Assembly: GCA_963575745.1 (NCBI GenBank) | Contig: CAUYUJ010013891.1 | Coordinates: forward strand, 48,900 to 112,899 | Source of the DNA: Prorocentrum cordatum | Taxonomy: Eukaryota; Sar; Dinophyceae; Prorocentrales; Prorocentraceae | DNA: 64,000 nucleotides | Direction of reading: 5' to 3' | Part shown: in pieces, positions 1-64,000 of the stretch | Layout: every line of letters starts with the position of its first letter | Numbering within the stretch: the first letter of the stretch is position 1 | Notes under the pieces: model-generated | What the model was told of the DNA's origin: nothing | What the model saw: the letters and a program-made list of their open reading frames with translations, nothing else | Databases searched by the model: none | Program-made: the position numbers and the translations under genes

Positions 1-376
1 AGGCCTCTTGGGGGCCTCTTGGGCCGTCTTGGGCCATCCTGAGACTATCTGAGGCAGTCTTGGTTTGGGACGTCTTGGAGGCATCTTGAGGCCATCTTAG
101 TAGCCGTCTTGGAGGCCATCTTGGCCGTCTCGGAGGCATCTCGGAGGCCATCTTGGGCCATCTTGACCGTCTTGGAAGCCATCTTGGGCCGTCTTGGACG
201 ATTTTTTGGGGACGTTGTGCGCAATTGCGCGTCTTTCCGGGTGGCCGGCGCGTTGGGCCGGAGCCCCACGGGAGTATTTGCGGAAGAAAAACCCAAACCG
301 GTAGGATTTAGCACGCCAGGCACCTCTGTGGCAAGACCACAGGGGGCGGCGGATCGAAGACGCCTACGGCGAATCA
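1..376 (+). repeat. Family R interspersed repeat, right-hand part of a copy
   Basis: The stretch is built from degenerate 11-15 bp words such as GGCCGTCTTGG and GGAGGCCATCTTGG. It then runs into a unique-looking tail (about 195-339) with a GGTGGCCGG-like block, an A-rich block and the words TTTAGCACGCCAGGCAC. The same tail recurs near 5,090 and 32,490, and in weaker form near 1,790, 14,780 and 15,450, so this is a dispersed family. The ORFs in it are by-products of the GC-rich words and are open on both strands. Confidence 0.75.
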
Positions 377-389
377 CCGCCGCCCCCTG
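340..389. repeat. Perfect 13-bp inverted repeat (hairpin) at a family R junction
   Basis: CAGGGGGCGGCGG at 340-352 is matched by its exact reverse complement at 377-389, with a 24-base spacer. An almost identical hairpin lies at 5,127-5,176. The arms also occur singly, right arm at 31,575-31,587 and left arm at 32,519-32,531, at the two ends of one family R copy. That suggests they are terminal inverted repeats of the family. Confidence 0.8.
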
Positions 390-1870
390 CCTTTTGGGAA
401 GCGCCTATGTGGCCGATCGTTGAGTCCAGACCTGCCAAGCTATCGGACTATGTGTTCCCCGAATCGGTTTGGAAAGCCTTCGGGGAATACGTGGGCATAT
501 TGAAGGTTCTCTTGGCCGCCTGGAGGCCATTTGGACCCTTTCGGGCCTTCTTGGAGGACGTCTTGGAGGGCTCTTGGGCCGTCTTGGAGGCCATCTTGAG
601 CGTCTTGGAGGCCTCTTGGGCCGTCTTGGGGACCTCTCGGGGCTGTCTTGGGCCTCTTGGGCGATCTGTGGTGGCACTTGGGCCATCTCGGGCCGTCGGA
701 AGGCCGACAAAAAAACAAGTGCCACAATCCTTCAAAAAATCTTGGGAAATCAATGAGTTTGGCCTTTTCGGCCCCTCCTGGAGGCCCTCTTGGAGGCCTC
801 TTGGGCCGTCTTGGGCCATCTTGGGCCATCTTCGGCCGTTTTGGTGGGCTCGTCGCCCGTCCGACGCCGTCGGAAGCCGTTTGTGGGGCCTGTCTGAGCC
901 GACTTGGGGCCCTCTTGGGGTGCTCCAGGGCCGTCTTAGAGGCCATCTTGGGCGTCTTGGAGGCCTCTTGAGTCGTCTCTGTGCCCTCTTGGGGCCGTCT
1001 TGGGAGCTTTTTCGGCAGTCCTGAGGCCATCTTGAGGGCCTCTTGGGCGATCTTTGGGCGATTTTTTTAGGGGGCTCTTGGGCCGTCTTGGGCCGTCGGA
1101 AGGCCGAAACGAAGCAAATGTCAAATCCGTCAAAACCCATGGGCAAATCAATGTTCTTGGCTTTTTTCTGGCTTTCCTGGAGGCCCTCTTGGAGGCGTCT
1201 TGGGCCGTCTTGGGCCAGCTTCGAGCCAACTTCGGCCATCTTGGTGGGCTCCTGGCCCGTCTGACGCCGTCGGAAGCCGTTTGGAGGGCCTTTCTGGGCC
1301 GACTTGGGGCCCTCTTGGGGTGCTCCAGGGCCGTCTTAGAGGCCATCTTGGGCGTCTTGGAGGCCTCTTGAGTTGTCTCTGTGCCCTCTTGGGGCCGTCT
1401 TGGGAGCCTCTTCGGCAGTCCTGAGGCCATCTTGGAGGCCTCTTGGGCGCTGTGGGGGCTATCTTTGGGGCCTCTTGGGCCGTCTTGGGTCGTCGGAAAG
1501 CCGAGATCAATAATTTTGGTCTCTTCGGGCCCTCCTGGAGGGCCGTCTCGGAGGCATCTTGGGTACCTCTTGGGTACCTCTTGGGGGCCTCTTGGGCCAT
1601 CTTGGAGGCTTCTTGGGCGAACTTGGACGTATCTGGGACCCTCTTGGGCCGTCTGGGAGGCCGTCTTGGACCATCTTGTGCGAGCTTGAGGCCCATCTTG
1701 GCCGTCTTGGAGGCCATCTTGAGCCGTCTTGGAGAATTTTTTCCGGACTTTGAGGTCGTTTGCGGGCCTGGAGCTCCCTCCCGGGACCCCGGCGGGACGG
1801 GCCGGAGACCCAGGGGGAGTTCTTTTGGAATTATCCTGGCGGAGGACCCAACCATAAGCAATTGTATGTA
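377..1870 (+). repeat. Family R, two tandem partial copies
   Basis: After the hairpin the sequence carries the recurrent block GTGGCCGATCGTTGAG-like / CCAGACCTGCCAA / TCCCCGAATCGGTTTGGAAAG, then two successive runs of GGCC-TCTTGG words. Each run contains a GCCGTCGGAAGGCCGA block followed by an A-rich stretch (about 695-760 and 1,095-1,160). The two runs (about 540-1,030 and 1,040-1,750) are clearly related, sharing for example a long match at 900-980 and 1,305-1,380. No coding evidence. Confidence 0.75.
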
Positions 1871-4800
1871 ACGCGTTGTGGGTGCCTCTTTCGGTGGGGC
1901 TCCCTACGGGGCCACGAAACGCTGCCCTGGGTACGGGAACCGCAAGCGAACTGCGCCACTGGGGCGGGCCTTCGGTGGCGCTCCCTATGGGGCCACGAAG
2001 CGCTGCCCTGGGCAGGGGAACCGCATGCGAACTGCGCCACTGGGGCTATCGGCGGAGCTCCCTATGAGGCCGCGGAGCGTTGCCCTGGGTGGGGGAACCG
2101 CATGCGAACTGCGCCACGGGGGCCTTCGGTGGAGCTCCCTATGGTCCCTATGGGGTCACGAAGCGCTGCCCTGGGTGGGGGAACCGCATGCGAACTGCGC
2201 CACTGGGGCCTTCGGTGGAGCTCCCCATGGGGCCACGAAGCGCTGCCCTGGGTGGGGGAACCGCATGCGAGAGCAGCCACTGGGGCCTTCGGTGGAGCTC
2301 CCTAAAGGTCCACGAAACTATGCCCTGGGTGGGGGAGCCGCGTGCGAGAACAGCCACTGGGGCCTTCGGTGGAGCTCCCTGTGGGGCCACCAAGCGCTGC
2401 CCTGGGCGGGGGAACCGCATGCGAACTGCGCCACTGGGGCCTTCGGTGAAGCTCCCGATGGGGCCATCGGCGGAGCTCCCTATGGGGCCGCGGAGCGTTG
2501 CCCTGGGTGGGGAAACCGCATGCGAACACCCCCACAGGGGCCTTCGGCGGGGCTCCCCATGGGGCTACGAAGCGCTGCCCTGGGTGGAGGAACCGCATGC
2601 GACCCCCCCCACTGGGGCCATCGGCGTAGCTCCCTATGGGGCCACGAAGCGCTGCCCTGGGTGTGGGACCCGCGTGCCCCCCCCCTCCCCCCCACACTGG
2701 GGCCATCGGCGGAGCTCTCTATGGAGCCACGAAGCGCTGCCCTGGGTGGGGGGGGAGCCGCATGCGACCCCCCCACTGGGGCCATCGGCGGAGCTCCCTA
2801 TGGGGCCACGAAGCGCTGCCCTGGGTGGGGGAACCACGTGCGACCCCCCCACTTGGGTCATCGGCGGAGCTCCCTGTGGGGCCACGAAGCGTTGCCCTGG
2901 GTTGGGGAACCGCATGCGACCACCCTCCGCGGGGGCTATCGGCGTAGCTCCCTATGGGGCCACGAAGCGCTGCCCTGCGTGGGGGAACCGCATGCAACCC
3001 CCCCTCCCCCGCTGGGGCCATCGGCGGAGCTCCCTCCCTATGGGGACGCGAAGCGCGGCCCTGGGCGGGGGAACCGCATGCGATCCCCACCACTGGGGCC
3101 ATCGGCGGAGCTCCCTATGGGGCCACGAAACGCTGCCCTGAGTGGGGGAACCGCATGCGACCACCCCCACTGGGGCCATCGGCGGAGCTCCTTATGGTGC
3201 CACGAAGTGTAGGGCCACGAAACGCTGCCCTGGGCGGGGGAACTGCATACGAACTGCGCCACTGGGGCCTTCGGTGGAGCTCCCTATGGGGGTACGGGAA
3301 CCGCATGCGAACTGCGCCACTGGGGCTATCGGCGGAGCTCCCTATGGGGCCGCGGAGCGTTGCCCTGGGTGGGGAAACCGCATGCGACCCCCCCATCGGC
3401 GGAGCTCCCTATGGTGCCGCGAAACGCTGCCCTGGGCGGGGAACCGCATGCGAACTGCGCCACGGGGCTATCGGCGGAGCTCCCTATGGGGTTGCGGAGC
3501 GTTGCCCTGGGTGGGGGCACCGCGTGCACCCCCCCCCACTGGGGCCTTCGGCGGAGCTCCCTATGGGGCCACGAAGCGCTGCCCTGGGTGGGGGAACCGC
3601 ATGCGACCCCCCCCGCCACTGGGGCCATCGGCGGAGCTTTCTGTGGAGCCACGAAGCGCTGCCTTGGGTGGGGTGGGGGGACCGCGTGCGACCCCCCCAA
3701 TAGGGCCATCGGCTGAGCTCCCTATGGCGACACAGGCCTTGCGCTGCCCTGGGTGGGGGAACCGCATGCTAACTGCGCTACTGGGGCCTTCGGAGGAGCT
3801 CACTATAGGGCCGCGAATCGCTGTACTGGGTGGGGGAACCGCATGCGAACACCCCCAGTGGGGCCTTCGCTGGAGCTCCCTGTGGGGCCACGAAGCGTTG
3901 CCCTGGGTGGAGGAGCCGCGTGCGACCCCCCCGCCACTGGGGCCGAGCTCCCTGTGGAGCCACGAAGCGCTGCCCTGGGTGGGGGAACCGCATGCGCGCC
4001 CCCCCCCCCCCCCTGCACTGGGGCTTTCGGTGGAGCTCCCTAGGGTGCCGCGAAACGCTGCCCTGGGTGGGGGAACCGCATGCGACCCACCCCCACCGGG
4101 GCCTTCGGTGGAGCTCCCTATGGGGCCACGAAACGCTGCCCTGGGTGGGGGAACCGCGTGCGACCCCCCCAGTGGGGCCTTCGGTGGAGCTCCCTTATGC
4201 GGCCACGAACTGTTGCCCTGGGTGGGGGAACCGCATGCGACCCCCCCACTGGGGCTTTCGGTGGAGCTCCCTAGAGGGCAACGAAATGCTGCCCTGGGTG
4301 TGGGATTCGCTTGCGACCCCCCCCCACTGGGGCCTTCGGTGGAGCTCTCTATGGGGCCACGAAGCGGTGCCCTGGGCGGGGGAACCGCATGCGCGCCCCC
4401 CCCCCCCCCCTGCACTGGGGCTTTCGGTGGAGCTCCCTAGGGTGCCACGAAACGCTGCCCTGGGTGGGGGAACCGCATGCGACCCACCCCCACCGGGGCC
4501 TTCGGTGGAGCTCCCTATGGGGCCACGAAGCGCTGCCCTGGGCGGGGGAACAGCATGCGATCCCCCCACTGGGGCCTTCGGTGGGGCTCCTTATGGGGCC
4601 ACGAAGCGTTGCCTTGGGCGGGGGAACCGCATGCGATCCCCTCCCCACCCACTGGGGCCTTCGGTGGAGCTCCCTATGGGGCCACGAAGCGTTGCCCTGG
4701 GTGAGGGAACCGCGTGCAATCCCCCACCCCACTGGGGCCTTCGGTGGAGCTCCCTTATGCGGCCACGAACTGCTGCCCTGGGTGGGGGAACCGCATGCGA

Positions 4801-4925
4801 CCCCACCCCCACTGGGGCCTTCGGTGGAGCTCTCTTTGGGGCCACGAAACGCTGCCCTGGGTGGGGGAACCGCATGCGACCCCCCCACTGGGGCCTTCGG
4901 TGGAGCTCCCTATGGGGCTACGAGG
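1871..4925 (+). repeat. Minisatellite array, unit about 75-80 bp, roughly 39 copies
   Basis: A unit containing GGAGCTCCCTATGGGGCC, ACGAAGCGCTGCCCTGG, GTGGGGGAACCGCATGCG and CACTGGGGCC is repeated head to tail for about 3 kb. Unit length varies, largely through C-tract length (CCCCCC up to 13 C) before CACTGGGGCC. Early units carry AACTGCGCCACTGGGG and later ones a C-tract instead, so the array has at least two subfamilies. Many units contain GAGCTC and GCATGC palindromes. Long ORFs here are open in several frames and shift between units, so I do not treat the array as coding. Confidence 0.9.
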
Positions 4926-5640
4926 CGCGCGAGAAGCGTGCCGAGACCAGAGGCAAGGATGGGGGGGAGGAGGGAGGAGGGAGGAGGGGGGAGGGGGAGG
5001 AGGAAGGAGAGACGCGGGGCACCGTCTCTTCAAAACGAGGACCCAATACCACAGGATGGTTGGGAAAAAGAACCAACATCGAAACCGAAAGGGTTCAGCA
5101 CGCCAGGCACCCCTGTGATGAATCAACAGGGGGCGGCGGATCGAAGACGCCCACGGCGAATCACCGCCGCCCCCTGCCTTGTTGGACGCGCCCATGTGGC
5201 CGAACGTTGAGGCCAGACCTGCCAAACTATCGGGCCATGTGTTTCCCGAATCGGTTTGGAAAGAATTGGGGCCTTCTTGGGGGACGTATTGGAAGGTTCT
5301 TGGGCCGTCTTGGAGGCCATCTTCAGCGTCTTGGAGGCCTCTTGGGCAGTCTTGGGGCCTCTTGGGGCCGTCTTGGGCCTCTTGGGCGATCTTTGGGGAC
5401 GCTATGGTCGTCTCGGGCCGTCGGACGGCCGCAAAAAAAAACACGTGCCACACTTCTTCAAACACTCTGGAGAAATCAATGAGGTTGGCCTTTTCGGCCT
5501 TTCCTGGAGGCCCTCTTGGAGGCCTCTTGGGCGGTCTTGGGCCATCTCAGGGCCATCTTCGGCCGTTGACGCCGTCGAGCGCCGTTTGCGGGGCCTCTCT
5601 GAACCGACTTGGGGGCCTTGAGGACCATTGCGCCCTCGCA
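4926..5640 (+). repeat. Family R copy with second hairpin
   Basis: A purine-rich GGGAGGAGG tract (about 4,960-5,020) leads into the family R tail (about 5,045-5,126), the 13-bp-arm hairpin (5,127-5,176), the CCAGACCTGCCAAACTATCGG block and GGCC-TCTTGG words up to about 5,620. Similarity to the copy at 377-1,030 is obvious over several hundred bases. The copia-like element begins just after it. Confidence 0.75.
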
Positions 5641-6048
5641 GGATATCAGGAGTCACTCGATTGTCATGGACATATACTCCGAGGGGCGATCGAACTCAGG
5701 GACCTCCGTGAAGAGCTCAACCGCGTCACGGCGGTGATAACGAGCAGTAGTCTCAACGACGACGCCAGCGTGGCAATCTGCATCATCCGCCAACGCGGGG
5801 CCAGTGACGGAGGCCACCGCACCTGCAGGGGCACCTGCTGCAGGCGCGCCTATGCCACAGCAGAGGCCGCTAACAATGCGGGGGCACTTGCTACGCCAGC
5901 ACCACCTTCGGTGCCGGTCAATGATGCGTGGTTGAGGCGTATGGGGAGGGCTATTGATAGGAACGCCCAGTGGCTTCAGTCTCCACATGCGTACATGCCA
6001 AATGGGCGAGGCAGTCGTCCACGCAGTCAGCGTTGAACCGAGAGCCCA

Positions 6049-6663
6049 TTGAGCGTGCGTAGTGGCAACGGTGCGATATCCGAACGCGACATGCTGCATA
6101 CTGTGTTTATGGTAAATGCAGATGGCCAAATGGGCATGCGCGCAGACGAGGATGCGTTTCTGAAGCTGCCCACTACCTTTGCATCACCCCCATGCGCATA
6201 TGACGAATATCCTGCAGCCTGGATCTTTGAAAAGAATCCGATTGCGGAAGAAGAGGCTCGCGGATATATGCGCGTCTTCGCATCTTTGTCACGAAACGAC
6301 CGGGCGCTGGAGCAGAGGCGCCGCAAAGGCATGCGCGGTGCGACGCTGTCTGAAGTGCCAGGACAATATGGTGAACGCCGCGAATTGGCGCTAGCAGCAA
6401 ACAGTGGAACTATGATGAATGGTACGTGGATTATTCTTTTGGATATTGGCAGTAATATCAATATTATTGGTTCAAAGACAGTGCAGACCTTCGAACAGGC
6501 ATCTCGTTCCCACGGGCACGCCATCAAGAGGCTGAACCTGGCGAAGGGGTCTGCGTGTCCGGAGTGGGACATGGCGCCGCGATATGTGATGAGTCCCTGC
6601 ACTGCAAGATTGCGCGCAAAGAGAGGGGGGTCCGGCGGGTGCACCTGCTGTGCTGAGACTTGA
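6049..6663 (+). pseudogene. Copia polyprotein fragment: aspartic protease
   Basis: The open frame contains WIILLDIGSNINIIG near residues 126-140 (about 6,425-6,470). This fits the DxGS/DSGA active-site turn of retropepsin-like proteases, followed by a hydrophobic flap-like region. The surrounding sequence, including AANSGTMMNGTW, matches my memory of dinoflagellate copia polyproteins. The frame breaks at 6,663 and continues in a different frame from 6,741. Non-functional as read. Confidence 0.7.
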
Positions 6664-6740
6664 CACTTACTCAGCAAATGTAGCCGAGGGTTCTGGGGAT
6701 AACCTCCCTGCTATCCTGGGCCTGAGGAGCATGTTCAACA

Positions 6741-7364
6741 TTGATCCTGGAGCAGGGGCACGAGAAGATGATCATCCCTGGCTCTGAGATGTACAGGTTT
6801 CTACTTGGTAAGGGTGCCAGAGTGCTTGATCTGATGAAGACTCCGTCTGGACATCTGGCACTCAAGGTCGACGAGTACGGGGCCGCTACTGAGGATGCAC
6901 GGTCGATGTCGTTTACGGCCAACCCTCAATGCGAAGATGATCCGTTGCTCGTCAAAGAAGCATCTGGTCCAGAGCCAGCCGCGGGGGCACCTGCTCTGAG
7001 TAACGCTCATACATGTGATGTTACAGGATACCCACGGCATCGGCTCGTTCATCAACGAGGAGACGTTCACGTTCACGACCCAGTCTTTGGTGAAGCACTC
7101 TTTGAAGACTTGGCATCGCAGGACTACGTGCTTCGGGGGCAATCCGACCTCGGCCGACAAGGATTCGCTGTGCGCGCTTTGCGGGTGGAGATCTACCAGG
7201 CCATCCACGAGGAGGGCGCGAAGTGGACGCCGCCCGACGCATATGCAGGGGCATGTGTGGAAGGAGATGATGCCGCTGAGAAGTTCGACTTTTCTACTTC
7301 GAGCAGCGGCTCTGCAGCGCAGCATGGCGCAGGCATTTGGACGCCCCAATCGCCAAACGAGTGA
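6741..7364 (+). pseudogene. Copia polyprotein fragment: end of protease and downstream linker
   Basis: The frame contains a stretch ending in LDLMKTPSGHLALKVDEYG (about 6,815-6,885), which I read as the C-terminal part of the protease domain. The rest (Ala/Gly-rich, then basic) is poorly conserved. An AGAPA codon run at about 6,974 is one copy of the short element GCGGGGGCACCTGC, listed separately. Confidence 0.5.
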
Positions 7365-8309
7365 CGGGGGCAGGCGCGTGCCACGGCCACTCGCGCTTGC
7401 TCGGACAGGCCGAACACTCAGGTACTGTCAGCAAACGCGGGGAAACTTGCATTCTGCTCCCGGGCGCCGGCTGTGCGCGCCAGGGGCAGTGGCCAGCCCG
7501 GCTGCGCGGCTGCCGCGGACGGCAGCGGGCCCGGCTGTGTGGCCGCTGCAGAGAAAGAAGGGTTATCGCATCATTATCAATCTCGATCGTTTTCTTATTG
7601 AAGACATGCGGACAGCTTGCCCCGAGCTCGTGGCCACATGTGTGACCGTATTACACATGCAGAGGTCATGGCCTCCATTAGTACACAGTAATTGTGTGCT
7701 CTACTCTCGGGTGTTTGCCAACTGTTGTGGGTGGCTACGCCTGCTGATTGGCGTGTGAGACTGGTTAGCAAGCGGGCGGTGCCACGTTGCCAACGCGTCC
7801 AAAACTTGATGGCCAAAGCTCGGGCTCTACGCATGACTATTGTGCTTGTGGGGCCACCCTGATATTTCTGGAAGCAAGGTCCTATGCGAGGGTCGATTGA
7901 AGATCTTGATTTACATGTCATGCGTATGCGATTCCGCCACTTCGGCCTCAAGTGCGACCGTTCTAATACGTTACCCAGCGGATCGTATCTGTAAGTGGCA
8001 ACTACCTGCGCGCGCATCCCGACCAATCTATGGCGACGCACGTGCGAAACAGCAGGGGGACCTGCGCAACCTACGGAGCATGTCCTCGACTGGCATGGAC
8101 AAGGAGCTCAGAATGCCGAATGGCGCAACAAGACGCTAGCCATCATGACCGCATGGTTGATCGACCAGATGGATTTACAAAAGACGCAGAGAAATCACAC
8201 AAGTGCTGTACATCGAAGTATCCACGCTCGAGTGGATAAAGAAGTTTGAACTTACGTTCCGTCTCCTAAGAATGGCCCTCTGCGGGGCCATGTTGTCAGA
8301 CGGGTAACG
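7365..8309. other. Copia linker region, no readable domain
   Basis: The interval carries scattered short ORFs in all frames and no recognisable motif. It lies between the protease block and the next coherent copia frame and probably corresponds to the poorly conserved linker of the polyprotein, disrupted by indels. A GCAGGGGGACCTGC copy sits near 8,050. Confidence 0.4.
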
Positions 8310-9565
8310 ATGAACCTGGGCGACAACACGATCATACAAGACATCAAGATTCAGGACCGGCCTACCGGGTACAGCTACAACGCACCATTACCAAATGGTG
8401 TTACCAATATCCGTGCTCGACTGTACTGGGAGCAGCCTGAGTCGGCCCTCCTCGGACAGGGGAGCTCACGTCCACGCTCAAGGCGAGTGGCGATCATCGG
8501 TGACGATCGCCCCCCTCCCCCTTCGATTGAGCGCGGCCGCGTGCTCCCCTCTATTCCCGAATTTCCGACACTCAGTTCACCTGGGGCTGAACGACCGACA
8601 GCGCTGCCAACCGATGCCACAACAGACAGCATTACCAATCTGAGACTGAACTACAGAAAGCAGATACAGAAGCAGGCATCAAACCACGCAAGATACCCAA
8701 CATAGCCGAAGAAGGCAATGACGACTGCAGAGATGACCTGAAAGGACTCGGATGTAGTTCGCACTACACCAACGCACCTCTTGACTCCGACACGGAAAGT
8801 GACGAGGAAGAGGAAACTTTCATCGCGTTATTTGCGGGGCAACCTGCTGGATCCTACGCAGATGTATTCTCCATAATCCCCACCTTGTGCTATGGACGTC
8901 ACAACAAGGTGGATCTGCTGGAATTGTGCGGGGGAAGTGGGCGCATCTTTCAGCTAGCATTCGGCCCGAATCTGTCCTCAGGGGGAAACCTCGACAAACG
9001 TACTTGTGTTGACCTTGGTAACAAGGATGTTCAAGACGCAGTGCTGCGCTATCTGGACGTTTGTTTTGTCACTGTTGTCATGCTACAACCCAGCTGCAGA
9101 ACAACTGGGTTGCCTTCCTATTTCGATGCTCATGTTAACCACGATACTTGGTATGTACATCATGAGGATGCTTTGCCGCATATCAAGTTAAGTGGGGATG
9201 TGGCTATACGTCAGAACGATCTTCGACGGTTCTACTTACGAGAACAACCAGTTGGTACTTGGGTGGGTCTGATACCGCCATGGACTACGTTGGCCAAAAG
9301 CAAGGGCACTTGCAAGGCGAACGTTGGTCAATGCACTACTGGCCTAAGTGACTCCAACGGGGTGCTGATACGAAAGCCGATTGAGACGATGGCCAACCAT
9401 CGCCTTTTACTTACCCCTTTTGAACGCCAGCGATGTACTGGACACCATCCACATGCGTCGGCATGTAACAGGGAGCTGTTCTTGGCTGCACAAAACTCCA
9501 AAGATGCAGTTGCTTTTTGTCGATGCTGTTCAGATCGCACACGATCTCTTCCAGGGAACTCGTGA
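8310..9565 (+). pseudogene. Copia polyprotein fragment: linker and methyltransferase-like block
   Basis: The frame from 8,310 gives a Pro-rich linker. From about 8,700 a different frame gives an acidic stretch and then, from about 8,905, VDLLELCGGSGRIFQLAFG, a Gly-rich motif resembling the SAM-binding turn of methyltransferases (motif I). QPSCRTTG (about 9,090-9,113) sits where a catalytic Pro-Cys loop could be, and FYLREQPVGTW follows at 9,230-9,260. I infer a domesticated or vestigial methyltransferase fold in the copia polyprotein; activity is not implied. Confidence 0.55.
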
Positions 9566-9569
9566 TCAT

Positions 9570-9845
9570 TTCCATGGTCACCCTTATTCGTCCACCGTGC
9601 TGATCCCCGACGTGAGGGGATGCGACATGGGCGATCCGAGTCTCCCTCGGCAACCCGATGGCTCGATTGCGAGACCGCCCGCGGGAGGGCTCGGGTGTCC
9701 CGCATGCGCGGATAATGTTAACGTGCGTTCTCCCTCACATGGCAGAAATCCGAGACATTGCAGGTGGTGCGATAGGGGCGACTACCATTGGGAATGCCCG
9801 AGCTGTAAGAAGAACTACGGTAAGAACATGCCTGGACACGTACTA
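9570..9845 (+). pseudogene. Copia polyprotein fragment: Cys/His-rich block before integrase
   Basis: One plus-strand frame reads CPACADNV, then RHCRWCDRGDYHWECPSCKKNYGK (about 9,690-9,830), a run of CxxC pairs with His that probably bound zinc. This is the position of the H2C2 zinc-binding region N-terminal to retroviral-type integrases, although the exact spacing differs. The frame is interrupted on both sides. Confidence 0.5.
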
Positions 9846-10519
9846 ACACCTGGAAGTGCAAGTTTGCCAAGCCTTGGAAGCTGCTCGACAATCATGGACA
9901 GGTACTGCCGGTTCCTGTCGAACCGGAAGCAGGACCTGCACCGCCAGCCCCTGCTGAGCCAGCATCGCCACCACCCGAGGCGCCAGCCGCATCACCACTC
10001 ACGCGGCTAAGAGCACCAAGGCCCGGCTCAAGAGCTGGACCTACAGCGGGCGCGAGCAGTCACGACATTACTCTAGGCAGACATGCTGCTGAACCTGCTG
10101 CAGGGCCACCTGCCTCGAGCGGAGCTGGTAGTTCGGATGGCCATCTCCGACTGCCACAGGTTAGAGTCAGACGTGGCCGGCAGCAAGGTGGATAAGCACC
10201 TTCTCCACCGCCAGCGGGTAACCCTGCTGCGCGACCACGATTACCGGACTGGTCACTGTTCGACGTACACATTAGACTACAAACTTCACGAAGCTTAGAC
10301 CCCAGCGTGATAACAAGCGAGTTGCAGAAGTTACGCTTGCGTTGGTTCCATGCGAAGGAGCCTAAGATGATACTCATCTTAAGTAAGATAGGTCTGGACC
10401 ATGACAGACTCAACCTGATCAAAGGTGTCTGCGACACATGTCGGGGGTGCAGGGCTTGGGGCCAGCCTGGGCCTACTGTCATGCCCTCCACTGCACGGCC
10501 TGGCAAATTTATTTAAAAA

Positions 10520-11296
10520 GTGGAGTGTGATCTGATATCCTGCAAACAAGAGCAGAACACCTTCCATCTCATGGACCGCTGTATACGGTATGCTACTGGG
10601 ATTGAGATACCAGACAAGACTATGACACGTATCCGGGATGCATACCATCAGTGCTGGATGCAGTTTGGACCTGCAAAGGTTCTCTACTCCGACGGAGAGG
10701 GTGCTCTTGACAACGACATTGCGAAAGCAGTCCTTAAGACAGAAGGCATTGAGCTTAGGATATGTACGCGTGGACAGAACGCTACGACGATCGAAGCCGG
10801 AAGTGACATCCCGCTCCATCTACTTAACGTCATGGAAGCCGAACACATACCTCTTGTGTTCACACGACTATTGCACGAGGCTTTGTTCGTCGCCAGCGCG
10901 TTTACCTTCTATAGCGAGGTGTCTCCATATAGCGCTCGGTTTGGGCGGCAACCAGCAATGCTTCCTGACCTACCTGTTCTGGACCACGAGCAGTCGACGG
11001 AGGCGTCGGACCATTCTCGTGGGCAGACGATAGGCAGGGTATGTATTGAAGCTAACGTACAGGCCACAGCAGTAGCTAAGACCAATTGTGCCTTACGCAC
11101 TAGGACAACTATTGCTGGTCAGCACTTTTATCATCGCCCCGCGACCACTAAGGATGACTGGGGAGGCTGGAACGGCCCATTCCCAGTTGTAATGGATGAT
11201 CCCGAAGAAGGGGTCAGATCATCATCCGAGTGGGCAATCGAGACGTTCACGTACAATGCGGCGATGCAAGACACTCACTATATATTGATGCGCTGA
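10520..11296 (+). pseudogene. Copia polyprotein fragment: integrase core
   Basis: The frame from about 10,520 reads through an rve-type integrase core. The candidate D,D-35-E residues are Asp19 (in LMDRCIRYATG), Asp58 (in LYSDGEGAL) and Glu92 (in TTIEAG), with 33 residues between the last two, close to the canonical spacing. The C-terminal part (HRPATTKDDWGGWNGPFPVV, 11,133-11,190) resembles the chromodomain-like or GKGY-type region downstream of the core. The frame ends at 11,296 and continues in other frames to about 11,790. Confidence 0.75.
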
Positions 11297-11862
11297 TAGC
11301 CCGAGAGATTCGCTCCGACACGGCACTACGCACAGTGTTGACGTTGGTGGCCAGTTTATTAGCGGGGGGACCTGCCCCGACCTTTGGGTGTGTGCCGACC
11401 GAGAAAGGGGCGCTTCAGATGACGAGTGCAAGCCGTCTATCTCCTAAGGTACATCTAGCTTTGCAGTACCTTTCCAGAAACTTCTTCCGCATTGAGAATG
11501 CAGTTTCAGTCAGGCCAGCTAAGAGTACTCATAGGCTACCTCCAGTTACTTCTGCTGACAGCTGCACATAGGTCCACTATGACAACGACGTGAACCCATC
11601 ATTTCGTTATCTTGAAACAGAAGGCGCTGCGCTAAAAATACACGATATAACTGGATCAGCGCATTCGAGAATTATCCAATGCCTGAAGTCCACTAAACTT
11701 CAATCAGGCTTTGATCAGGTCGTGGCAAGATTTGAGGACTTGGCGGATGCACCGACACCGGAGGGAACCGCAAGAGAAACCTCATAAACCGAATCACCAC
11801 ATGATGATGGACGGCTCTCTACGATCTACGAAGAATCAGAGGCTGATCTCGAGTCGCATGTC
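11297..11862 (+). pseudogene. Copia polyprotein fragment: integrase-RT linker
   Basis: Successive frames (11,230-11,571 and 11,590-11,787) give low-conservation sequence including RNFFRIENAVSVRPAKS and LKIHDITGSAHSRIIQCL, which fits the linker between integrase and RT in this lineage. The acidic, Thr/Ser-rich segment after 11,790 leads into the RT frame. An AGGPAPT codon run near 11,360 is another short GC-rich motif copy. Confidence 0.5.
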
Positions 11863-12965
11863 ATGGAAATGTGGTATGCAGAACTACAAGAGGAAAGGGA
11901 ACTGCCAGAGGCAACTCCACCAGAGGACCTCTTGACCATACGTACACAGGTGGTTCCATATCAAACTGCGTTGATCACTGTAGCTGATGAACAGCGGGGG
12001 CACCTGCCGAAGAGGGGGCGCACTCACGACTCCGACACCGAGGAGACGTACTACGTCCCAATGTGTACCATGGTCGAAGACGATTGCTATGGACTGGACT
12101 CAGACGAAAATTGTCAACATGTCGAACTCTGCTTTACGGCGGAAATGTCAAAGGTAGTCCTGGCCGAACAACAGATGATGCTAGAGGTCGGCCGTGTGAC
12201 CACTATGCGAGTATACGTTACCGCCGCTGCAAAGCGTGCTGCGGTTGTTCAGGAAGACGACCTCCTCGCGAAGGCTGACGTCCAGGCGAATCCCGATGAA
12301 GTATCGAACGCCCTCTACTCTGATCTCAAGACATGGTTCGACAACAAGTGTTTCAAGATGCAAGATGTAGCTAAATCGTCGAACCTCATGACTTCGAGAT
12401 GCGTGTGCAAGCTGAAGCTCGTGAAGAACGAGAAGGGCCAGATGGAACGTGCCATCATATTAAACCTGGTACTCCGAGGTTTCGTGGACCTTGAAGCCCT
12501 CGACGTAGAAACCTTTTCGGGGGCGGCGCGACGGTCAAGTCAGAGGCTACTCGCCAGCGCGGCAGCGCGCAAGAAGCAATGGGTCATTGCTCCCCTCGAC
12601 ATCAACGTGGCCTTCTGGAATGGTTCATCCTATTAGAAACTTGCTGAGGCTACCGGTGAAAAGGAACGTGTGGCGTGTTTGACTCTGCCGCCAGGATTGG
12701 CTAGAGTGCTTCGAACTCTCTCAGGATTCGAACGCGACGACGAGCCAAAGCACTGCCTGCAGTGCTTTGAACCAGGCACGGGCACCAAAGACGCACCGCG
12801 GGCTTTCTCACTGAAGCTCAGAAGGACCAGAGGTTTCGGTCTCCGACCCATGTCCTACGATGAGGAGTCGAGACGAGCAACAACTTGCTCGCGGCCAAAC
12901 AGGTTGATGATACCAATATGTCCTGTACTGAGGACGCCATTGACAAGTATGTCAAGTGCGTAGAA
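11863..12965 (+). pseudogene. Copia polyprotein fragment: reverse transcriptase
   Basis: The first part contains the RT entry region (FDNKCFKMQDV) and palm motif A as LDINVAFWNG (about 12,595-12,625). A TAG follows at about 12,634, where the same frame then reads KLAEATGEKERV, so this is a simple nonsense mutation. Downstream is CLQCFEPGTGTKDAPRAFS (motif B region). After a frame change comes KQVDDTNM (about 12,900-12,920), the YVDD box with Tyr replaced by Gln. Dead copy. Confidence 0.8.
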
Positions 12966-13011
12966 AACACCTCTGGTAAGTGTAAACTCAACGAGCGCGC
13001 GCGCACCAGCC

Positions 13012-13952
13012 GTGCTGTTAGATGCCAAGGATGTGGACGGTAATGTCACTTTGTGCCAATATGCATACATTAAACAGCTCCGTCCTATGCAACATCCTGA
13101 ACTTACCGGCGCCGACGCCGGCGCTCAGGCATCCAAGATGGTTGCAGACATGTTCGTCAGCCTCGGGGGCGCGCTGGCGCATGCATTTATCGCCCAGGTG
13201 TGGTTGATGGTGTGTTGTATTTCTACAACGTGTCCAAGAACCGACCAGCATCTAAGGGCGACGACTGAGCGCGATCGCGAGGAAGCTGCGGGCCTGCCCG
13301 AAGAAGATCGCCTACCTGGCGATGGCTCCTATGGGCGAAGTCGACCTGCACAGCGACCCAGGATGCCGACGCCTGAGTGGAGACGCCGACGAAGACGTCA
13401 AAGGCCAAGTATTCGCGAGGCAAGCCTGCTACGACGTGGAAACACGTCATCCGGGAAACCTGTCGTTCACTTGATCGATGCGCACTGCAAGTCTCGCCGC
13501 TTGCAGGTTCGCTCGAGTTATTCAGCAGAGACACTTGCAGCAGCCCGTACTTTGGAGGACTGTCATCCCGCGATTGCGACTCTGCGCGAGCTCCACGCAG
13601 GTCCGCTCACGCCCACTCAGTTGAAATATATACTTGAGATGGGTGGCCTGAGCATCGAGGTCACTTTGACCATATATTCTTTAAGTCCTGGTCAAGCACA
13701 GACTTGAAGAAGCCGACTAAGTGTACCCTTTTAGGGCGCATCAGTTGGATACGACAGATGATGGAGCGTGGAATCATACACAGCATGCAGTGGTGCGACA
13801 CCCGCCACATGACCGCGGATGGTCACACCAAGGGGGGCATCGACAGAGAAATGCTCCTACAAGTCATGGGAGGTATACAGGCCTTCAAACATGACCTCAA
13901 GAGTCAGACTCCATATAGGGCTGGCCGGACATCTAGTTCTGACGCCGCCTGA
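13012..13952 (+). pseudogene. Copia polyprotein fragment: connection and RNase H
   Basis: The frame from 13,012 gives IKQLRPMQHPELTG and MVADMFVSLGGALAHA, the connection region after copia RT. Further frames give SYSAETLAAA (about 13,515-13,545, the Glu-bearing helix of RNase H). From 13,704 comes QWCDTRHMTADGHTKGGIDR (13,787-13,846), the terminal Asp region of copia RNase H. The frame closes at 13,952. At least two frame changes lie between these blocks. Confidence 0.7.
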
Positions 13953-13959
13953 GGAGTAC

Positions 13960-14340
13960 TCCATGTACAGAACTGTACAAGCAAGGCAACTTGCGAGCGG
14001 GTCCACCATCTGGCCCGCTCCCTTTTCTGTCCTTGTGTATATCGGCTGCTGTGCCTGCTGTGTAGGGGCGACGGGCTCACGCTTCGTCTCCCTCCCTCCC
14101 GACTCTAAAACGAGCTGAGGGACGTAAGGGGTGGAAGCGAGCGTGCGCCCGCGGCCGCGTCGGCAAAAGCGGCCGGCCGCCCAAATATGATTGTGCTTCA
14201 CCGCGAGGCACGCAATCGCTATCGAGACCAAACGGATCTTCCTATTGCTTATGATGGCAAACCTTCTCCTAGTGGGACTATCGCTACTACGGTACAACAG
14301 AGCAGGAACTTGGCTTCGCCCAGGGCGAAGCTGTTGACTG
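13960..14340. other. Unassigned spacer after the copia remnant
   Basis: GC-rich sequence with no recognised domain, no polypurine tract followed by an LTR, and no match to the left flank of the copia element. It could be the 3' untranslated part of the element or host DNA. Confidence 0.3.
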
Positions 14341-14885
14341 GGCCTCCCAGCCCCCTTCAAACTTCTCGGGCCGTCTTGGGGCCCTCTTGGGGCCGTCTTG
14401 GACGCCACTTGGGCCGTCATGGGGCCCTTTTGTGGGCCTCTTGGGCGATCTTGGGAGCCTTCTTGGGCCGTCGGAAAACCGAACAGGCGCAAATACCACA
14501 ATCCCTCAAGAACGAAAAGCAAATCAATGATTTTGGCCCTGTCGGGCCTCCCTGGAGGACGTCTTGAGGGTTCTTGGGCCGTCTCGGAGGCCTCTTGCGG
14601 GCCTGTTGGGACGTCGTAAACCATCTTGGGGCCGTTTTTGCCGTCTTGGAGGCCAGCTTGGGCCGTCTTGGAGACGTCTTTGGAAACCATCCTGGGCCAT
14701 CGGGGCCGTCTTGGACGCCATCTTGGACCAACAGGAGGAAACAGAGACACGACGGACGCGTTTTTGATATCCTTTTCCGGGTGGCCGGCGGGGCGGGCCG
14801 AAACCCCAGGGGGAGTTCTTGTGGAAAAAGAACCAAAACCAAAAACCATAACCGCAGAGGGTTTCTAATGATGCCCCCCCTAAGC
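14341..14885 (+). repeat. Family R copy
   Basis: GGCC-TCTTGG words run from about 14,355 and are interrupted by the GGGCCGTCGGAAAACCGA block and an A-rich stretch (14,470-14,530). They end in the family tail GGTGGCCGGCGGGGCGGGCCG (about 14,776). The organisation is the same as in the copies at 540-1,030 and 31,760-32,470. Confidence 0.75.
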
Positions 14886-14894
14886 TTTCGGCGG

Positions 14895-15122
14895 GGAATA
14901 GAAACTCGTCCGTCCTCCTCCTCGTTCCCCTCCCTCCTCCTTCCCCCTCCGTCCTCCTCCTCCTTTTCCTCCTCCTCCTCCTCCTCCTCCTCCTCCTCCC
15001 CCTCCTCTTCCTCCTCCTCCTCCTCCTCCTCTCCTCCTCCTCCTCCTCCCTCCTCCTCCTCCTCCCCTCCTTCCCCTCCTCCTCCTCCTCCTCCTCCTCC
15101 TCCTCCTCCTCCTCCTCCTCCC
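14895..15122 (+). repeat. Polypyrimidine tract, CTC/TCC trinucleotides
   Basis: About 225 bases of almost pure C and T, mostly (CTC)n, with a pure run at about 15,076-15,120. ORFs through it (Ser/Pro or Glu/Arg/Gly homopolymers) are open in every frame and are not treated as genes. Confidence 0.9.
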
Positions 15123-15193
15123 CTCTGTTCTGGGCTCCGTTTCGTAGACTCGAGGAGCAGTGCGCGCAGCAGCGGTGGCGGTGGTGTGTCGGA

Positions 15194-15262
15194 GAGGAGG
15201 AGGAGGAGGAGGAGGAGGAGGAGGAGGAGGAGGAGGAGGAGGAGGAGGAGGAGGAGGAGGCC
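15194..15262 (+). repeat. (GGA)n tract complementary to the upstream polypyrimidine tract
   Basis: About 65 bases of uninterrupted GGA lie 74 bases downstream of a pure CTC run of about 45 bases on the same strand. The two can pair as a long hairpin stem, and either can form triplex or G-rich structures. Confidence 0.9.
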
Positions 15263-15439
15263 GCCAGGCGTTGAGCGACGGGATTTTTGAGCACTTCTCA
15301 TGCCGTTTCATGCATCCGCCGACGAGAATAACTCATTTTCAACTATTGTCGGGGTCCCACTCCGTCAATAAACCGGTGGACACATTATTTGTTTTCCCAT
15401 TATTTCCCGGGGGTTTGTTGAAGACCTTTTTGGGGTTAT

Positions 15440-16120
15440 AATTTGGCACGCCATGCACCCCTTTGATACATCAGAAGTGGGCGGCGGATCTAATAGCTTT
15501 CGGCCCATCCCGTCACCGTGCTCGGGCTGTCGGTCACAGGCCTCTAGGATGATTGTTGGGATGTCGCGGGAGGCCTCTCTGCGGCCTCGTAGAGGCAGCT
15601 CTGAGGCCTTTGGGGCGTCTCGGGGCAGCCTCCTGGGGGCATCCTTGGACGGAAGCTCGAATTATCGGTTCGGGCTCCCACTTTTTGGCCCCTCTGAGGG
15701 CCGTCTTGGGGCTCTGCCGTCTTGGGCGCCTCTGAAAGTCTCTTAGGCCGTCTTGGGGCACTCTTGGGCGGCCCTCTTGGAGGCCTCTTGGGGCGGTCTT
15801 TGGGGCCTCGTGGGCCTTCTTAGAGCGTCGGAAGCTCGAAACATGGTGAAACCCAAAGACATTGATAAACCTGTCGGGGCCCTCTTGGAAGGCTTTTGGG
15901 GTGTCTGGAAGGCTATGTTAGGCTGTCTCAGGGCCATCTTGGGGGTCTTGGACCGATCGTGTAGCGATTCGGGGCACCCTTGGACCGTACTGAGGGCCTC
16001 AAGGGCCACTCTTGGCTTGTCTTGGGGCCCTCCTGGTGCCGAAAATGTAGCACAACAACACTTGCCACGCTCAACATATTCCAAGAATTTAGGGTCGGGG
16101 TCCCTCAATAGTCTTCAGCA
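15440..16120 (+). repeat. Family R copy, divergent
   Basis: The copy begins with a degenerate tail (TTTGGCACGCCATGCACCCC, then AAGTGGGCGGCGGAT at about 15,475) and continues with GGCC/TCTTGG words to about 16,030. An embedded block (AGAGCGTCGGAAGCTCGAAACATGG, 15,820) corresponds to the GTCGGAAGGCCGA block of other copies. More diverged than the 5' copies, so probably older. Confidence 0.65.
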
Positions 16121-16252
16121 TCGAGGACTGAGGCTTGGTGAATTGAGAAAGAGACCTGAGGACCCTCCCTCTCGTCGTGCCCGACGGCACGGTGGTGGAT
16201 AGTGGGAGGTGTCGGCGCTGTTTTGAAAACTTTTGGGAGTATCATTCGGGTT

Positions 16253-16444
16253 GACCCCAAAGGGTGTCCAGCGACAAGGGGTTGGTGCAACAGATTTGGG
16301 GCCACATATTTGTGGAGTTGCAATAGATTTCGGGCGTGCAAGACATTCCTGGGCGCAACACAATTCTCTGGCGCAGTACATTTGCAATACAATTGCCCCA
16401 AATCTATTGCACCACCCCCTTTCAGCTGGACCCCCTTTGGGGTC
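16253..16444. mobile_element. Foldback (MITE-like) element with 50-bp inverted repeats
   Basis: The left arm (16,253-16,302, starting GACCCCAAAGGG) and right arm (16,395-16,444, ending CCCTTTGGGGTC) are inverted repeats. I count about 6 mismatches in 50 positions. The loop is about 92 bases and is richer in A/T than the flanks. No ORF lies inside. No target duplication could be fixed by eye. Confidence 0.8.
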
Positions 16445-16526
16445 GCAAGGAATCGTGCGACGACGTCGGGCATTCAGCAAGCACCTTGACTTCGGAGGTA
16501 TTGTTGAACGCTTTGTCTCCCTCTCA

Positions 16527-16835
16527 GAGCGCGGAGCTGGCGTAACTTGTATGAGAATCTGGCCTTGGGAGCGCGAGCCTGGCGTAATCCACAAAGGATT
16601 CTGGCCTGGGGAGCGCGAATCTGGCGTATTGTGCGAGGGATTCTTGCTTCGGGACTGCGTGCTCGGAGTAATTTGGGGTTCCGGTTTCGGGAGCACCAAT
16701 CTGGTGTCATGTCAAAGGAATTCTGGCCTCGGGAGCGCGAATCTGGGGAAAATCCACTAAGTTTTCTGTCCTCGGGAGCTCGATTCCAGTGTAATTGACC
16801 AAGGATTCTGGTCACGGGGGTGCGAACTCGGAGTG
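16527..16835 (+). repeat. Tandem array, 42-bp unit, about seven copies
   Basis: Units begin GGGAGCGCGAATCTGGCGTA and contain AAAGGATTCTGGCCT. Clear copies start near 16,568 and 16,610, and divergent ones continue to about 16,830. Because 42 is a multiple of three, ORFs run through it on both strands; I regard them as incidental. Confidence 0.75.
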
Positions 16836-16839
16836 GGTG

Positions 16840-18055
16840 TTAGGGATATTGCCTCGACGAGGGTCGGTACCAATCGTTGCAATGTTTCTTGGGGCCACGT
16901 TGGCGTCCCGTGACGGCCTTTGGATGTCCATGGGGGACGAATTGCGTGAGGCAGGGCAGGCAGGCAAGAGCCGCGCCCTCACGGCGCATCGGCAGAAACA
17001 GGAATGCTGAAGACATATTTGAAAATTCATGCAGGAAGATATGCGTGCAGACACCGAGCCAATACAGTGCCTCGGGCAGCAAGCGCCGGACTTTTCGTTC
17101 CGGAGCCGCGCGAGGGAGAGCTGCATCTTTACTCAGGGAAACGAGAGGGGTGAGCAGGGAGGAGGTGAGGGAAAAAGAGGACGAGGGGGGGAGGGAGAAA
17201 CTATGGGCAGCTCGAGACAAAGCTGCGAATATCAGGGGCGGGACCTCTAAGAAAGCGCAACATGGAAAATCCTTACTTTCGATGGTGCTTTGCGGATGCT
17301 CAACGCAATCCTGGTTACAGCTCCAGTCAGGACGTCACGGACTTCTCGGACATGGATTGATTCAGGTTCTCCTTGAGCGCGTGCGCCTATCCTTAGCTTG
17401 CAGGTTGTCTGTTCGGAGCGTCCTATCGCTGTGTGTCGTATCGCTAACCTTGATCACCATACATAATTTCGAGCACTAAGGAGGCACCGGAGCTGTAGGG
17501 TTTTCACGTGTCGGGCCCTGGGAGGCGATACTCGATCGACACTGCGCTAGCGTGTCGAGCATACACTGTTCCGATATTTCTCGGGTCCTCGAACTTTGTT
17601 CCGGGATGTGGTCCTCAAGTGCGACGAGAACAACATCAATTATCGGCAGTCTTCTTCTACGGCCTTGCGCCAATCACTTGGGGCTCCCTGAAAGATGGAG
17701 TGCAGGCGATCTGGATCATCTCCCGCCGCCTGTAATCCACTTGCAGGTGCGGGCGCCCCCTGGCGCGAGCAATGTCCCAATCTTTTGGCAGCGTGTCGGC
17801 TGCCGCTCATGTCTCAATGACCGTGCTCCTTGGAACGCTCTCTGGACAGGCTGCTGCAAGTTTACCATGAAGTAAAAGTTGACGTCGTATTACAAGTGCA
17901 GACAAAAGGTTTGGCGTCTGCCGTTGATCTCATTGTGGCATTGTTTTCCGTGAAAAGTACGCTGTCGGAATTTTGTGATAAGTCGAGTTTCAGTAACATT
18001 TTATTTTCCAGCCCCTACATCAGCTGTGAATATATGCAGACATTCAAAACCTTTG
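16840..18055. other. No recognisable gene
   Basis: Mixed-composition sequence. ORFs up to 200 codons occur but none contains a motif I can place. A purine-rich patch lies at 17,140-17,205. The minus strand of 17.5-17.9 kb might be a distant 3' part of the LINE remnant at 18.06-19.67 kb, but I could not support that with motifs. Confidence 0.3.
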
Positions 18056-18059
18056 TTTA

Positions 18060-19670
18060 CGTTGTTTGCTGATGCTGGCGTGGTTACATGCAGTGCACAT
18101 CTTTTCGAATACCCCTTCTGCTTCCCCATGCCTTCGTGCCACCTCAGTTTTAGGATTCCCGTCAGCGCTCAAACACTCTTCCAATGTACATTACGTGGTC
18201 CTTGCGTTCGATCAGATTGTCTTCCAGGCCTGCAACATTCGTTTCTGAGCGGATTCCCAAAAAACATGGTTTCCGATGCGGTGAGCTCCAAATCAAATGC
18301 TCTCCCGGCTTGTATAAGAGCATCCAGATGAAGTTGAGAGTCGTCTGGCTCGTGGCTACAAACGTTGTCCCGCCGACATAGAAACCATCCTTGATGACCG
18401 CCTATTTGTTTGAACGGTTATCGTAAGCAGACCTCTCAAGCTTTTTGGTCGACCGCCTCCATAAGCACTGACATGACGATGCTGAACAGATACGGTGATG
18501 ATGGGCGTCCCTGCGCTATGTCCGCAGCCTGGGCTCTAGCGGTAGCGGTTGAGGTCTCATCTTTGACAGCGAACTTTCTGCTCGGGTGGATCGCTTGCAC
18601 CATGTCGACCATGGCCGGGGGCACGCAGAGGCGGCGGAGAGCAAGTATGAAGCCTTTTGGTTTGATTCTGCCGAATTCATCAGTCCAATCCAGTGCTACC
18701 GGGAACAAGCTCCCTTCTTTATCTTCCGTAGTTGCGTCGATGATCTGGCGCGCCAAGAACAACGCGTCAGTCGTGCTTCGTCCGGGGCGGGATCCATATT
18801 GAAATTCCCTCAACGGTTTCTCCACCCCGCCAAGCTTTAATATCTGCGAGTGCAAGATCGTATTTGCCAGTGAATACTTTTGTATCTAACATCAAGAAGC
18901 GATATCGGTTTGTAAATATTAGGCTGTGAGGTGTCATTTTGTTTGGAAGTATCAGCAATGATCGTCTCCCTTTATTGCTATTCGGGTATGTCTTTCTGTT
19001 GCCAGCATGTGTTGCATAGGTCCAAGAGGATCCCAAGTGCCGCATCACTTTGCCATAGCGCTTGCCACACATCCGGCAGCACGCCGTCGCTGGCAGCACG
19101 ACTTCTGCTTTGAACAGATTTCGAAACCGACCAGTCTGCGTAGACCAGCCTTCCTTCAGAGACCAGATGGTTCCCCCAAAACCGTGTTCGATTGAATCTT
19201 CTGGCCATTTCTTTCGGTCCGCCCGCGCTGAGGATTGGATTTGTTTGTTCAGTCTCCTGACCTCGTCATTGTCGCAATCGCGCTGTCTACGAAGGTTCCT
19301 CTGTTCGAAAAAATTGCAGCGTCCGCTGCGTGATCCATGGTTTGTGCGGGGTTGTGGCGAGAGCCGGTATATTTTCTTTTGCTGGTTTTCTTTGGGCCAG
19401 CGGAACTCCGATTCCCATGCGTTGGCGATGGCCGAAGCGGCTGCTGGAATGCCCAAGCGCTCTTTGCCCGCAAACGCCGCCGCCACGCAGACGAGGACAT
19501 GGCTGCTCTGGGGCCACCTTGTGGCCACCTCCGACACGCATGGGCTGGAAGGCGATACCGCTGCATGGAGGTGCCCTGGCGATTCTACAGCCTTGCTTAG
19601 CTCAGGCACCAGCTCTGGAGCAGGCGTTGGCATCGTCATGAAGAACACCTTCCTCAAGAAGTTCACACAG
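18060..19670 (-). pseudogene. LINE-type reverse transcriptase remnant (minus strand)
   Basis: Reading the minus strand from about 19,670, the frames give RRLNKQIQSSARADRKKW (about 19,225-19,250), the helical linker before RT in dinoflagellate LINEs, then LCNTCWQQKDIPE (about 18,980-19,020). They continue with FQYGSRPGRSTTDALF (about 18,755-18,800), VALDWTDEFGRI (palm motif A region with Asp) and QGRPSSPYLFSIVM (motif B region, about 18,480-18,520). A degenerate YADD-like YVGG/TTFVA reading follows near 18,340-18,380. At least three frame changes and loss of the Asp-Asp box mark it as dead. Confidence 0.75.
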
Positions 19671-20099
19671 TAACCGCACCTTGCTGGTCACAGGTGGTGC
19701 CGGGCAGATCTGGCTGTTTGCGGCTTCGTGGTGCAGATGGCGATCTCGACATCCATGTGGTCTATTTCGGGAGTGGCGTCGATGGCATGGTTGTGCAGCG
19801 CGGTGGCCAGGCCCCCGCAGGTTGGGATGATAGCGTCCTCCAACAGCGTCGCCGCATGCGTCGTGACCTCGCTGTGGTCGTTGCGCCTCGCACCGAGGTT
19901 TTGTCTCTTGCGTTCGGTGAATTCAAGGGGGGTTTTCGGCCAGAGGACAGACAATCCAAAGGCGGCAGTCCAAGGCGGGCGCTTCTTTCACGGGGCGAGC
20001 GGACGCGGCAGAGGAGAGGGAGGCTAACGCGGAGCTTTGGCAGCCGCGCGGCCTTCACGAGCTAAGGCAGGACCAGGCATCGCACGCGAACGCGATGTC

Positions 20100-21255
20100 T
20101 TGGAGAGCGCTTGGACCGCATTTGTTGGAGCGCCCCCTTGGACAACCAACTGGGCAAAGTACATGAATTCAGTGCTCTGGAATGGTTTCTGGCGCTATCC
20201 ACCATGAAAAGGCGTTCGACACAGTCGAACACGCTGCACTGTTGGCAGACCTGGCGTACCAGGGAGTCCCGATCGCATACATCGATGTGTTGAAGCGCCT
20301 CTACGCAAGGCAAACAGCCACTGTGATCGCTGGCGAGAGAAGTAGACCCTTCGATATTTCGCGGGGCATGAAACAGGGGGGTCCGATACATTCTTCTTAT
20401 TTCATCGTGGTCCTGGGAGCTATATTCCAGAAGTTGAAGGCACGCTGGAACAGGCTGAGTAGCAAGCGCACTGGAATGCATCATGGGTTAGTGGTGGATG
20501 ACCCCGACGTTCCCCGACAAATCTGCGCTTCGCCGATGATGTGTTCGTTCTTTCTGGATGCAAAAGGGACGTCTCTAGAATGATCGCGGATTTGGAGGCG
20601 GAGGCCAAGAAATACGGCCTGAAGGTCCATATGGGCAAGACAGTGATACTGTCCAATGCATCTGGCCGGCTGCCACGTGTAAAGCGCGGCGTGCACAATG
20701 TGAGAGTGATCCAGCACGGCTAGTCAGATCAGTATTTTGGCACAAATTTCTCTGGATGACGTCCACGGGGCAGAATTTGGCAACCGGCTCGCTTCCGGAT
20801 GGGCTGCGTTCCGCGCCTTGAACGATTTGTTGTGCAACAAGCTCTACCGTATCCGCCGTCGTCTAAGATTGCTCAAAGCATGCGTGCCGCCCTGCGTTCT
20901 GAATGCCTCCAGCGCGTGGGCGCTCGCAGCGGCCCAGGAGCGAACGCTTCGATCCGCTCGGCGCCGGATGCTGAAACAGATGGCGGGAGTTCGACGGTTA
21001 TTTGACGAAGACTGGGCTGATTACATACGGCGTTCCACGCGCTCCAGTATGCAGCTTGCTGGGTGAAGCGGCGCGGGCGATTGGGTGTCTATGTTCTGGA
21101 AAAGGCGATTGGACATTAGCAGGCGAGCATTCTTCGCCCACCAACCGCAGATGGAACGCGAAACCTGTTGGTGTTGATTGGGTGCAGTGGTTTCGGGCGA
21201 ACGCGAGGATAAGCGCGGGCCGCCCGCGGGAAAGGTGGACAGACGTGTACCTGTT
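20100..21255 (+). pseudogene. LINE-type reverse transcriptase remnant (plus strand)
   Basis: The frame at 20,182 gives HHEKAFDTVEH (motif A region, with the first Asp of A.D.EKAFD missing), SRPFDISRGMKQGGP (motif B region) and a frame change into LRFADDVFVLS. The catalytic FADD box lies at 20,529-20,540. Downstream, KYGLKVHMGKTVILS, a TAG near 20,723 and LKACVPPCVLNASSAWAL form the thumb-like region. GRPRERWTDVY near 21,220-21,250 is the usual C-terminal end of such LINEs. It retains a full Asp-Asp box but has frame changes and a stop, so it is inactive. Confidence 0.8.
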
Positions 21256-21602
21256 TGAAATTCCTGTTCTCCCGTTTCCCATGCCGCCGCTGCCGTTGTT
21301 GCTGTGCTGCTGTTGCCCCCCTCCGCCGTCCGTGCGTTCGCCGTTCTTTTGCCCTGCTGCCTCTCTCTCGCTTGCTTCGTTGCCTCTTCCTCCGCGCTGC
21401 TCTCTGCTCGGTCTGCTCTGCTGCTTGTCCCCCCCGTCCTCGTCCATCGGCCCCCCGCGTCCTCCTGCCGTCCGCTTTCTCTCCCTGCCGCTGCTGCTGC
21501 CGATCGCGCTCTTAACCGGGCGTCTGGCGCGCGGCGTCTGTCACGCCACGCAGTGGTAATATTTCTCCATCTCGCACAGCTGTTTCGCAGTTTCTCACAC
21601 CC
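21256..21602. other. Pyrimidine-rich stretch between LINE end and foldback element
   Basis: C/T-rich sequence (Cys/Leu/Pro/Arg-coding in several frames) with no motif. It probably represents the 3' tail of the preceding LINE or intergenic DNA. No poly(A) or short repeat end was recognised. Confidence 0.35.
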
Positions 21603-21760
21603 ACCAAATCACCCCAACCCAACCCGAAGGCCCAAATTTATTCTCGATTTCCAGTGTGGGGGGGTCGGGGAATATTAAAAAAACGCATGGAATCCGTACC
21701 CCCCCCAACCCGAAATTCGGGTCAAATTCGGGTCTTTGGGTTGGGTTGGGGTGGTCTGGT
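21603..21760. mobile_element. Foldback (MITE-like) element with about 31-bp inverted repeats
   Basis: The left arm (21,603-21,633, containing CACCCCAACCCAACCC) and right arm (21,730-21,760, containing GGGTTGGGTTGGGGTG) pair over 31 positions with 4 mismatches by my count. The loop (about 96 bases) includes AACCCGAAATTCGGGT, itself a short inverted repeat. The element lies exactly between two LINE remnants. Confidence 0.7.
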
Positions 21761-21807
21761 AGGTAGTCAGTTTCACGCTTGAAGATTCTTCTCGCACCTC
21801 GCCGGTA

Positions 21808-23196
21808 ATGTCGGCCCGGCGCCCTGCTTGGGCAGGCGGAATTCCCGCCTCCCCACGGGCCGCTCTGCTTTGCTTTCCTAACCGTGCTCGGATAGACGCG
21901 GCGCCGATGAGTTCGACGGTTCTCAGCGACGAGGCCTGGCCGACGCGCGTCGCTGCGGATGTCCGTGACCTCCGGGCCCGCCAGCGGAACGCACGGGATC
22001 GAACTCCGCTTTCGGATCTGCTGCTTCTCAAAAAGGCCATGCGAACTGCGGCTGATCGCGTGCGCCGCGAATCGCGGCGCCGAGCGGGTCAGGTGGCTGC
22101 GGCGGCGAATCTGCTTGGGCTCGCCATGCAGTTCTTGGGGGTTGCTGAGCGGGGGCGCGCCAGCACCATGCGGCGATGTGTATTGGCTCTGCCGCGCCTG
22201 GGCGAGTTGGCGGCGGGGCCGTTGGTGCTGGCTAGTCAACGTGGTGATGCCCTGCAGCCGTGCCGCGACATGGTACTCGAGCTCTCGGTGGCCTCTGCCA
22301 TCGAGCAACTCGCGGCGCTGCTGGGCCAGCGGCCCAACTTGTCCGTGCACGAGGACGCCGCGCGACGCAGACGGATGCATCGCCTGTTGCGCCGTCTTTC
22401 GCTGGGGCGCTCCGTTGGGTTCTCGCCCGCGCTCGGGCCGTTGGGCGAGGTGCTCGCGGGCTTGGCAGAGATGGCATACGAGTTTCGTCGGCTCTGGGGC
22501 GATGAGTATGCCCAGAGGCTGGCCAACCGCGACGAGTTCGAGCAGTGGATAGTTGCGGACAGTACCCCGCGGCCGCCGCGGGCCGAAGAGGAAAGGTGGC
22601 GGCTGCGCGCAACCCGCGCGCGGCAAGCTCTAGGCCAGTCACCCAGCTCGGCGCCAGGACCTGGCGGGCTACCTTTCCTTGGCCCGGCGGCCGTTGGGCC
22701 CCCCCGCAACGGGCGCCCGTTGGTGAGCTCTGCAGTCTTTGGCGGCGAATTCGCCGCCGGCCGACCTCGACTATCGCGTGGGCAATTTGCTCGGAATTGC
22801 GAAAGTTTATGTTACCCGTTTGTCGCGCACCCACGTCGTAGCAAGTTTCTGGCGAACGATTCGGTGGAGCACTGCCTGGGTTGCCCCGAGTTTCGCCGTC
22901 ATGGTCAGCTTCGACGCCGGCTCCGATGTGCGCTTATATACATTCAAGGAGCGCGGCCTGCGTTTCATGCTCCTCGCGGGCGCCCGCGCGCTCATGGACG
23001 TGATGCTCACCCGGCGGGCCCTGCTGTTCGTTGCGTCCTACTTGCTGCGTTGCCAGTGCCGCCGCCGGCTGGCTTTCTCCAATCCCGAAGTCCCACGTCG
23101 CGCTTTTAATCAGGCTGTGAAAGATGCGGCCCAGGGGCATGTCGGAGCCCTCCGCGCGTTGGACAACATGTGGGCGGACGATGATCCCGGCTCATA
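21808..23196 (+). pseudogene. LINE-derived ORF lacking the RT core
   Basis: The 5' frame (21,808 onward) encodes an Arg/Leu-rich region ending in RARQALGQSPSSAPGPGGLPFLG (about 22,620-22,690). This resembles the APGPDGLPY motif that opens the RT domain of dinoflagellate LINEs. The expected RT palm is absent. Within about 100 codons the sequence reaches KFLANDSVEHCLGCPEF (22,840-22,890), the Cys-containing region that follows RT in these elements. The frame at 22,739-23,197 then continues the C-terminal tail and stops at 23,197. I infer an internal deletion of RT. Confidence 0.55.
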
Positions 23197-23199
23197 GGC

Positions 23200-24330
23200 G
23201 TGAGGGCATCCACACCGTTCAGCAGCAGTATCATCGGCCACGCGGCCGGGACAGGTGAACAGACGGGGCTTGCGTGCACGTACTTTGCCTCTTTCCTCTC
23301 TCCTCTTCGCCTCCGTCCCACCCTCCGCCTCGTCCGAATCGTGATGCGAGGCTGCGGTTCCAGGCCGGCTGGCCGCTCCGAGGCCAGAGCGCTCGGTGCG
23401 AGCGCGCAATCGCCCCTCTCCTTTCTCCCTCCGCCTCGCCTCCCTCCTTCGCCCCGCGTGGCTGGTCATCCGCACGTGGCCTTCAGTTTCGGCGGCGTTC
23501 CCGGCCCTTTCGGCGGCGCTCCCGGCCCCGTTGTATCTGCCAGGTGCATGTGCAAGATACGTGCTCGGCTGGCGACTTTGCATGTTATTGAACATCTCCA
23601 GGCTGCGCCCAGCTCGTCTTTTAGTTTCGGTCGCGCTGTCTTGTGTTTCCCTCTTGTCCGCCCTGTCTGTCCTCCCCCTGTCTGACATATGGGGCCGGCC
23701 GATTCAAGTCTTCAAAGTGCACGTTCCCATTACGTTGGTTATTGATTTTATGGCTGTTGCGGCCACCTGGGATGCACGCGCGATCAACGCTGAGGGCGGA
23801 TGCGTTGCAGATTTACGCGTCGCCACTTCCCTTTTGTTCCTCCTTCTCCGCTTCTTCTGCTCGTTCCTCCTCTTGTGGCGTGTTTTGAATTCGGGTCACA
23901 TTCCTATCATTTGCTTCGTATTGTGCTGCGGCTACTTCTGTGCTTTTGTGTTGTGCCCGTAAAATGAACGGTCGATCGGATCATAGGGGGGTGCACGCAC
24001 ACGCAACGATTTAATCTTTCCGCCTTCCTCGGCCGCGAGCTGTGCTGTCATCGGTTATCATCGGCATTGTCATCGGTCCGGGGGAAAAAACAGTTTCCTT
24101 CGAATTTGGACCCACGTCGAAATATGTAGTCGCGACGCATGCTTCCATACCAACGCAAACGTACACAAGTTTTTGTTAGACAAAGTATCCCAAGTGCCAT
24201 GGTTGCTTTCGAACACCAGTTTTCCTATCACATTTTTACATAACAGCTTTTGCTGATAGGTTGCTAGTGGGCTCAAAGGAGAGCATCTTGACGCCCCAGT
24301 GGGGTCTGGGCGGGATCCGGACAAAACGGG
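23200..24330. other. No recognisable gene; C/T-rich then mixed
   Basis: The first 500 bases are pyrimidine-rich. ORFs with CLCFPLV-like translations and a hydrophobic 188-codon ORF (23,396-23,962) have no placeable motif. From about 23,950 the sequence becomes more AT-rich. It may be the 3' part of the LINE remnant. Confidence 0.3.
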
Positions 24331-24332
24331 AC

Positions 24333-24400
24333 AAAAGGGTCAGCCCCAGGAATTCTTAGGAATCCTTAGGAATTCTTAGGAATCCTTAGGAATGCATTCC
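24333..24400. repeat. CCTTAGGAATT repeat, left flank of compound satellite
   Basis: Four to five copies of AGGAATCCTT/AGGAATTCTT words, each partly self-complementary. The same words flank the other side of the satellite (26,068-26,215), so they bracket it. Confidence 0.85.
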
Positions 24401-24790
24401 CAGAACACCATTCCTGTACCATATTTTGATTGCCCAGAGCCAACTGTAGGCCACTTCGTGTTCTTCGTCTTCCCAGAACACCACTCCCAGGCCACATGTT
24501 GAATGCCCGGAGCCAACCGTAGGCCACGTCGTGTCTTCCCAGAACACCATTCCTGTACCATATTTTGATTGCCCAGAGCCAACTGTAGGCCACTTCGTGT
24601 TCTTCGTCTTCCCAGAACACCATTCCCAGGCCACATTTTGAATGCCTAGAGCCAACTGTAGGCCACTTCGTGCTCTTCGTGTTCCCAGAGCACCATTCCT
24701 GTACCATATTGTGATTGCCCCGAGCCACTTGTGGGCCACTTCGTGATCTTCGTGCTCCCAGAACACCAGTCCTGTGCCATATTTTGAATG
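24399..24790 (-). repeat. Tandem array, about 72-bp unit, six copies
   Basis: Units start with CCCAGAACACCATTCC at about 24,399, 24,473, 24,537, 24,611, 24,683 and 24,757 (spacing 64-74). They alternate between a type continuing TGTACCATATTTTGATTGCC and a type continuing CAGGCCACATNTTGAATGCC, so the array has a two-unit higher-order pattern. ORFs through it are repeat artefacts. Confidence 0.85.
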
Positions 24791-24792
24791 CA

Positions 24793-26067
24793 AGAGCTGA
24801 GGCAGGCTGAGGCCGAGGCAGGCTGAGGCCGAGGCAGGCTGAGGCCGAGGCAGGCTGAGGCCGAGGCTGAGGCACGCCGAGGCAGGCTGAGGCTGAGGCT
24901 GAGGCAGGCTGAGGCTGAGGCAGGCTGAGGCTGAGGCTGAGGCAGGCTGAGGCTGAGGCTGGCTGAGGCTGAGGGGAGGCTGAGGCTGATGAGGCTGAGG
25001 CTGAGGCTGAGGCTGAGCTGAGGCAGGCTGAGGCTGAGGCAGGCTGAGGCTGAGGCAGGCTGAGGCTGAGGCAGGCTGAGGCTGAGGCTGAGGCTGAGGC
25101 AGGCCTGAGGCTGAGGCTGAGGCTGAGGCTGAGGCTGAGGCTGAGGCTGAGGCAGGCTGAGGCTGAGGCTGAGGCAGGCTGAGGCTGAGGCTGAGGCTGA
25201 GGCTGAGGCTGAGGCTGAGGGCTGAGGCTGAGGCTGAGGCTGAGGCTGAGGCAGGCTGATGAGGCTGAGGCAGGCTGAGGCTGAGGCTGAGGCTGCAGGC
25301 TGAGGCAGGCTGAGGCTGAGGCGAGGCAGGCTCAGGAGGCTGAGGCAGGCTGAGGCTGAGGCAGGCTGAGACTGAGGCTGAGGCAGGCTGAGGCTGGGAG
25401 GCTGAGAGGCTGAGGCTGATGCAGGCTGAGGCTGAGAGGCTGACGCTGAGGCTGAGGCAGGCTGAGGCTGAGGCTGAGGCCGAGGCAGGCTGAGGCTGAG
25501 GCTGAGGCAAGCCAGGGCAGGCTGAGGCTGAGGCTGAGGCTGACGCTGAGGCAGGCTGAGGTTGAGGCTGATGCAGGCTGAGGCTGAGGCTGAGGCTGAG
25601 GCTGAGGCCGAGGCAGGCTGAAGCTGAGGCTGAGGCTGATGCAGGCTGATGCAGGCTGAGAGGCTGAGGCAGGCTGACGCTGAGGCTGAGGCAGGCCGAG
25701 GCTGAGGCCGAGGCCGAGGCCGGCTGAGGCTGAGGCTGAGGCCGAGGCTGAGGCTGAAGCTGAGGCTGAAGCTGAGGCTGAAGCTGAGGCAGGCTGAGGC
25801 TGTGGCCGAGGCTGAGGCAAGCTGCGGCTGAGGCAGGCTGAGGCTGAGGCTGATGCAGGCTGAGGCTGAGGCAGGCTGAGGCTGAGGCTGAGGCAGGCTG
25901 AGGCTGAGGCTGAGGCTGAGGCAGGCTGAGGCTGAGGCCGAGGCAAGCCGAGGCAGGCTGAGGCTGATGCAGGCTGATGCTGAGGCAGGCTGTGGCTGAG
26001 ACAGGCTGAGGCCGAGGCTGAGGTAGGCTGAGGCTGAGGCAGGCTGAGGCTGAGGCCGAGGCAGGCG
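24793..26067 (+). repeat. GAGGCT hexanucleotide satellite, about 1.27 kb
   Basis: Almost the whole interval is GAGGCT with GAGGCA, GAGGCC and GATGCA variants. The recurring super-pattern is GAGGCAGGCTGAGGCT. The register slips (for example 25,219 and 25,337), giving local phase changes. The 567-codon minus-strand ORF here (Ser/Leu/Pro/Gln/Ala) results from a repeat length divisible by three. Confidence 0.95.
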
Positions 26068-26215
26068 AATCCTTAGGAATCCTTAGCATTCCCTAGGAAT
26101 CCTTAGGAATCCCTAGGAATCAAGATTCCTAAGGATTCCTAAGGTTTCCTATGGATTCCTAAGGATGCCCAAGGATACCTTAGGAATCCCTAGGAATCCT
26201 TAGGCTTCCATTGGA
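26068..26215. repeat. CCTTAGGAAT repeat, right flank of compound satellite
   Basis: CCTTAGGAATCC words are followed by the reverse-complement words GGATTCCTAAGG (26,125-26,185). Unlike the left flank, this side contains both orientations and can fold on itself. Confidence 0.85.
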
Positions 26216-26281
26216 TCCTAAGGCCGTTGCCACTGCGACTGTCATTGCGAATGCGACTGCGACTGCGAGAACAGCAGAATT

Positions 26282-26747
26282 CTACAACTGGATTCTCACC
26301 TGAATCTCAAGGGGAATGCTTCCAGATATGCTTATACACATCGCTGTTAGATTGCTTTGCCAGGATACTTTTGTCCAACATATGGTTGCAGCAATTTGGA
26401 GTTGGCGTCCGCCAGCCATATCGTCGGCCCATGGGATCGGCATATGTTTGGTGAATTTGCCGAGGTCGGTAAAAACATCGTGACGAATGTCGTAGTCGTA
26501 TTCCATTGTGAAAACGTAGATTGTAACCAACGTGACTCGTGCCCGTACGCTTACCATTCGATCATTTTGTTGCAAATAGAAGGTTGCAGCATGTTTTGCC
26601 CCAGGTGCAATAATCAACCCAACACTCCAGCGTATATTCATCTTTCGCACTCCGTCCCAGATGAAATGAAACATGTTGTTTTCGAATTAAGTGGGCCTCT
26701 TGGATACGCAGCATCGGAATGTCCAGATGTGTTATATGTTTGATCAT
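26282..26747 (-). pseudogene. LINE endonuclease (EEP) fragment
   Basis: One minus-strand frame gives DIPMLRIQEAHLIRKQHVSF (about 26,660-26,730), matching the LQETHL motif of apurinic-type LINE endonucleases with Thr replaced by Ala. Another gives VGLIIAPGAKHAATFYLQQNDRMVSVRA (about 26,530-26,615), corresponding to the GVGLLI-like and RLLSVR strands. The two frames overlap, so there is a frame change. No RT was found downstream on the same strand. Confidence 0.55.
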
Positions 26748-27002
26748 CTCGTACGGCTTGTGCGGGCTGTCTTGGCTGATGCCTTCGATTTTCCAGGGCT
26801 CAATCTTACCGCAAGAAATCGGCCTGAAAGAAAAAGTTGCCCATCTGTCCGTCGAAGTTGCACTCGCATTGCCTTTGCGCCGTCCGAGTCCCTATTCATG
26901 GGACCTGCCGCCTTTCATACCTTTGCCACCCCTTTTCCAGTCCTGCCCAAGGCGTCATTCGCTCGGGTGGTTGATTGCTGTACTTCAGAACTCTGTGTAA
27001 GT

Positions 27003-27960
27003 TCATCTTACATTGCCCACAGACCATCCCATTTGCTCGGAAGAGTGTAGTTGACGATGTTCACTGTGACCACGGGTTCTGTCGCAATTGTTAGCTTTTG
27101 TTCGGTTGTTTCCATTTTCACCTCTGACTTCGCATACGCCCAGCCCAAGACATATTTTTACGAAGACCAAGCAGGGAATTCTCCGGCACAACCTTCTCGA
27201 TAGGTTGGTCGGCGCGGGCCCGCATTGTGTGTTGATTGTCATTGGATCCGTGCCGCTTTCCCGATGGTGCTCACGCATTTGTCCCAGAAGGTGACGGACT
27301 TGAACTTTGCGAAGATGATACTGTTTTGAAGTCGCCCTTCGCCAGAATATCAATGGCCCAGGTGATTTTGCACGACGGTTGTGATCCTTGAGAAACTACG
27401 CAGCGGAATCACGAACACGAAGGTCCCCCAAACCACAACTTACAGCATTGCGCTCCCAGTCCTGGTTCGTTCTGAGCTCCGCGATCTGGCGCTCCAACTC
27501 CAGCAAGTCGCTCTCAATCTGACATGTGATGTGGTAGTTTCCAGGGAGCGCGCGGATGGTGATGCCATCGACGGAGACCTGGTATCGGACTGCTCCAAAA
27601 CCTCTGGACACGATCAGTAAGTCTGTGCATGTCGCATTTGATCGGGTCCAAGGCCTCTTGGAACTCTTCTCTGGAAATCCCGTGTTCCTTGATAGTTTCG
27701 ATGTCTTTGTGGATTTGCTTCAAGCGTTGCTGGAACCTGACCTCGATCGCGGTCATGCTGATCCGCCCCGCGGCAGATCCGGCTGCGCCTTTTCCTCCTT
27801 TTTCGATTGCGTCCATGGTGATCTCTCCCGTCGTCGCTCCGTTCCTCATTTCCTACTCCACCTTCTTCCTCAGTATCGTCATCAAACCCGTCCATCTCCC
27901 GATGTGGGCTGTGAATTTGTCTTGAGGTGTTTTCCCTTGAGCCTCCTTGTGCCACCAAGT
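27003..27960 (-). pseudogene. LINE ORF1-like coiled-coil fragment
   Basis: Frames at 27,849-27,514 and 27,611-27,396 give helical, charged sequence (EVRFQQRLKQIHKDIETIKEHG, ESDLLELERQIAELRTNQ) with heptad-like spacing, and SPIPGLRR between them. It lies directly upstream, in the minus orientation, of the endonuclease fragment at 26.3-26.75 kb, as ORF1 should. The region at 27,003-27,353 links them but has no motif. I infer one decayed LINE. Confidence 0.45.
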
Positions 27961-27964
27961 TCGT

Positions 27965-28420
27965 GAGTGGTTATCCGAATTTAAGCTCCCCTGAGCCGTT
28001 TGAGGGGTCAGTTGAGAGCGCGAGGGGTGTGCCGAATTGAGCCTTCGTGGCCCTCGGAGCGCAGATCACTCGTTGTCGACGATGTCCCGAGCGAAACAAC
28101 AGTTTTCGAGATTCAGAGTCTCCTCCGAAGCCGATTTGTCGAGGATATCCTGGGCGAGACGGCCATTTTCAAGTCATCGGGGCACTTTTCATTTCAATTT
28201 TTACGCGTCCCAGGAGGATGGGCCGTCGCAATGCGCGAGGCCGCGTCGCAGCCACGTCGCAGCTTTGGCGGCGCAGATCATTTGTGTGTTTCACGTGTCC
28301 CAGGAACTGTCACGCGCGTGGGCCTAGCGCTTGGAGCGCATTTCGCTTGTAGATTTACGCGCCCCAGGAGAAGTAATAAATTTTGGCCTCATCGAAGCAC
28401 CTTCGAAACAGCATCTTCGA
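27965..28420. other. Spacer with three copies of a CCCAGGA motif
   Basis: TTTTACGCGTCCCAGGAGG (about 28,199), TTTCACGTGTCCCAGGAACT (about 28,290) and ATTTACGCGCCCCAGGAGAA (about 28,353) are related 20-base blocks spaced about 90 and 65 bases apart. No coding evidence. Confidence 0.4.
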
Positions 28421-28655
28421 CACTTCAGAAAGAGCGCGGGGGGGGGGGCGGGTTCGACCCCCGCCCTCCCTTTGACAGAGGGAGGTAGGTTTCGAATCCC
28501 CCGCCCCACCCCCTTCCTTCCTCCCCTGCTTCCCCTCCTCTCCTCGGGCCGGCGCTTGCGTCGGCGGCGGCTGGCGGCGGCGGCGGGGACGACGATTTCG
28601 TTTTCTGGGCCAGCGCCGGCGCCTGCGGGGGCGGGCGGCGGCGGCGGGGAGCGTC
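28420..28655. repeat. GC-rich left border of the TGG tract
   Basis: CCGGCGCTTGCGTCGGCGGCGGC, GGCCAGCGCCGGCGCC and a GTAGGTTTCGAATCCCCC segment are echoed on the right border (29,360-29,600) as CAGCGCCGGCGC blocks and two GTAGGTTTGAACCCC/GGTTTGAACCCC segments. The TGG tract is therefore bracketed by related GC-rich blocks. Confidence 0.55.
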
Positions 28656-29355
28656 GACGAGGACGACGGTGGTGGTGGTGGTGGTAGGTTGTGGTGGTGG
28701 TGGTGGCGGTGGTGGTGGTTGTGGTGGTGGTGGTGTGGTGGTTTGTCGTGGTGGTGGCGGTGGCTGTGGTGGTGGGTGGTGGCGGTGGTGGTGGTTTGGT
28801 GGTGGTGTGGTGGTGGTTTGTTGTGGTGGTGGTGGTGGTGGTGGTGGTGGGTTGTGGTGGTGGTGGTGGTGGTTTGGTGGCGGTGTGGTGGTGGTTTGTG
28901 GTGGTGGTGGTGAGTTGTGGTGGTGGCGGTGGGTTTTGGAGGTGGTGCTGGTGGTGGTGGTGGTGGCGGTAGTGGTGGTGGTGGTGGTGTGGTTGTTTGT
29001 GGTGGTGGCAGTGGGTTGTGCTGCTAGTATAGGTGGTGGTTGTGGCGGTGGTGGTGGTGTGGTAGATTGTGGTGGTGGTGGTGGTGGTAGTGGTGGTGGG
29101 TTTTTGTGGTGGTGGTGGTGGTGCTTGTGAGTTGAAGTGGTGATGGTTTGTGGCGGTGTGCTGGTGGTGTGGTGGCGGTGGTGGTTGGTTGCGGTGGTGG
29201 CGGTGGTTTGTGGTGGGTTTTTGTGGTGGTGGTGGTGGTGATGGCGAGTTGTGATGGTGGTTGAGGTGGTGGTTGTGTGGTGGGTTGGTGGTGGTGCTGG
29301 TGGTGGGTTGACGCGGTGGTTGTGGTGGTCGTCGTGGCGGTGGTGGTAGTGGTGC
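28656..29355 (+). repeat. (TGG/GGT)n tract, about 700 bp
   Basis: Almost uninterrupted GTGGTGGTG with GGCGGT and TTTGTGGTGG interruptions. The embedded super-unit of roughly 50-80 bp (GGTTTGTGGTGGTGGTG then GGTGTGGTGGT) suggests an older higher-order repeat. Long His/Thr or Val/Trp/Gly ORFs in it are artefacts. The G-rich strand could form quadruplexes. Confidence 0.95.
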
Positions 29356-29705
29356 TAGTCGTCGCTGCGTCTCCGCCGTCGCCGGCGCCAGCGCCGGCGC
29401 TGCTGGCCGACGCCAGCGCCGGCGCCGGCGCCAAGGGGGGGAAGGTAGGTTTGAACCCCCTCCCGGCGCTCTGGGGGGGTTTGAACCCCCCCCTTTGGGC
29501 TGCCTCTGGTCATCGTCGCTGCGTCCCCGCCGTCGGCGCTGCTGGCGACCGCCAGCGCCGGCACCAGCTGCGGGGGGTGGGGTCGGGAGGTGGGGGGTTT
29601 TGGGGGGAAGGGGATTCCCTTTGGTTTTGATCGACGGCGCCGAATGTTGGGGGGGGGGCCACCCCCCGGTTGGAAACGCGCCGCCGAATGTTCCCAAGGC
29701 GAGCG
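29356..29705 (+). repeat. GC-rich right border repeats of the TGG tract
   Basis: Two related blocks, CGTCGCTGCGTCTCCGCCGTCG (about 29,359) and CGTCGCTGCGTCCCCGCCGTCG (about 29,514), each precede CAGCGCCGGC-rich sequence and G-tracts. The approximately 155-bp spacing indicates a tandem duplication. Confidence 0.7.
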
Positions 29706-29744
29706 CCCGTGAAACGCGTTCTTTCACACATCATTGAAGCATCT

Positions 29745-29860
29745 TCGATGAGGATGCTGATGATGATGACGGTGACGATGATGATCGTGATGGTGATGCT
29801 GATGACGACGACGACGGTGATGATGGTGATGATGAGGAGGAGAACGAAATGAGGAAAAGG
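29745..29860 (+). repeat. (GAT)n-rich microsatellite
   Basis: GATGATGATGACGGTGACGATGATGATCG and similar for about 110 bases. Complementary in sequence to the CAT/ATC tract at 30,370-30,600. Confidence 0.85.
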
Positions 29861-30369
29861 ACCAGTAGGGACAGGAGCAGACGAGGAACGGGAGGGTGAG
29901 GGAGGAGGTAAGGGAGGACGATGATGGTGGTGGTGAGGCCCGCGTGTCTGAGAGTCTACAATCTTATTGTTTTCGCATATCGGATACGCGCGCAATGTTG
30001 CATGTGAAAATGCGGTGAGGAAGGCCGATGCATGCCACGGCTGACAAACCAGTCGAGGAAAAGGACGAATGGTTTTTCGGTCAGCAAGGAAGATGTCATA
30101 TACCTATACGACCACCTTGCGGGTGATAAGGAGGTTTGGGGGGGGAGAGTCCCAGCAATGGGCAACAGTTGTGATCGTTGTTGTGACGATGACAATGGAG
30201 AGTGTTGCGTTGCAGCTCGCTCTTGGGAGCGTCGGTGTCGAGTTGTTCACATCACCCTTCGTTCTTTGGCGCCTTGGTACCATTCGTCCCTCCCCCTGGG
30301 AACCTGCCCAACCTGTCATCATCGATGAACCCCACCATCGATTTCACAATCGATCTCCCCCGATCGATC

Positions 30370-30600
30370 ACCATCATCATCAACAACAACACGGGTCGCC
30401 ATCATCACCATCACCAACAACAGCACCAACATCATCATCAGCATCATCATCATCACAACCATCACCATCATCATCACCATCATCATCATCTTCAGCACCA
30501 TCATCATCACCATCATCATCACCACCATCATCATCAGCAACATTATCATCATCAACATCGTCATCATCAGCATCATCATCATCATCATCATCATCGGGAC
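30370..30600 (+). repeat. (CAT/ATC)n-rich microsatellite
   Basis: About 230 bases of CATCATCAT with CAACAA and CAGCAT interruptions, open in all frames. Together with the GAT tract at 29.75-29.86 kb it forms a widely spaced inverted pair. Confidence 0.9.
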
Positions 30601-30800
30601 ACCGACGGGCACCGACGGGACACGGGCGGGACACCAGCGGGACACCGCGGGCCCCCAGACGCCCGGACGGCAATCATTTGGTCCTGCCGCGCCTCAGACA
30701 CACGGGACCCCAGCGGGACACCGGGCGGGACACCGCGGGCCCCAAGACGCCCGGACGGCAATCATTTGGTCCGGCCGCGCCTCAGCCACAGGAGACTTTC
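30598..30800 (+). repeat. GGGACACCG minisatellite with about 105-bp duplication
   Basis: Short GGGACACCGNCGGGACAC units are followed by two near-identical blocks: GGGCCCCCAGACGCCCGGAC plus GGCAATCATTTGGTCC (about 30,648-30,685) and again from about 30,749. The second copy differs at a few bases. Confidence 0.75.
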
Positions 30801-31555
30801 TCTCGCCCGCCCACGCAGCTTCGCCTCGCCCGCACGCATGGCACGCACGAACACGAAACCGAAATCGATTTCCCGGTAGGAGGGCTCTCCGTTCCCCTTC
30901 GATCTCACCCCCCAACCTCCGACTTAGGACGTGAAATGATTGGAATAGGAGGAGCGGAATGGAAGTGAAGCGAGTGAAAGGAAGGGTCGGAGGAGTTGAA
31001 GAGAGGGACGGGTGGACAGACGGACGGGCGGGCAGAGGAGAGCATTCGCGCCGTGCGGGCGAGAGGAAAAATCACACGGTGGCCCCGCAGGCGCGGCATC
31101 GCGCACCTCTGCATCGGGAGGGGCCGGAACGCGGGAGTGCTCTCGTTGGCGCTTGGATCGGGGAGATTCCGCTCCTGTGCACCGAGGTGCAGATGCACAT
31201 GTGGATGTAGCTCTCGACAAACGGGCGGTTGACCGGCAAGCAAACGTTCAAGTGAATTGCGACGCACTCTTTTGGTACGACATCCGTGGAAGGGTGAGCA
31301 CGTCCGCGCGCGTCTGCGCACGTTCATTCACTGGCGAAAGCGTGTTCGCGCGTGCGTGCTTCCACGCTCGGCGTGCCTCCCTCGCCTCTCCTTGCCCCTG
31401 ACCCTCGTGCTCCTCGGGCCATGCTCTTCCGTGCCGGCGTTGCCGACTCCTCGCGCGCCTGCTGCTTCACGCTCCCGCGTGGCGACGGCGCTCCCCGGCT
31501 CGGGGTTTCCGCGCACTCGCAGACCAGAAAATCGGCGCTGCCGACGATACATCGA
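30800..31555. other. No recognisable gene
   Basis: GC-rich, Arg-rich ORFs on both strands without placeable motifs. The reading GGTGCAGATGCACATGTGGATGTAG (31,182-31,210) and other pieces look protein-like, but no domain can be named. Confidence 0.3.
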
Positions 31556-32531
31556 AAACGCCTTCGACGAATCACCGCCGCCCCCTGATTTTTGGGATTC
31601 GCCTGTGTGGCCAGACGTTTGGGAAAAGTTTGGCCACGCCATGGGACCTTGCTTTCCCCCAGCCGTTGTGGAAGCCCTTCGGGGAACACGTGGGGGAGGA
31701 GGAGGAGGATGAGGAGAGGGAGGAAAAAGGAGGATGAGGAGAAGGATGAGGAGACCTCATGGGAGCTTCTCGGGTCATTCTTGCGGTCTCCTGGGAGCCT
31801 CCTGGGGCCTTTTGGAGGCCTCTTGGGGGCCTCCTTGGGCCTCTTGGGGGCCTTCTGGGGCTCCTTGGGGGCCTCTTTGGCCGTCTTACGGTGTTCCTGG
31901 CCCGTCTGCTTCCGTCGGAAGCCATCCTGGGGCTTTCTTGGGGCGCTTCCGGGTCGTCTTGAATGCCATTTTGGCTGTCTTGGAGGCCTCTTGGGGGCCT
32001 TTTGGGTCCCCTTTGGGCAGTCTTGAAAGCATCTTGGGCCGTCCTGGGGCCATCTTGGAGGCCTCTTGGGCGATTTTGGGGCTATCTTGGTGGTCTCGTG
32101 GGCTGTCTTGAGCTGTCGGACAGCCGCTTTGAGGTAAATGCTAAAAACCTTCAAAACCAAATCAACAAATCAATGGTTTTGGGCTCTTGGGGCCTTCCTG
32201 GAGGACCTCTAGGAGGCCTCTTGGGGCGTCATGTGCCGTCTTGGGACACCTTGGGCCGTCTTGGGTGTTTGTTGGGTCGCCTTGGGTGCATCTTAAGGCC
32301 ACCTGAGACTTTCTTGGGGCCATCTTGGTAGTCTTGGAGGCATCGTGGAAGCCATCTTGGCCGTCTTGCAGGCGATTTGACAAAATTGTTTGGCGGATTG
32401 TGCAGCTGGCGCGGCCTTCCTGGTGGCCAGCGGAATTGGCCGAAGCCTTAGGAGGAGTCGTTGAAATAACCACAGCCACCTGAAGTTTAGCACGCCAGGC
32501 ACTCCTGTGGCAAGACCACAGGGGGCGGCGG
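31556..32531 (+). repeat. Family R copy bounded by the two 13-bp arms
   Basis: The copy begins with CCGCCGCCCCCTG (31,575-31,587) and ends with its reverse complement CAGGGGGCGGCGG (32,519-32,531), giving a unit of about 957 bp with terminal inverted repeats. Inside are the CCTTCGGGGAACACGTGGG block, an AGGAGGA tract, GGCC-TCTTGG words with the GTCGGAAG block, and the tail with TTTAGCACGCCAGGCAC. It is the best-delimited copy of the family in the window. Confidence 0.75.
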
Positions 32532-33110
32532 ATGACAGAAAGCGCGCGTAGCATCGCGACTCATTCGTCGGGAGAAATAGCAAAGGGAGGTGTGGGAGGT
32601 AGGCAACCGGATGGTCAGATGACGGAAAGCGCGCGTAGCGTCGCGATCCGTTAGTCGAGAGAAAAACAAAGGGGGTTGTGAGGGCTAGGCAACATTGACA
32701 AAGGGGTTTGTGAGGGCTAGGCAACCAGCCGGTCAGATGACGGAAAGCGCGCGTAGCACCTCCATCCGTTAGTCGGGAGATATAACAAAGGGGGTGTGGG
32801 GGGTAGGCAGCCGGCTGGTCAGATGACGGAAAGCGCGCGTAGCGTCGCGATCCGTTAGTCGAGAGAAAAACAAAGGGGGTTGTGAGGGCTAGGCAACATT
32901 GACAAAGGGGGTTGTGAGGGCTAGGCAACCAGCCGGTCAGATGACGGAAAGCGCGCGTAGCACCTCCATCCGTTAGTCGGGAGATATAACAAAGGGGGTG
33001 TGGGGGGTAGGCAGCCGGCTGGTCAGATGACGGAAAGCGCGCGTAGCGTGCGGTCCGTTAGTCGGAAGGAGTGAAATTAGGGGGAGTTTGAGGGGGTGGC
33101 ATTTGTAGCC
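32526..33110 (+). repeat. Higher-order satellite, about 205-bp unit made of two subunits
   Basis: GGTCAGATGACGGAAAGCGCGCGTAGC occurs at about 32,609, 32,731, 32,815, 32,934 and 33,019. It alternates between continuations GTCGCGATCCGTTAGTCGAGAG and ACCTCCATCCGTTAGTCGGGAG. Equivalent subunits are 203-206 bp apart, so the array is dimeric. A diverged copy starts it at 32,526 and another lies at 33,304-33,355. Confidence 0.85.
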
Positions 33111-33187
33111 CCAGATCTAATGACCCTTTTTCCCTGTTAACGGAGCCTTTAACATGGAAAGGCGGGTGCTTGAGCTGACTCAGGCAT

Positions 33188-33226
33188 CCGTTAACAGGGA
33201 AATTGCGCGGAATTCCCTGTTAACGG
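33188..33226. repeat. Perfect 14-bp inverted repeat around GTTAAC
   Basis: CCGTTAACAGGGAA (33,188-33,201) is matched exactly by TTCCCTGTTAACGG (33,213-33,226), with an 11-base spacer. Two further GTTAAC-containing half-copies are nearby (CCTGTTAACGGAG at about 33,133 and CGTTAACATGGAATTCCATG at about 33,250). This is a cluster of related palindromes between two satellite subunits. Confidence 0.85.
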
Positions 33227-33384
33227 GTGCCCGAGCAGGGTCAGGGCCTCGTTAACATGGAATTCCATGTACATTCTCTGTTGACGTGGCATTTGCAGCC
33301 CCAGATGACGGAAAGCGCACGTAGCGTGCGATCCGTTAGTCGGAAGGAATGAAACTAGGGGGAGTTCGAGGGGGGTCTAAGAAG

Positions 33385-33562
33385 CCGCAGTGGCGGTTGC
33401 TCTAGTAATCCGTTCCTTGATTCGGTTGCTTTACGAATCCGCAATGGCGGGTCTTGAGGCGCCAATCGCTGCTGAATCATCGCGCGCGTGACCGCAGTGG
33501 CGGAGTGCTGTAGTAGTTATCTGATTGGTTTCGGAGGCCGTTCAGTGTCGCCGCAGTCGCGG
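33385..33562 (+). repeat. Left island of CCGCAGTTGCGG-type motifs, variant copies
   Basis: Variants CCGCAGTGGCGG (33,385 and 33,492), CCGCAATGGCGG (33,439) and CCGCAGTCGCGG (33,551) open the motif island. It continues with CCGCAGTTGCGG at 34,035 and 34,338, CCGCAGTAGCGG at 34,056 and CCGCAGTCGCGG at 34,740. All have the same orientation. Confidence 0.85.
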
Positions 33563-33787
33563 GTTGATGACATCCACGCACTGAGGTGCAGGTGAAGCTC
33601 TGATGTCCCATGCAGCAGAAGCTTTTGCCCTCACTGCTGTCCTGCCTCTTCCGTGGAGCACGTGAGCGCCCTCCTCGCGCCATCTTGGCGCCCCCTTCCG
33701 CCTTGTCCCCCCCCCCCCCCCTGCGCGGGAACAGCCGGGAACTCCTTGGACCACGCGGGCGCTCGAAGCACCCCCATGAATACAAAC

Positions 33788-33861
33788 GTTCAAAGCAGTC
33801 CCAGGGGGCTGCTTTGAACTTCCGGACGTTCAAAGGCGTCCCAGGGGGCTGCTTTGAACGT
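33788..33861. repeat. Two tandem hairpins built on GTTCAAAG
   Basis: GTTCAAAGCAG (33,788-33,798) pairs with CTGCTTTGAAC (33,809-33,819). ACGTTCAAAG (33,826-33,835) pairs with CTTTGAACGT (33,852-33,861). Both loops contain TCCCAGGGGG. The two hairpins are about 38 bp apart and clearly duplicates. Confidence 0.85.
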
Positions 33862-34069
33862 TCTCGTAGAGGCGGGCCTCGGAGGGGCGCGCAGGGACCG
33901 AAGAGCGGCGCAGGCGCGGGTGGGGGCGTGACGATGGATCAGTGGTCTCCCCGCGGGGTTCACTCGGGGCGCCGTCTGGCTCAAAGCGACCCCCCCCCCG
34001 AACGCGACCTCGCTGCCCGCGCGCTCCTGCTTGCCCGCAGTTGCGGTTGGGTCAGCCGCAGTAGCGGAC

Positions 34070-34812
34070 ATGGGTTGTTCGAGCGAATGGGGCCCTGTGA
34101 GGGTGGAAGTGGCCTTGTGCAGCCGGGGGGGGTGGCTCCCGCAGAGTGCCCCCCTCCCCGAGAAGGACGTCAAGGTGCTCGACGCAGGGCCCCTTAGGGA
34201 AATCTCGCTCGTGCGCGTGAACATGTAGAAGAAATGGCTGCTGAAGGTGTGCGCGAAGGGTAAACCAACGCCAGGGGCGTTGAAGGCTTCCAACGTCTGG
34301 CAGGACGTGAAGGAGACACTGTCGAAACAGGGCGGCGCCGCAGTTGCGGGCGAGGAGAGCGACGAAGAGGGAGACGATGACGATGACCCAGTGATGGCCT
34401 TGGTCAGTGCTTCGGGCGCCACGAAGAGGCAGGCCGCGACTCCGACGTCCGCCAAACAGCACAGGACGGGGGAACGTAGCTCCAACCTGGTCTCGAAGAT
34501 TGGCATGGCAAGATGCGAGGCTGTGGACAGACGCGCGGCCGCTGACTGCCTGCAGATGCCCGCCAGGAGCCACTTGAAGTTTCCAGACGACAGGGACGTT
34601 CGCAACGTGCGGGTGGCCAGCTTCAAGCGGCGGATGCTGTGGCTCGACGCTGAAGACCTTGAGTGGTTGATCGCGACGATCGCGGGCGACGTGGGCCTCG
34701 GTGGAGTGCCCGGTACCACGGGCGGCGATAAGGACGAAGCCGCAGTCGCGGACCAGGAAGGGCGGTGGGAACGTCAACCCCGCAGGAGAGGAGTGGGGGG
34801 GGCAGCGGGTCC
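34070..34812 (+). pseudogene. Left half of a coding sequence split by the tyrosine-recombinase element
   Basis: In one frame, ATG at 34,070 opens a reading that passes an in-frame TAG at 34,226-34,228 and continues as KKWLLKVCAKGKPTPGALKASNVWQ, an acidic stretch, then LDAEDLEWLIATIAGDVGLGGVPG to the element boundary at 34,812. The same frame resumes at 50,417 beyond the 15.6-kb element. Codons carry several copies of the 12-mer (for example AAVADQEG at 34,740). I recall similar repeated ORFs in dinoflagellates but cannot name a function. The internal TAG means it was already defective, is read through, or has an intron. Confidence 0.6.
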
Positions 34813-35041
34813 GACCCCGCCCCCACAGTACGGCGCTAGCGAAAGCGCGGCCTGCTTTAAGGCCGCGGGACGTGCCAGCCGCGAAGCGGTTGAGGCGGGC
34901 CCTCAGGAGACGATGACGATGATGGCGGCAGCGGTGCAGCCCCCCCCCATTTTGCTGCTGCGCTGGCCGCACGCTCCTCCCGCCGGCGGTGACGCGCCAG
35001 GCGGGTCCCTCCTTCCGCCACGCGAAGCGGGCCTCGCCGCC
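34813..35041 (-). repeat. Split direct repeat B2 (3' terminus of the element)
   Basis: 229 bp beginning GACCCCGCCCCCACAG on the plus strand. About 98% identical by eye to B1 (35,240-35,467). Differences include C-tract length, GACGCGCC versus GACACGCC and CCGCCACG versus CCGCCGCG. Confidence 0.92.
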
Positions 35042-35108
35042 GGTGCCGTAGGACACCGAGGCAAAGCCCAGGGTGGGTGGGCAAAAGAGGGCCCCTTTGG
35101 GCCCTGGG

Positions 35109-35239
35109 AGGGCTTTGAGCCCCGAAGGCTTGAGCGGGAGAGAGGGAAAAGGAAGGGCAAGCAGAGGCAGGAGCAGGGAGAGAGAAAACCCAAGCCGACT
35201 GGGGAGGGCGGGGTCCAACCGTTTAGGACAAACAACTAA
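35109..35239 (-). repeat. Split direct repeat A2
   Basis: 131 bp, from AGGGCTTTGAGCCCC to AGGACAAACAACTAA on the plus strand. Identical to A1 (50,287-50,416) except for one extra A in the GGGAAAAGG run. It directly abuts B1 at 35,239/35,240. Confidence 0.93.
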
Positions 35240-35467
35240 GACCCCGCCCCCGCAGTACGGCGCTAGCGAAAGCGCGGCCTGCTTTAAGGCCGCGGGACGT
35301 GCCAGCCGCGAAGCGGTTGAGGCGGGCCCTCAGGAGACGATGACGATGATGGCGGCAGCGGTGCAGCCCCCCCCATTTTGCTGCTGCGCTGGCCGCACGC
35401 TCCTCCCGCCGGCGGTGACACGCCAGGCGGGCCCCTCCTTCCGCCGCGCGAAGCGGGCCTCGCCGCC
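35240..35467 (-). repeat. Split direct repeat B1
   Basis: 228 bp matching 34,813-35,041. Together with A2 it forms the internal junction that duplicates the ends of the element. It lies just downstream (minus sense) of the 3' untranslated region. Confidence 0.92.
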
Positions 35468-36362
35468 TTTGTTCTATAATACGGGTGCTGCTGCCAGTGC
35501 CCCCGCACACTGGCCGCCTGGCGGGTTCTACGCGCCGGCGTGCTGTGTGGGCGCCCTGATGGGCGTCGCCAAAACTGGGTGCCAGGCGTTGCGTTGCCGG
35601 CACCGTCTAGGCACTGAGTCACGCATCGCCTGGCGTGTGCGCCGGCGCGCGTGTGAGGGCCCGACTGGCCCTCTGTCTGCCGACTGCCGCCAGGCAACTG
35701 ATGCCGGCGTGTGCGGCTGTCCTCCGCGAGGCTAGGCCTTGGGCTCGCGCCGGTACCTTGATTGCCGGCGGAGCCCGACCTCGGGCTGAGGCCCGAGGGT
35801 GTTGTCGCTGGCGCTTGGCGCGGGCCGGCACTTGGCGTCCCCGTCGGCGCCGCGGCCTCCAGATCTCCCGGCTCCCCGCCTCCGCAAGTGCCCAAAGTGC
35901 ACGGGGCGGGCAGGGTCCGGCCCCTGACAGAGGGGGATCCCCGGGCCGGCGCTGGGGTGCGGGCCCGCGCCTGCGCATGAATTCGAGCGCTGCGGCCGCC
36001 CGGGCCGTCGGACTGCCAGCTACTGTAGCACAGCTGGCGCCAGTATGCCCGGCACGCCCAGGCTTGGTATAGAGAGCCGGCGTGCCAGGCGGGTTCCGGC
36101 GTGATCCTCGTCCAGGGCTGCAAGGGGACCCACGGTATCCCAGGCGCTAGTGGGGCCCTGACGGACGGACCTGCACGCATGTTTTGCCGTGAGGTATTAG
36201 CCAGTGCTGAAGGCGCGGGCGGGTGTACCCTGCGAGCGCGCGGCTACTCGCCGGCGGGGCAGGTGGCTGGTGGCTGCGCCCAAGCACGCACGGCGTGAAG
36301 CCGGCGGCTTGGGTTGGGCGCACGCCAGGTGCGTAAGCACCGGCGGCGCCCGCTGCGGCCTC
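35468..36362 (-). other. 3' untranslated region of the element, rich in GCCGGC palindromes
   Basis: About 0.9 kb between the recombinase stop and B1 without a coherent ORF. GCCGGC/CGCCGGCG palindromes occur at least a dozen times (for example 35,531, 35,637, 35,701, 35,942, 36,074, 36,249), often next to CCAGGCG words. This density is not seen in the coding part. Confidence 0.55.
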
Positions 36363-39300
36363 TCATGGGCTCTCGCGCCTGGCGCTCTCGGCGCCGGCGG
36401 CAGCTCTGCTGGGGGCGCTGTCCTTCGCCGGGTTGGTCAACGAGGAGTTGTCCCTGGCCATCTTGCCGGAGATGCCCTTCATCGGCTCGTGCGACTCCCA
36501 CAGGTAGCCGTGGAACGCGTCCGACTGCCAGCGCCCGAATCGGCGCACTCGGGAGAGGTCCTCGGTCACGTGGTACATTGCAGTTGCCCCGCCGATCCTC
36601 AGGGAGTGGCTGCCGATCTCTTCCCTGGAGAGGCCGGCGGCCAGCCCCGCGACCGTCAGGAAGTGCTGCACCTCTGCCCTGCGGATCGGTGTACCTGACG
36701 CCCAGCGGAAAAGGGGCAGCCGTTCCTCGGTGCCCTTTATCCGCTGAGGATGGTGAGCCTGGAGCCGCTCCATCGCCGCGATCGGGCAGAGCGATGTGCC
36801 GGCGCGGTAGTGGTTCCTCACCGTCCCGACGTTGAGCTGGTCCGTCTTGCTGCCCTTGATGTAGATCACCATCTCGTCGGCGTCCTGGAAGCTGGCCACG
36901 CGCCTCCCCTCCTTCTTGGGCTCCACGTCCTCCCCGTGCAGCACGCGCTCGAAGGACCACGAGCGCCCGTCCTGGAGGAGGTACTCTGAGGCCCTCAGGA
37001 GGAAGAAAAACGCTGTCACGATGGCCGCCCAGATGACCACGGCATCCTCCTCGGGGAGCTTGGCCTCCTGCTGGAGAAAGCCGCGGAGCCATTCGAGCAT
37101 GGCTGGCGTGACGGGCTTCTTCCGCTTGGTCTCGGGCCCCTGCCAGCGTTTCAGCCCTGCCAGCGTGCTCCAGAGGCGGCCTCTGTGGAGCAGGGGGTCC
37201 GAATAGCCAGCCACCAGGTGGGCGTAGCGCACCGCGAAGAGCTTCTGCTTGATGGTCCCCTCGGTCCTCCCGACGACCCGCGCTAAGAGGACGGCGAAGT
37301 TGATGAGCGCCTCTTCATCGGCCAGGCGCTCCTCGCGATCACGTCCTGGGAGCCAAGGGCTGAGCCCCTGCGCCTGGCGCACGGCAACCCAGAGCCGCCA
37401 TCCCCCCTCGTAACCTGCCCTTGTGCCTTCACTGAGTTTCTGCAGCATGGCCTCCATCTTCTGCTGCGCGAACCAGCCGGCGTAGTTGGCTCCGCCAGGC
37501 TCAGCGCGGCCGGCGGGGGCGAGCTCCTTCCCGGGGTAGTTGGTCTTCCGAGCCACGCCCAGCGCTTGCGGCCTCACCAGGTCGGTGGCTGGCATCTCTT
37601 TGGCACGCCGAGGGCTCTTTTTGCGAGGACTTTTCGAGCGTGTCACACTTTTATCCAGCTTGACCTTCTCGGCGGCTGGGGCCTCCCGGGGCCCGATGAG
37701 CGTGTCCTCGTCGATCATCTTGAAGCGGACTGCTTGGGCGCGCCGGCGGTTCTTGTGCATCTCGTCGGTGAGCGCTCCTCCGGCCCTCACCTCGTCCTCT
37801 GCTGCCAGTGCCAAGGCGGGCTGATCTGGTGCCTGGGCCCAGGCGCGGAACCAGCGCTTGGTGGCCTCCCACGCAGCTTGCTCCTCTGGGTCATGGCACA
37901 CCCCGGCCCGCTGCGTGCTGGTGCTGTCGAGAGCCTCTGTCACCGCGGTCAGCACTGCCTCCGCGGTCCTCGGCGGGAGCGCCCTGGCGGCGCCCTTGAG
38001 GAGTTCGTCCTCGGTGAAGCCCTGGGCTCGCAAGTGGGTCCACTCGTCGTTGGTCCCTCCCTGCACTCGCCAAACCTCTTGGGGCGTCAGGGCGCGGACC
38101 GTGCCTCCGCCCCCTCCGGTGACACGGAGGAGCGTCGCCCCGGGTCCTTGGAGCTCCGTTCCAGGCCAGCGGATCGTGCCCACCGGCCCCTCCTCGCTGT
38201 AGATCAGGTGCTTCGCTCCATCCTTCTTGAGGTGCCCGACCGGCTTGAGGAGGAGGGGGTCGCTGGTGGACTGGATGCGGGGGTCCCATGACACCTCGCC
38301 TTGTTGGTCGAGCCACAGGTGGTCCTTTCCCTTGTCCAGGAGGGGCTTGACGCTGGCAGCTCGGGAGCAGGCCGGCGGCATGTTAATGCACGCCAGGCCC
38401 ACCCCCGCTTTCCGACGTCCGCCCACGAGCACCCGCCTGGTCCTCGTCGTGGCGTCCCCGTGGTGCGTGCAGACCACCCCGAACTTCGAGACCATGTAGC
38501 CCAGCTGCTTAAGTGCCTTCTCGAACCTGGCTGTGTCGACCCCGGTTGGGGCATCCACGACCACCACTTCCGGGCTCTCCTGAGTTGCTGCGACGAGGAA
38601 AGCCTCCATCTCTCGGCCCTTGGGGTCCAGGGACAGCGACGCCATGAGCCATCCCACCTTCTGGTTCTCCTCGGGCTCCGATCCCCCGAGGCGCTTGAAG
38701 GCCTTCGTGTACGGGTTGATAAGGCCCCCCACTTCTCGACCCAGCTTCCCGCGGAGCGGGAGAGCTCTCGGCAGTCCATGTCCTCGCTGAAGTGCTCGGT
38801 GTCGAAGGGCAGCCTCGGCCACGGGGCCCGTCTCTCCAGGGAGCCTGAGAAGGCGCTCCTTGGCGTCCTCCAGTATTTGGCCCCAGGCTGCGGGAGGCTC
38901 CAGGCGCGTCCATCCTGAGGTGGCCAGCGTGTCGTGAACCTTCTTGACCTCTTCGCGGGTAAGCCAGTCGGCCACTTCAGTATGGTAGGTCCTCACGAAG
39001 AACGAGACGATGCGGCATCCGTGCATGGCTTCGATCCTTTCCACCAGACGTATCAGGTGGCGGGCCAGGGCGTTCTTGGGGCTTCTCTTGGTGAGCCAGG
39101 CCTTCACATTCTGGTTGTCCGTGACGTAAAATACCAGCTCGCCTTCCCACTTCGAGCCCTGCTTCGTGGCCAACGCGACCACCGCCAGCAGCTCGACCAC
39201 CGCTATGATCCAGCCTTCCTCGCCACTCTCGCCTCTGACCGCGTGACTCAGGGCCTCGAGCAGTGGTCCGGCGTCCGTGGCCATGTACTCCGGCGTCGGC

Positions 39301-41555
39301 GCGGCCTCCCCTGCAGTCGCGCTCCCCCAGTCAATGGCACCGATCGAGGAGGTGGTAGCATCTCCGCCCGTCCACCTTGTGGTACGTGCTGTCCCTGGCA
39401 AGGCGAGGCGTTCGCGCACCGACAGGGCCTGCGTGAAGCTGGCCTGGAAGGTCGTGCTCCAGGCCTCCGGGACATCGAAGAGCATCCTCAGAAACCCCAC
39501 TGACGCGTCCCACTCCTCCCAGGCGAGCTCGACTTCCTCAGGTGTACCCTTCGGTTCTGCCCAGCTCGTCCCGCTGCTGAGGAGTCGGTCCAGGGCGGGA
39601 AGCTCGGGGCGGAGTGCTGGCTGTGCTGACGCCCAGAACTGGGCACCGCCTCGCAGCTCTTGGGCGACTTTCAGCGGGGCCCGCCTGGATCCTCTGAGCT
39701 CCGGGAGGGCGAGCAGGTACTGAGCTTTGATGCATCTGGGTTCTGGGAGCCTGACCACCTTCGTGTCGAAGTTCATGTGGAGGCCCCAGATCAACTGCTC
39801 TGCCGCGAACTCCCCCTCGACGTCCAGTTTCTCCTCGTTAACTGCGTCCGGGCCCCAGACTCGCTTCATGGCCCCGTCGAGCTCCTCGGCCGAGAGCCAG
39901 GGTCGGAGGCCCACCAGCGGCTCGAGGACGACCCCGTCGTCCATGAGCCACTTGGAGGCGTACCTGACGGTATCGTTGATCCTGGGCGCCGGCGGCTTCC
40001 TCCTCTCGTGCTCGCTCTTGGCCGCCCAGGCGAACGCCATGTGCTCGCCCGGGCTGCCGGCCCAGCCGAAGACCAGCACGCCGTGGATCAGGATAACTCG
40101 CCCTGGCACCCCGACCTCCTTGCCCGGGAGCGTCGTCCCGAACTCTGGCACGGCAGCTGGCTCCAGGTGGTGCCACTTGAAGGCCCTGGCCACGTCGCGC
40201 TTCGCCACCACCTGCTGGACGCCCGGGTGCCTCGCCCCCCACCAGAGGCTGAGCCTCGCAAGCCCCCTGTGGAGGGGCTGCTTCGCTGGCGGGTGCTGCT
40301 CCTTCGGGGAGAAGGCGTTGGCCGCCCGCATGTCGTGGATCGGCCGGCCCTCTTTCGAGATGGTCCGATCCGGCAACATTTTGGGGGCCCTCCCGCTGGG
40401 CGACTCGACCAGTGCCGAGGCGGCAAGCACGTCCTCGACCTCGTCCGAGGCCCAGAGGACAACGCCGTAGCGGCTGTCCTTCCAGGCCTTCTCGAACATC
40501 TCCAGCGCGTGGTCCACCGCCGAGGAGTGCGACTTGGCCTGCGTGCGCGTCCGCTCCTTCGTGCGTCGCACGGGTACTCCCCCGGTGGCCATAGCCCGGA
40601 GGTAGGCGGCGTGGTGCGGGTCCAAGGACTTCTGCACGTCTTCTTGAAGTACTCCGCCCAGCGGGTTCCCATGGACCTCCTCCCGCGCGTGCTTCAGCAA
40701 CTCGGCAGCCCTCTCGACGCTGCCGGCGAGGCGGAGGAGTGAGTTGCCCCGCTTCACGACCTCTGGCACCTTCTCGGGCTGGAAGGTGGGGTGGTCCGCG
40801 CACCACTTGACGTAGTCGCGCGCCTCCTCCTGTGCCCTCCCACCGCTCAGCGCCGCCGGCGCCTCCCCCAAAGGGGGTCCCCCACAGCGGCCTCCCCGCG
40901 GAGGGGGTGGCCAAGGGGGCGGCGTCATCGGCGGCATCCCCGGCGGCCGGGCGAGTTGCCCAGGGAGAAGCGGGCGCCGCCCTGGAGGTCTCACCAGGGG
41001 CCCGACTACGTGATCTGGGGGCACGAGCGGCCTGGCTGGATCATCTTGGCGGGGTCTGGGCTGCGATGGCTTTCCCTTGGAGGTGGCGCGCAGCTGGGCA
41101 CCCAGTGATCTCGGCTTGGGCCTGAGTGTGAGCTTTTCTCCGGACGTCCCTGCGCTGCCGGCGTCGGCCCCCCCAGTGGGGGGGTCTCCGCTGGAGGTCG
41201 TCGACCTGCCTGCGGCACGCCTGGCTGCTTCCACGACTGTCATGGCCGAGCGGCTTCTCCTTGTTGGTGCGGCCTTCTGGGGGATCGTGGCGGGGAGTCT
41301 GCTCTTCCGATGCTGGGCTGGGTCCGAGGGGGTCTCCAGTACCTCGGGCGGTGGAGGTGCACTCGGCGGTAGCTCTGCGCCTGCGGCGGGGGCGGGGCCT
41401 CCGCTGCCGCTGGCCCCAGGAGAGCTCTGGAAAGTCTCCTCCCTGCTCCGCCTGGCCGCCTCCGCTTGCCCGGGCCAGAGGCTCAGGGGATCCGGGTCCT
41501 CTGGGAGGGGGGGGTCTATTCCCTCCTCGGTCCTCGCGTACGGCTTCTCCACCAC
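36363..41555 (-). CDS. Element pol: RT, RNase H, methyltransferase-like segment, tyrosine recombinase
   Basis: A 1,730-codon open frame. RT: palm Asp454 (AKRDVARAFK), motif B GWAGSPGEHMAF (497-508), catalytic MDDG with Asp539 and Asp540. RNase H: Asp742, Glu788, Asp813, Asp863. Residues about 960-1,205 resemble the C-terminal half of a DNA C5-methyltransferase: FEKALKQLGY, then TTRTRRVLVGG (1,036-1,046, motif VIII-like), RALTPQEVWRVQGG (1,154-1,167, motif IX-like) and a motif X-like end. A Pro-Cys catalytic loop was not found. Tyrosine recombinase: Arg1521, Lys1570, His1650-x-x-Arg1653, Trp1676, Tyr1684. The N-terminal 250 residues are Pro-rich. The true start is unclear because the frame opens at a non-ATG codon and probably continues from the upstream ORF by a frame change near 41,570. 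Confidence 0.88.
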   Translation of the reverse strand: MVEKPYARTEEGIDPPLPEDPDPLSLWPGQAEAARRSREETFQSSPGASGSGGPAPAAGAELPPSAPPPPEVLETPSDPAQHRKSRLPATIPQKAAPTRRSRSAMTVVEAARRAAGRSTTSSGDPPTGGADAGSAGTSGEKLTLRPKPRSLGAQLRATSKGKPSQPRPRQDDPARPLVPPDHVVGPLVRPPGRRPLLPGQLARPPGMPPMTPPPWPPPPRGGRCGGPPLGEAPAALSGGRAQEEARDYVKWCADHPTFQPEKVPEVVKRGNSLLRLAGSVERAAELLKHAREEVHGNPLGGVLQEDVQKSLDPHHAAYLRAMATGGVPVRRTKERTRTQAKSHSSAVDHALEMFEKAWKDSRYGVVLWASDEVEDVLAASALVESPSGRAPKMLPDRTISKEGRPIHDMRAANAFSPKEQHPPAKQPLHRGLARLSLWWGARHPGVQQVVAKRDVARAFKWHHLEPAAVPEFGTTLPGKEVGVPGRVILIHGVLVFGWAGSPGEHMAFAWAAKSEHERRKPPAPRINDTVRYASKWLMDDGVVLEPLVGLRPWLSAEELDGAMKRVWGPDAVNEEKLDVEGEFAAEQLIWGLHMNFDTKVVRLPEPRCIKAQYLLALPELRGSRRAPLKVAQELRGGAQFWASAQPALRPELPALDRLLSSGTSWAEPKGTPEEVELAWEEWDASVGFLRMLFDVPEAWSTTFQASFTQALSVRERLALPGTARTTRWTGGDATTSSIGAIDWGSATAGEAAPTPEYMATDAGPLLEALSHAVRGESGEEGWIIAVVELLAVVALATKQGSKWEGELVFYVTDNQNVKAWLTKRSPKNALARHLIRLVERIEAMHGCRIVSFFVRTYHTEVADWLTREEVKKVHDTLATSGWTRLEPPAAWGQILEDAKERLLRLPGETGPVAEAALRHRALQRGHGLPRALPLRGKLGREVGGLINPYTKAFKRLGGSEPEENQKVGWLMASLSLDPKGREMEAFLVAATQESPEVVVVDAPTGVDTARFEKALKQLGYMVSKFGVVCTHHGDATTRTRRVLVGGRRKAGVGLACINMPPACSRAASVKPLLDKGKDHLWLDQQGEVSWDPRIQSTSDPLLLKPVGHLKKDGAKHLIYSEEGPVGTIRWPGTELQGPGATLLRVTGGGGGTVRALTPQEVWRVQGGTNDEWTHLRAQGFTEDELLKGAARALPPRTAEAVLTAVTEALDSTSTQRAGVCHDPEEQAAWEATKRWFRAWAQAPDQPALALAAEDEVRAGGALTDEMHKNRRRAQAVRFKMIDEDTLIGPREAPAAEKVKLDKSVTRSKSPRKKSPRRAKEMPATDLVRPQALGVARKTNYPGKELAPAGRAEPGGANYAGWFAQQKMEAMLQKLSEGTRAGYEGGWRLWVAVRQAQGLSPWLPGRDREERLADEEALINFAVLLARVVGRTEGTIKQKLFAVRYAHLVAGYSDPLLHRGRLWSTLAGLKRWQGPETKRKKPVTPAMLEWLRGFLQQEAKLPEEDAVVIWAAIVTAFFFLLRASEYLLQDGRSWSFERVLHGEDVEPKKEGRRVASFQDADEMVIYIKGSKTDQLNVGTVRNHYRAGTSLCPIAAMERLQAHHPQRIKGTEERLPLFRWASGTPIRRAEVQHFLTVAGLAAGLSREEIGSHSLRIGGATAMYHVTEDLSRVRRFGRWQSDAFHGYLWESHEPMKGISGKMARDNSSLTNPAKDSAPSRAAAGAESARRESP
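38722..38825 (-). other. Out-of-frame segment within element pol
   Basis: Over about 34 codons the main frame gives low-quality Arg/Leu sequence (RHRALQRGHGLPRALPL). The neighbouring frame gives RLPFDTEHFSEDMDCRELSR and GSWVEKWGAL, which looks like real protein. The segment is bounded by C- and G-runs (GGCCCCGTGG and TGGGGGGCC), suggesting two compensating single-base indels, from mutation or consensus error. Confidence 0.5.
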
Positions 41556-42750
41556 CTCGTCTTCCGAGCTCTCCGTCGGAGTCCTCGTCGTCGCTCGTGG
41601 GCTCCTCTTCCGCTTTCTCGTACACGATTCTCTGGCGCTTCTTTGCGGGGGCGTCGTCCAGCTCCCCTGCTTTCACCATCTTGCGGGTCAGCTTCTCGAG
41701 GATGTCAACGTACTCGCTCGCGATCTCGCCTTGCTCCTCGGAGGGGGTGCCGGTCCAGCTCCGCGGTAGGTCCTCGAACATGGAGCTGATGCCCTCGATC
41801 AGGAGCTCCCGCGCTCTCCTCCTCCGATCAGGTCCCGTGGGATCGTCAGCTGGAACCCCGAGCAGGTTATTCAAGATGCACTCCGCTTCGTGGCACTTGT
41901 TCTCCCCATCCAGGATGGCTGAGGGCAGCGGGGTCTCATCCTCCCAGGCTGGATCGAGAGGGGTGGCCGCGCCTTGCCCGCAGGGGGGTTCTGAGCTGGC
42001 CCGGCGGGGATGCCCGGCTCGCGCTTGCTCTGCTTCGCGCTTGCCGGCATCCCTCGCACGACGGGCCCGACGGCGCTCCTTAGCCTCGGCCAGCTGTATT
42101 TGCAGCTCCTTGATGCGCTTCTCCTCCTCCTCCAGGACGCCTACCTCGGCGGCCTTGGCAGCTTCGAGCTTCCTCCTTATGCTTTCCAGCTTGATGCTGT
42201 CGGCTGAGCTGCCTCCGCTGCTGGACACTCCAGCGGGCGCCTCGCGGCTTTGTCTCTGGAGGGCTTGGGCGGCAGCCTGCTGGAAACGCCTCCCTCCTGA
42301 GTGCGGCGGGGGGGCCCGCCTGTTCCAGACAGCGCCAAGCTCTGGGCTGCCAAAGCCCTGGGAGCTGACGCGGTCTGCGATCCTCAGCGTGACGCTGCGG
42401 TGGGATGCGGGGGTGGCCTCGCCGCGGTGCCACGGCGCCTCCTCACGCTCCTCGTCCGCGGCCCTCTTGATCCAGCGCGGCGCCCAGGCTGCCCAGTTCC
42501 CGATGTCCTCTTTCCCGATCCACAGGATCAGGCGTTCCCCGGGCTCGACACGATCGTCGTCTTCTAAGGGAGGTCCCTCGGCTCCTGCGGTGTCCCCCTC
42601 GTCGGTGTAGACGAACAGGCGAAGCTCCTCGGGGCTGAGGACGTCGTCGCGCAGCCATCTGCAGGTTATGAGGACGCTCTGGAGCTCGTGCGCGTACATG
42701 GGGGCCCCCGGGATTGGTATCCATCGATCCCCACGCTGTGGAAGGATCAC
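41041..42750 (-). CDS. Element ORF C: linker with coiled coil
   Basis: A 569-codon frame opening at a GTG and in fact continuing upstream a short way (ADEPVRVILPQRGDRWIP). RLFVYTDEGDTAG and RLILWIGKEDIGNW near the start look globular. A long charged helix follows (EEEEKRIKELQIQLAEAKERRRARRAR, about 42,010-42,150). Next come LPRSWTGTPSEEQGEIASEYVDILEKLTRKMVKAGE (about 41,660-41,770), an acidic stretch and a degenerate Pro/Arg tail. The tail after about 41,570 is probably out of frame, since the pol frame takes over there. No enzyme motif was recognised. Confidence 0.6.
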   Translation of the reverse strand: MILPQRGDRWIPIPGAPMYAHELQSVLITCRWLRDDVLSPEELRLFVYTDEGDTAGAEGPPLEDDDRVEPGERLILWIGKEDIGNWAAWAPRWIKRAADEEREEAPWHRGEATPASHRSVTLRIADRVSSQGFGSPELGAVWNRRAPPPHSGGRRFQQAAAQALQRQSREAPAGVSSSGGSSADSIKLESIRRKLEAAKAAEVGVLEEEEKRIKELQIQLAEAKERRRARRARDAGKREAEQARAGHPRRASSEPPCGQGAATPLDPAWEDETPLPSAILDGENKCHEAECILNNLLGVPADDPTGPDRRRRARELLIEGISSMFEDLPRSWTGTPSEEQGEIASEYVDILEKLTRKMVKAGELDDAPAKKRQRIVYEKAEEEPTSDDEDSDGELGRRGGGEAVREDRGGNRPPPPRGPGSPEPLARASGGGQAEQGGDFPELSWGQRQRRPRPRRRRRATAECTSTARGTGDPLGPSPASEEQTPRHDPPEGRTNKEKPLGHDSRGSSQACRRQVDDLQRRPPHWGGRRRQRRDVRRKAHTQAQAEITGCPAARHLQGKAIAAQTPPR

Positions 42751-44267
42751 CCTGACTGGCTCATCGGCTGCCTGCTTGAAGGATCAGCGGCTCCTTCTCT
42801 TCCAGGGTCGTCTCCCCCAGGTTCGTCGTCTCCGCCATCTCCTCCAGGGCCCGGTGGTGGTGCTCCTCGGTCGGGATCCCTCTTTCTCGCCTTGTTGCGT
42901 TTCCACCCTCCTCTCTTCTTGCCTCTGTTCGCGCATTGCCATCCTCTGAGCTCAGCTGGATGGTCCTCCTCCGCCTCCTTCTCCGTGACTGGCCCGTCCT
43001 GGAAGCGGAAAGGAGGGGGGGGGTCCGCCAGGTGAACCCCGTCACCGGCTCCCGCCGCCATTTTGTCTCCGGCCCTCGTCGTGACGATGGGCTCAAGCTT
43101 CTTCAGGAGCTTCGCGGGGGAGGTCCCCGCTCCCGCGGCCTTGACGACCTCGGCCCAGGCAGCGCACAGCCTTGTCGGGTACTGGCCGGCGTAGCGGGTG
43201 CGACGTAGTCCGCGCTGTCCGACCTGGAAGCCGAGGATGCTCAGCTCCTCCCGCAGTGCCTTGGCCACTGGGGGAGCTCCGCTGAGGACGCGCCCGCCCC
43301 CGTGCAGGCACGGGGGCGACCGGTGTGAGATCTTGGCCACGAAACTGTTGGCTCGATCACGTCCGTAGTACAGGGCCACGGCGCCCTCCGGGAGGTCCTC
43401 GAAGGCCTTCCCGGTGCGTGGTTCGACCCGGCTCCAGTGGAAGTTCACGGGCCCCAGCTTGCCGACGAGGTCGTTCAGTGGGCGCAGCAGCTCCTGTCCG
43501 AGCTGTGGGGCTTCCAGGGTCTTGGTATCTGCGGCGAGACCCTGAGCCTGCACGCCTGCCAGGGCCAATCGATTGGTCAGGCTCAGGATGTCCTTCTGCT
43601 CGGGCTGACTGAGCGAGAGCTTGGAGGAGTTGTAGTGGTCGATCTGGGCCTGGGTCAGGTCGTAGGGGAGAGGCCCTTCCAGGGCGACGTGTTCGTGCTG
43701 GTTGGTGCAGCGCCTCGCCAGAGAGAGCGCCCAGGGGTAGAGGCCCTTCGAGACCATCCAGAACGTCAGCTTGCGGTGCCGTTTCGCAGGCTCCTCTGGG
43801 GGCCCTAGCCCCCACTCGCACATGGCGACGGAGATAATCCGTGCTCCTGTGCGCTTCTGCAGCTGCTTGATCCTGGCCCTGTCCCAGATCTTCGGGTAGC
43901 GTCCATCGCTGGCCGTGTTCTCGAGCATCCACTCTCGATCGTTGGCGTCGAGGCGCTCGCAGAGGTCGGCGGCGAAATCGGTCATGATGTTGCTGTCGAT
44001 CTCCGCCTGGACCGTCCCGTCGCCGTCCGGGTGCTCAAACGTGCGGGTCCCGCCGTTCTTGAGGCACCAGGCTGGGTGGGTTGTGCGCGGGGGGGCCAAC
44101 TGGTAGACGTTCGCCTCGTCGGGGCCTGGCGCTGCCCCAGCGTCGAGGAGGAGCCTCTCTCGCACTTGGGGATCGAGGATGTCGTGCTCCTCCTGGGGCC
44201 CGGTCTGGGCCAGGGGGTCCTGGAAATACTCGACAGATGGGGCCGTCTGGAGTCCAGCTTCTCGCAT
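42747..44267 (-). CDS. Element ORF B: middle of the polyprotein, unknown function
   Basis: A 506-codon frame starting at an ATG at 44,267, but its frame is already protein-like upstream of that ATG (GHPREIFAGTGNWTKA). I therefore read it as the continuation of ORF A after a frame change near 44,320. Contents include FAADLCERLDANDREWMLENTASDGRYPKIWDRARIKQLQ, LTFWMVSKGLYPWALSLARRC and VGKLGPVNFHWSRVEPRTGKAF. It ends in a basic, Gly/Pro-rich tail. No named domain. The stop at 42,747 overlaps the GTG-initiated ORF C by four bases (GTGA), though the C frame is also open a little upstream. Confidence 0.6.
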   Translation of the reverse strand: MREAGLQTAPSVEYFQDPLAQTGPQEEHDILDPQVRERLLLDAGAAPGPDEANVYQLAPPRTTHPAWCLKNGGTRTFEHPDGDGTVQAEIDSNIMTDFAADLCERLDANDREWMLENTASDGRYPKIWDRARIKQLQKRTGARIISVAMCEWGLGPPEEPAKRHRKLTFWMVSKGLYPWALSLARRCTNQHEHVALEGPLPYDLTQAQIDHYNSSKLSLSQPEQKDILSLTNRLALAGVQAQGLAADTKTLEAPQLGQELLRPLNDLVGKLGPVNFHWSRVEPRTGKAFEDLPEGAVALYYGRDRANSFVAKISHRSPPCLHGGGRVLSGAPPVAKALREELSILGFQVGQRGLRRTRYAGQYPTRLCAAWAEVVKAAGAGTSPAKLLKKLEPIVTTRAGDKMAAGAGDGVHLADPPPPFRFQDGPVTEKEAEEDHPAELRGWQCANRGKKRGGWKRNKARKRDPDRGAPPPGPGGDGGDDEPGGDDPGREGAADPSSRQPMSQSG

Positions 44268-47200
44268 CGCCTTGGTCCAGTTCCCTGTCCCTGCGAAGAT
44301 CTCGCGCGGATGCCCCGCGCGAAGGCGGGTCTGCGCAGGAGCGGTGCGAGGCCGGAGAAGTCCTCCTCCTCGAGCTCCTGGTTCCCGACGGCGCCCTCAC
44401 GCGTTGGGAGCTGAGCCTGCTGCATACGTTTGCAGTGCATGCAGGGTGGGGGCCGGCTCGGGATCACGGGCCCCGCGACCTCCTCTGACTCCAGGTACAT
44501 CTCCCAGCCGACTGTGAGTAGCTCGCGGACGGGTTTCCCAGCTAGCGTCCAGGTCTTGAGGATCTCCCCGGATGCCCGGCCTCGCTTGTTGGGACTCTGG
44601 CCGCCGACGACCGGTGGCCTGAGCACCCGCATATGCCCTCGGTGGATCATGACGTGGACTTCCCTCTTGCTGGTCTGCGTCGGCAGGACGGAGTCGATCT
44701 CGAGCTGGTTCCAGTGGTTGATCCTCCAGACCCGGACGGTGGTCGTGTTGAGGGCACTCAGGGGGAAGACCGACATGCACCTGAAGTCCTTGTCGTGGTG
44801 CGGGTGCTGGACATCATGGCAGTGCATCCGGAGCTCGGCTTCGCGTGGTGAGACGAAGGGAGGTGCATCCCCCAATGCGGCGGAGGCGGTGGTGGCTCCA
44901 TCCCACAACTCGCGGCGGAGCTGAGCAGCCAGGGCCTTCACGGCCGGCGCATCAGGCTCCTTATCCCCCCAAAGCAGGGCGGCCGCGATGTGGAGCACCA
45001 GACACTGCCTGAGCTCTGCGTCGCCTTCCTTGAGGCCGAGCCGGGTTCTCATCTCTTCGTCGGGCTGAAGCTCGTCCTGGAAGTCGAGATAGTCCCATTC
45101 TTGGTCTTGCACCGTGAGCTTCCCGCGGCCAACTCCAGCCTCCTCGTCCCAGGAGGCTCCTCCAATGCTGAGGTCCTGAGTGCTGCTCCTCCCCGCCTTT
45201 GATCCCAGCCTGTCGAGGGCCCGACCGGCTTCCTCGGCGAGGGTTGGCCCCCCGTCCCGAGTCGCCTCCAGCAGTACTTCCTCCAAGCTCAGGGAGATGC
45301 CCTCTGAGCTGGCGCGTGCAAGCCTGGCCAGGGCGTGACAATGCAGGTAGTCGCTGATGTCGCCCAGCGTCGCGATGGTCCCGCTCTCCAGGATCTTCTC
45401 AATGATGTTCCATCTTTCGAGAGCAGCGGGATGAGTCGTCTCACTGGTCCCCTCCACCGCGGGCGCGTTGGCGTGGGCGTCCAGCAACCAGTCCTCCTCG
45501 GGGCCCTGGACGGCTTGCCTGAGCTCCTCCTCGAGGGCGGTGGTCTGAATCTCGTCGAAGGCAGCTGGGGGGGACCAAACAGCCGGCGAGCCTCCCGCTC
45601 GGCTGCCCCCCGCAGGGGCCCCGGGACCTTCTCCGGCGCCTCCCCCAGCCCTTTTGCTGTCTGCTTCGGCCTTGGCCTGGGCCCTGAGCTGAGCCACCCG
45701 CCCGTCGACCGAGGCGGGGTCGACCTTAGCGCCAGACTTCAGGCCGCCGCGCCTGATGAGCTGCGCCTGCACGGTCCAGTCCAGGCTGCCAAGCCCCTTG
45801 ATGGCCTCGTGGGAGTGGGCGCAAGTCCCTGCCGCCTTGGGGCAGCCAGCCCAGGTGCAGGCGTCCCAGCAGATGACCTTCCCGTTCTTGTCCCGGGGGG
45901 CATGCTTAACTGAGCGCCCGATCTCGCTGGACGTCAGCGCCCTCCCTGCTGGGTACGCCCGGGCGGCGGGCCGCTTCTTGGCAGCAGCCTTCTTGACGGC
46001 GGCCCCTGCCTTTCCAGTGCCTGGGCCAGCTCCGGTGGGCGCCTCCTGATCTGCTGGGGTGTGTTCGTCGGCCTTCCCAGCCTTGGGGGTCCTCGAGGGG
46101 CCGGCGTGGAGGTTCTGATGAAGGAACCTCTGCAGCCGCCGGGCCTGGCGAGGGACGCGCACCACCTGGTAGTACCCGTCCGGTGCGTCGAGGTCGTACA
46201 CGTTCGGGAAGGTAAGCCACGCGCTCCCAGACGGTCCTGTAGGGGCGAGGGCGATGGTTTTGATGTCCTCCCGGCGCGGGTTGGTGAGCCCCAGGATGCG
46301 GCACACCTCCCTTCGCTTCTCCCGAAGCTGCTCGCACCAGGTTGCAGCAAGCTCCTCCCAAAGGCTGTGCACATAGTCTGCTGGGAAGGCCACGTCGTCC
46401 TCCTCGTAGGCAAGGCGGAGGGTCTCCAGGGCTCGGCGTCGCTCGGGCTCGTGCATCCGCCCGTAGACCAGCCCGAAGACGGTGATGGCGTTCTCGGCCT
46501 GCCTCACCCACTGAGAGAAGACGACCGGGTGCCGGGGGCGCGGCTCGAGCTTGCACGTGGTGGGCATGGTGTAGGCGTCGAACACCTCTGCTTTGCAATG
46601 GGGAAAATCAGCCACGGAGATCGACCACTCGGCCAGATCCTTGTGGTCCCGCCCCCCCCAACAGAAGGCGGCGATGCCGTACGCCATCCTGTTCGTCACC
46701 GTCGTCGGCCAGTTCGCCGCCTGCATCACGTGCTTCGCGTGCTCGCAGGCGCGCTTGAGGCCATGGAACAACTCCCGCCCGGTCAGCGTACCGCAGACCT
46801 CTACGTCGAGGGTGTCGCAGCCCCGCGCCAGGTACACGTCCAGCTCCTCGGCCCGTCCGATGGCGCCGAGGGTGCCCCGCTGCGCTACTTTCTCTTCCTC
46901 GCCGGACCTGCGGAGGCTGTCCACCGCCTGCAGCAGCCGCATGTTGTCCAGGTGCTGCTGTTCTTGACCGTTCTGGAGGACTTGCGCGTAGGTGGAGAAA
47001 GCGGCTGAGGGTTCACCTTCTCCGGCTCCTGCGGCATACCTACGATCTGGCTGCCCTGGGGTTTTAACCAGTCCTCCGTGGCCATAAGCGCTCCTGTTGG
47101 TGAACATCTGCCCGAGATTCGGTACAAGGCTGGGCATCAAACCTGGCGGAGACAAACGAGTCGCTCCCGGCACGCGCACGCCAGGCGGGGTAGCCGGCGG

Positions 47201-50200
47201 CGGCAATGGCGGAGCGCTCGCGGCGGCGTCCAGCCCAGGGGGAACTCCAGGTGGGCTGGGCTCTTGGCTGGCATCGGGCTTGCGCTCGGTGTTTAGCTTC
47301 AAGAGGCCACTAGCGAGGGGTGGGTTCACCCCTTCATCTTTTTCGGCTCGAACCCGCTCCAACTTTCTTTCCCACCTGTCGATGTGCGCCTGGTACTTTG
47401 TCCGTTCCTCGGTCCCGCTGCTGCGCATGAGACGCTTGGTGTACTTGATGAGATGCTCCAAGACCACGGTGATGTCCTCGTCGTATCCTGCCGCCACGCT
47501 CTGCAGCGCGGAGGCGTCGTCCGATCCTTCTTCGTGAGCGGCGAGGTACAGCCCCAGCATGGCCTCCCCGGTGTTCTCCTCTTCGTGGCCCTTCCCCGCC
47601 GGGCTGCGTGACGAGCGCCGAGGGGCTGAGGAGGCCAGATCACCCTCCTCGCCCAGGCCCCACCCGACGCCGAAAGGGGGCTTGGGGGAACTGCTGCGAT
47701 CAAGCCTCGCCCAATGCTTCTTGAGCTGCGTGTCCAGCTCGTCGGAGGTGGGCTGCGGTACTCCGGGGGCGTCACCTGAGGTGCCCGCTGGATGCCGGTG
47801 CACGAGCAAATCCCCGCGGGCCCGAAGCTGAGCCCACTGAGGGCGGCCGATGCGCTTGGTCTTCCCGCCGACGGGGACCCCGTTCCAAGGACGCAGCTTC
47901 TCCCACATGGTGCTGCTCACGACGACGCCGTGCGCGCCGATCCCCATCTCCTCGGCCCCAAGTGGTGGGTGATACAAAAGCTCCTCCAGGTAGCCTGCGG
48001 GGAGCCTTCCCTGGTCGCTGGCGACGGGGGCGTACTCGATCCCCGCGGTCTTGAGGGTGAAGCAGACGTTCTCCTGGCCTTCCGCCGAGTAGCCTTTGCA
48101 GTGCGGCTCCTCCACGTCTACTACAGTCGTGCTGCCATCTCCGGTGGGCCCTCCCCCTGGACGGGACTTCCCCAAGAAGATAACCCATTGCGGGCCGGCG
48201 GCCCAGTGGACTCGCACACGCAGTACGAGAGGGTCACCCTGCTCAATCTCCTCGTCGGGGGCGGGGCTGGCGTCTCGCGGGAGGGGCGCCCTCGGAGAAA
48301 GCGGCGCTTCGAACCTGACACCAACAGGCGGACCTCGCGGCGAAGCTGATGCCTCCCGTCGGTGCTGCCCAGGGGCTGCGTGTCCGCGATGGCCCTCCGG
48401 TCCCCGTGCTCCGTCTGCGGGGGGAGCTGCGTTGACTGGGACGCCCTGCTCACGCGCCCGTGGGCTGCGACTGCGAACCGTCCGGCGCCGCAAGCCCAAG
48501 GTCGAGAGGAATCCGCGGCCCGGGACAGCTGCAGCTGCTTGCACTGCTCGACCTGCTTCTCCACCCAGATGAAGAAGACATAGTGGCACGCCCTCTGCGT
48601 TGCCAACTGCCTGGCGGTAACAAGTCACTTGCGAGCATTTGTCACGATATCGAGATGCTCGGTAGACCTGGGCATGATGCGCGCAGAGATGGGCGAACGA
48701 ATTCCGCCCGTCGCTGGGTGGCGGGAGGTCTGAAGCCTGCCCGTCTTCGAAGAGCAGGGTGGTCGGCTCTGCCTCCGCGGCGCCCCTGCAACCGTCGGGT
48801 GCCAAGGGGCGAGCGCCGCCACGTAGAACGATACCCACCCGAACAGCTTCACATGGCCTGTCCTCGGCCTCCACCTCCGACTCTGACTCCTGATCCAAAA
48901 CTTCTGCGATGCTCCCTGCAACGCCTGGCTCCGCAGCGCCTGTCTTGCGACGGCGGCGTCGCCGGCAGCAGAAGGAGCAACCGCAGGAAAGGATGCAGTA
49001 AAGGAACACGATCACTTTCCAGATGGCTCTCCCCAGGTCGGCGACGGTCCGCCAGAGCAAGAAGACGCCCCGGCAGGAGGTGAACCTGGCGTGGGAGCCG
49101 ATGTCCACGATCGCCTCGGAGTCCAAGGCAGCGTACTCTTTACAATGAACTTCTCCAGGTTGATCTCTACAGGCCAGGTTGCGACACAGGTGAATGGAAC
49201 GGCCCTCGAGCGACTCCAGCTTCTGACGGAGTGCGCGTGAGCTGGCCCCCTTCACGCCCAGGTAGTCTACCCAGAGGCCCTTCCGGTCGATCCGCTTGGG
49301 CTCCGAAAGGTCGATCTTCAGCCGGGCCACGTGGTCGTCGATCTTGATCAGCACATCGTTAGGCCGCGTCCCAGTCCCACGACCCTTCACCTTCTTGCTG
49401 TAGTACTCCGTGGTCGTGGCTGGTCCGGTCTCTGGCCCCATCCAATTGATCTGGGTGAGGGCAGGCGGAGCCGGCGGCAGGTACTTTTCGGCAGCTGCAT
49501 CGCCAGGCTCTCGCCGGCGGCACTTAGTGCACCGCGCCAGTAGACCGATCAGCCAGAGGGCGGCTGCGCATGGGGCCAGCAGGGTACGACAGATGTGAGT
49601 GAGGAAAGCCAGCACTGCCAGGAAAGCCAAGAGGATGAATGTCCATGCCACGGCAGGCCAAGCGGCCCCGAAGACCGTCAGGCCCAGCTTCTCGAGGGCA
49701 TAGAAGAACCACCCACCATCCTTGGTCAGCCAGCCCGTCTCGGCATGGGTGGAGAAGGCGCTCCCAAGACTGTCGAGCTTCTCATAGGCGACTCCGCCCA
49801 TGCCACTCAGGCGCCAGGCCCAGGCGCCCGCGCGTAGAGGCTTCAATCCCAGCGCCCAGACACCCCAGCCGCCCACCCAAGACTCCTCGCTGCCCGGGTC
49901 CTTGGGGGGGTCGCTGCTGTTGTCGACTCCCCCGGCGGCCTGGGCTGGGGGCGGGGGCGGCGCTCCCGGCGGCCCACTGTCGGGCGGCGCCTGGGGGCTG
50001 CCTGCATCTCCACCCTCCTCCTCGGGCTCGCCGATCTCCATGCCGTACTCGGAGTCGTCGTAGTACGGCACGGTGTACCCGAACGGGGCCTCCTGGGCCG
50101 CAGCCGGGTGGCCCCAACTGGCGCGGGCGACAGCGGAGCTGAGGGGCCCGCGCCAGTCGTAGGCGGCGGCGCTGGTGACCAGCGCGGCCAGCCCGCGGGC

Positions 50201-50233
50201 CGCACCTGCCAGCGCGGGGCGCCGGGCAGCCAT
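43982..50233 (-). CDS. Element ORF A: very large Gag-like ORF with membrane segments and a Cys/His finger
   Basis: Open from 50,395 (non-ATG, inside repeat A1) to 43,982. The first ATG is at 50,233, codon 55 of the open frame. In open-frame numbering, residues 234-290 contain two hydrophobic helices (WTFILLAFLAVLAFLTHIC, LLAPCAAALWLIGLL) and 444-476 a third followed by CGCSFCC and an Arg run. A Cys/His cluster lies near 571-611. Pro-rich linkers follow. A helical Gag/capsid-like region runs about 46,990-46,110 (for example VFSQWVRQAENAITVFGLVYG). CWDACTWAGCPKAAGTCAHSH (about 45,815-45,880) is a CCCH-like finger suited to nucleic-acid binding. Residues after about 44,320 are out of frame. Membrane helices in a Gag-position ORF are unusual. 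Confidence 0.75.
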   Translation of the reverse strand: MAARRPALAGAARGLAALVTSAAAYDWRGPLSSAVARASWGHPAAAQEAPFGYTVPYYDDSEYGMEIGEPEEEGGDAGSPQAPPDSGPPGAPPPPPAQAAGGVDNSSDPPKDPGSEESWVGGWGVWALGLKPLRAGAWAWRLSGMGGVAYEKLDSLGSAFSTHAETGWLTKDGGWFFYALEKLGLTVFGAAWPAVAWTFILLAFLAVLAFLTHICRTLLAPCAAALWLIGLLARCTKCRRREPGDAAAEKYLPPAPPALTQINWMGPETGPATTTEYYSKKVKGRGTGTRPNDVLIKIDDHVARLKIDLSEPKRIDRKGLWVDYLGVKGASSRALRQKLESLEGRSIHLCRNLACRDQPGEVHCKEYAALDSEAIVDIGSHARFTSCRGVFLLWRTVADLGRAIWKVIVFLYCILSCGCSFCCRRRRRRKTGAAEPGVAGSIAEVLDQESESEVEAEDRPCEAVRVGIVLRGGARPLAPDGCRGAAEAEPTTLLFEDGQASDLPPPSDGRNSFAHLCAHHAQVYRASRYRDKCSQVTCYRQAVGNAEGVPLCLLHLGGEAGRAVQAAAAVPGRGFLSTLGLRRRTVRSRSPRAREQGVPVNAAPPADGARGPEGHRGHAAPGQHRREASASPRGPPVGVRFEAPLSPRAPLPRDASPAPDEEIEQGDPLVLRVRVHWAAGPQWVIFLGKSRPGGGPTGDGSTTVVDVEEPHCKGYSAEGQENVCFTLKTAGIEYAPVASDQGRLPAGYLEELLYHPPLGAEEMGIGAHGVVVSSTMWEKLRPWNGVPVGGKTKRIGRPQWAQLRARGDLLVHRHPAGTSGDAPGVPQPTSDELDTQLKKHWARLDRSSSPKPPFGVGWGLGEEGDLASSAPRRSSRSPAGKGHEEENTGEAMLGLYLAAHEEGSDDASALQSVAAGYDEDITVVLEHLIKYTKRLMRSSGTEERTKYQAHIDRWERKLERVRAEKDEGVNPPLASGLLKLNTERKPDASQEPSPPGVPPGLDAAASAPPLPPPATPPGVRVPGATRLSPPGLMPSLVPNLGQMFTNRSAYGHGGLVKTPGQPDRRYAAGAGEGEPSAAFSTYAQVLQNGQEQQHLDNMRLLQAVDSLRRSGEEEKVAQRGTLGAIGRAEELDVYLARGCDTLDVEVCGTLTGRELFHGLKRACEHAKHVMQAANWPTTVTNRMAYGIAAFCWGGRDHKDLAEWSISVADFPHCKAEVFDAYTMPTTCKLEPRPRHPVVFSQWVRQAENAITVFGLVYGRMHEPERRRALETLRLAYEEDDVAFPADYVHSLWEELAATWCEQLREKRREVCRILGLTNPRREDIKTIALAPTGPSGSAWLTFPNVYDLDAPDGYYQVVRVPRQARRLQRFLHQNLHAGPSRTPKAGKADEHTPADQEAPTGAGPGTGKAGAAVKKAAAKKRPAARAYPAGRALTSSEIGRSVKHAPRDKNGKVICWDACTWAGCPKAAGTCAHSHEAIKGLGSLDWTVQAQLIRRGGLKSGAKVDPASVDGRVAQLRAQAKAEADSKRAGGGAGEGPGAPAGGSRAGGSPAVWSPPAAFDEIQTTALEEELRQAVQGPEEDWLLDAHANAPAVEGTSETTHPAALERWNIIEKILESGTIATLGDISDYLHCHALARLARASSEGISLSLEEVLLEATRDGGPTLAEEAGRALDRLGSKAGRSSTQDLSIGGASWDEEAGVGRGKLTVQDQEWDYLDFQDELQPDEEMRTRLGLKEGDAELRQCLVLHIAAALLWGDKEPDAPAVKALAAQLRRELWDGATTASAALGDAPPFVSPREAELRMHCHDVQHPHHDKDFRCMSVFPLSALNTTTVRVWRINHWNQLEIDSVLPTQTSKREVHVMIHRGHMRVLRPPVVGGQSPNKRGRASGEILKTWTLAGKPVRELLTVGWEMYLESEEVAGPVIPSRPPPCMHCKRMQQAQLPTREGAVGNQELEEEDFSGLAPLLRRPAFARGIRARSSQGQGTGPRRCEKLDSRRPHLSSISRTPWPRPGPRRSTTSSIPKCERGSSSTLGQRQAPTRRTSTSWPPRAQPTQPGASRTAGPARLSTRTATGRSRRRSTATS

Positions 50234-50286
50234 GACACGCGCGCTTCCGGGCGCCGCGGGCGCCCAGACCTCCTGAGGTCGGCTCC

Positions 50287-50416
50287 AGGGCTTTGAGCCC
50301 CGAAGGCTTGAGCGGGAGAGAGGGAAAGGAAGGGCAAGCAGAGGCAGGAGCAGGGAGAGAGAAAACCCAAGCCGACTGGGGAGGGCGGGGTCCAACCGTT
50401 TAGGACAAACAACTAA
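50287..50416 (-). repeat. Split direct repeat A1 (5' terminus of the element)
   Basis: 130 bp matching 35,109-35,239. The minus strand starts TTAGTTGTTTGTCCTAAACG. It overlaps the first codons of the long ORF A frame (from a TTG at 50,395), but no ATG lies inside it in that frame. Confidence 0.93.
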
Positions 50417-50675
50417 ACCGTGTCGCAGGGGCGGGGCTGGTTACACCGTCGCATGGAACTCCAAAGGCGCTCGGGTGGCCACCATCACGCGCGAGTGCGC
50501 CAGCCGCGGCAACGCGATCGAGATGGAGGTGCAGAAACTGCTGACGCAGAAGAAGTGCGAGGCAGCGAGGGATGCCGAGGAGTACGACTACGACTGGGTC
50601 AGCATCACGGCCGAGCAATGGAAGCAGGCTGCCCTGGACTACCTCGAACTCGTCGCCCCGTCTCTCCTGCGCTGA
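50417..50675 (+). pseudogene. Right half of the coding sequence split by the tyrosine-recombinase element
   Basis: The reading from 50,418 gives AGYTVAWNSKGARVATITRE, CASRGNAIEMEVQKLLTQKK and VSITAEQWKQAALDYLELVA, then TGA at 50,673-50,675. The codon completed by 34,811-34,812 plus 50,417 (CC+A) is in frame with both sides, so excision of 34,813-50,416 would give one continuous ORF. The left half ends in a region that expects such a continuation (EWLIATIAGDVGLGGVPG followed by more coding). Function unknown. Confidence 0.6.
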
Positions 50676-51116
50676 ACTCGAAACCGAACTGGCCGCAGTT
50701 GCGGCGACGCCGCAGTTGCGGGGCTGAACGGGGGCGCGGTCGCTGAGGCTCGAGAGGCTGGCGGCGGTTTGAGGGGGCGGGCGGAGGGCCAGAAGTCGCC
50801 GTCTTTTTTTTTGTTGGGGGGGGGGGGGGGCGCGGGGTGTTTCGCGAGAGCGCGCTCCCGCGCGATCACTGGATTCGCGCATGCGCAGATATTCACAGAG
50901 AAATATGCAGACCTTTTGCGCGAGATGAGTGGGGCTTCCGCGCGGGCGCTGTTCAACAAATGTACGTGTCTTCTCTGTGCACCATTTGTTTGTTCCTTTC
51001 CTTCCCCCCCCTCTGCGCTTGCCATTCCCCCCCCTTCCCCTCCCGCCCCCGCCCTTCGCTGTCATGCCCGCAGCCGCGTGCCAGGCCCGAGCCGCTCGGC
51101 GCGCCGACGCCGATGA

Positions 51117-52385
51117 ATGTCTCCGTGGGCCAAACATGTCACGGCCACGAGGGCGGCGAGCATTTGCTTCGAGGTGGAGTGGCTCCGTTGCGACAGCGGG
51201 GCGCCACCGAAGATGGCCAAGTGCGGCGCCGCGGGTTTCGCGAACATACTGAGCCGCAGTTGCGGCGCCCCCTGCCCCCAAAAGATCAAGGTGCACGCTT
51301 GTGCAGATTTCCCGTGCAATGCGAAGTGGTCGTTGTCGCAGTACGGCGGCGTAGAGCCGCCGAGTTCTCACCTGCGACCGCCCGCAGTTGCGGCGCCCGC
51401 AGCGTCAGCAGCAGTTCCAGCGCCATCGCCTTCTCCAGGGGCCCCCGCTGCAGCAGCGCCAGCAGCTGCTTCCGCAGCGGCAGCAGCAGCTCAAGAACCA
51501 TCGACAGCGCCCGCAGTACCACCACTTCCCCTTCCAGCAGCGGCGCCCCCTCCAGCAGCTCCAGCACCCGCCGCAGTTGCGGCTCCCGCAGCGCCAGCGG
51601 CAGCTGCGTCGGACACCGAGGCCCCCGCAGGGCCATCAGCTCCAGGAGATCCTGCGCCGAAGTCAACCGCGCCCGCAGCGCCATCGCCCCCATCCACCGG
51701 CAGAGACCGCAGATGCGGGTGGGGCTCCTGGAGGGGTGGCAGCTGGCACAGCGGCGCCGCTTGCAGCGCGCGCGCCACCGGCGCGACCGCTGGAGGAGAG
51801 CTGGTCTAATACACACGTCGCTTTCTTCCCCTGCCCAGACCCGCGGGCAGCAGCCGCAGTTGCGGCGCCCACTGCCGCGGCCTTGCGCCCGCGGGTCGCG
51901 GCGCCGCCCCCGGCGCCAGAGACAGTGGTATTTCTGGAAGACGGCGCGGAGATCCAGGCCGCAGTGGCGGCGAGGGTGCCTGACAAAATTATGGCGATCT
52001 TGAGGGAAATCTTATCGGAGGGCCCCCGCATAGGACACGCGGCATTCGTGCTGTTTGCCTTGCGGTTCGCGCGTCGACCGTGCGTGTGGGAAGGCGAAAG
52101 CCGCAAGGACATCCTTTACTTCCTATGCGCCGTGGGCCTCCGCGACGCGCGCTGAGCCATGCGCCGTCGACGGCGTGGCGCGCGTACTTCACAGGGTTTC
52201 CCGCAAGACCGCGGAGGCTTGGGCGTGGGGGGCGCAGGACCTGTGGCCAGTGAGCCCTGGGCACCCTCTCCACGTGTTGCGCCACTGGGTTGCCGCTGTT
52301 GCGGTGGGTGCGCCGTGCGAGGATGGGATGCGCCCGTTGAATGTGTTTTACGGGTCTCTAGGCCAGTGGATCGTGGGGGCCGTTT
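51117..52385 (+). pseudogene. Frame-disrupted ORF upstream of the DDE transposase, unknown function
   Basis: One frame gives KHVTATRAASICFEVEWLRC, MAKCGAAGFANILS and KIKVHACADFPCNAKWSLSQ (51,125-51,345), a Cys-containing, folded-looking stretch. A long Pro/Ala linker (51,370-51,640) follows. A second frame gives FFPCPDPRAAAA and ETVVFLEDGAEIQAAVAARV with KIMAILREILSEG (51,830-52,015). A third gives EPCAVDGVARVLHRVSRKTA and GQWIVGAV, ending at 52,387. I read these as one gene broken by frameshifts, or exons. Possible role: N-terminal part of the transposon's coding unit. Confidence 0.4.
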
Positions 52386-52402
52386 GAGATGGAAATTGCG
52401 GC

Positions 52403-53017
52403 GTGGGCCTGATGGCGATGGTGTTGCAGAAGTCGCTCACTGCCAAGACGCGCAGGTGGGTGCGGGAAGAACTTCACGAGTTCGGAGTGGGCCGCTGGGG
52501 CGAACCATGGTTGCACGACGTGCTCGTGGTCACGCAGGAACTCGACGTCGAGGCTGTGAAGGCGCACCGCAGTTGCGGGGGCAGCGGCCCTCCCAGGTCC
52601 ATCGTCCTGGACGACGCCGAGGGCGAGGGCAAGCCAACAGAAACGCTGGGGGGGCCAGGCGCGCCAAGACCCCTCCTAATGGAAGCGTTGAAATGGCAGA
52701 CGGGTGTGACCGAGGACGGGGCGCTGTTGGCCATAGTTGCATCCGTGACAGAGGCGTTGCAGGAGGAGCAGATCAGGGCGCGCGCGCTGGCCCGCGCGCG
52801 CCCGAAGCCCGCGGCTCAGCCTGAGAAGCGCAAGGTGTCCCCACGCGTGCTTCGAGACCGGCAGTTGGTGTGCAGCGAGTTCGAGAAACACGCCCGCAGT
52901 TGCGGTTGGTTGGGCGTTGGCCGTCTGCCAGAGGGATTGCTCGCGTCGTTTTGCGAGCGGTTCGTATGGCCGAAGGGCTGGGGGTTGCCCCGCCAGAAGG
53001 AGACGGTCGCGCAGTGA
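52403..53017 (+). CDS. 204-codon ORF upstream of the DDE transposase, unknown function
   Basis: Opens with MVLQKSLTAKTRRWVREELHEFG and continues with HDVLVVTQELDVEAV, an Ala/Arg-rich middle and SEFEKHARSCGWLGVGRLPE to a TGA at 53,017. Two exact 12-mer copies fall inside (RSCG at about 52,567 and 52,894). Not recognised; probably part of the same decayed transposon as the transposase that starts 40 bases downstream. Could also be two unrelated exons. Confidence 0.4.
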   Translation: MGLMAMVLQKSLTAKTRRWVREELHEFGVGRWGEPWLHDVLVVTQELDVEAVKAHRSCGGSGPPRSIVLDDAEGEGKPTETLGGPGAPRPLLMEALKWQTGVTEDGALLAIVASVTEALQEEQIRARALARARPKPAAQPEKRKVSPRVLRDRQLVCSEFEKHARSCGWLGVGRLPEGLLASFCERFVWPKGWGLPRQKETVAQ

Positions 53018-53053
53018 TTCTACAGGGGGCGCCGAAAAGACGACCTTGCCGCA

Positions 53054-54400
53054 GTGGGCTGCGCTGGCCAGCGCCGCGGCCGCGGCGCGCGAGGGGCGCC
53101 GACGAAGGCTCCATGGCTGATGTCCGCTCTATACGAATGGTGGTCCCACATGAGGTACTCGGTGGACTGGGGGGCGGTGGCGAAGCGAACCGCAGCCGCG
53201 GAAGAGAAGCCCAAGATGCCCGCCAGTTTCCGCCAGTCTTTGCGGCGCACCAGGGCGAAGCGTGTTGTCGCGGAGTATTGCGAGGAGGCCATGAAGCGGG
53301 GGATCAAACCGAAAGTGCCGCAGTTGCGGCCCCGATGGTGGGCCAAGTGGCGGCGCTCCTACGGACTGAGCATGAGGAAGCCGAATCGCAAAAGCAAGAT
53401 CCCCAAGTGGCTGCTCCGATCGCGCTTCGAGACAATGATCCTGAATGTGGCGAGGGTCCGCGCAGCCGCGGAGGAGCTTTTGGGGCGCGACCCGCGCGCC
53501 CTGAACTGGGGCCAGTTGCCTTTTCACCACAGCGAGTCCTCCTCGGCCTCGAAGCCGACCTTAGCTGTGAGGGGTGGCATTGCTCCGCTCGCGGAGGCGC
53601 GCGACGACGGCAAGAGTCGGTGGACCGCCAACCTGACGGTGTCGAGCGACGTGGAGGACATCCGCAGTTGCGGACCTCCGCCCGCGGAGCTGATGTTCAA
53701 GGGGGGGGCTGTCGTCGCTGAGGACATGGCCGCTCGTGCCCGCAGTGGCGGCTTCCCGCCGTGGGTGAGCGCGGCGTCGTCTGAGGAGGGGTCTTACCGC
53801 ACTGACGATGTCATATCGTTCCTGCGGCGGCGCTTGCGGGAGCGGCCCGACGACCCGCAGTTGCTGGGGAAGTGGCGCGTCCTCGTGGCCGATGACCATT
53901 GCCCGCGCAAAGCGGACGCTGTGCGGATACTCGCCTGGCAGCACGGCGACGCGTTGATCATTCGCGGCGGAGGGGCAACCGCAGTTGCGCAGTTGTGGGC
54001 GCGGACTTGAACCTGCACGTGAAACGCTTGTACATTGCCTTCGAAACCAAAGCGCTGGTGCAGCATATGGCTTTCGGAAACACGTGCCGCAGTTGCGGCG
54101 TGCCGAGTGTGCGGGCTTGATGGCTTCTGTGCTCATCAATGTGCAGTTGCACGTCGACGCTGCGCAGGGTTTCCGGAAGGTCGGCATGCGGGCGCCTTTT
54201 GACAAGTCTGGCGATCTGGAGATTTGCCGAGAGGCGGCGCAGCTCTGGGAAGCAGGGGGCCTTCGAGCGAAAGTGGATGCCGCAGTCGCGGAGGTCAGGG
54301 GGGAATGCCGGAAGGGGCGCCTCAAGTGGTCGAGCGAAGACGTGACGCGGCTCGTGCACTCGTGCACGAGTACGAGACGCATAAAACTTCAGATACCGCG
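53054..54400 (+). pseudogene. DDE superfamily transposase, frame-disrupted
   Basis: Frame 1 (53,054-54,010): helix-turn-helix-like WWAKWRRSYGLSMRKPNRKSK (about 53,340-53,400), FETMILNVARVRAAAEE, and NWGQLPFHHSES (53,503-53,540), where a catalytic Asp would normally precede Gln. Next are SRWTANLTVSSDVED and WRVLVADDHCPRKADAV (about 53,875-53,920, second Asp). Frame 2 resumes as GADLNLHVKRLYIAFETKAL (from about 53,996, third acidic residue), then frame 3 as VPQLRRAECAGLMASVLINV. This matches DDE_1-type (Pogo/Tigger-like) transposases in order and spacing. The first frame break is an 8-bp duplication, 53,980-53,987 repeated at 53,988-53,995. The first catalytic Asp appears replaced by Gly, so it is dead. 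Confidence 0.7.
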
Positions 54401-55237
54401 TTGAGCAAGCTCGGAGACGAAGTGCTTGGCGCGGAGCCAGGCTACGAGGAAAGCGACGAGGGGGGTGAGGACGCCGAGAGGGAGGAGGGGGGCGACGAGG
54501 AGGGCGAGGGGGCCGACTGGGAGGGGGCTATGGCGGAGCACAGCGCTGCCGCAGTTGCGGATGATGGGCCTCGGGGAGAGCAGGCGCCTATGGACTCCGT
54601 GGTGGTCGACGCCCATGCGGCCATGCAGATCGAAGTGGCGATGTCTGTGGCAGACGCGCTTCGCGAGGCGGAAGGCATGCTGCGCAATGTGGGCATGGAG
54701 AAAATTGCGCAACATTGCCGTGCAGAACAACGCGAGCAGAAGAAGCGACTGCGAGAGCTGGCGCGGGAGGACGACGACTTCCTACGGGCGTTGGCTGCCC
54801 AGCGAGACCACTATGTCGCAGTTGCGGCGAAACAGCTGCGCTCGGTGACTGAGGCGAACGACAGGGCGAAGGCCCTCCGCGACATCAAGAAGCATGTTCG
54901 GGAGGCCGAATCTGTTTTGAGGGAGAAGAAGGCCGCAGTTGCGGCGGAGGGGGCCCTGGCTAACAAGTTCGCGCTGGCCCAGTGGAATCCAGAGGAGTTC
55001 AAGACCAAGAAAATACAAGATGGCTGCTTTGGACCGCCTGGCTCGCGGAAAGGGCGCCCTCTCGGACGAGCAAAGGGGAGGGTGGGGCTGGTTCAAAACG
55101 AACTGGGACGAACAGATGTGCAAGGAGCACGAGGAGCAGTGGCCGTTGACGCTTGCCAGGTGGCTGCAGCGACTCGCCAGCGACGCGGCTTCTGGGAATC
55201 GCTTGGCGTTGTCGCAGTTCGGGCATTCGGAGACTGA
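54360..55237 (+). pseudogene. Acidic, coiled-coil C-terminal region following the DDE transposase
   Basis: In the frame open from 54,224 the readable part begins HEYETHKTSDTALSKLGDEV, followed by an Asp/Glu-rich block (54,440-54,520). A long helical segment comes next (AMSVADALREAEGMLRNVG, REQKKRLRELAREDDDFLRA). After about 55,020 the frame degrades, while the +1 frame reads MAALDRLARGKGALSDEQRG and GWGWFKTNWDEQMCKEHEEQ (54,939-55,328), so another frame change occurs there. AAVA codons mark 12-mer copies at 54,549, 54,816 and 54,933. Probably the C-terminal part of the transposon protein. Confidence 0.45.
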
Positions 55238-55869
55238 GAGGACCCCGGGCGGGCAAATGGCCATGGTGGTTCCAGCCATAGCCCCTGCAAGCCGCAGTTG
55301 CGGACCTGGGGGGGGGGGTCCATCATGAGTCAAACTGAGTGCAAAAACCGCAGTTGCGGACTTTCGAGAGGTGTTGTCGCTGCGCGCCCCGCGGACGGAT
55401 GGCTCCAAGTGCGTTTCAATGTGTGTAGTGATGCGACAAAATTGTATCCTCGCCCTCCTCCTGCCGCCCCCCCGCCCCCCTTGCCTCCTCGTGCCATCCG
55501 ACTCCAACGTGTCCTTCTTTCCCCCCATCCCCTGCCATCTACTCCCACTCTCCTTTTGGGCGCGTCGGTAGCCGCCGAGGCTCGAGGCCGCGCCCGCGCG
55601 GTGGCTCCCACGTGGCCGCGCAGTGGCTCCCGGCGGCGGCCTCCGTCAGGCAGCGCCCGGCGATGCCGGTCGGACCTCGTTCCGCCAACGCTGAGTTCAT
55701 CCGCGTGGGCGAAGACGAAGCCGCAGTTGCGGCGGATGACGAGGAAGCCGCAGTTGCGGAAGATGACGACGACCAAAGGACGCAAGATGGCGAAAGTACC
55801 GTCGCGTCCTCGGCTGCGCCCGCTGACGGGGCGGAGCCGCAGGGAGATTCGGAAGCCGCAGCTGCGGCG

Positions 55870-56220
55870 GCCAACGAGCCCTGCACCGGTCGCGGGTAAG
55901 CCACTTTGTATACTTTTGCTTTTGCGCTTTTTGTAAAGTAGTTGTAAAGTAGTTGTAAGTGCACCGCAACCGCCTTATAACAAGGCTGCAACGTAGTTAT
56001 AATAGCGTTAGCGGGATTATAATTTCAGGTGACAGATTGCGGTTTTATAACTTCTTATAAAAGTTGTGACCCAGTCATAACTGCTTTCCTGATTTCAACA
56101 TAATTCTGAGCCGCCGGATTGTGAAAACTTATAAAACATACGACCCAGTTCTTAGAATTATATAAATTTATGGAAAAGTATGAAAAATATGAAGAATGAT
56201 ATTTGTTTAAGATTCGCGCT
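55870..56220. other. AT-rich spacer bordering the motif island
   Basis: A sharp drop in GC content relative to neighbours. It contains GTTGTAAAGTAGTTGTAAAGTAGTTGTAAG and several TTATAA words (for example 55,976, 56,001, 56,045, 56,057). No ORF. It may mark the 3' end of the transposon, but no inverted-repeat partner was found near 33.4 kb. Confidence 0.4.
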
Positions 56221-56428
56221 GCATGGGGGGGTGATGTCGCACGGCGGGGGGGCACTCGCCTGATAAGGGACCCCGCGGGCGCCCTTGGCGCCCCCCTGAA
56301 AAGTTACAGAAACCGCGCCCGACAGCCAACGGGCACTCTAACGCGCCGCAGCCGTGCAATCACGGCGGCGGATTGCCTCTGCCCTTTGTGCGTTGGGGGT
56401 CCACGATGCGCACGGGTCAGAAAAATAA

Positions 56429-56890
56429 TCACACCAGCTCTCTTGGCGCATGTGGTTTAGAGAGTTTCCTTTCCCCCCTCCCCTGGGCCTGGGCGGGGGG
56501 CGCGGCGACGCGTTGGAGTGTCCAAAATGGCATCGGCGAGGGAGCCAACATCATTGATGCCACTAAGGTTTTGGCCCCATTTTGGCTTCCTGGGGGGGGG
56601 GGGGGGTGCCGATTGAGGACCCCCCCTCTGTTGACCAATCTCCTCCAAGATGGCTCGAGGAAGCGCCCAGGAGGCCCCGAGAGGTCCCAGGGTGGCCCCA
56701 CGAGGCCCCCAAAGCCCCCCAAGGGGCCCCCCAAGACCCCGAAGAGCCCCCCAGGATCGCCAAAAGACCCCCAAGACGTCCCAAGAGGTCACCACGAATC
56801 GCCCAAGAGATACCCCAAGAGGCTCCGAGAGGCATCCAAGAGACCTCTGGCCCTTGTGGTTGCCCTCCTCCTCCTCCTGTTCCTCCTTCC
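56429..56890 (-). repeat. Family R copy, reverse orientation
   Basis: Reverse-complement words (CCAAGATGGCTCGAGGAAGC, CCCAAGAGGTC, CCCCAAGACC) run from about 56,640 to 56,850. They are preceded by an ATGGCATCGGCG / GGTTTTGGCCCCATTTTGG segment and a G-tract at 56,593-56,605. This is the only copy of the family in this orientation in the window. Confidence 0.65.
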
Positions 56891-57080
56891 TGCTCCTACT
56901 CCTTCTCTTCCTCTTCCTCCTCCTCCTCCGCCTCCTCCTCGTCCTATTCATCCTCCTTGTTCCCGCTCCCTCATCCATCCATCCATCCATCCACCTCGTC
57001 CTTCTCCTCTTCGCTCCTTTGCGCGGTTCGGCCGTCCTCCTCTTTTCTGCCGCGCTTCCTTGATCACTTCAACTCGCCTG
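56890..57080. repeat. Pyrimidine-rich (CTC) tract
   Basis: CTCCTCCT and TCCATCCATCCATCCAT runs with no coding evidence. Similar in composition to the tract at 14.9-15.1 kb. Confidence 0.7.
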
Positions 57081-57368
57081 GGCATCGTTTCTGGATGGGC
57101 GGGCGCGGATGCGCGCAGCGTCTGCAGTTCGATAGACAAGCGCGGCAGACCAGCACGGCGGACCAGCGCAAGGAATACATCGCGTGTTAGTTCGTTTGCC
57201 GTGCTACTTGTCGTAGTTGCGTGGTCAGCGTGTGTCACTTCTGCCCATCTTACGTGGCGGGGGGGGGGATGGGGCGATGATGAGGAGGATGGGGTCATAG
57301 CCGTTTTGACCCGGGGAGTTGGCGCGCTTGCGGTTCGACGGCTGCGCCGCCGATCGAGCAGGCCGAGA

Positions 57369-58256
57369 ATGGCGGCCCAGGCGTCGACTGCAGCCGTGGC
57401 CGTGGCCTCTTGCACGTTCACGTGCATCGACTGCGAGAAGCCCAAGGCAGTCCTCCCTTCTCCCGCCTCCGCCCTCCTCTTGTTCGCCCCGTTCCTCCTC
57501 CTTCCCCCCTTCTCCTTCTCCTCCTCGCCCTCCTCCTCCTTCCCCGCCTTCTCCTCGTATTCCTCCTCCTTGCCCTCTTCCCTGGCCCCTCGTCCTCCTC
57601 CCCGTCGTCCTCCCCCGCGCCCCTCCTCCTCCTCCTCCTCCTCCTCCTCCTCCTCCTCCTTGTCCTTCCCCTCTTCCTCCTCCCCCTGCTCCTCCTCCTC
57701 CTCCGCGTCCTCGTCCTCGTCGTGCTCCTCCTCCTCCTCCCCCTCCTCGTCCTCCCCCCCCCCTCCTCCTCCTCCTCCCCGGGTCGAGGGCGCCTTGGCG
57801 TGCGTGACTAAGAGTGGGGTGGAAAAGATGCGCTGTTCAGACTGCAACAGCTTCAGGGGCAAGCGGAACCGCCGGTTCAAGGAGCCAGTGCTGAAGGGCC
57901 AATGGCACAAGTTCGGCGCCGACAAGCGCGCCCAGTTCGTCGAGCAGCACCGCGACGACCGCGATGCCCTCCTCGCGGTTCTCTGGGCGAAGGCCAACGA
58001 GACCAAGCGCGAGAAGGCCAGCGAGGGGCGCGCAGGGACGGGCCACTACATGGGCGAGAAGGACGCGTGGGACACATACTTCGAGAAGCCCGAGGTGGCC
58101 AAGGCCATCCCCGCGAACGCCGACATTTTCGCTTGCGAAGTCACGGGCCGCATAATGTACGAGGGCCTCAACTATGCGCGCTCGGATGCGGCGCGAGGAG
58201 CCCGAGAAGGTCGCGACGGGGGAGTTCACCAGCGAGAGGACCCTGGAGAGGAGTAA
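57369..58256 (+). CDS. Zinc-finger-like CxxC protein with an in-frame low-complexity linker, N-terminal part
   Basis: ATG at 57,369. Residues 14-33 carry CTFTCIDCEKPKAV (CxxxCxxC), and ACVTKSGVEKMRCSDCNSF follows at about 57,798-57,855 (CxxC), which could form one zinc site. Between them about 310 bases of CTC/TCC repeat (57,465-57,780) stay open in this frame and would encode a Ser/Pro/Leu linker. Then FKEPVLKGQWHKFGADKRAQ, ALLAVLWAKANETKREKASE and AWDTYFEKPEVAKAIPANAD give a folded, charged region. I recall a multi-copy dinoflagellate family with this CxxC...KSGxEKxRCSDCN signature; its function is not known to me. The frame ends at 58,256, but the protein seems to continue in the +1 frame from about 58,190. 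Confidence 0.6.
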   Translation: MAAQASTAAVAVASCTFTCIDCEKPKAVLPSPASALLLFAPFLLLPPFSFSSSPSSSFPAFSSYSSSLPSSLAPRPPPRRPPPRPSSSSSSSSSSSSLSFPSSSSPCSSSSSASSSSSCSSSSSPSSSSPPPPPPPPRVEGALACVTKSGVEKMRCSDCNSFRGKRNRRFKEPVLKGQWHKFGADKRAQFVEQHRDDRDALLAVLWAKANETKREKASEGRAGTGHYMGEKDAWDTYFEKPEVAKAIPANADIFACEVTGRIMYEGLNYARSDAARGAREGRDGGVHQREDPGEE

Positions 58257-58758
58257 GCGCGCGGCTGGCGGCGCCCCCGCGACAGGAGGGCCGCGCGCCG
58301 CCGCGCCTGGAGGTGAGGGGGGCGGCGCTGGTGGCAACGACGGCAAGGGCGTCAATACGAAGAAAACGGTTAAGGTGACCCCTGCCCAGAGGACCGCGCT
58401 CAAAAAGGCCAAGGACTTCCTCTCGAAACAGAGGGATGTCATCCAGACGAACTTGGGCGACGCGGAGAAGGCCAACGAGGGGCAGTCCATGGCGCGGCAG
58501 CCCCTGCCAGCCTGCAGGGCGGTCGCGGTGGAGATCGGGGCCATCTCGGCGGAGATCGACGCCGTCGCCGACGAGGCCTTCGAGCCGCCTGAGGGCTTCA
58601 AGGTGGGTGGGATCAACGGCAGGATCAAGCTTCTGAAGGAGAAGGCCAGGGAGCAGATCCGCAAGCTGTTCCTCCAGCGCCAGGGGGCGCAGGAGGAGCT
58701 GCAGCTGCCGGGGGGCGGAGTGCCGACCGCGGAGCCTTGGTCTGGTAAGGGTTCCTGA
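58174..58758 (+). CDS. Zinc-finger-like protein, C-terminal helical part (frame +1)
   Basis: Opens at 58,174 overlapping the previous frame; the reading EEPEKVATGEFTSERTLERSKRA continues the upstream protein after a one-base shift near 58,180-58,200. A Gly/Ala linker is followed by helices (TPAQRTALKKAKDFLSKQRD, IKLLKEKAREQIRKLFLQRQ) predicted to be coiled coil, then TGA at 58,756-58,758. The break could be a mutation, a consensus error or a small intron. Probably one gene of about 460 codons in total. Confidence 0.55.
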   Translation: MRARMRREEPEKVATGEFTSERTLERSKRAAGGAPATGGPRAAAPGGEGGGAGGNDGKGVNTKKTVKVTPAQRTALKKAKDFLSKQRDVIQTNLGDAEKANEGQSMARQPLPACRAVAVEIGAISAEIDAVADEAFEPPEGFKVGGINGRIKLLKEKAREQIRKLFLQRQGAQEELQLPGGGVPTAEPWSGKGS

Positions 58759-58759
58759 G

Positions 58760-59340
58760 CGATGCGTTCGCGATTTCACTATTGCATGCCCCAGGCAGGC
58801 TGCTTCGGGTATATGTTCGCTTGTCGGCCCTGATGCAGTCGCCGCCCGAGGGGCGCCAGTGCCTCGCAGCCAGCCGTGGGTGGGCCATCTCTTGCGCCAG
58901 GCATGCCATTTTTGTTTACTCTTCTCTTTGGCACGCCTGCGGCCCCTTAGGATGCATCGCGGCTACTCGGCCCAAGACGCGCGCGCGTGGATGCCCGCCC
59001 CCTCCCCCCCCCCCCCCCAATCCCCCGCCAGACCCATCCCGTCATGAGAGGCGTTACGTGTATATGGTTATCATGGGTCGCGTGGGCTGGGCAGTCGTTC
59101 TGCTGCTTGCGATGCTGGCCAGCCTGCCAAGATAGCAATAACGCTCAGCGCGTTGAGAAGTGGCGCGCTGCGAAGGCCATTGTAGCTACACGCGCACAGT
59201 TGCCCTCCCTATATACAACATCTAGGGCGAGTCGGTGCCGCCAAGTGCAGCATTTGGGTATTGCTGATTACGCTTGTCGTTGGGCACTGTGCAACCTGGG
59301 CGGCCGCCACAAGACGCGACGTGACAGCGAGCTCTGTGCC
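58760..59340. other. No recognisable gene
   Basis: Mixed sequence downstream of the zinc-finger-like gene. A C-tract (CCTCCCCCCCCCCCCCCAATCCC, about 59,002) and short ORFs only. Confidence 0.35.
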
Positions 59341-59344
59341 GTGC

Positions 59345-59775
59345 AGAATGCTACTCGCTATGCTGTTCGGTATGGTACTCGATCTGCTTCTCGCTACGTC
59401 ATTTCACCTCCCACTCGCCGTGCTACTCGCTGTGCTAATCGCTATGCTACTCGCCGTGCTACGCGCTACGCTACTCGCTATGCTACCCGCTATGCTAATC
59501 GCTATGGTCGTGGCTATTATGCTCGCGATGGTCGTCGCGATGCTACTCGCGATGCGATTCCTTATCGTACTTCTATGCTATTCGATATGCTACTCGCCAT
59601 GCTACTCGCCATGCTACCCGCTACGCTAGTCGATATGGTATTACATATGGTATTCCTCATGCTGCTCGCTATGCGATCGCAGTGCGACTCTCCATGCGTA
59701 TCGCTATAGGGCTCGCTATAATACTTGGTATGTTACTCCTTGTGCTACTCGCTATGCTACTCGCAATGCTATGTT
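59345..59775 (+). repeat. 12-bp tandem array, consensus ATGCTACTCGCT
   Basis: About 35 units of GCTATGCTACTCGCTATGCTACTCGCC-type sequence with substitutions (TAATCG, TACCCG, TGGTCG). Because 12 is divisible by three, all frames stay open: one frame gives LLAMLLAM-type hydrophobic sequence, another ATRYATRY. No support for translation. Confidence 0.9.
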
Positions 59776-59844
59776 ATGCGACGCGTCGCCATCACAAGCA
59801 CCGCAGTTCTCATCAGTTCGTTCCTCAGCACCACGTCGTTCAAG

Positions 59845-60270
59845 GGGCTTGCGCCATTCTGCCGACCCCCAGCTGGGCTGTGGGTCTGGGGGTTCTTGGA
59901 TTGACATGGGGGTCTCTGGGGATAGGCGTCCTGGAGGGCTCGCTTGCGCCATTCCGCCGACCCCCAGCTGGGCTGATGGTCAGGGGCGTCTCAAATGAAA
60001 ATGAGGGTCTGTTGGGATACCTCTCAGAGGCCTCTTGGAGGGAGGGCTCGCTTACGCAATTCCGCCGACCCCCAGCTCGGCTGTGGGCCAGGGGCCTCTT
60101 AGATTAGCATGGGGGTCTCTCGGGGTGCCCCTCTGTGGCCTCTTGGAGGGCTCGCTTGCGCCATTCCGCCGACCCCCAGTTGGGCTGTGGGTCAGGGGCC
60201 CCATGGATGAACATGAGGATTTCTCGGGGTGCTTTACAGAGGCGTCTTGGAGGTCTCTTGGGGGCATCTG
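59845..60270 (+). repeat. About 105-bp tandem array, four copies, with family R words
   Basis: Units contain GCTTGCGCCATTCCGCCGACCC, CCAGCTGGGCTGTGGGTC and ATGGGGGTCTCTCGGGG. Unit starts lie near 59,848, 59,941, 60,050 and 60,158. Later units include CCTCTTGGAGG words, linking the array to family R. Confidence 0.8.
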
Positions 60271-60544
60271 GGAGGCTCCTGTGGGCCTCTTGCGGGTTTC
60301 TCGGCCTTGTTCCCAAAGGGTAGTTTTTTCTTTGGCCCTGAAGGCCCTTAGGGCCACGGGGGATCTTTGCTGGGGAGGGGGGGGGAGAGGGGTAGGGGGC
60401 GCCCCCGAGCCCGTGGGCCGCCAACCTCGCGACGCGGCGCGGCCGCCGCGCCGCGTGCTCCGGTGCTGAACAATCCTTGGAGGGGGGGGGATGAGGAGGA
60501 GGGGAGGGAGTAGAGGGGAGGAGGAGGAGGTGTTTGGCTTTTGA

Positions 60545-60680
60545 GTTTTCGGGCTGGTGGGGTTAGGGTTGGTTGGGTTCGGTTTCTGGGTTAGGGTTTA
60601 GGCCGGGGTCGAGGGCTAGGCGTTAGGCTAAGGGGCTAAGGTTTCGGGTTACGGTAATGGGGTCGGGTTAGGTCAGGGGG
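60545..60680 (+). repeat. Degenerate telomere-like tract 1
   Basis: GGGGTTAGGGTTGGTTGGG, GGGTTAGGGTTTAGGC, GGCGTTAGGC and GGGGTCGGGTTAGG words on the plus strand. These resemble degraded TTTAGGG/TTAGGG repeats. Followed by CAAGTCTCGAGCGGGGG (60,689-60,705) and a G/GGA-rich tract. Confidence 0.6.
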
Positions 60681-61059
60681 CAGGGGTCAAGTCTCGAGCG
60701 GGGGTTGAGGAGGGGGGGGGGGAGGAGGAGGAGGGGGAGGGTGGGGGGGTGAGGAGGAGGATGAGGATGAGGACGAGGAGGATACGTCGACCTCATCTTC
60801 ACTGCGAAGGCCCGCGTCGCGCCCGCGCGCGCGACGATGCGTGTTCCCCTTCTTTCTTTCGCATCTGGGGCCCCTTGCGGCAAAACGAAGACAAACTTAC
60901 GCATTTCTCCTGCCGCCAACCCCCTCATTCGAGGGGGAGTCAGGAGAACTGGACAAGTCTGTTTTTGTTTTGCCCCACGTGGTCCTAGGGCCCAGAAAAC
61001 ATCGCACGGGGGAGGAGGAGGAGGGGGGGAGGAGGAGAGGAGGGGATGATGAAAGGAGG

Positions 61060-61250
61060 AGGAGGGAGGTTGGGGTTAGGGTGGGGGTTAGGGGCTCGGG
61101 CTAAGGGGTTAGGGGGTCGGGTTCGGGCTAAGGGGTTAGGGTTAGGTTAGGGGTTAGGGTTTGGGCTGAGGGGTTAGGGGTACAGGTTAGGTTAAGGGTT
61201 CGGGGTTCGGGTTAGGGGTTCGGGCAAATGGTCAGGGCATGGGGTTAAGT
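61060..61250 (+). repeat. Degenerate telomere-like tract 2
   Basis: GGGTTAGGG-type words recur about ten times, mixed with GGGCTAAGGGG and GGGTTCGGG. The tract is followed by TAAGTCTCGAGCGGGGG (61,244-61,260) and a G-rich then GGA-rich tract, the same order as in tract 1. This indicates duplication of a telomere-like plus CTCGAG plus purine-tract module. Confidence 0.65.
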
Positions 61251-61267
61251 CTCGAGCGGGGGCCAAG

Positions 61268-61380
61268 GATGGGGGGGGGGCGGGGGGGGGGGGGGCGGGG
61301 GGGGGGGGGAGAAGGAGGAGGACGAGGACAAGGAGGGGAGGAGGAAGGAGAAGGACGACGACGAGGAGGAGCAGGAATAA
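61268..61380 (+). repeat. G-run / GGA-rich tract
   Basis: Runs of up to 13 G broken by single C (61,270-61,310), then AGGAGGACGAGGAC. Quadruplex-prone. Confidence 0.85.
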
Positions 61381-61524
61381 GACGACGCGTCGGTCTGCGC
61401 CCTCCTCCTTTTCTCCCCAGCCCCCTCCTCCCTCCTCCGCCCCTTCTCCGTCCGCCCCCTTCCTCTCCCCCTCGAGGTGGGTGGGGTGGGGGGGGGGCTG
61501 CGAGCAGGGCGCGCGCGCGAGGCG

Positions 61525-61690
61525 TGCAATTGCGCGCGTTTGCGCGCCTGGGGGGTGGCGCGTGCAAACGGCGTGCAATTGCACGCGTCTCGCTCGAGAC
61601 ATCCCGCGTGCAAGAGGGGCCGGGCGCGCAAGTGGCCCCTCGGAGGGGCCCCAGGGGGCGTGCAAGAGGCGTGCAATTGCACGCGCTCTT
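61525..61690. repeat. Cluster of GCGTGCAATTGCACGC palindromes
   Basis: GCGTGCAATTGC is at about 61,525-61,540 (right half GCGCGC), with full palindromes GCGTGCAATTGCACGC at about 61,570 and 61,667. A related TGCGCAATTGCGCG is at 219-232. These lie between the G-rich tract and the gene starting at 61,761. Confidence 0.75.
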
Positions 61691-61760
61691 CTTCAACGCC
61701 CCCCCGCAGCCATTCTGGGCTCAAGCTCTGAGGTTTGCGGGGGCGACCTTGGCTGTCAGC

Positions 61761-62375
61761 ATGGCCGCCCCTTCGGCTGACAGCCCACTCTGTCGGCTCG
61801 TTGCAGCGCGCTTGGAATGCATGGAGTGCTCGGCCACGAGCGGCCATCGCGACATCCCCGCCGTGGCGGCAGGGGTAGTCGAGAGCATCGTGAACCAGAT
61901 CATCATGTCCACGATCACCGTGGAGATCGGCACGGCCGTCGTCCATATGATCGGCCAGAACGGGGGGGTCAGCGCTGAGCAGAAGGTAAGGGCGTCCGAC
62001 GCCGTCGACACCAGGGCCAACATGATTTCTTCCGAGGGCGGCCGTCAGCAGGGCACCAGCGCGCCGAATCAGAACGCGATGCGCTTGCATTTTTACGTAG
62101 AGGAGGCGGGCTGGCACGTCTTTGCGGGGAGCGGGTCAACAGGCTCCAAGATCTACCGCGTGGCTGCCCTCATGATTCGCCTCCGCCTCGTGAAGGCCAA
62201 CTGCCCCACCTACGCCCGCGCGGCGGCGGTCGCGCTATATGCGCATGCCCCGTTGGCGCCGTCGCAGCTGTGCACGTGCACCAACAATCTGAAGAACTAC
62301 GTCCGCACGGGGTCCCACTGGGTTCAGAGGGGCCCGAGCGAGTGCCCGAGCTGCCTGGAGACCTTCAAGACCTAG
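61761..62375 (+). CDS. Probable lineage-specific gene with a C-terminal Cys finger, first part
   Basis: ATG at 61,761 (MAAPSADSPLCRLVAARLEC). CSATSGHRDIPAVAAGVVES, a helical middle and HFYVEEAGWHVFAGSGSTGS with YRVAALMIRLRLVKANCPTY look like a folded protein. LCTCTNNLKNYVRTGSHWVQ plus ECPSCLETFK (62,268-62,372) gives CTC...CPSC pairs, probably a zinc site. A TAG at 62,373-62,375 ends the frame, but the same frame is open beyond it to 62,912. I recall a multi-copy dinoflagellate family ending in similar NLKKY..SGSHWVHRGPSEC sequence; function unknown. Confidence 0.6.
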   Translation: MAAPSADSPLCRLVAARLECMECSATSGHRDIPAVAAGVVESIVNQIIMSTITVEIGTAVVHMIGQNGGVSAEQKVRASDAVDTRANMISSEGGRQQGTSAPNQNAMRLHFYVEEAGWHVFAGSGSTGSKIYRVAALMIRLRLVKANCPTYARAAAVALYAHAPLAPSQLCTCTNNLKNYVRTGSHWVQRGPSECPSCLETFKT

Positions 62376-63393
62376 AACCCTGCGCTGCACAACGAGGCCT
62401 GCGCTTCCGAGCCCCCAGTCCCTCCCAAGACCGACTCGGTGCAAGTTGCGATGATGAGCGGTGGCCCGTGCAGGAGCAACAGGGCGGGGGTCCGCCCCTC
62501 AACGCCCAAGGGGCCCATGAGGCAGATGTTCCCGTCATGTGACGCCGCGCCGCCTTGCATGGGGCAGCAGGTGGCCCAGCTCCAGCAGCATCAGCATCCT
62601 CAACAGGCTTGGGAATCTCAGCAGCAGGCGTTGCCGTGGCACGGCCCGCAGTTCGGAGCCCCCCCAGCTCGACCTGAATCAGGCGTCGGTTTTAGCGCAT
62701 GGCGTGCCGCCACTCCCTGGGATCCCTGCCAAGGCGTCGTCGAGCCAGTCCCTGAGCGTGCTCGACTCGCAGACGCCGCCTGGCGCGCGGCCTCCACCGC
62801 AGCAGGGGCAGCGCCAGCCTGGCGCGTCGCCGCAGCCTGCTTCGGAGCCGCCTGCCGCGGCTGCTCCAGCGGGCAAGGCGAACCAGTCCAGCCTTGCCGA
62901 CTTGACGAGTAAGATTAAACGCACGCTGGCTAAGCGCCCTGCCGCTGCGACCCACGGAGACGACGAGGGCGATGCGATGGAGGTAGACCCCTTCGAAGAC
63001 GAGGGCAGCGCTGTACTCCGCCGTCCCGCCATGCACCCGATGAAGACGATCAAGGCCAGGAGCGCGACAGGCACTCCCAAGATCAAGGCAGCGGCCAAGG
63101 CGAAGCTTTCGGCCTCGAAGGCATCGCCAACTTCGGGTTCCAACAGCCGCGGCCTGATTTTCCCCCCGAAGAGCAAGATCCCGCCCCGCTACTATGGAGA
63201 CGCGGCCATCTATGCGATGGAGAAGGCGCGCGCTTGGAGGGTGAAGCCAGGTCGTGGCCGCCGTGACGACTGGGCCTCCCCCTGGGGATCGGATCAGGCC
63301 TCGATGAAGACGCAGTGGTCGAAGTGGGTGGCCCTGGTGAAGGGCATCTGCAATAACCCGCAGAAGTGCAAGGAGCGCGCTCGCTACCGCTAG
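62376..63393 (+). CDS. Downstream part of the same reading: Gln/Pro-rich linker and basic C-terminal domain
   Basis: Directly after the TAG the same frame reads NPALHNEACASEPPVPPKTD and a Gln-rich stretch (VAQLQQHQHPQQAW). At a C7 run (about 62,657-62,663) the protein-like reading moves to the frame of 62,539-63,393: SEPPQLDLNQASVLAHGVPP, a Pro-rich region, DLTSKIKRTLAKRPAAATHG, a Lys-rich segment and the conserved-looking end IPPRYYGDAAIYAMEKARAW, then WSKWVALVKGICNNPQKCKE, stopping at 63,393. Either one gene carrying a nonsense codon and a frameshift, or a gene with introns. Confidence 0.5.
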
Positions 63394-64000
63394 GCTGGCC
63401 CGTCTTTCTCTTCCCAGTTGCTCGGGTCTGGCCAGCAGCTGGCTGTTCGAATGCGCCCCAGAGCGCATGCGTGTCCATGGTGCAGGCTGGTGGGGTAGGT
63501 CTGCGCTGCTCGAGTTTTGGCGGCAGTGAAGTTGGACATGCATGATGCCTTTTCGGCCCCAGACACCTAGCAATAAGTAGCTGAAAATGACATGCCGCAC
63601 CAAACGAAACAGACATACCCACCATGCACACATCTACATTTACACTAACACACCAACGACAACTAACTACAGAAAACAACCGTGACACGAACTTCACAGT
63701 GATAAGAATCGGCTGGTGGCGATCCGCGGTGAGCAAGCCCCGAGCGGGAGTTCAGCATAGCGAGGTGTGTATATATACATATATATGTAGAGATATGGTG
63801 AGAGAAGGTCTCGAGTACCATTGCGTCAGCTACATCGAATGCGGGGGCGCCTCGAGCGGGAGTTCAAATGAGGCAGCTTCGAGCGCGTCCGGACACAAGC
63901 CTTAAGTCAGACAAAATCAACGAGTTGGGCAGTGTGTTGCCGATCAGACGCTGCTCATCAGTGCACCTTCCCTCGCCCTTTCGCCCTCTCTCCGCCCATC
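63394..64000. other. No recognisable gene; short repeats
   Basis: CGAGCGGGAGTTCA occurs twice (about 63,739 and 63,856), a TATATATACATATATATG run lies at about 63,770-63,787, and an A/C-rich patch covers 63,600-63,690. No coding evidence. Confidence 0.4.

Follow-up and report, generated by a model that had tools for sequence, protein, structure and literature searches.

To our knowledge, the circle-junction model of tyrosine-recombinase (YR) retroelements rests mostly on anatomy. SymbioDIRS-Dnmt3 of Symbiodinium has repeats in the order A - coding - B - A - B, a YR in a separate open reading frame (ORF), and a cytosine methyltransferase in Pol together with a divergent reverse transcriptase (RT) that aligns poorly with Pfam (PMC5890265). 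The PAT-like elements Pat1, Toc, and Kangaroo are laid out as A1 ... B1A2B2 and carry RT, RNase H, methyltransferase (MT), and YR (PMC4157794, PMC3266345). Ngaro and VIPER are ordered A1-ORFs-B1A2B2 with the internal repeats downstream of the YR and have no methyltransferase domain (for Ngaro, in PMC4157794); the Ngaros of Cafeteria are typically about 6 kb (PMC8547959, PMC6681497, PMC4157794). In DIRS1 the repeats are inverted, and the internal regions share a 3-bp overlap that matches the target (PMC3266345).

The window, a 64,000-nt stretch of the genome of the dinoflagellate Prorocentrum cordatum (contig CAUYUJ010013891.1), contains on its minus strand a 15.6-kb element that spans positions 50,416 to 34,813 in the order A1, coding region, B1, A2, spacer S, and B2 (Table 1). 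The original prediction had placed A1 at one end and B1-A2-B2 at the other, which self-comparison showed to be exact to the base; when the repeat pairs were aligned, as had been proposed, B1 and B2 were 97.8% identical (4 mismatches and 1 gap in 229 positions; E = 1e-108) and A1 and A2 99.2% (0 mismatches and 1 gap in 131; E = 8e-61), E-values that exclude matching by chance. B1 and A2 abut at 35,240/35,239 with an overlap of zero bases, the minus strand reading GGGGCGGGGTC directly followed by TTAGTTGTTTG, and B2 and A1 carry the same two half-sequences at their outer ends, again as predicted. The order and coordinates of the B1-A2-B2 block were right, but A2 and B2 do not themselves abut, being separated by the spacer. 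By the same self-comparison, the terminal repeats are direct halves and not inverted repeats, and the B1A2 block sits 3′ of the YR region.

Table 1. Features of the element in the window, with positions counted from the first base of the window.
Feature	Position	Strand	Remarks
A1, 5′ terminal half-repeat	50287..50416	-	Element start TTAGTTG; from self-comparison and end survey of copies
ORF piece 1	43982..50395	-	2137 codons, first ATG near 50233; Gag-like at the N-terminus, with two hydrophobic stretches and motifs rich in Cys/His
ORF piece 2	42747..44267	-	506 codons, frame open from 44396; FAGTG and PPC-type motifs that are methyltransferase-like
ORF piece 3	41041..42750	-	569 codons; charged linker-like region
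ORF piece 4, pol	36363..41555	-	1730 codons; putative RT, RNase H, second methyltransferase-like stretch, tyrosine recombinase
Reverse transcriptase motifs	39765..40205	-	KRDVARAF, FGWAGSP, WLMDDG, WGLHMNFD
RNase H motifs	38958..39293	-	TDA, E, TDN, HTEVAD
Second C5-methyltransferase-like stretch	37953..38567	-	TRTRR, LTPQEVWRVQG, ALPPRTAEAV
Tyrosine recombinase catalytic region (putative)	36492..37010	-	LLRASE, GSKTDQ, HSLR, GRW, Y
B1, internal copy of 3′ half-repeat	35240..35467	-	From self-comparison
Perfect 10-bp inverted repeat	35206..35249	-	GGGCGGGGTC / GACCCCGCCC, 24-nt loop; left arm ends at the B/A joint
A2, internal copy of 5′ half-repeat	35109..35239	-	Adjoins B1; from self-comparison
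S, spacer between A2 and B2	35042..35108	-	67 bp in 40/40 copies
B2, 3′ terminal half-repeat	34813..35041	-	Element end GGGGCGGGGTC

A search for other copies of this layout, also suggested by the original prediction, was made in the window's own 4.13-Gb genome, where the exact B/A junction occurred 118 times and its reversed control not once. The 655-bp B1-A2-B2 block was present in at least 40 copies at 96% or more (40 scored of 410 candidates, window included), all of which read B1-A2-S-B2 at the 3′ end, with the joint between B1 and A2 in each and a base change near it in a few. Many near-identical copies thus lie elsewhere in the same genome, in about a hundred or more places, and form a real family. 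At the 3′ side, 39 ends (window included) could be read and every one terminates at a single common position, one more copy running into N; 36 of the 39 3′ flanks are distinct. On the 5′ side, where matches were required to start within the first 3 bases of A1, 24 of 37 regions gave a readable A1 end, every one (window included) at the same base and passing from A into coding sequence. The remaining 13 had no A1 end, among them one that breaks off inside the element at internal position 735 (L055); the prediction had left no room for copies ending elsewhere, and the readable ends all fall at one base. A substitution at base 3 was seen in one of the 24 readable 5′ ends. Assembly N runs lie inside copies L049, L054, and L064, and the 5′ regions of L048, L056, and L063 are mosaic. 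In searches for relatives, none of 69, 8, and 2 pattern matches in viral contigs was confirmed, further patterns having no match, and none of 8 was confirmed in genome contigs.

Other copies show the four ORFs of the window as parts of one frame, and the overlapping pieces of different copies suggest an ancestral single frame of ~4,600 codons, which would have run from a Gag-like part and a methyltransferase-like domain through RT and RNase H to another methyltransferase-like stretch and the YR. In L049, a frame of 2,967 codons was set aside as evidence for the single frame, as it crosses an assembly gap in the order pol-gap-gag. Relative to the other copies, three indel clusters split the long frame in the window, and a conserved cysteine of piece 2, kept in 17 of 17 other copies, is lost; judged by its sequence, the window copy is a decayed one. 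Private variants of piece 1 had an N:S of 243:309 and shared variants 87:192, against 383:155 expected, and the selection ratio was 0.35, 0.22, and 0.32 in pieces 2, 3, and 4, against 1.51 in a shifted-frame control, ratios that indicate purifying selection on the frames. Among ten additional ORFs in the window, none had a Pfam match at E 0.01, and Rfam and tRNA scans of the window returned no matches.

The original prediction had also placed a tyrosine recombinase in the pol ORF, and this assignment is supported by the residues R-K-HxxR-W-Y at the end of pol, whose catalytic roles we assume, and by a match to PF00589 (Phage_integrase) that gave E = 0.00012 with the C-terminal piece and 0.002 with all of piece 4, both under the curated cut-off. 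The H is changed in one of three copies read. For the YR piece, an AlphaFold model built from the single sequence was unusable (mean pLDDT 34). The RT_RNaseH match of piece 4 was weak (E = 0.14-0.17) and the RT region had no Pfam RVT_1 match; visible in the sequence are what we take to be RT motifs A, B, and C and, presumably, the motifs and acidic residues of RNase H. The methyltransferase-like motifs do not reach PF00145: piece 2 had no Pfam, NCBIfam, or PDB match, and the second stretch, which by eye we take to resemble C5-methyltransferases, had no Pfam match at E ≤ 10 and none in NCBIfam. Piece 1 had no Pfam match and a chance-level NCBIfam match (BioC, E 0.021), and piece 3 had one weak Pfam match under cut-off (EBP50_C, E 0.052); other chance-level matches of the ORF pieces were to LPD15 (E 0.24) and deoxycytidine kinase (E 2.6).

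B1 and B2 differed by 0.0136 within copies versus 0.0273 between copies, and A1 and A2 by 0.0115 versus 0.0306 (0 of 5000 permutations for either pair), which supports a renewal of A1 together with A2 and of B1 together with B2. The likeness of each pair could instead have come from gene conversion in place after insertion, rather than from a templated renewal in every replication cycle. Conversion between neighboring repeats is common and would give co-renewal too, so that sharing per copy cannot alone separate the two; but A1 and A2, 15 kb apart, match each other as closely as B1 and B2 do, which nearly adjoin (around 1% difference in both pairs), and the shared states are spread over the repeats, with a transversion site and a site of three states among them, leaving conversion as the unlikely source. 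At B columns 22, 36, 129, 216, and 220, sharing between B1 and B2 within a copy was not beyond chance, from which it follows that renewal was either incomplete or followed by later mutation. CpG decay was rejected as the cause of this poor sharing, with C>T at 0.054 per CpG site versus 0.047 elsewhere and no clear excess. The insertion had been called young, which holds in the relative sense that the mean difference between the repeats of one copy is 1.2-1.4%, but compared with other copies the long frame of the window copy already has three breaks.

The flank pairs of 23 copies revealed no target-site duplication; 21 had no direct repeat at the joint, and the other two lie in A- or GGA-runs. 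For two copies situated in repeats, uninterrupted sister sites show no base lost or gained: that of C17662 matches over 100 bases at 96% with no gap, and for C15407, 8 of 8 neighboring repeat units are gapless for 35 bases around the joint. No fixed bases common to the flanks and the element ends were found; within 15 bases of the ends, true flank pairs shared 4-mers in 15 of 23 cases versus 189 of 506 mismatched pairs, and 5-mers in 6 of 23 versus 49 of 506, an excess that perhaps reflects local composition. These flanks bear on whether an ordinary LTR retrotransposon, its 3′ LTR duplicated or rearranged by unequal crossing-over, was read as one with split repeats. Tandem gain of units does occur, one copy (C3312) having an extra 427-bp A-S-B unit with perfect B/A joints, but this origin is highly improbable given that the coding region has A at one end and B at the other, that the 40 copies end in B1-A2-S-B2 while 24 start with A into coding sequence, that target-site duplications were not found, and that pol ends in a putative YR region; the prediction, too, had ruled out plain LTRs and a target-site duplication, and split repeats were present in all copies read. 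Its wording went too far in describing the element as caught with its circle junction. The internal joint is exactly the sequence of the joined outer ends, as would be expected if the window copy were a genuine trapped circle or tandem insertion, but we give this reading very little credence: the joint was found 118 times, sits at the B1/A2 boundary of every one of the 40 copies read, and is therefore permanent anatomy and not a trapped intermediate. An assembly artefact, for which the N runs and mosaic 5′ regions might speak, is practically excluded by 40 copies with identical ends, largely distinct 3′ flanks, and variation shaped by selection.

Layout, family, constant ends, lack of target-site duplication, co-renewal, and selection together indicate a tyrosine-recombinase retroelement with split repeats of the PAT/Ngaro type; very probably this is a YR retrotransposon with split direct repeats in about a hundred or more places, a likely RNA/cDNA/circle cycle, an ancestral single frame, and a decayed copy in the window. 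The element appears, as far as sequence can tell, to copy via RNA and to insert by its recombinase instead of the usual integrase. The transcript would start within A1 and stop within B2, and would thus lack the outermost end bases; the RT would make cDNA from it, and the B1-A2 block, which holds a complete B end and a complete A start, would serve as the template restoring the ends, which would be joined into a circle carrying the same B/A junction, the last two steps being supported by co-renewal. The recombinase would then open the junction of the circle and insert the element with a loose site preference and with neither duplication nor loss, consistent with the joints seen and the clean sister sites of two copies.

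The arms of the hairpin at the B/A joint (Table 1) are perfect in 36 of 40 copies, the background frequency of inverted repeats of at least 10 bp being 4 in 518 90-nt stretches of the element. Integron integrases act on folded attC sites, and by analogy the recombinase might need no bases shared with the target and act on folded single-stranded cDNA, an idea we hold to be rather improbable. The insertions that bear on it, where readable, all join with zero overlap, and those two whose sister sites are clean are seamless and show no mixed strand resolution. If it were true, a eukaryotic retroelement would join RT-made single-stranded DNA to the genome via a YR.

Having so many recent copies within a single genome opens the circle-junction model to population-style tests, which point to co-renewed paired repeats, constant readable ends, and insertion that is seamless with zero overlap where checkable. 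The plain LTRs and target-site duplication of LTR retrotransposons were not found here. Like DIRS1-like elements, the element has an internal copy of its joined ends, the circular junction, and no target-site duplication; it differs from DIRS1 in its direct repeats, zero overlap at the junction, and lack of a 3-bp target match, so that its seamless insertion is unlike the 3-bp rule of DIRS1. As in Ngaro and VIPER, the internal repeats lie downstream of the YR, but the element has methyltransferase-like motifs (below profile detection) and measures 15.6 kb, versus about 6 kb in Cafeteria Ngaros. Of the label Ngaro/PAT-type, the split direct repeats therefore stand, while Ngaro is doubtful because Ngaro has no methyltransferase domain. 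With PAT-like elements it shares the A1 ... B1A2B2 repeats and, at motif level, a YR and candidate RT, RNase H, and MT-like parts, whereas its methyltransferase-like motifs resemble, by eye, C5 enzymes. In design, and by description, it seems closest to SymbioDIRS-Dnmt3, likewise a dinoflagellate YR retroelement with the order A - coding - B - A - B, poor Pfam alignment of the RT, and, at motif level only, C5-like methyltransferase motifs in pol. In that element the YR is separate, whereas in the present one a 1730-codon frame holds RT, RNase H, and YR together, and the whole coding region was apparently once a single frame. Such a giant frame, apparently undivided and with two parts that are methyltransferase-like, departs from the described SymbioDIRS-Dnmt3 layout and extends the list of dinoflagellate retroelements with cytosine-methyltransferase-like genes.

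Unambiguous alignment of the repeats placed all four half-repeats of the element where the original prediction had put them, within 15,604 bp in the window copy; a spacer, S, was absent from that account.

Layout of the element in the window copy, in element order
Feature	Window position	Length	Strand	Place in element
A1	50,416-50,287	130 bp	minus	first
Mostly coding interior		~14.8 kb	minus	between A1 and B1
B1	35,467-35,240	228 bp	minus	after the interior
A2	35,239-35,109	131 bp	minus	after B1
Spacer S	35108-35042	67 bp	minus	between A2 and B2
B2	35,041-34,813	229 bp	minus	last

The window is 62% G+C by base counts; the Prorocentrum cordatum CCMP1329 assembly is described as 4.15 Gb in 22,724 scaffolds with 59.7% G+C (PMC10666404). 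The window also carries a 204-bp tandem repeat (32531-33064, ~94% alike) ~1.7 kb past the B2 end, and a 1.27-kb GCTGAG-type hexamer array (24348-26223) inside a 567-codon minus-strand frame and bordered on both sides by AGGAATCCTT-type arrays.

The genome (4,128,499,153 bases in 21,875 contigs) was searched with the 655-bp B1-A2-B2 block, and 40 matches at 96-100%, window copy included, were scored among 410 candidates; all shared the B1-A2-S-B2 layout, with S at 67 bp in 40 of 40. At the 3′ ends of the window copy and the 39 others, the exit from B2 was readable in 39, the remaining copy entering N, and all 39 finish at GGGGCGGGGTC and pass into non-element sequence; because three pairs of copies have a common 3′ flank, flank counts were based on 36 distinct 3′ flanks. 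Three of the 39 other copies lay too close to a contig end, leaving 37 5′ regions with the window. The A1 end, scored as readable if the match began within the first 3 bases of A1, could be read in 24 of these, all beginning TTAGTTG, or TTCGTTG in one. The other regions reached the contig end (L052), contained N runs or mosaic stretches (L048, L049, L054, L056, L063, and L064), broke off at internal position 735 (L055), held no element sequence (L067) or internal element sequence only (L068, L076, and L083), or came from too short a stretch (L080). Copies ending elsewhere, which the original prediction had named as evidence against it, were not seen among the readable ends, all 3′ ends lying at one base and all 5′ ends at another.

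The exact 32-base string across the B/A joint, where B1 abuts A2, occurs 118 times in the genome (54 + 64), and its reversed control does not occur there. The observation of split repeats is confirmed by the alignment. The interpretation is supported in part: the element is very probably a split-repeat tyrosine-recombinase (YR) retroelement, but the circle junction was not "caught" in this copy, since the joint is so frequent. Contig C3312 has two joints 427 bp apart in the order int-B1/A2-S-B2/A-S-B (int, internal coding part), an additional A-S-B unit that may have arisen by unequal crossing-over or by small-circle insertion, the units being 98.1% identical. In the stretch taken from it (L087, C3312:68000-69400), the 427-bp A-S-B unit is in tandem and both joints are perfect.

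Paired repeats were more alike within than between copies, with mean differences of 0.0136 versus 0.0273 for B1-B2 (n = 40) and 0.0115 versus 0.0306 for A1-A2 (n = 24), each within-copy value being reached by 0 of 5000 permutations. Well-shared variable sites span B columns 8 to 186 and A columns 52 to 100, A bases 1-50 being almost invariant; counting against renewal, B1/B2 sharing was at or near expectation at B columns 22, 36, 129, 216, and 220. In-place gene conversion would also make A1 like A2 and B1 like B2, and we consider it a possible but less likely source of this similarity. The simplest reading is that the pairs matched from the birth of each copy; under the circle-junction model, every new copy would be born with matching A1/A2 and B1/B2 pairs. 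Also counting against renewal, the copy in C1826 has 11 A1-A2 differences; it is probably rearranged, recombinant, or misassembled. C1826 and C21649 (stretches L041, L044, L078, and L081) have a common 3′ flank and different 5′ flanks.

A target-site duplication had been proposed as a refuting sign; among 23 copies with both flanks, no direct repeat was present at the insertion joint in 21, and the matches in the other two were 4 bases in an A-run and 12 bases in a GGA-run. Counted against the absence of duplication, common 4-mers at most 15 bases from the ends occurred in 15/23 true versus 189/506 mismatched flank pairs, and 5-mers in 6/23 versus 49/506, an excess that may reflect local composition. 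Copies inside repeated DNA provided empty sites, another repeat unit serving as the uninterrupted sister. Two were clean: in C17662 the two flanks, once joined, align without a gap and at 96% to 100 uninterrupted bases within the copy's own 5′ flank; in C15407 8/8 neighbouring units are continuous through the joint and gap-free within 35 bases. In C13889, 6/6 related repeat units from the window were continuous through the joint, but a gap of one base lies 4 to 7 bases from it. In C16972, 4/4 units of a low-complexity repeat were continuous; C13469 (14/17 units) and C19033 (165/180) are of low complexity and carry little weight. The window units come from a long 77-bp tandem repeat array (1890-4928), and a related repeat flanking the C13889 copy makes a rough empty site there. 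Where well checkable, in C17662 and C15407, insertion falls between two adjacent bases. The base preceding A1 was A in 14/24 copies (p 3.7e-6 by chi-square). After correction for all 28 positions this bias holds, and the weaker ones, the absence of C at -2 (n = 24) and of A at +1 (n = 36), do not.

A 10-bp perfect inverted repeat (GGGCGGGGTC, 24 bases, GACCCCGCCC) lies across the B/A joint and is perfect in 36/40 copies; inverted repeats of at least that length were found in 4/518 90-base stretches of the element and 6/711 of the window. The recombinase may bind there or, in an improbable reading, may act on the folded form as its substrate.

Four long frames (pieces 1 to 4) tile the window copy, and its frame changes coincide with indels relative to other copies: the same short indel near 44.3 kb in 17/17 copies read there, an indel cluster near 42.8 kb in 3/3, and an indel near 41.6 kb in 4/4. 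One stretch (L053) is continuous through the first boundary for 2,162 codons, and another (L084) through the other two for 924. Since other copies are in this way continuous, in pieces, across all three boundaries, the family probably once encoded a single frame of ~4,600 codons, as pieced together from partial copies; several other copies have frameshifts of their own. In piece 1, N:S was 243:309 for private and 87:192 for shared variants, versus 383:155 expected, the mutation spectrum for the expectation being taken from these same variants, and pieces 2 to 4 gave selection ratios of 0.35, 0.22, and 0.32 versus 1.51 for a shifted-frame control (six partial copies); all parts therefore look protein coding and selected. 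At element positions 151-6430, A>G (0.104 per site) and T>C (0.112) were commoner among private variants than G>A and C>T (about 0.044-0.054). The two strands were alike in this, and CpG sites showed no clear excess; the pattern is one of GC-ward drift and not of decay at methylated sites or editing of a single strand.

The YR piece matched Phage_integrase below the cut-off (E 0.00012) and carries R, K, HxxR, W, and Y. RT and RNase H are putative assignments made from their motifs, the one profile match being a weak one to RNase H. In the N-terminal part of the long frame, two hydrophobic stretches (window 49012 and 49645, minus strand), with Cys- and Arg-rich runs after the second, show few changes among copies and form a putative membrane-anchored part. 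Two further stretches resemble methyltransferases: the first reads FAGTG ... APPC ... ENT, its cysteine kept in 17/17 other copies and lost in the window copy, and the second looks, on visual inspection, like the final motifs of C5 enzymes. Because neither matched any profile searched, this assignment is a lead only.

No description of the element was found among the open-access papers searched, subscription papers and Repbase being outside the scope. A published dinoflagellate precedent for a methyltransferase-bearing element is SymbioDIRS-Dnmt3, which combines A-coding-B-A-B repeats with a Pol that includes a cytosine methyltransferase (PMC5890265). The internal regions of DIRS1 overlap on 3 bp matching the target (PMC3266345), whereas here B1 and A2 abut without a common base and insertion is seamless in the two clean cases, so that the overlap is zero.
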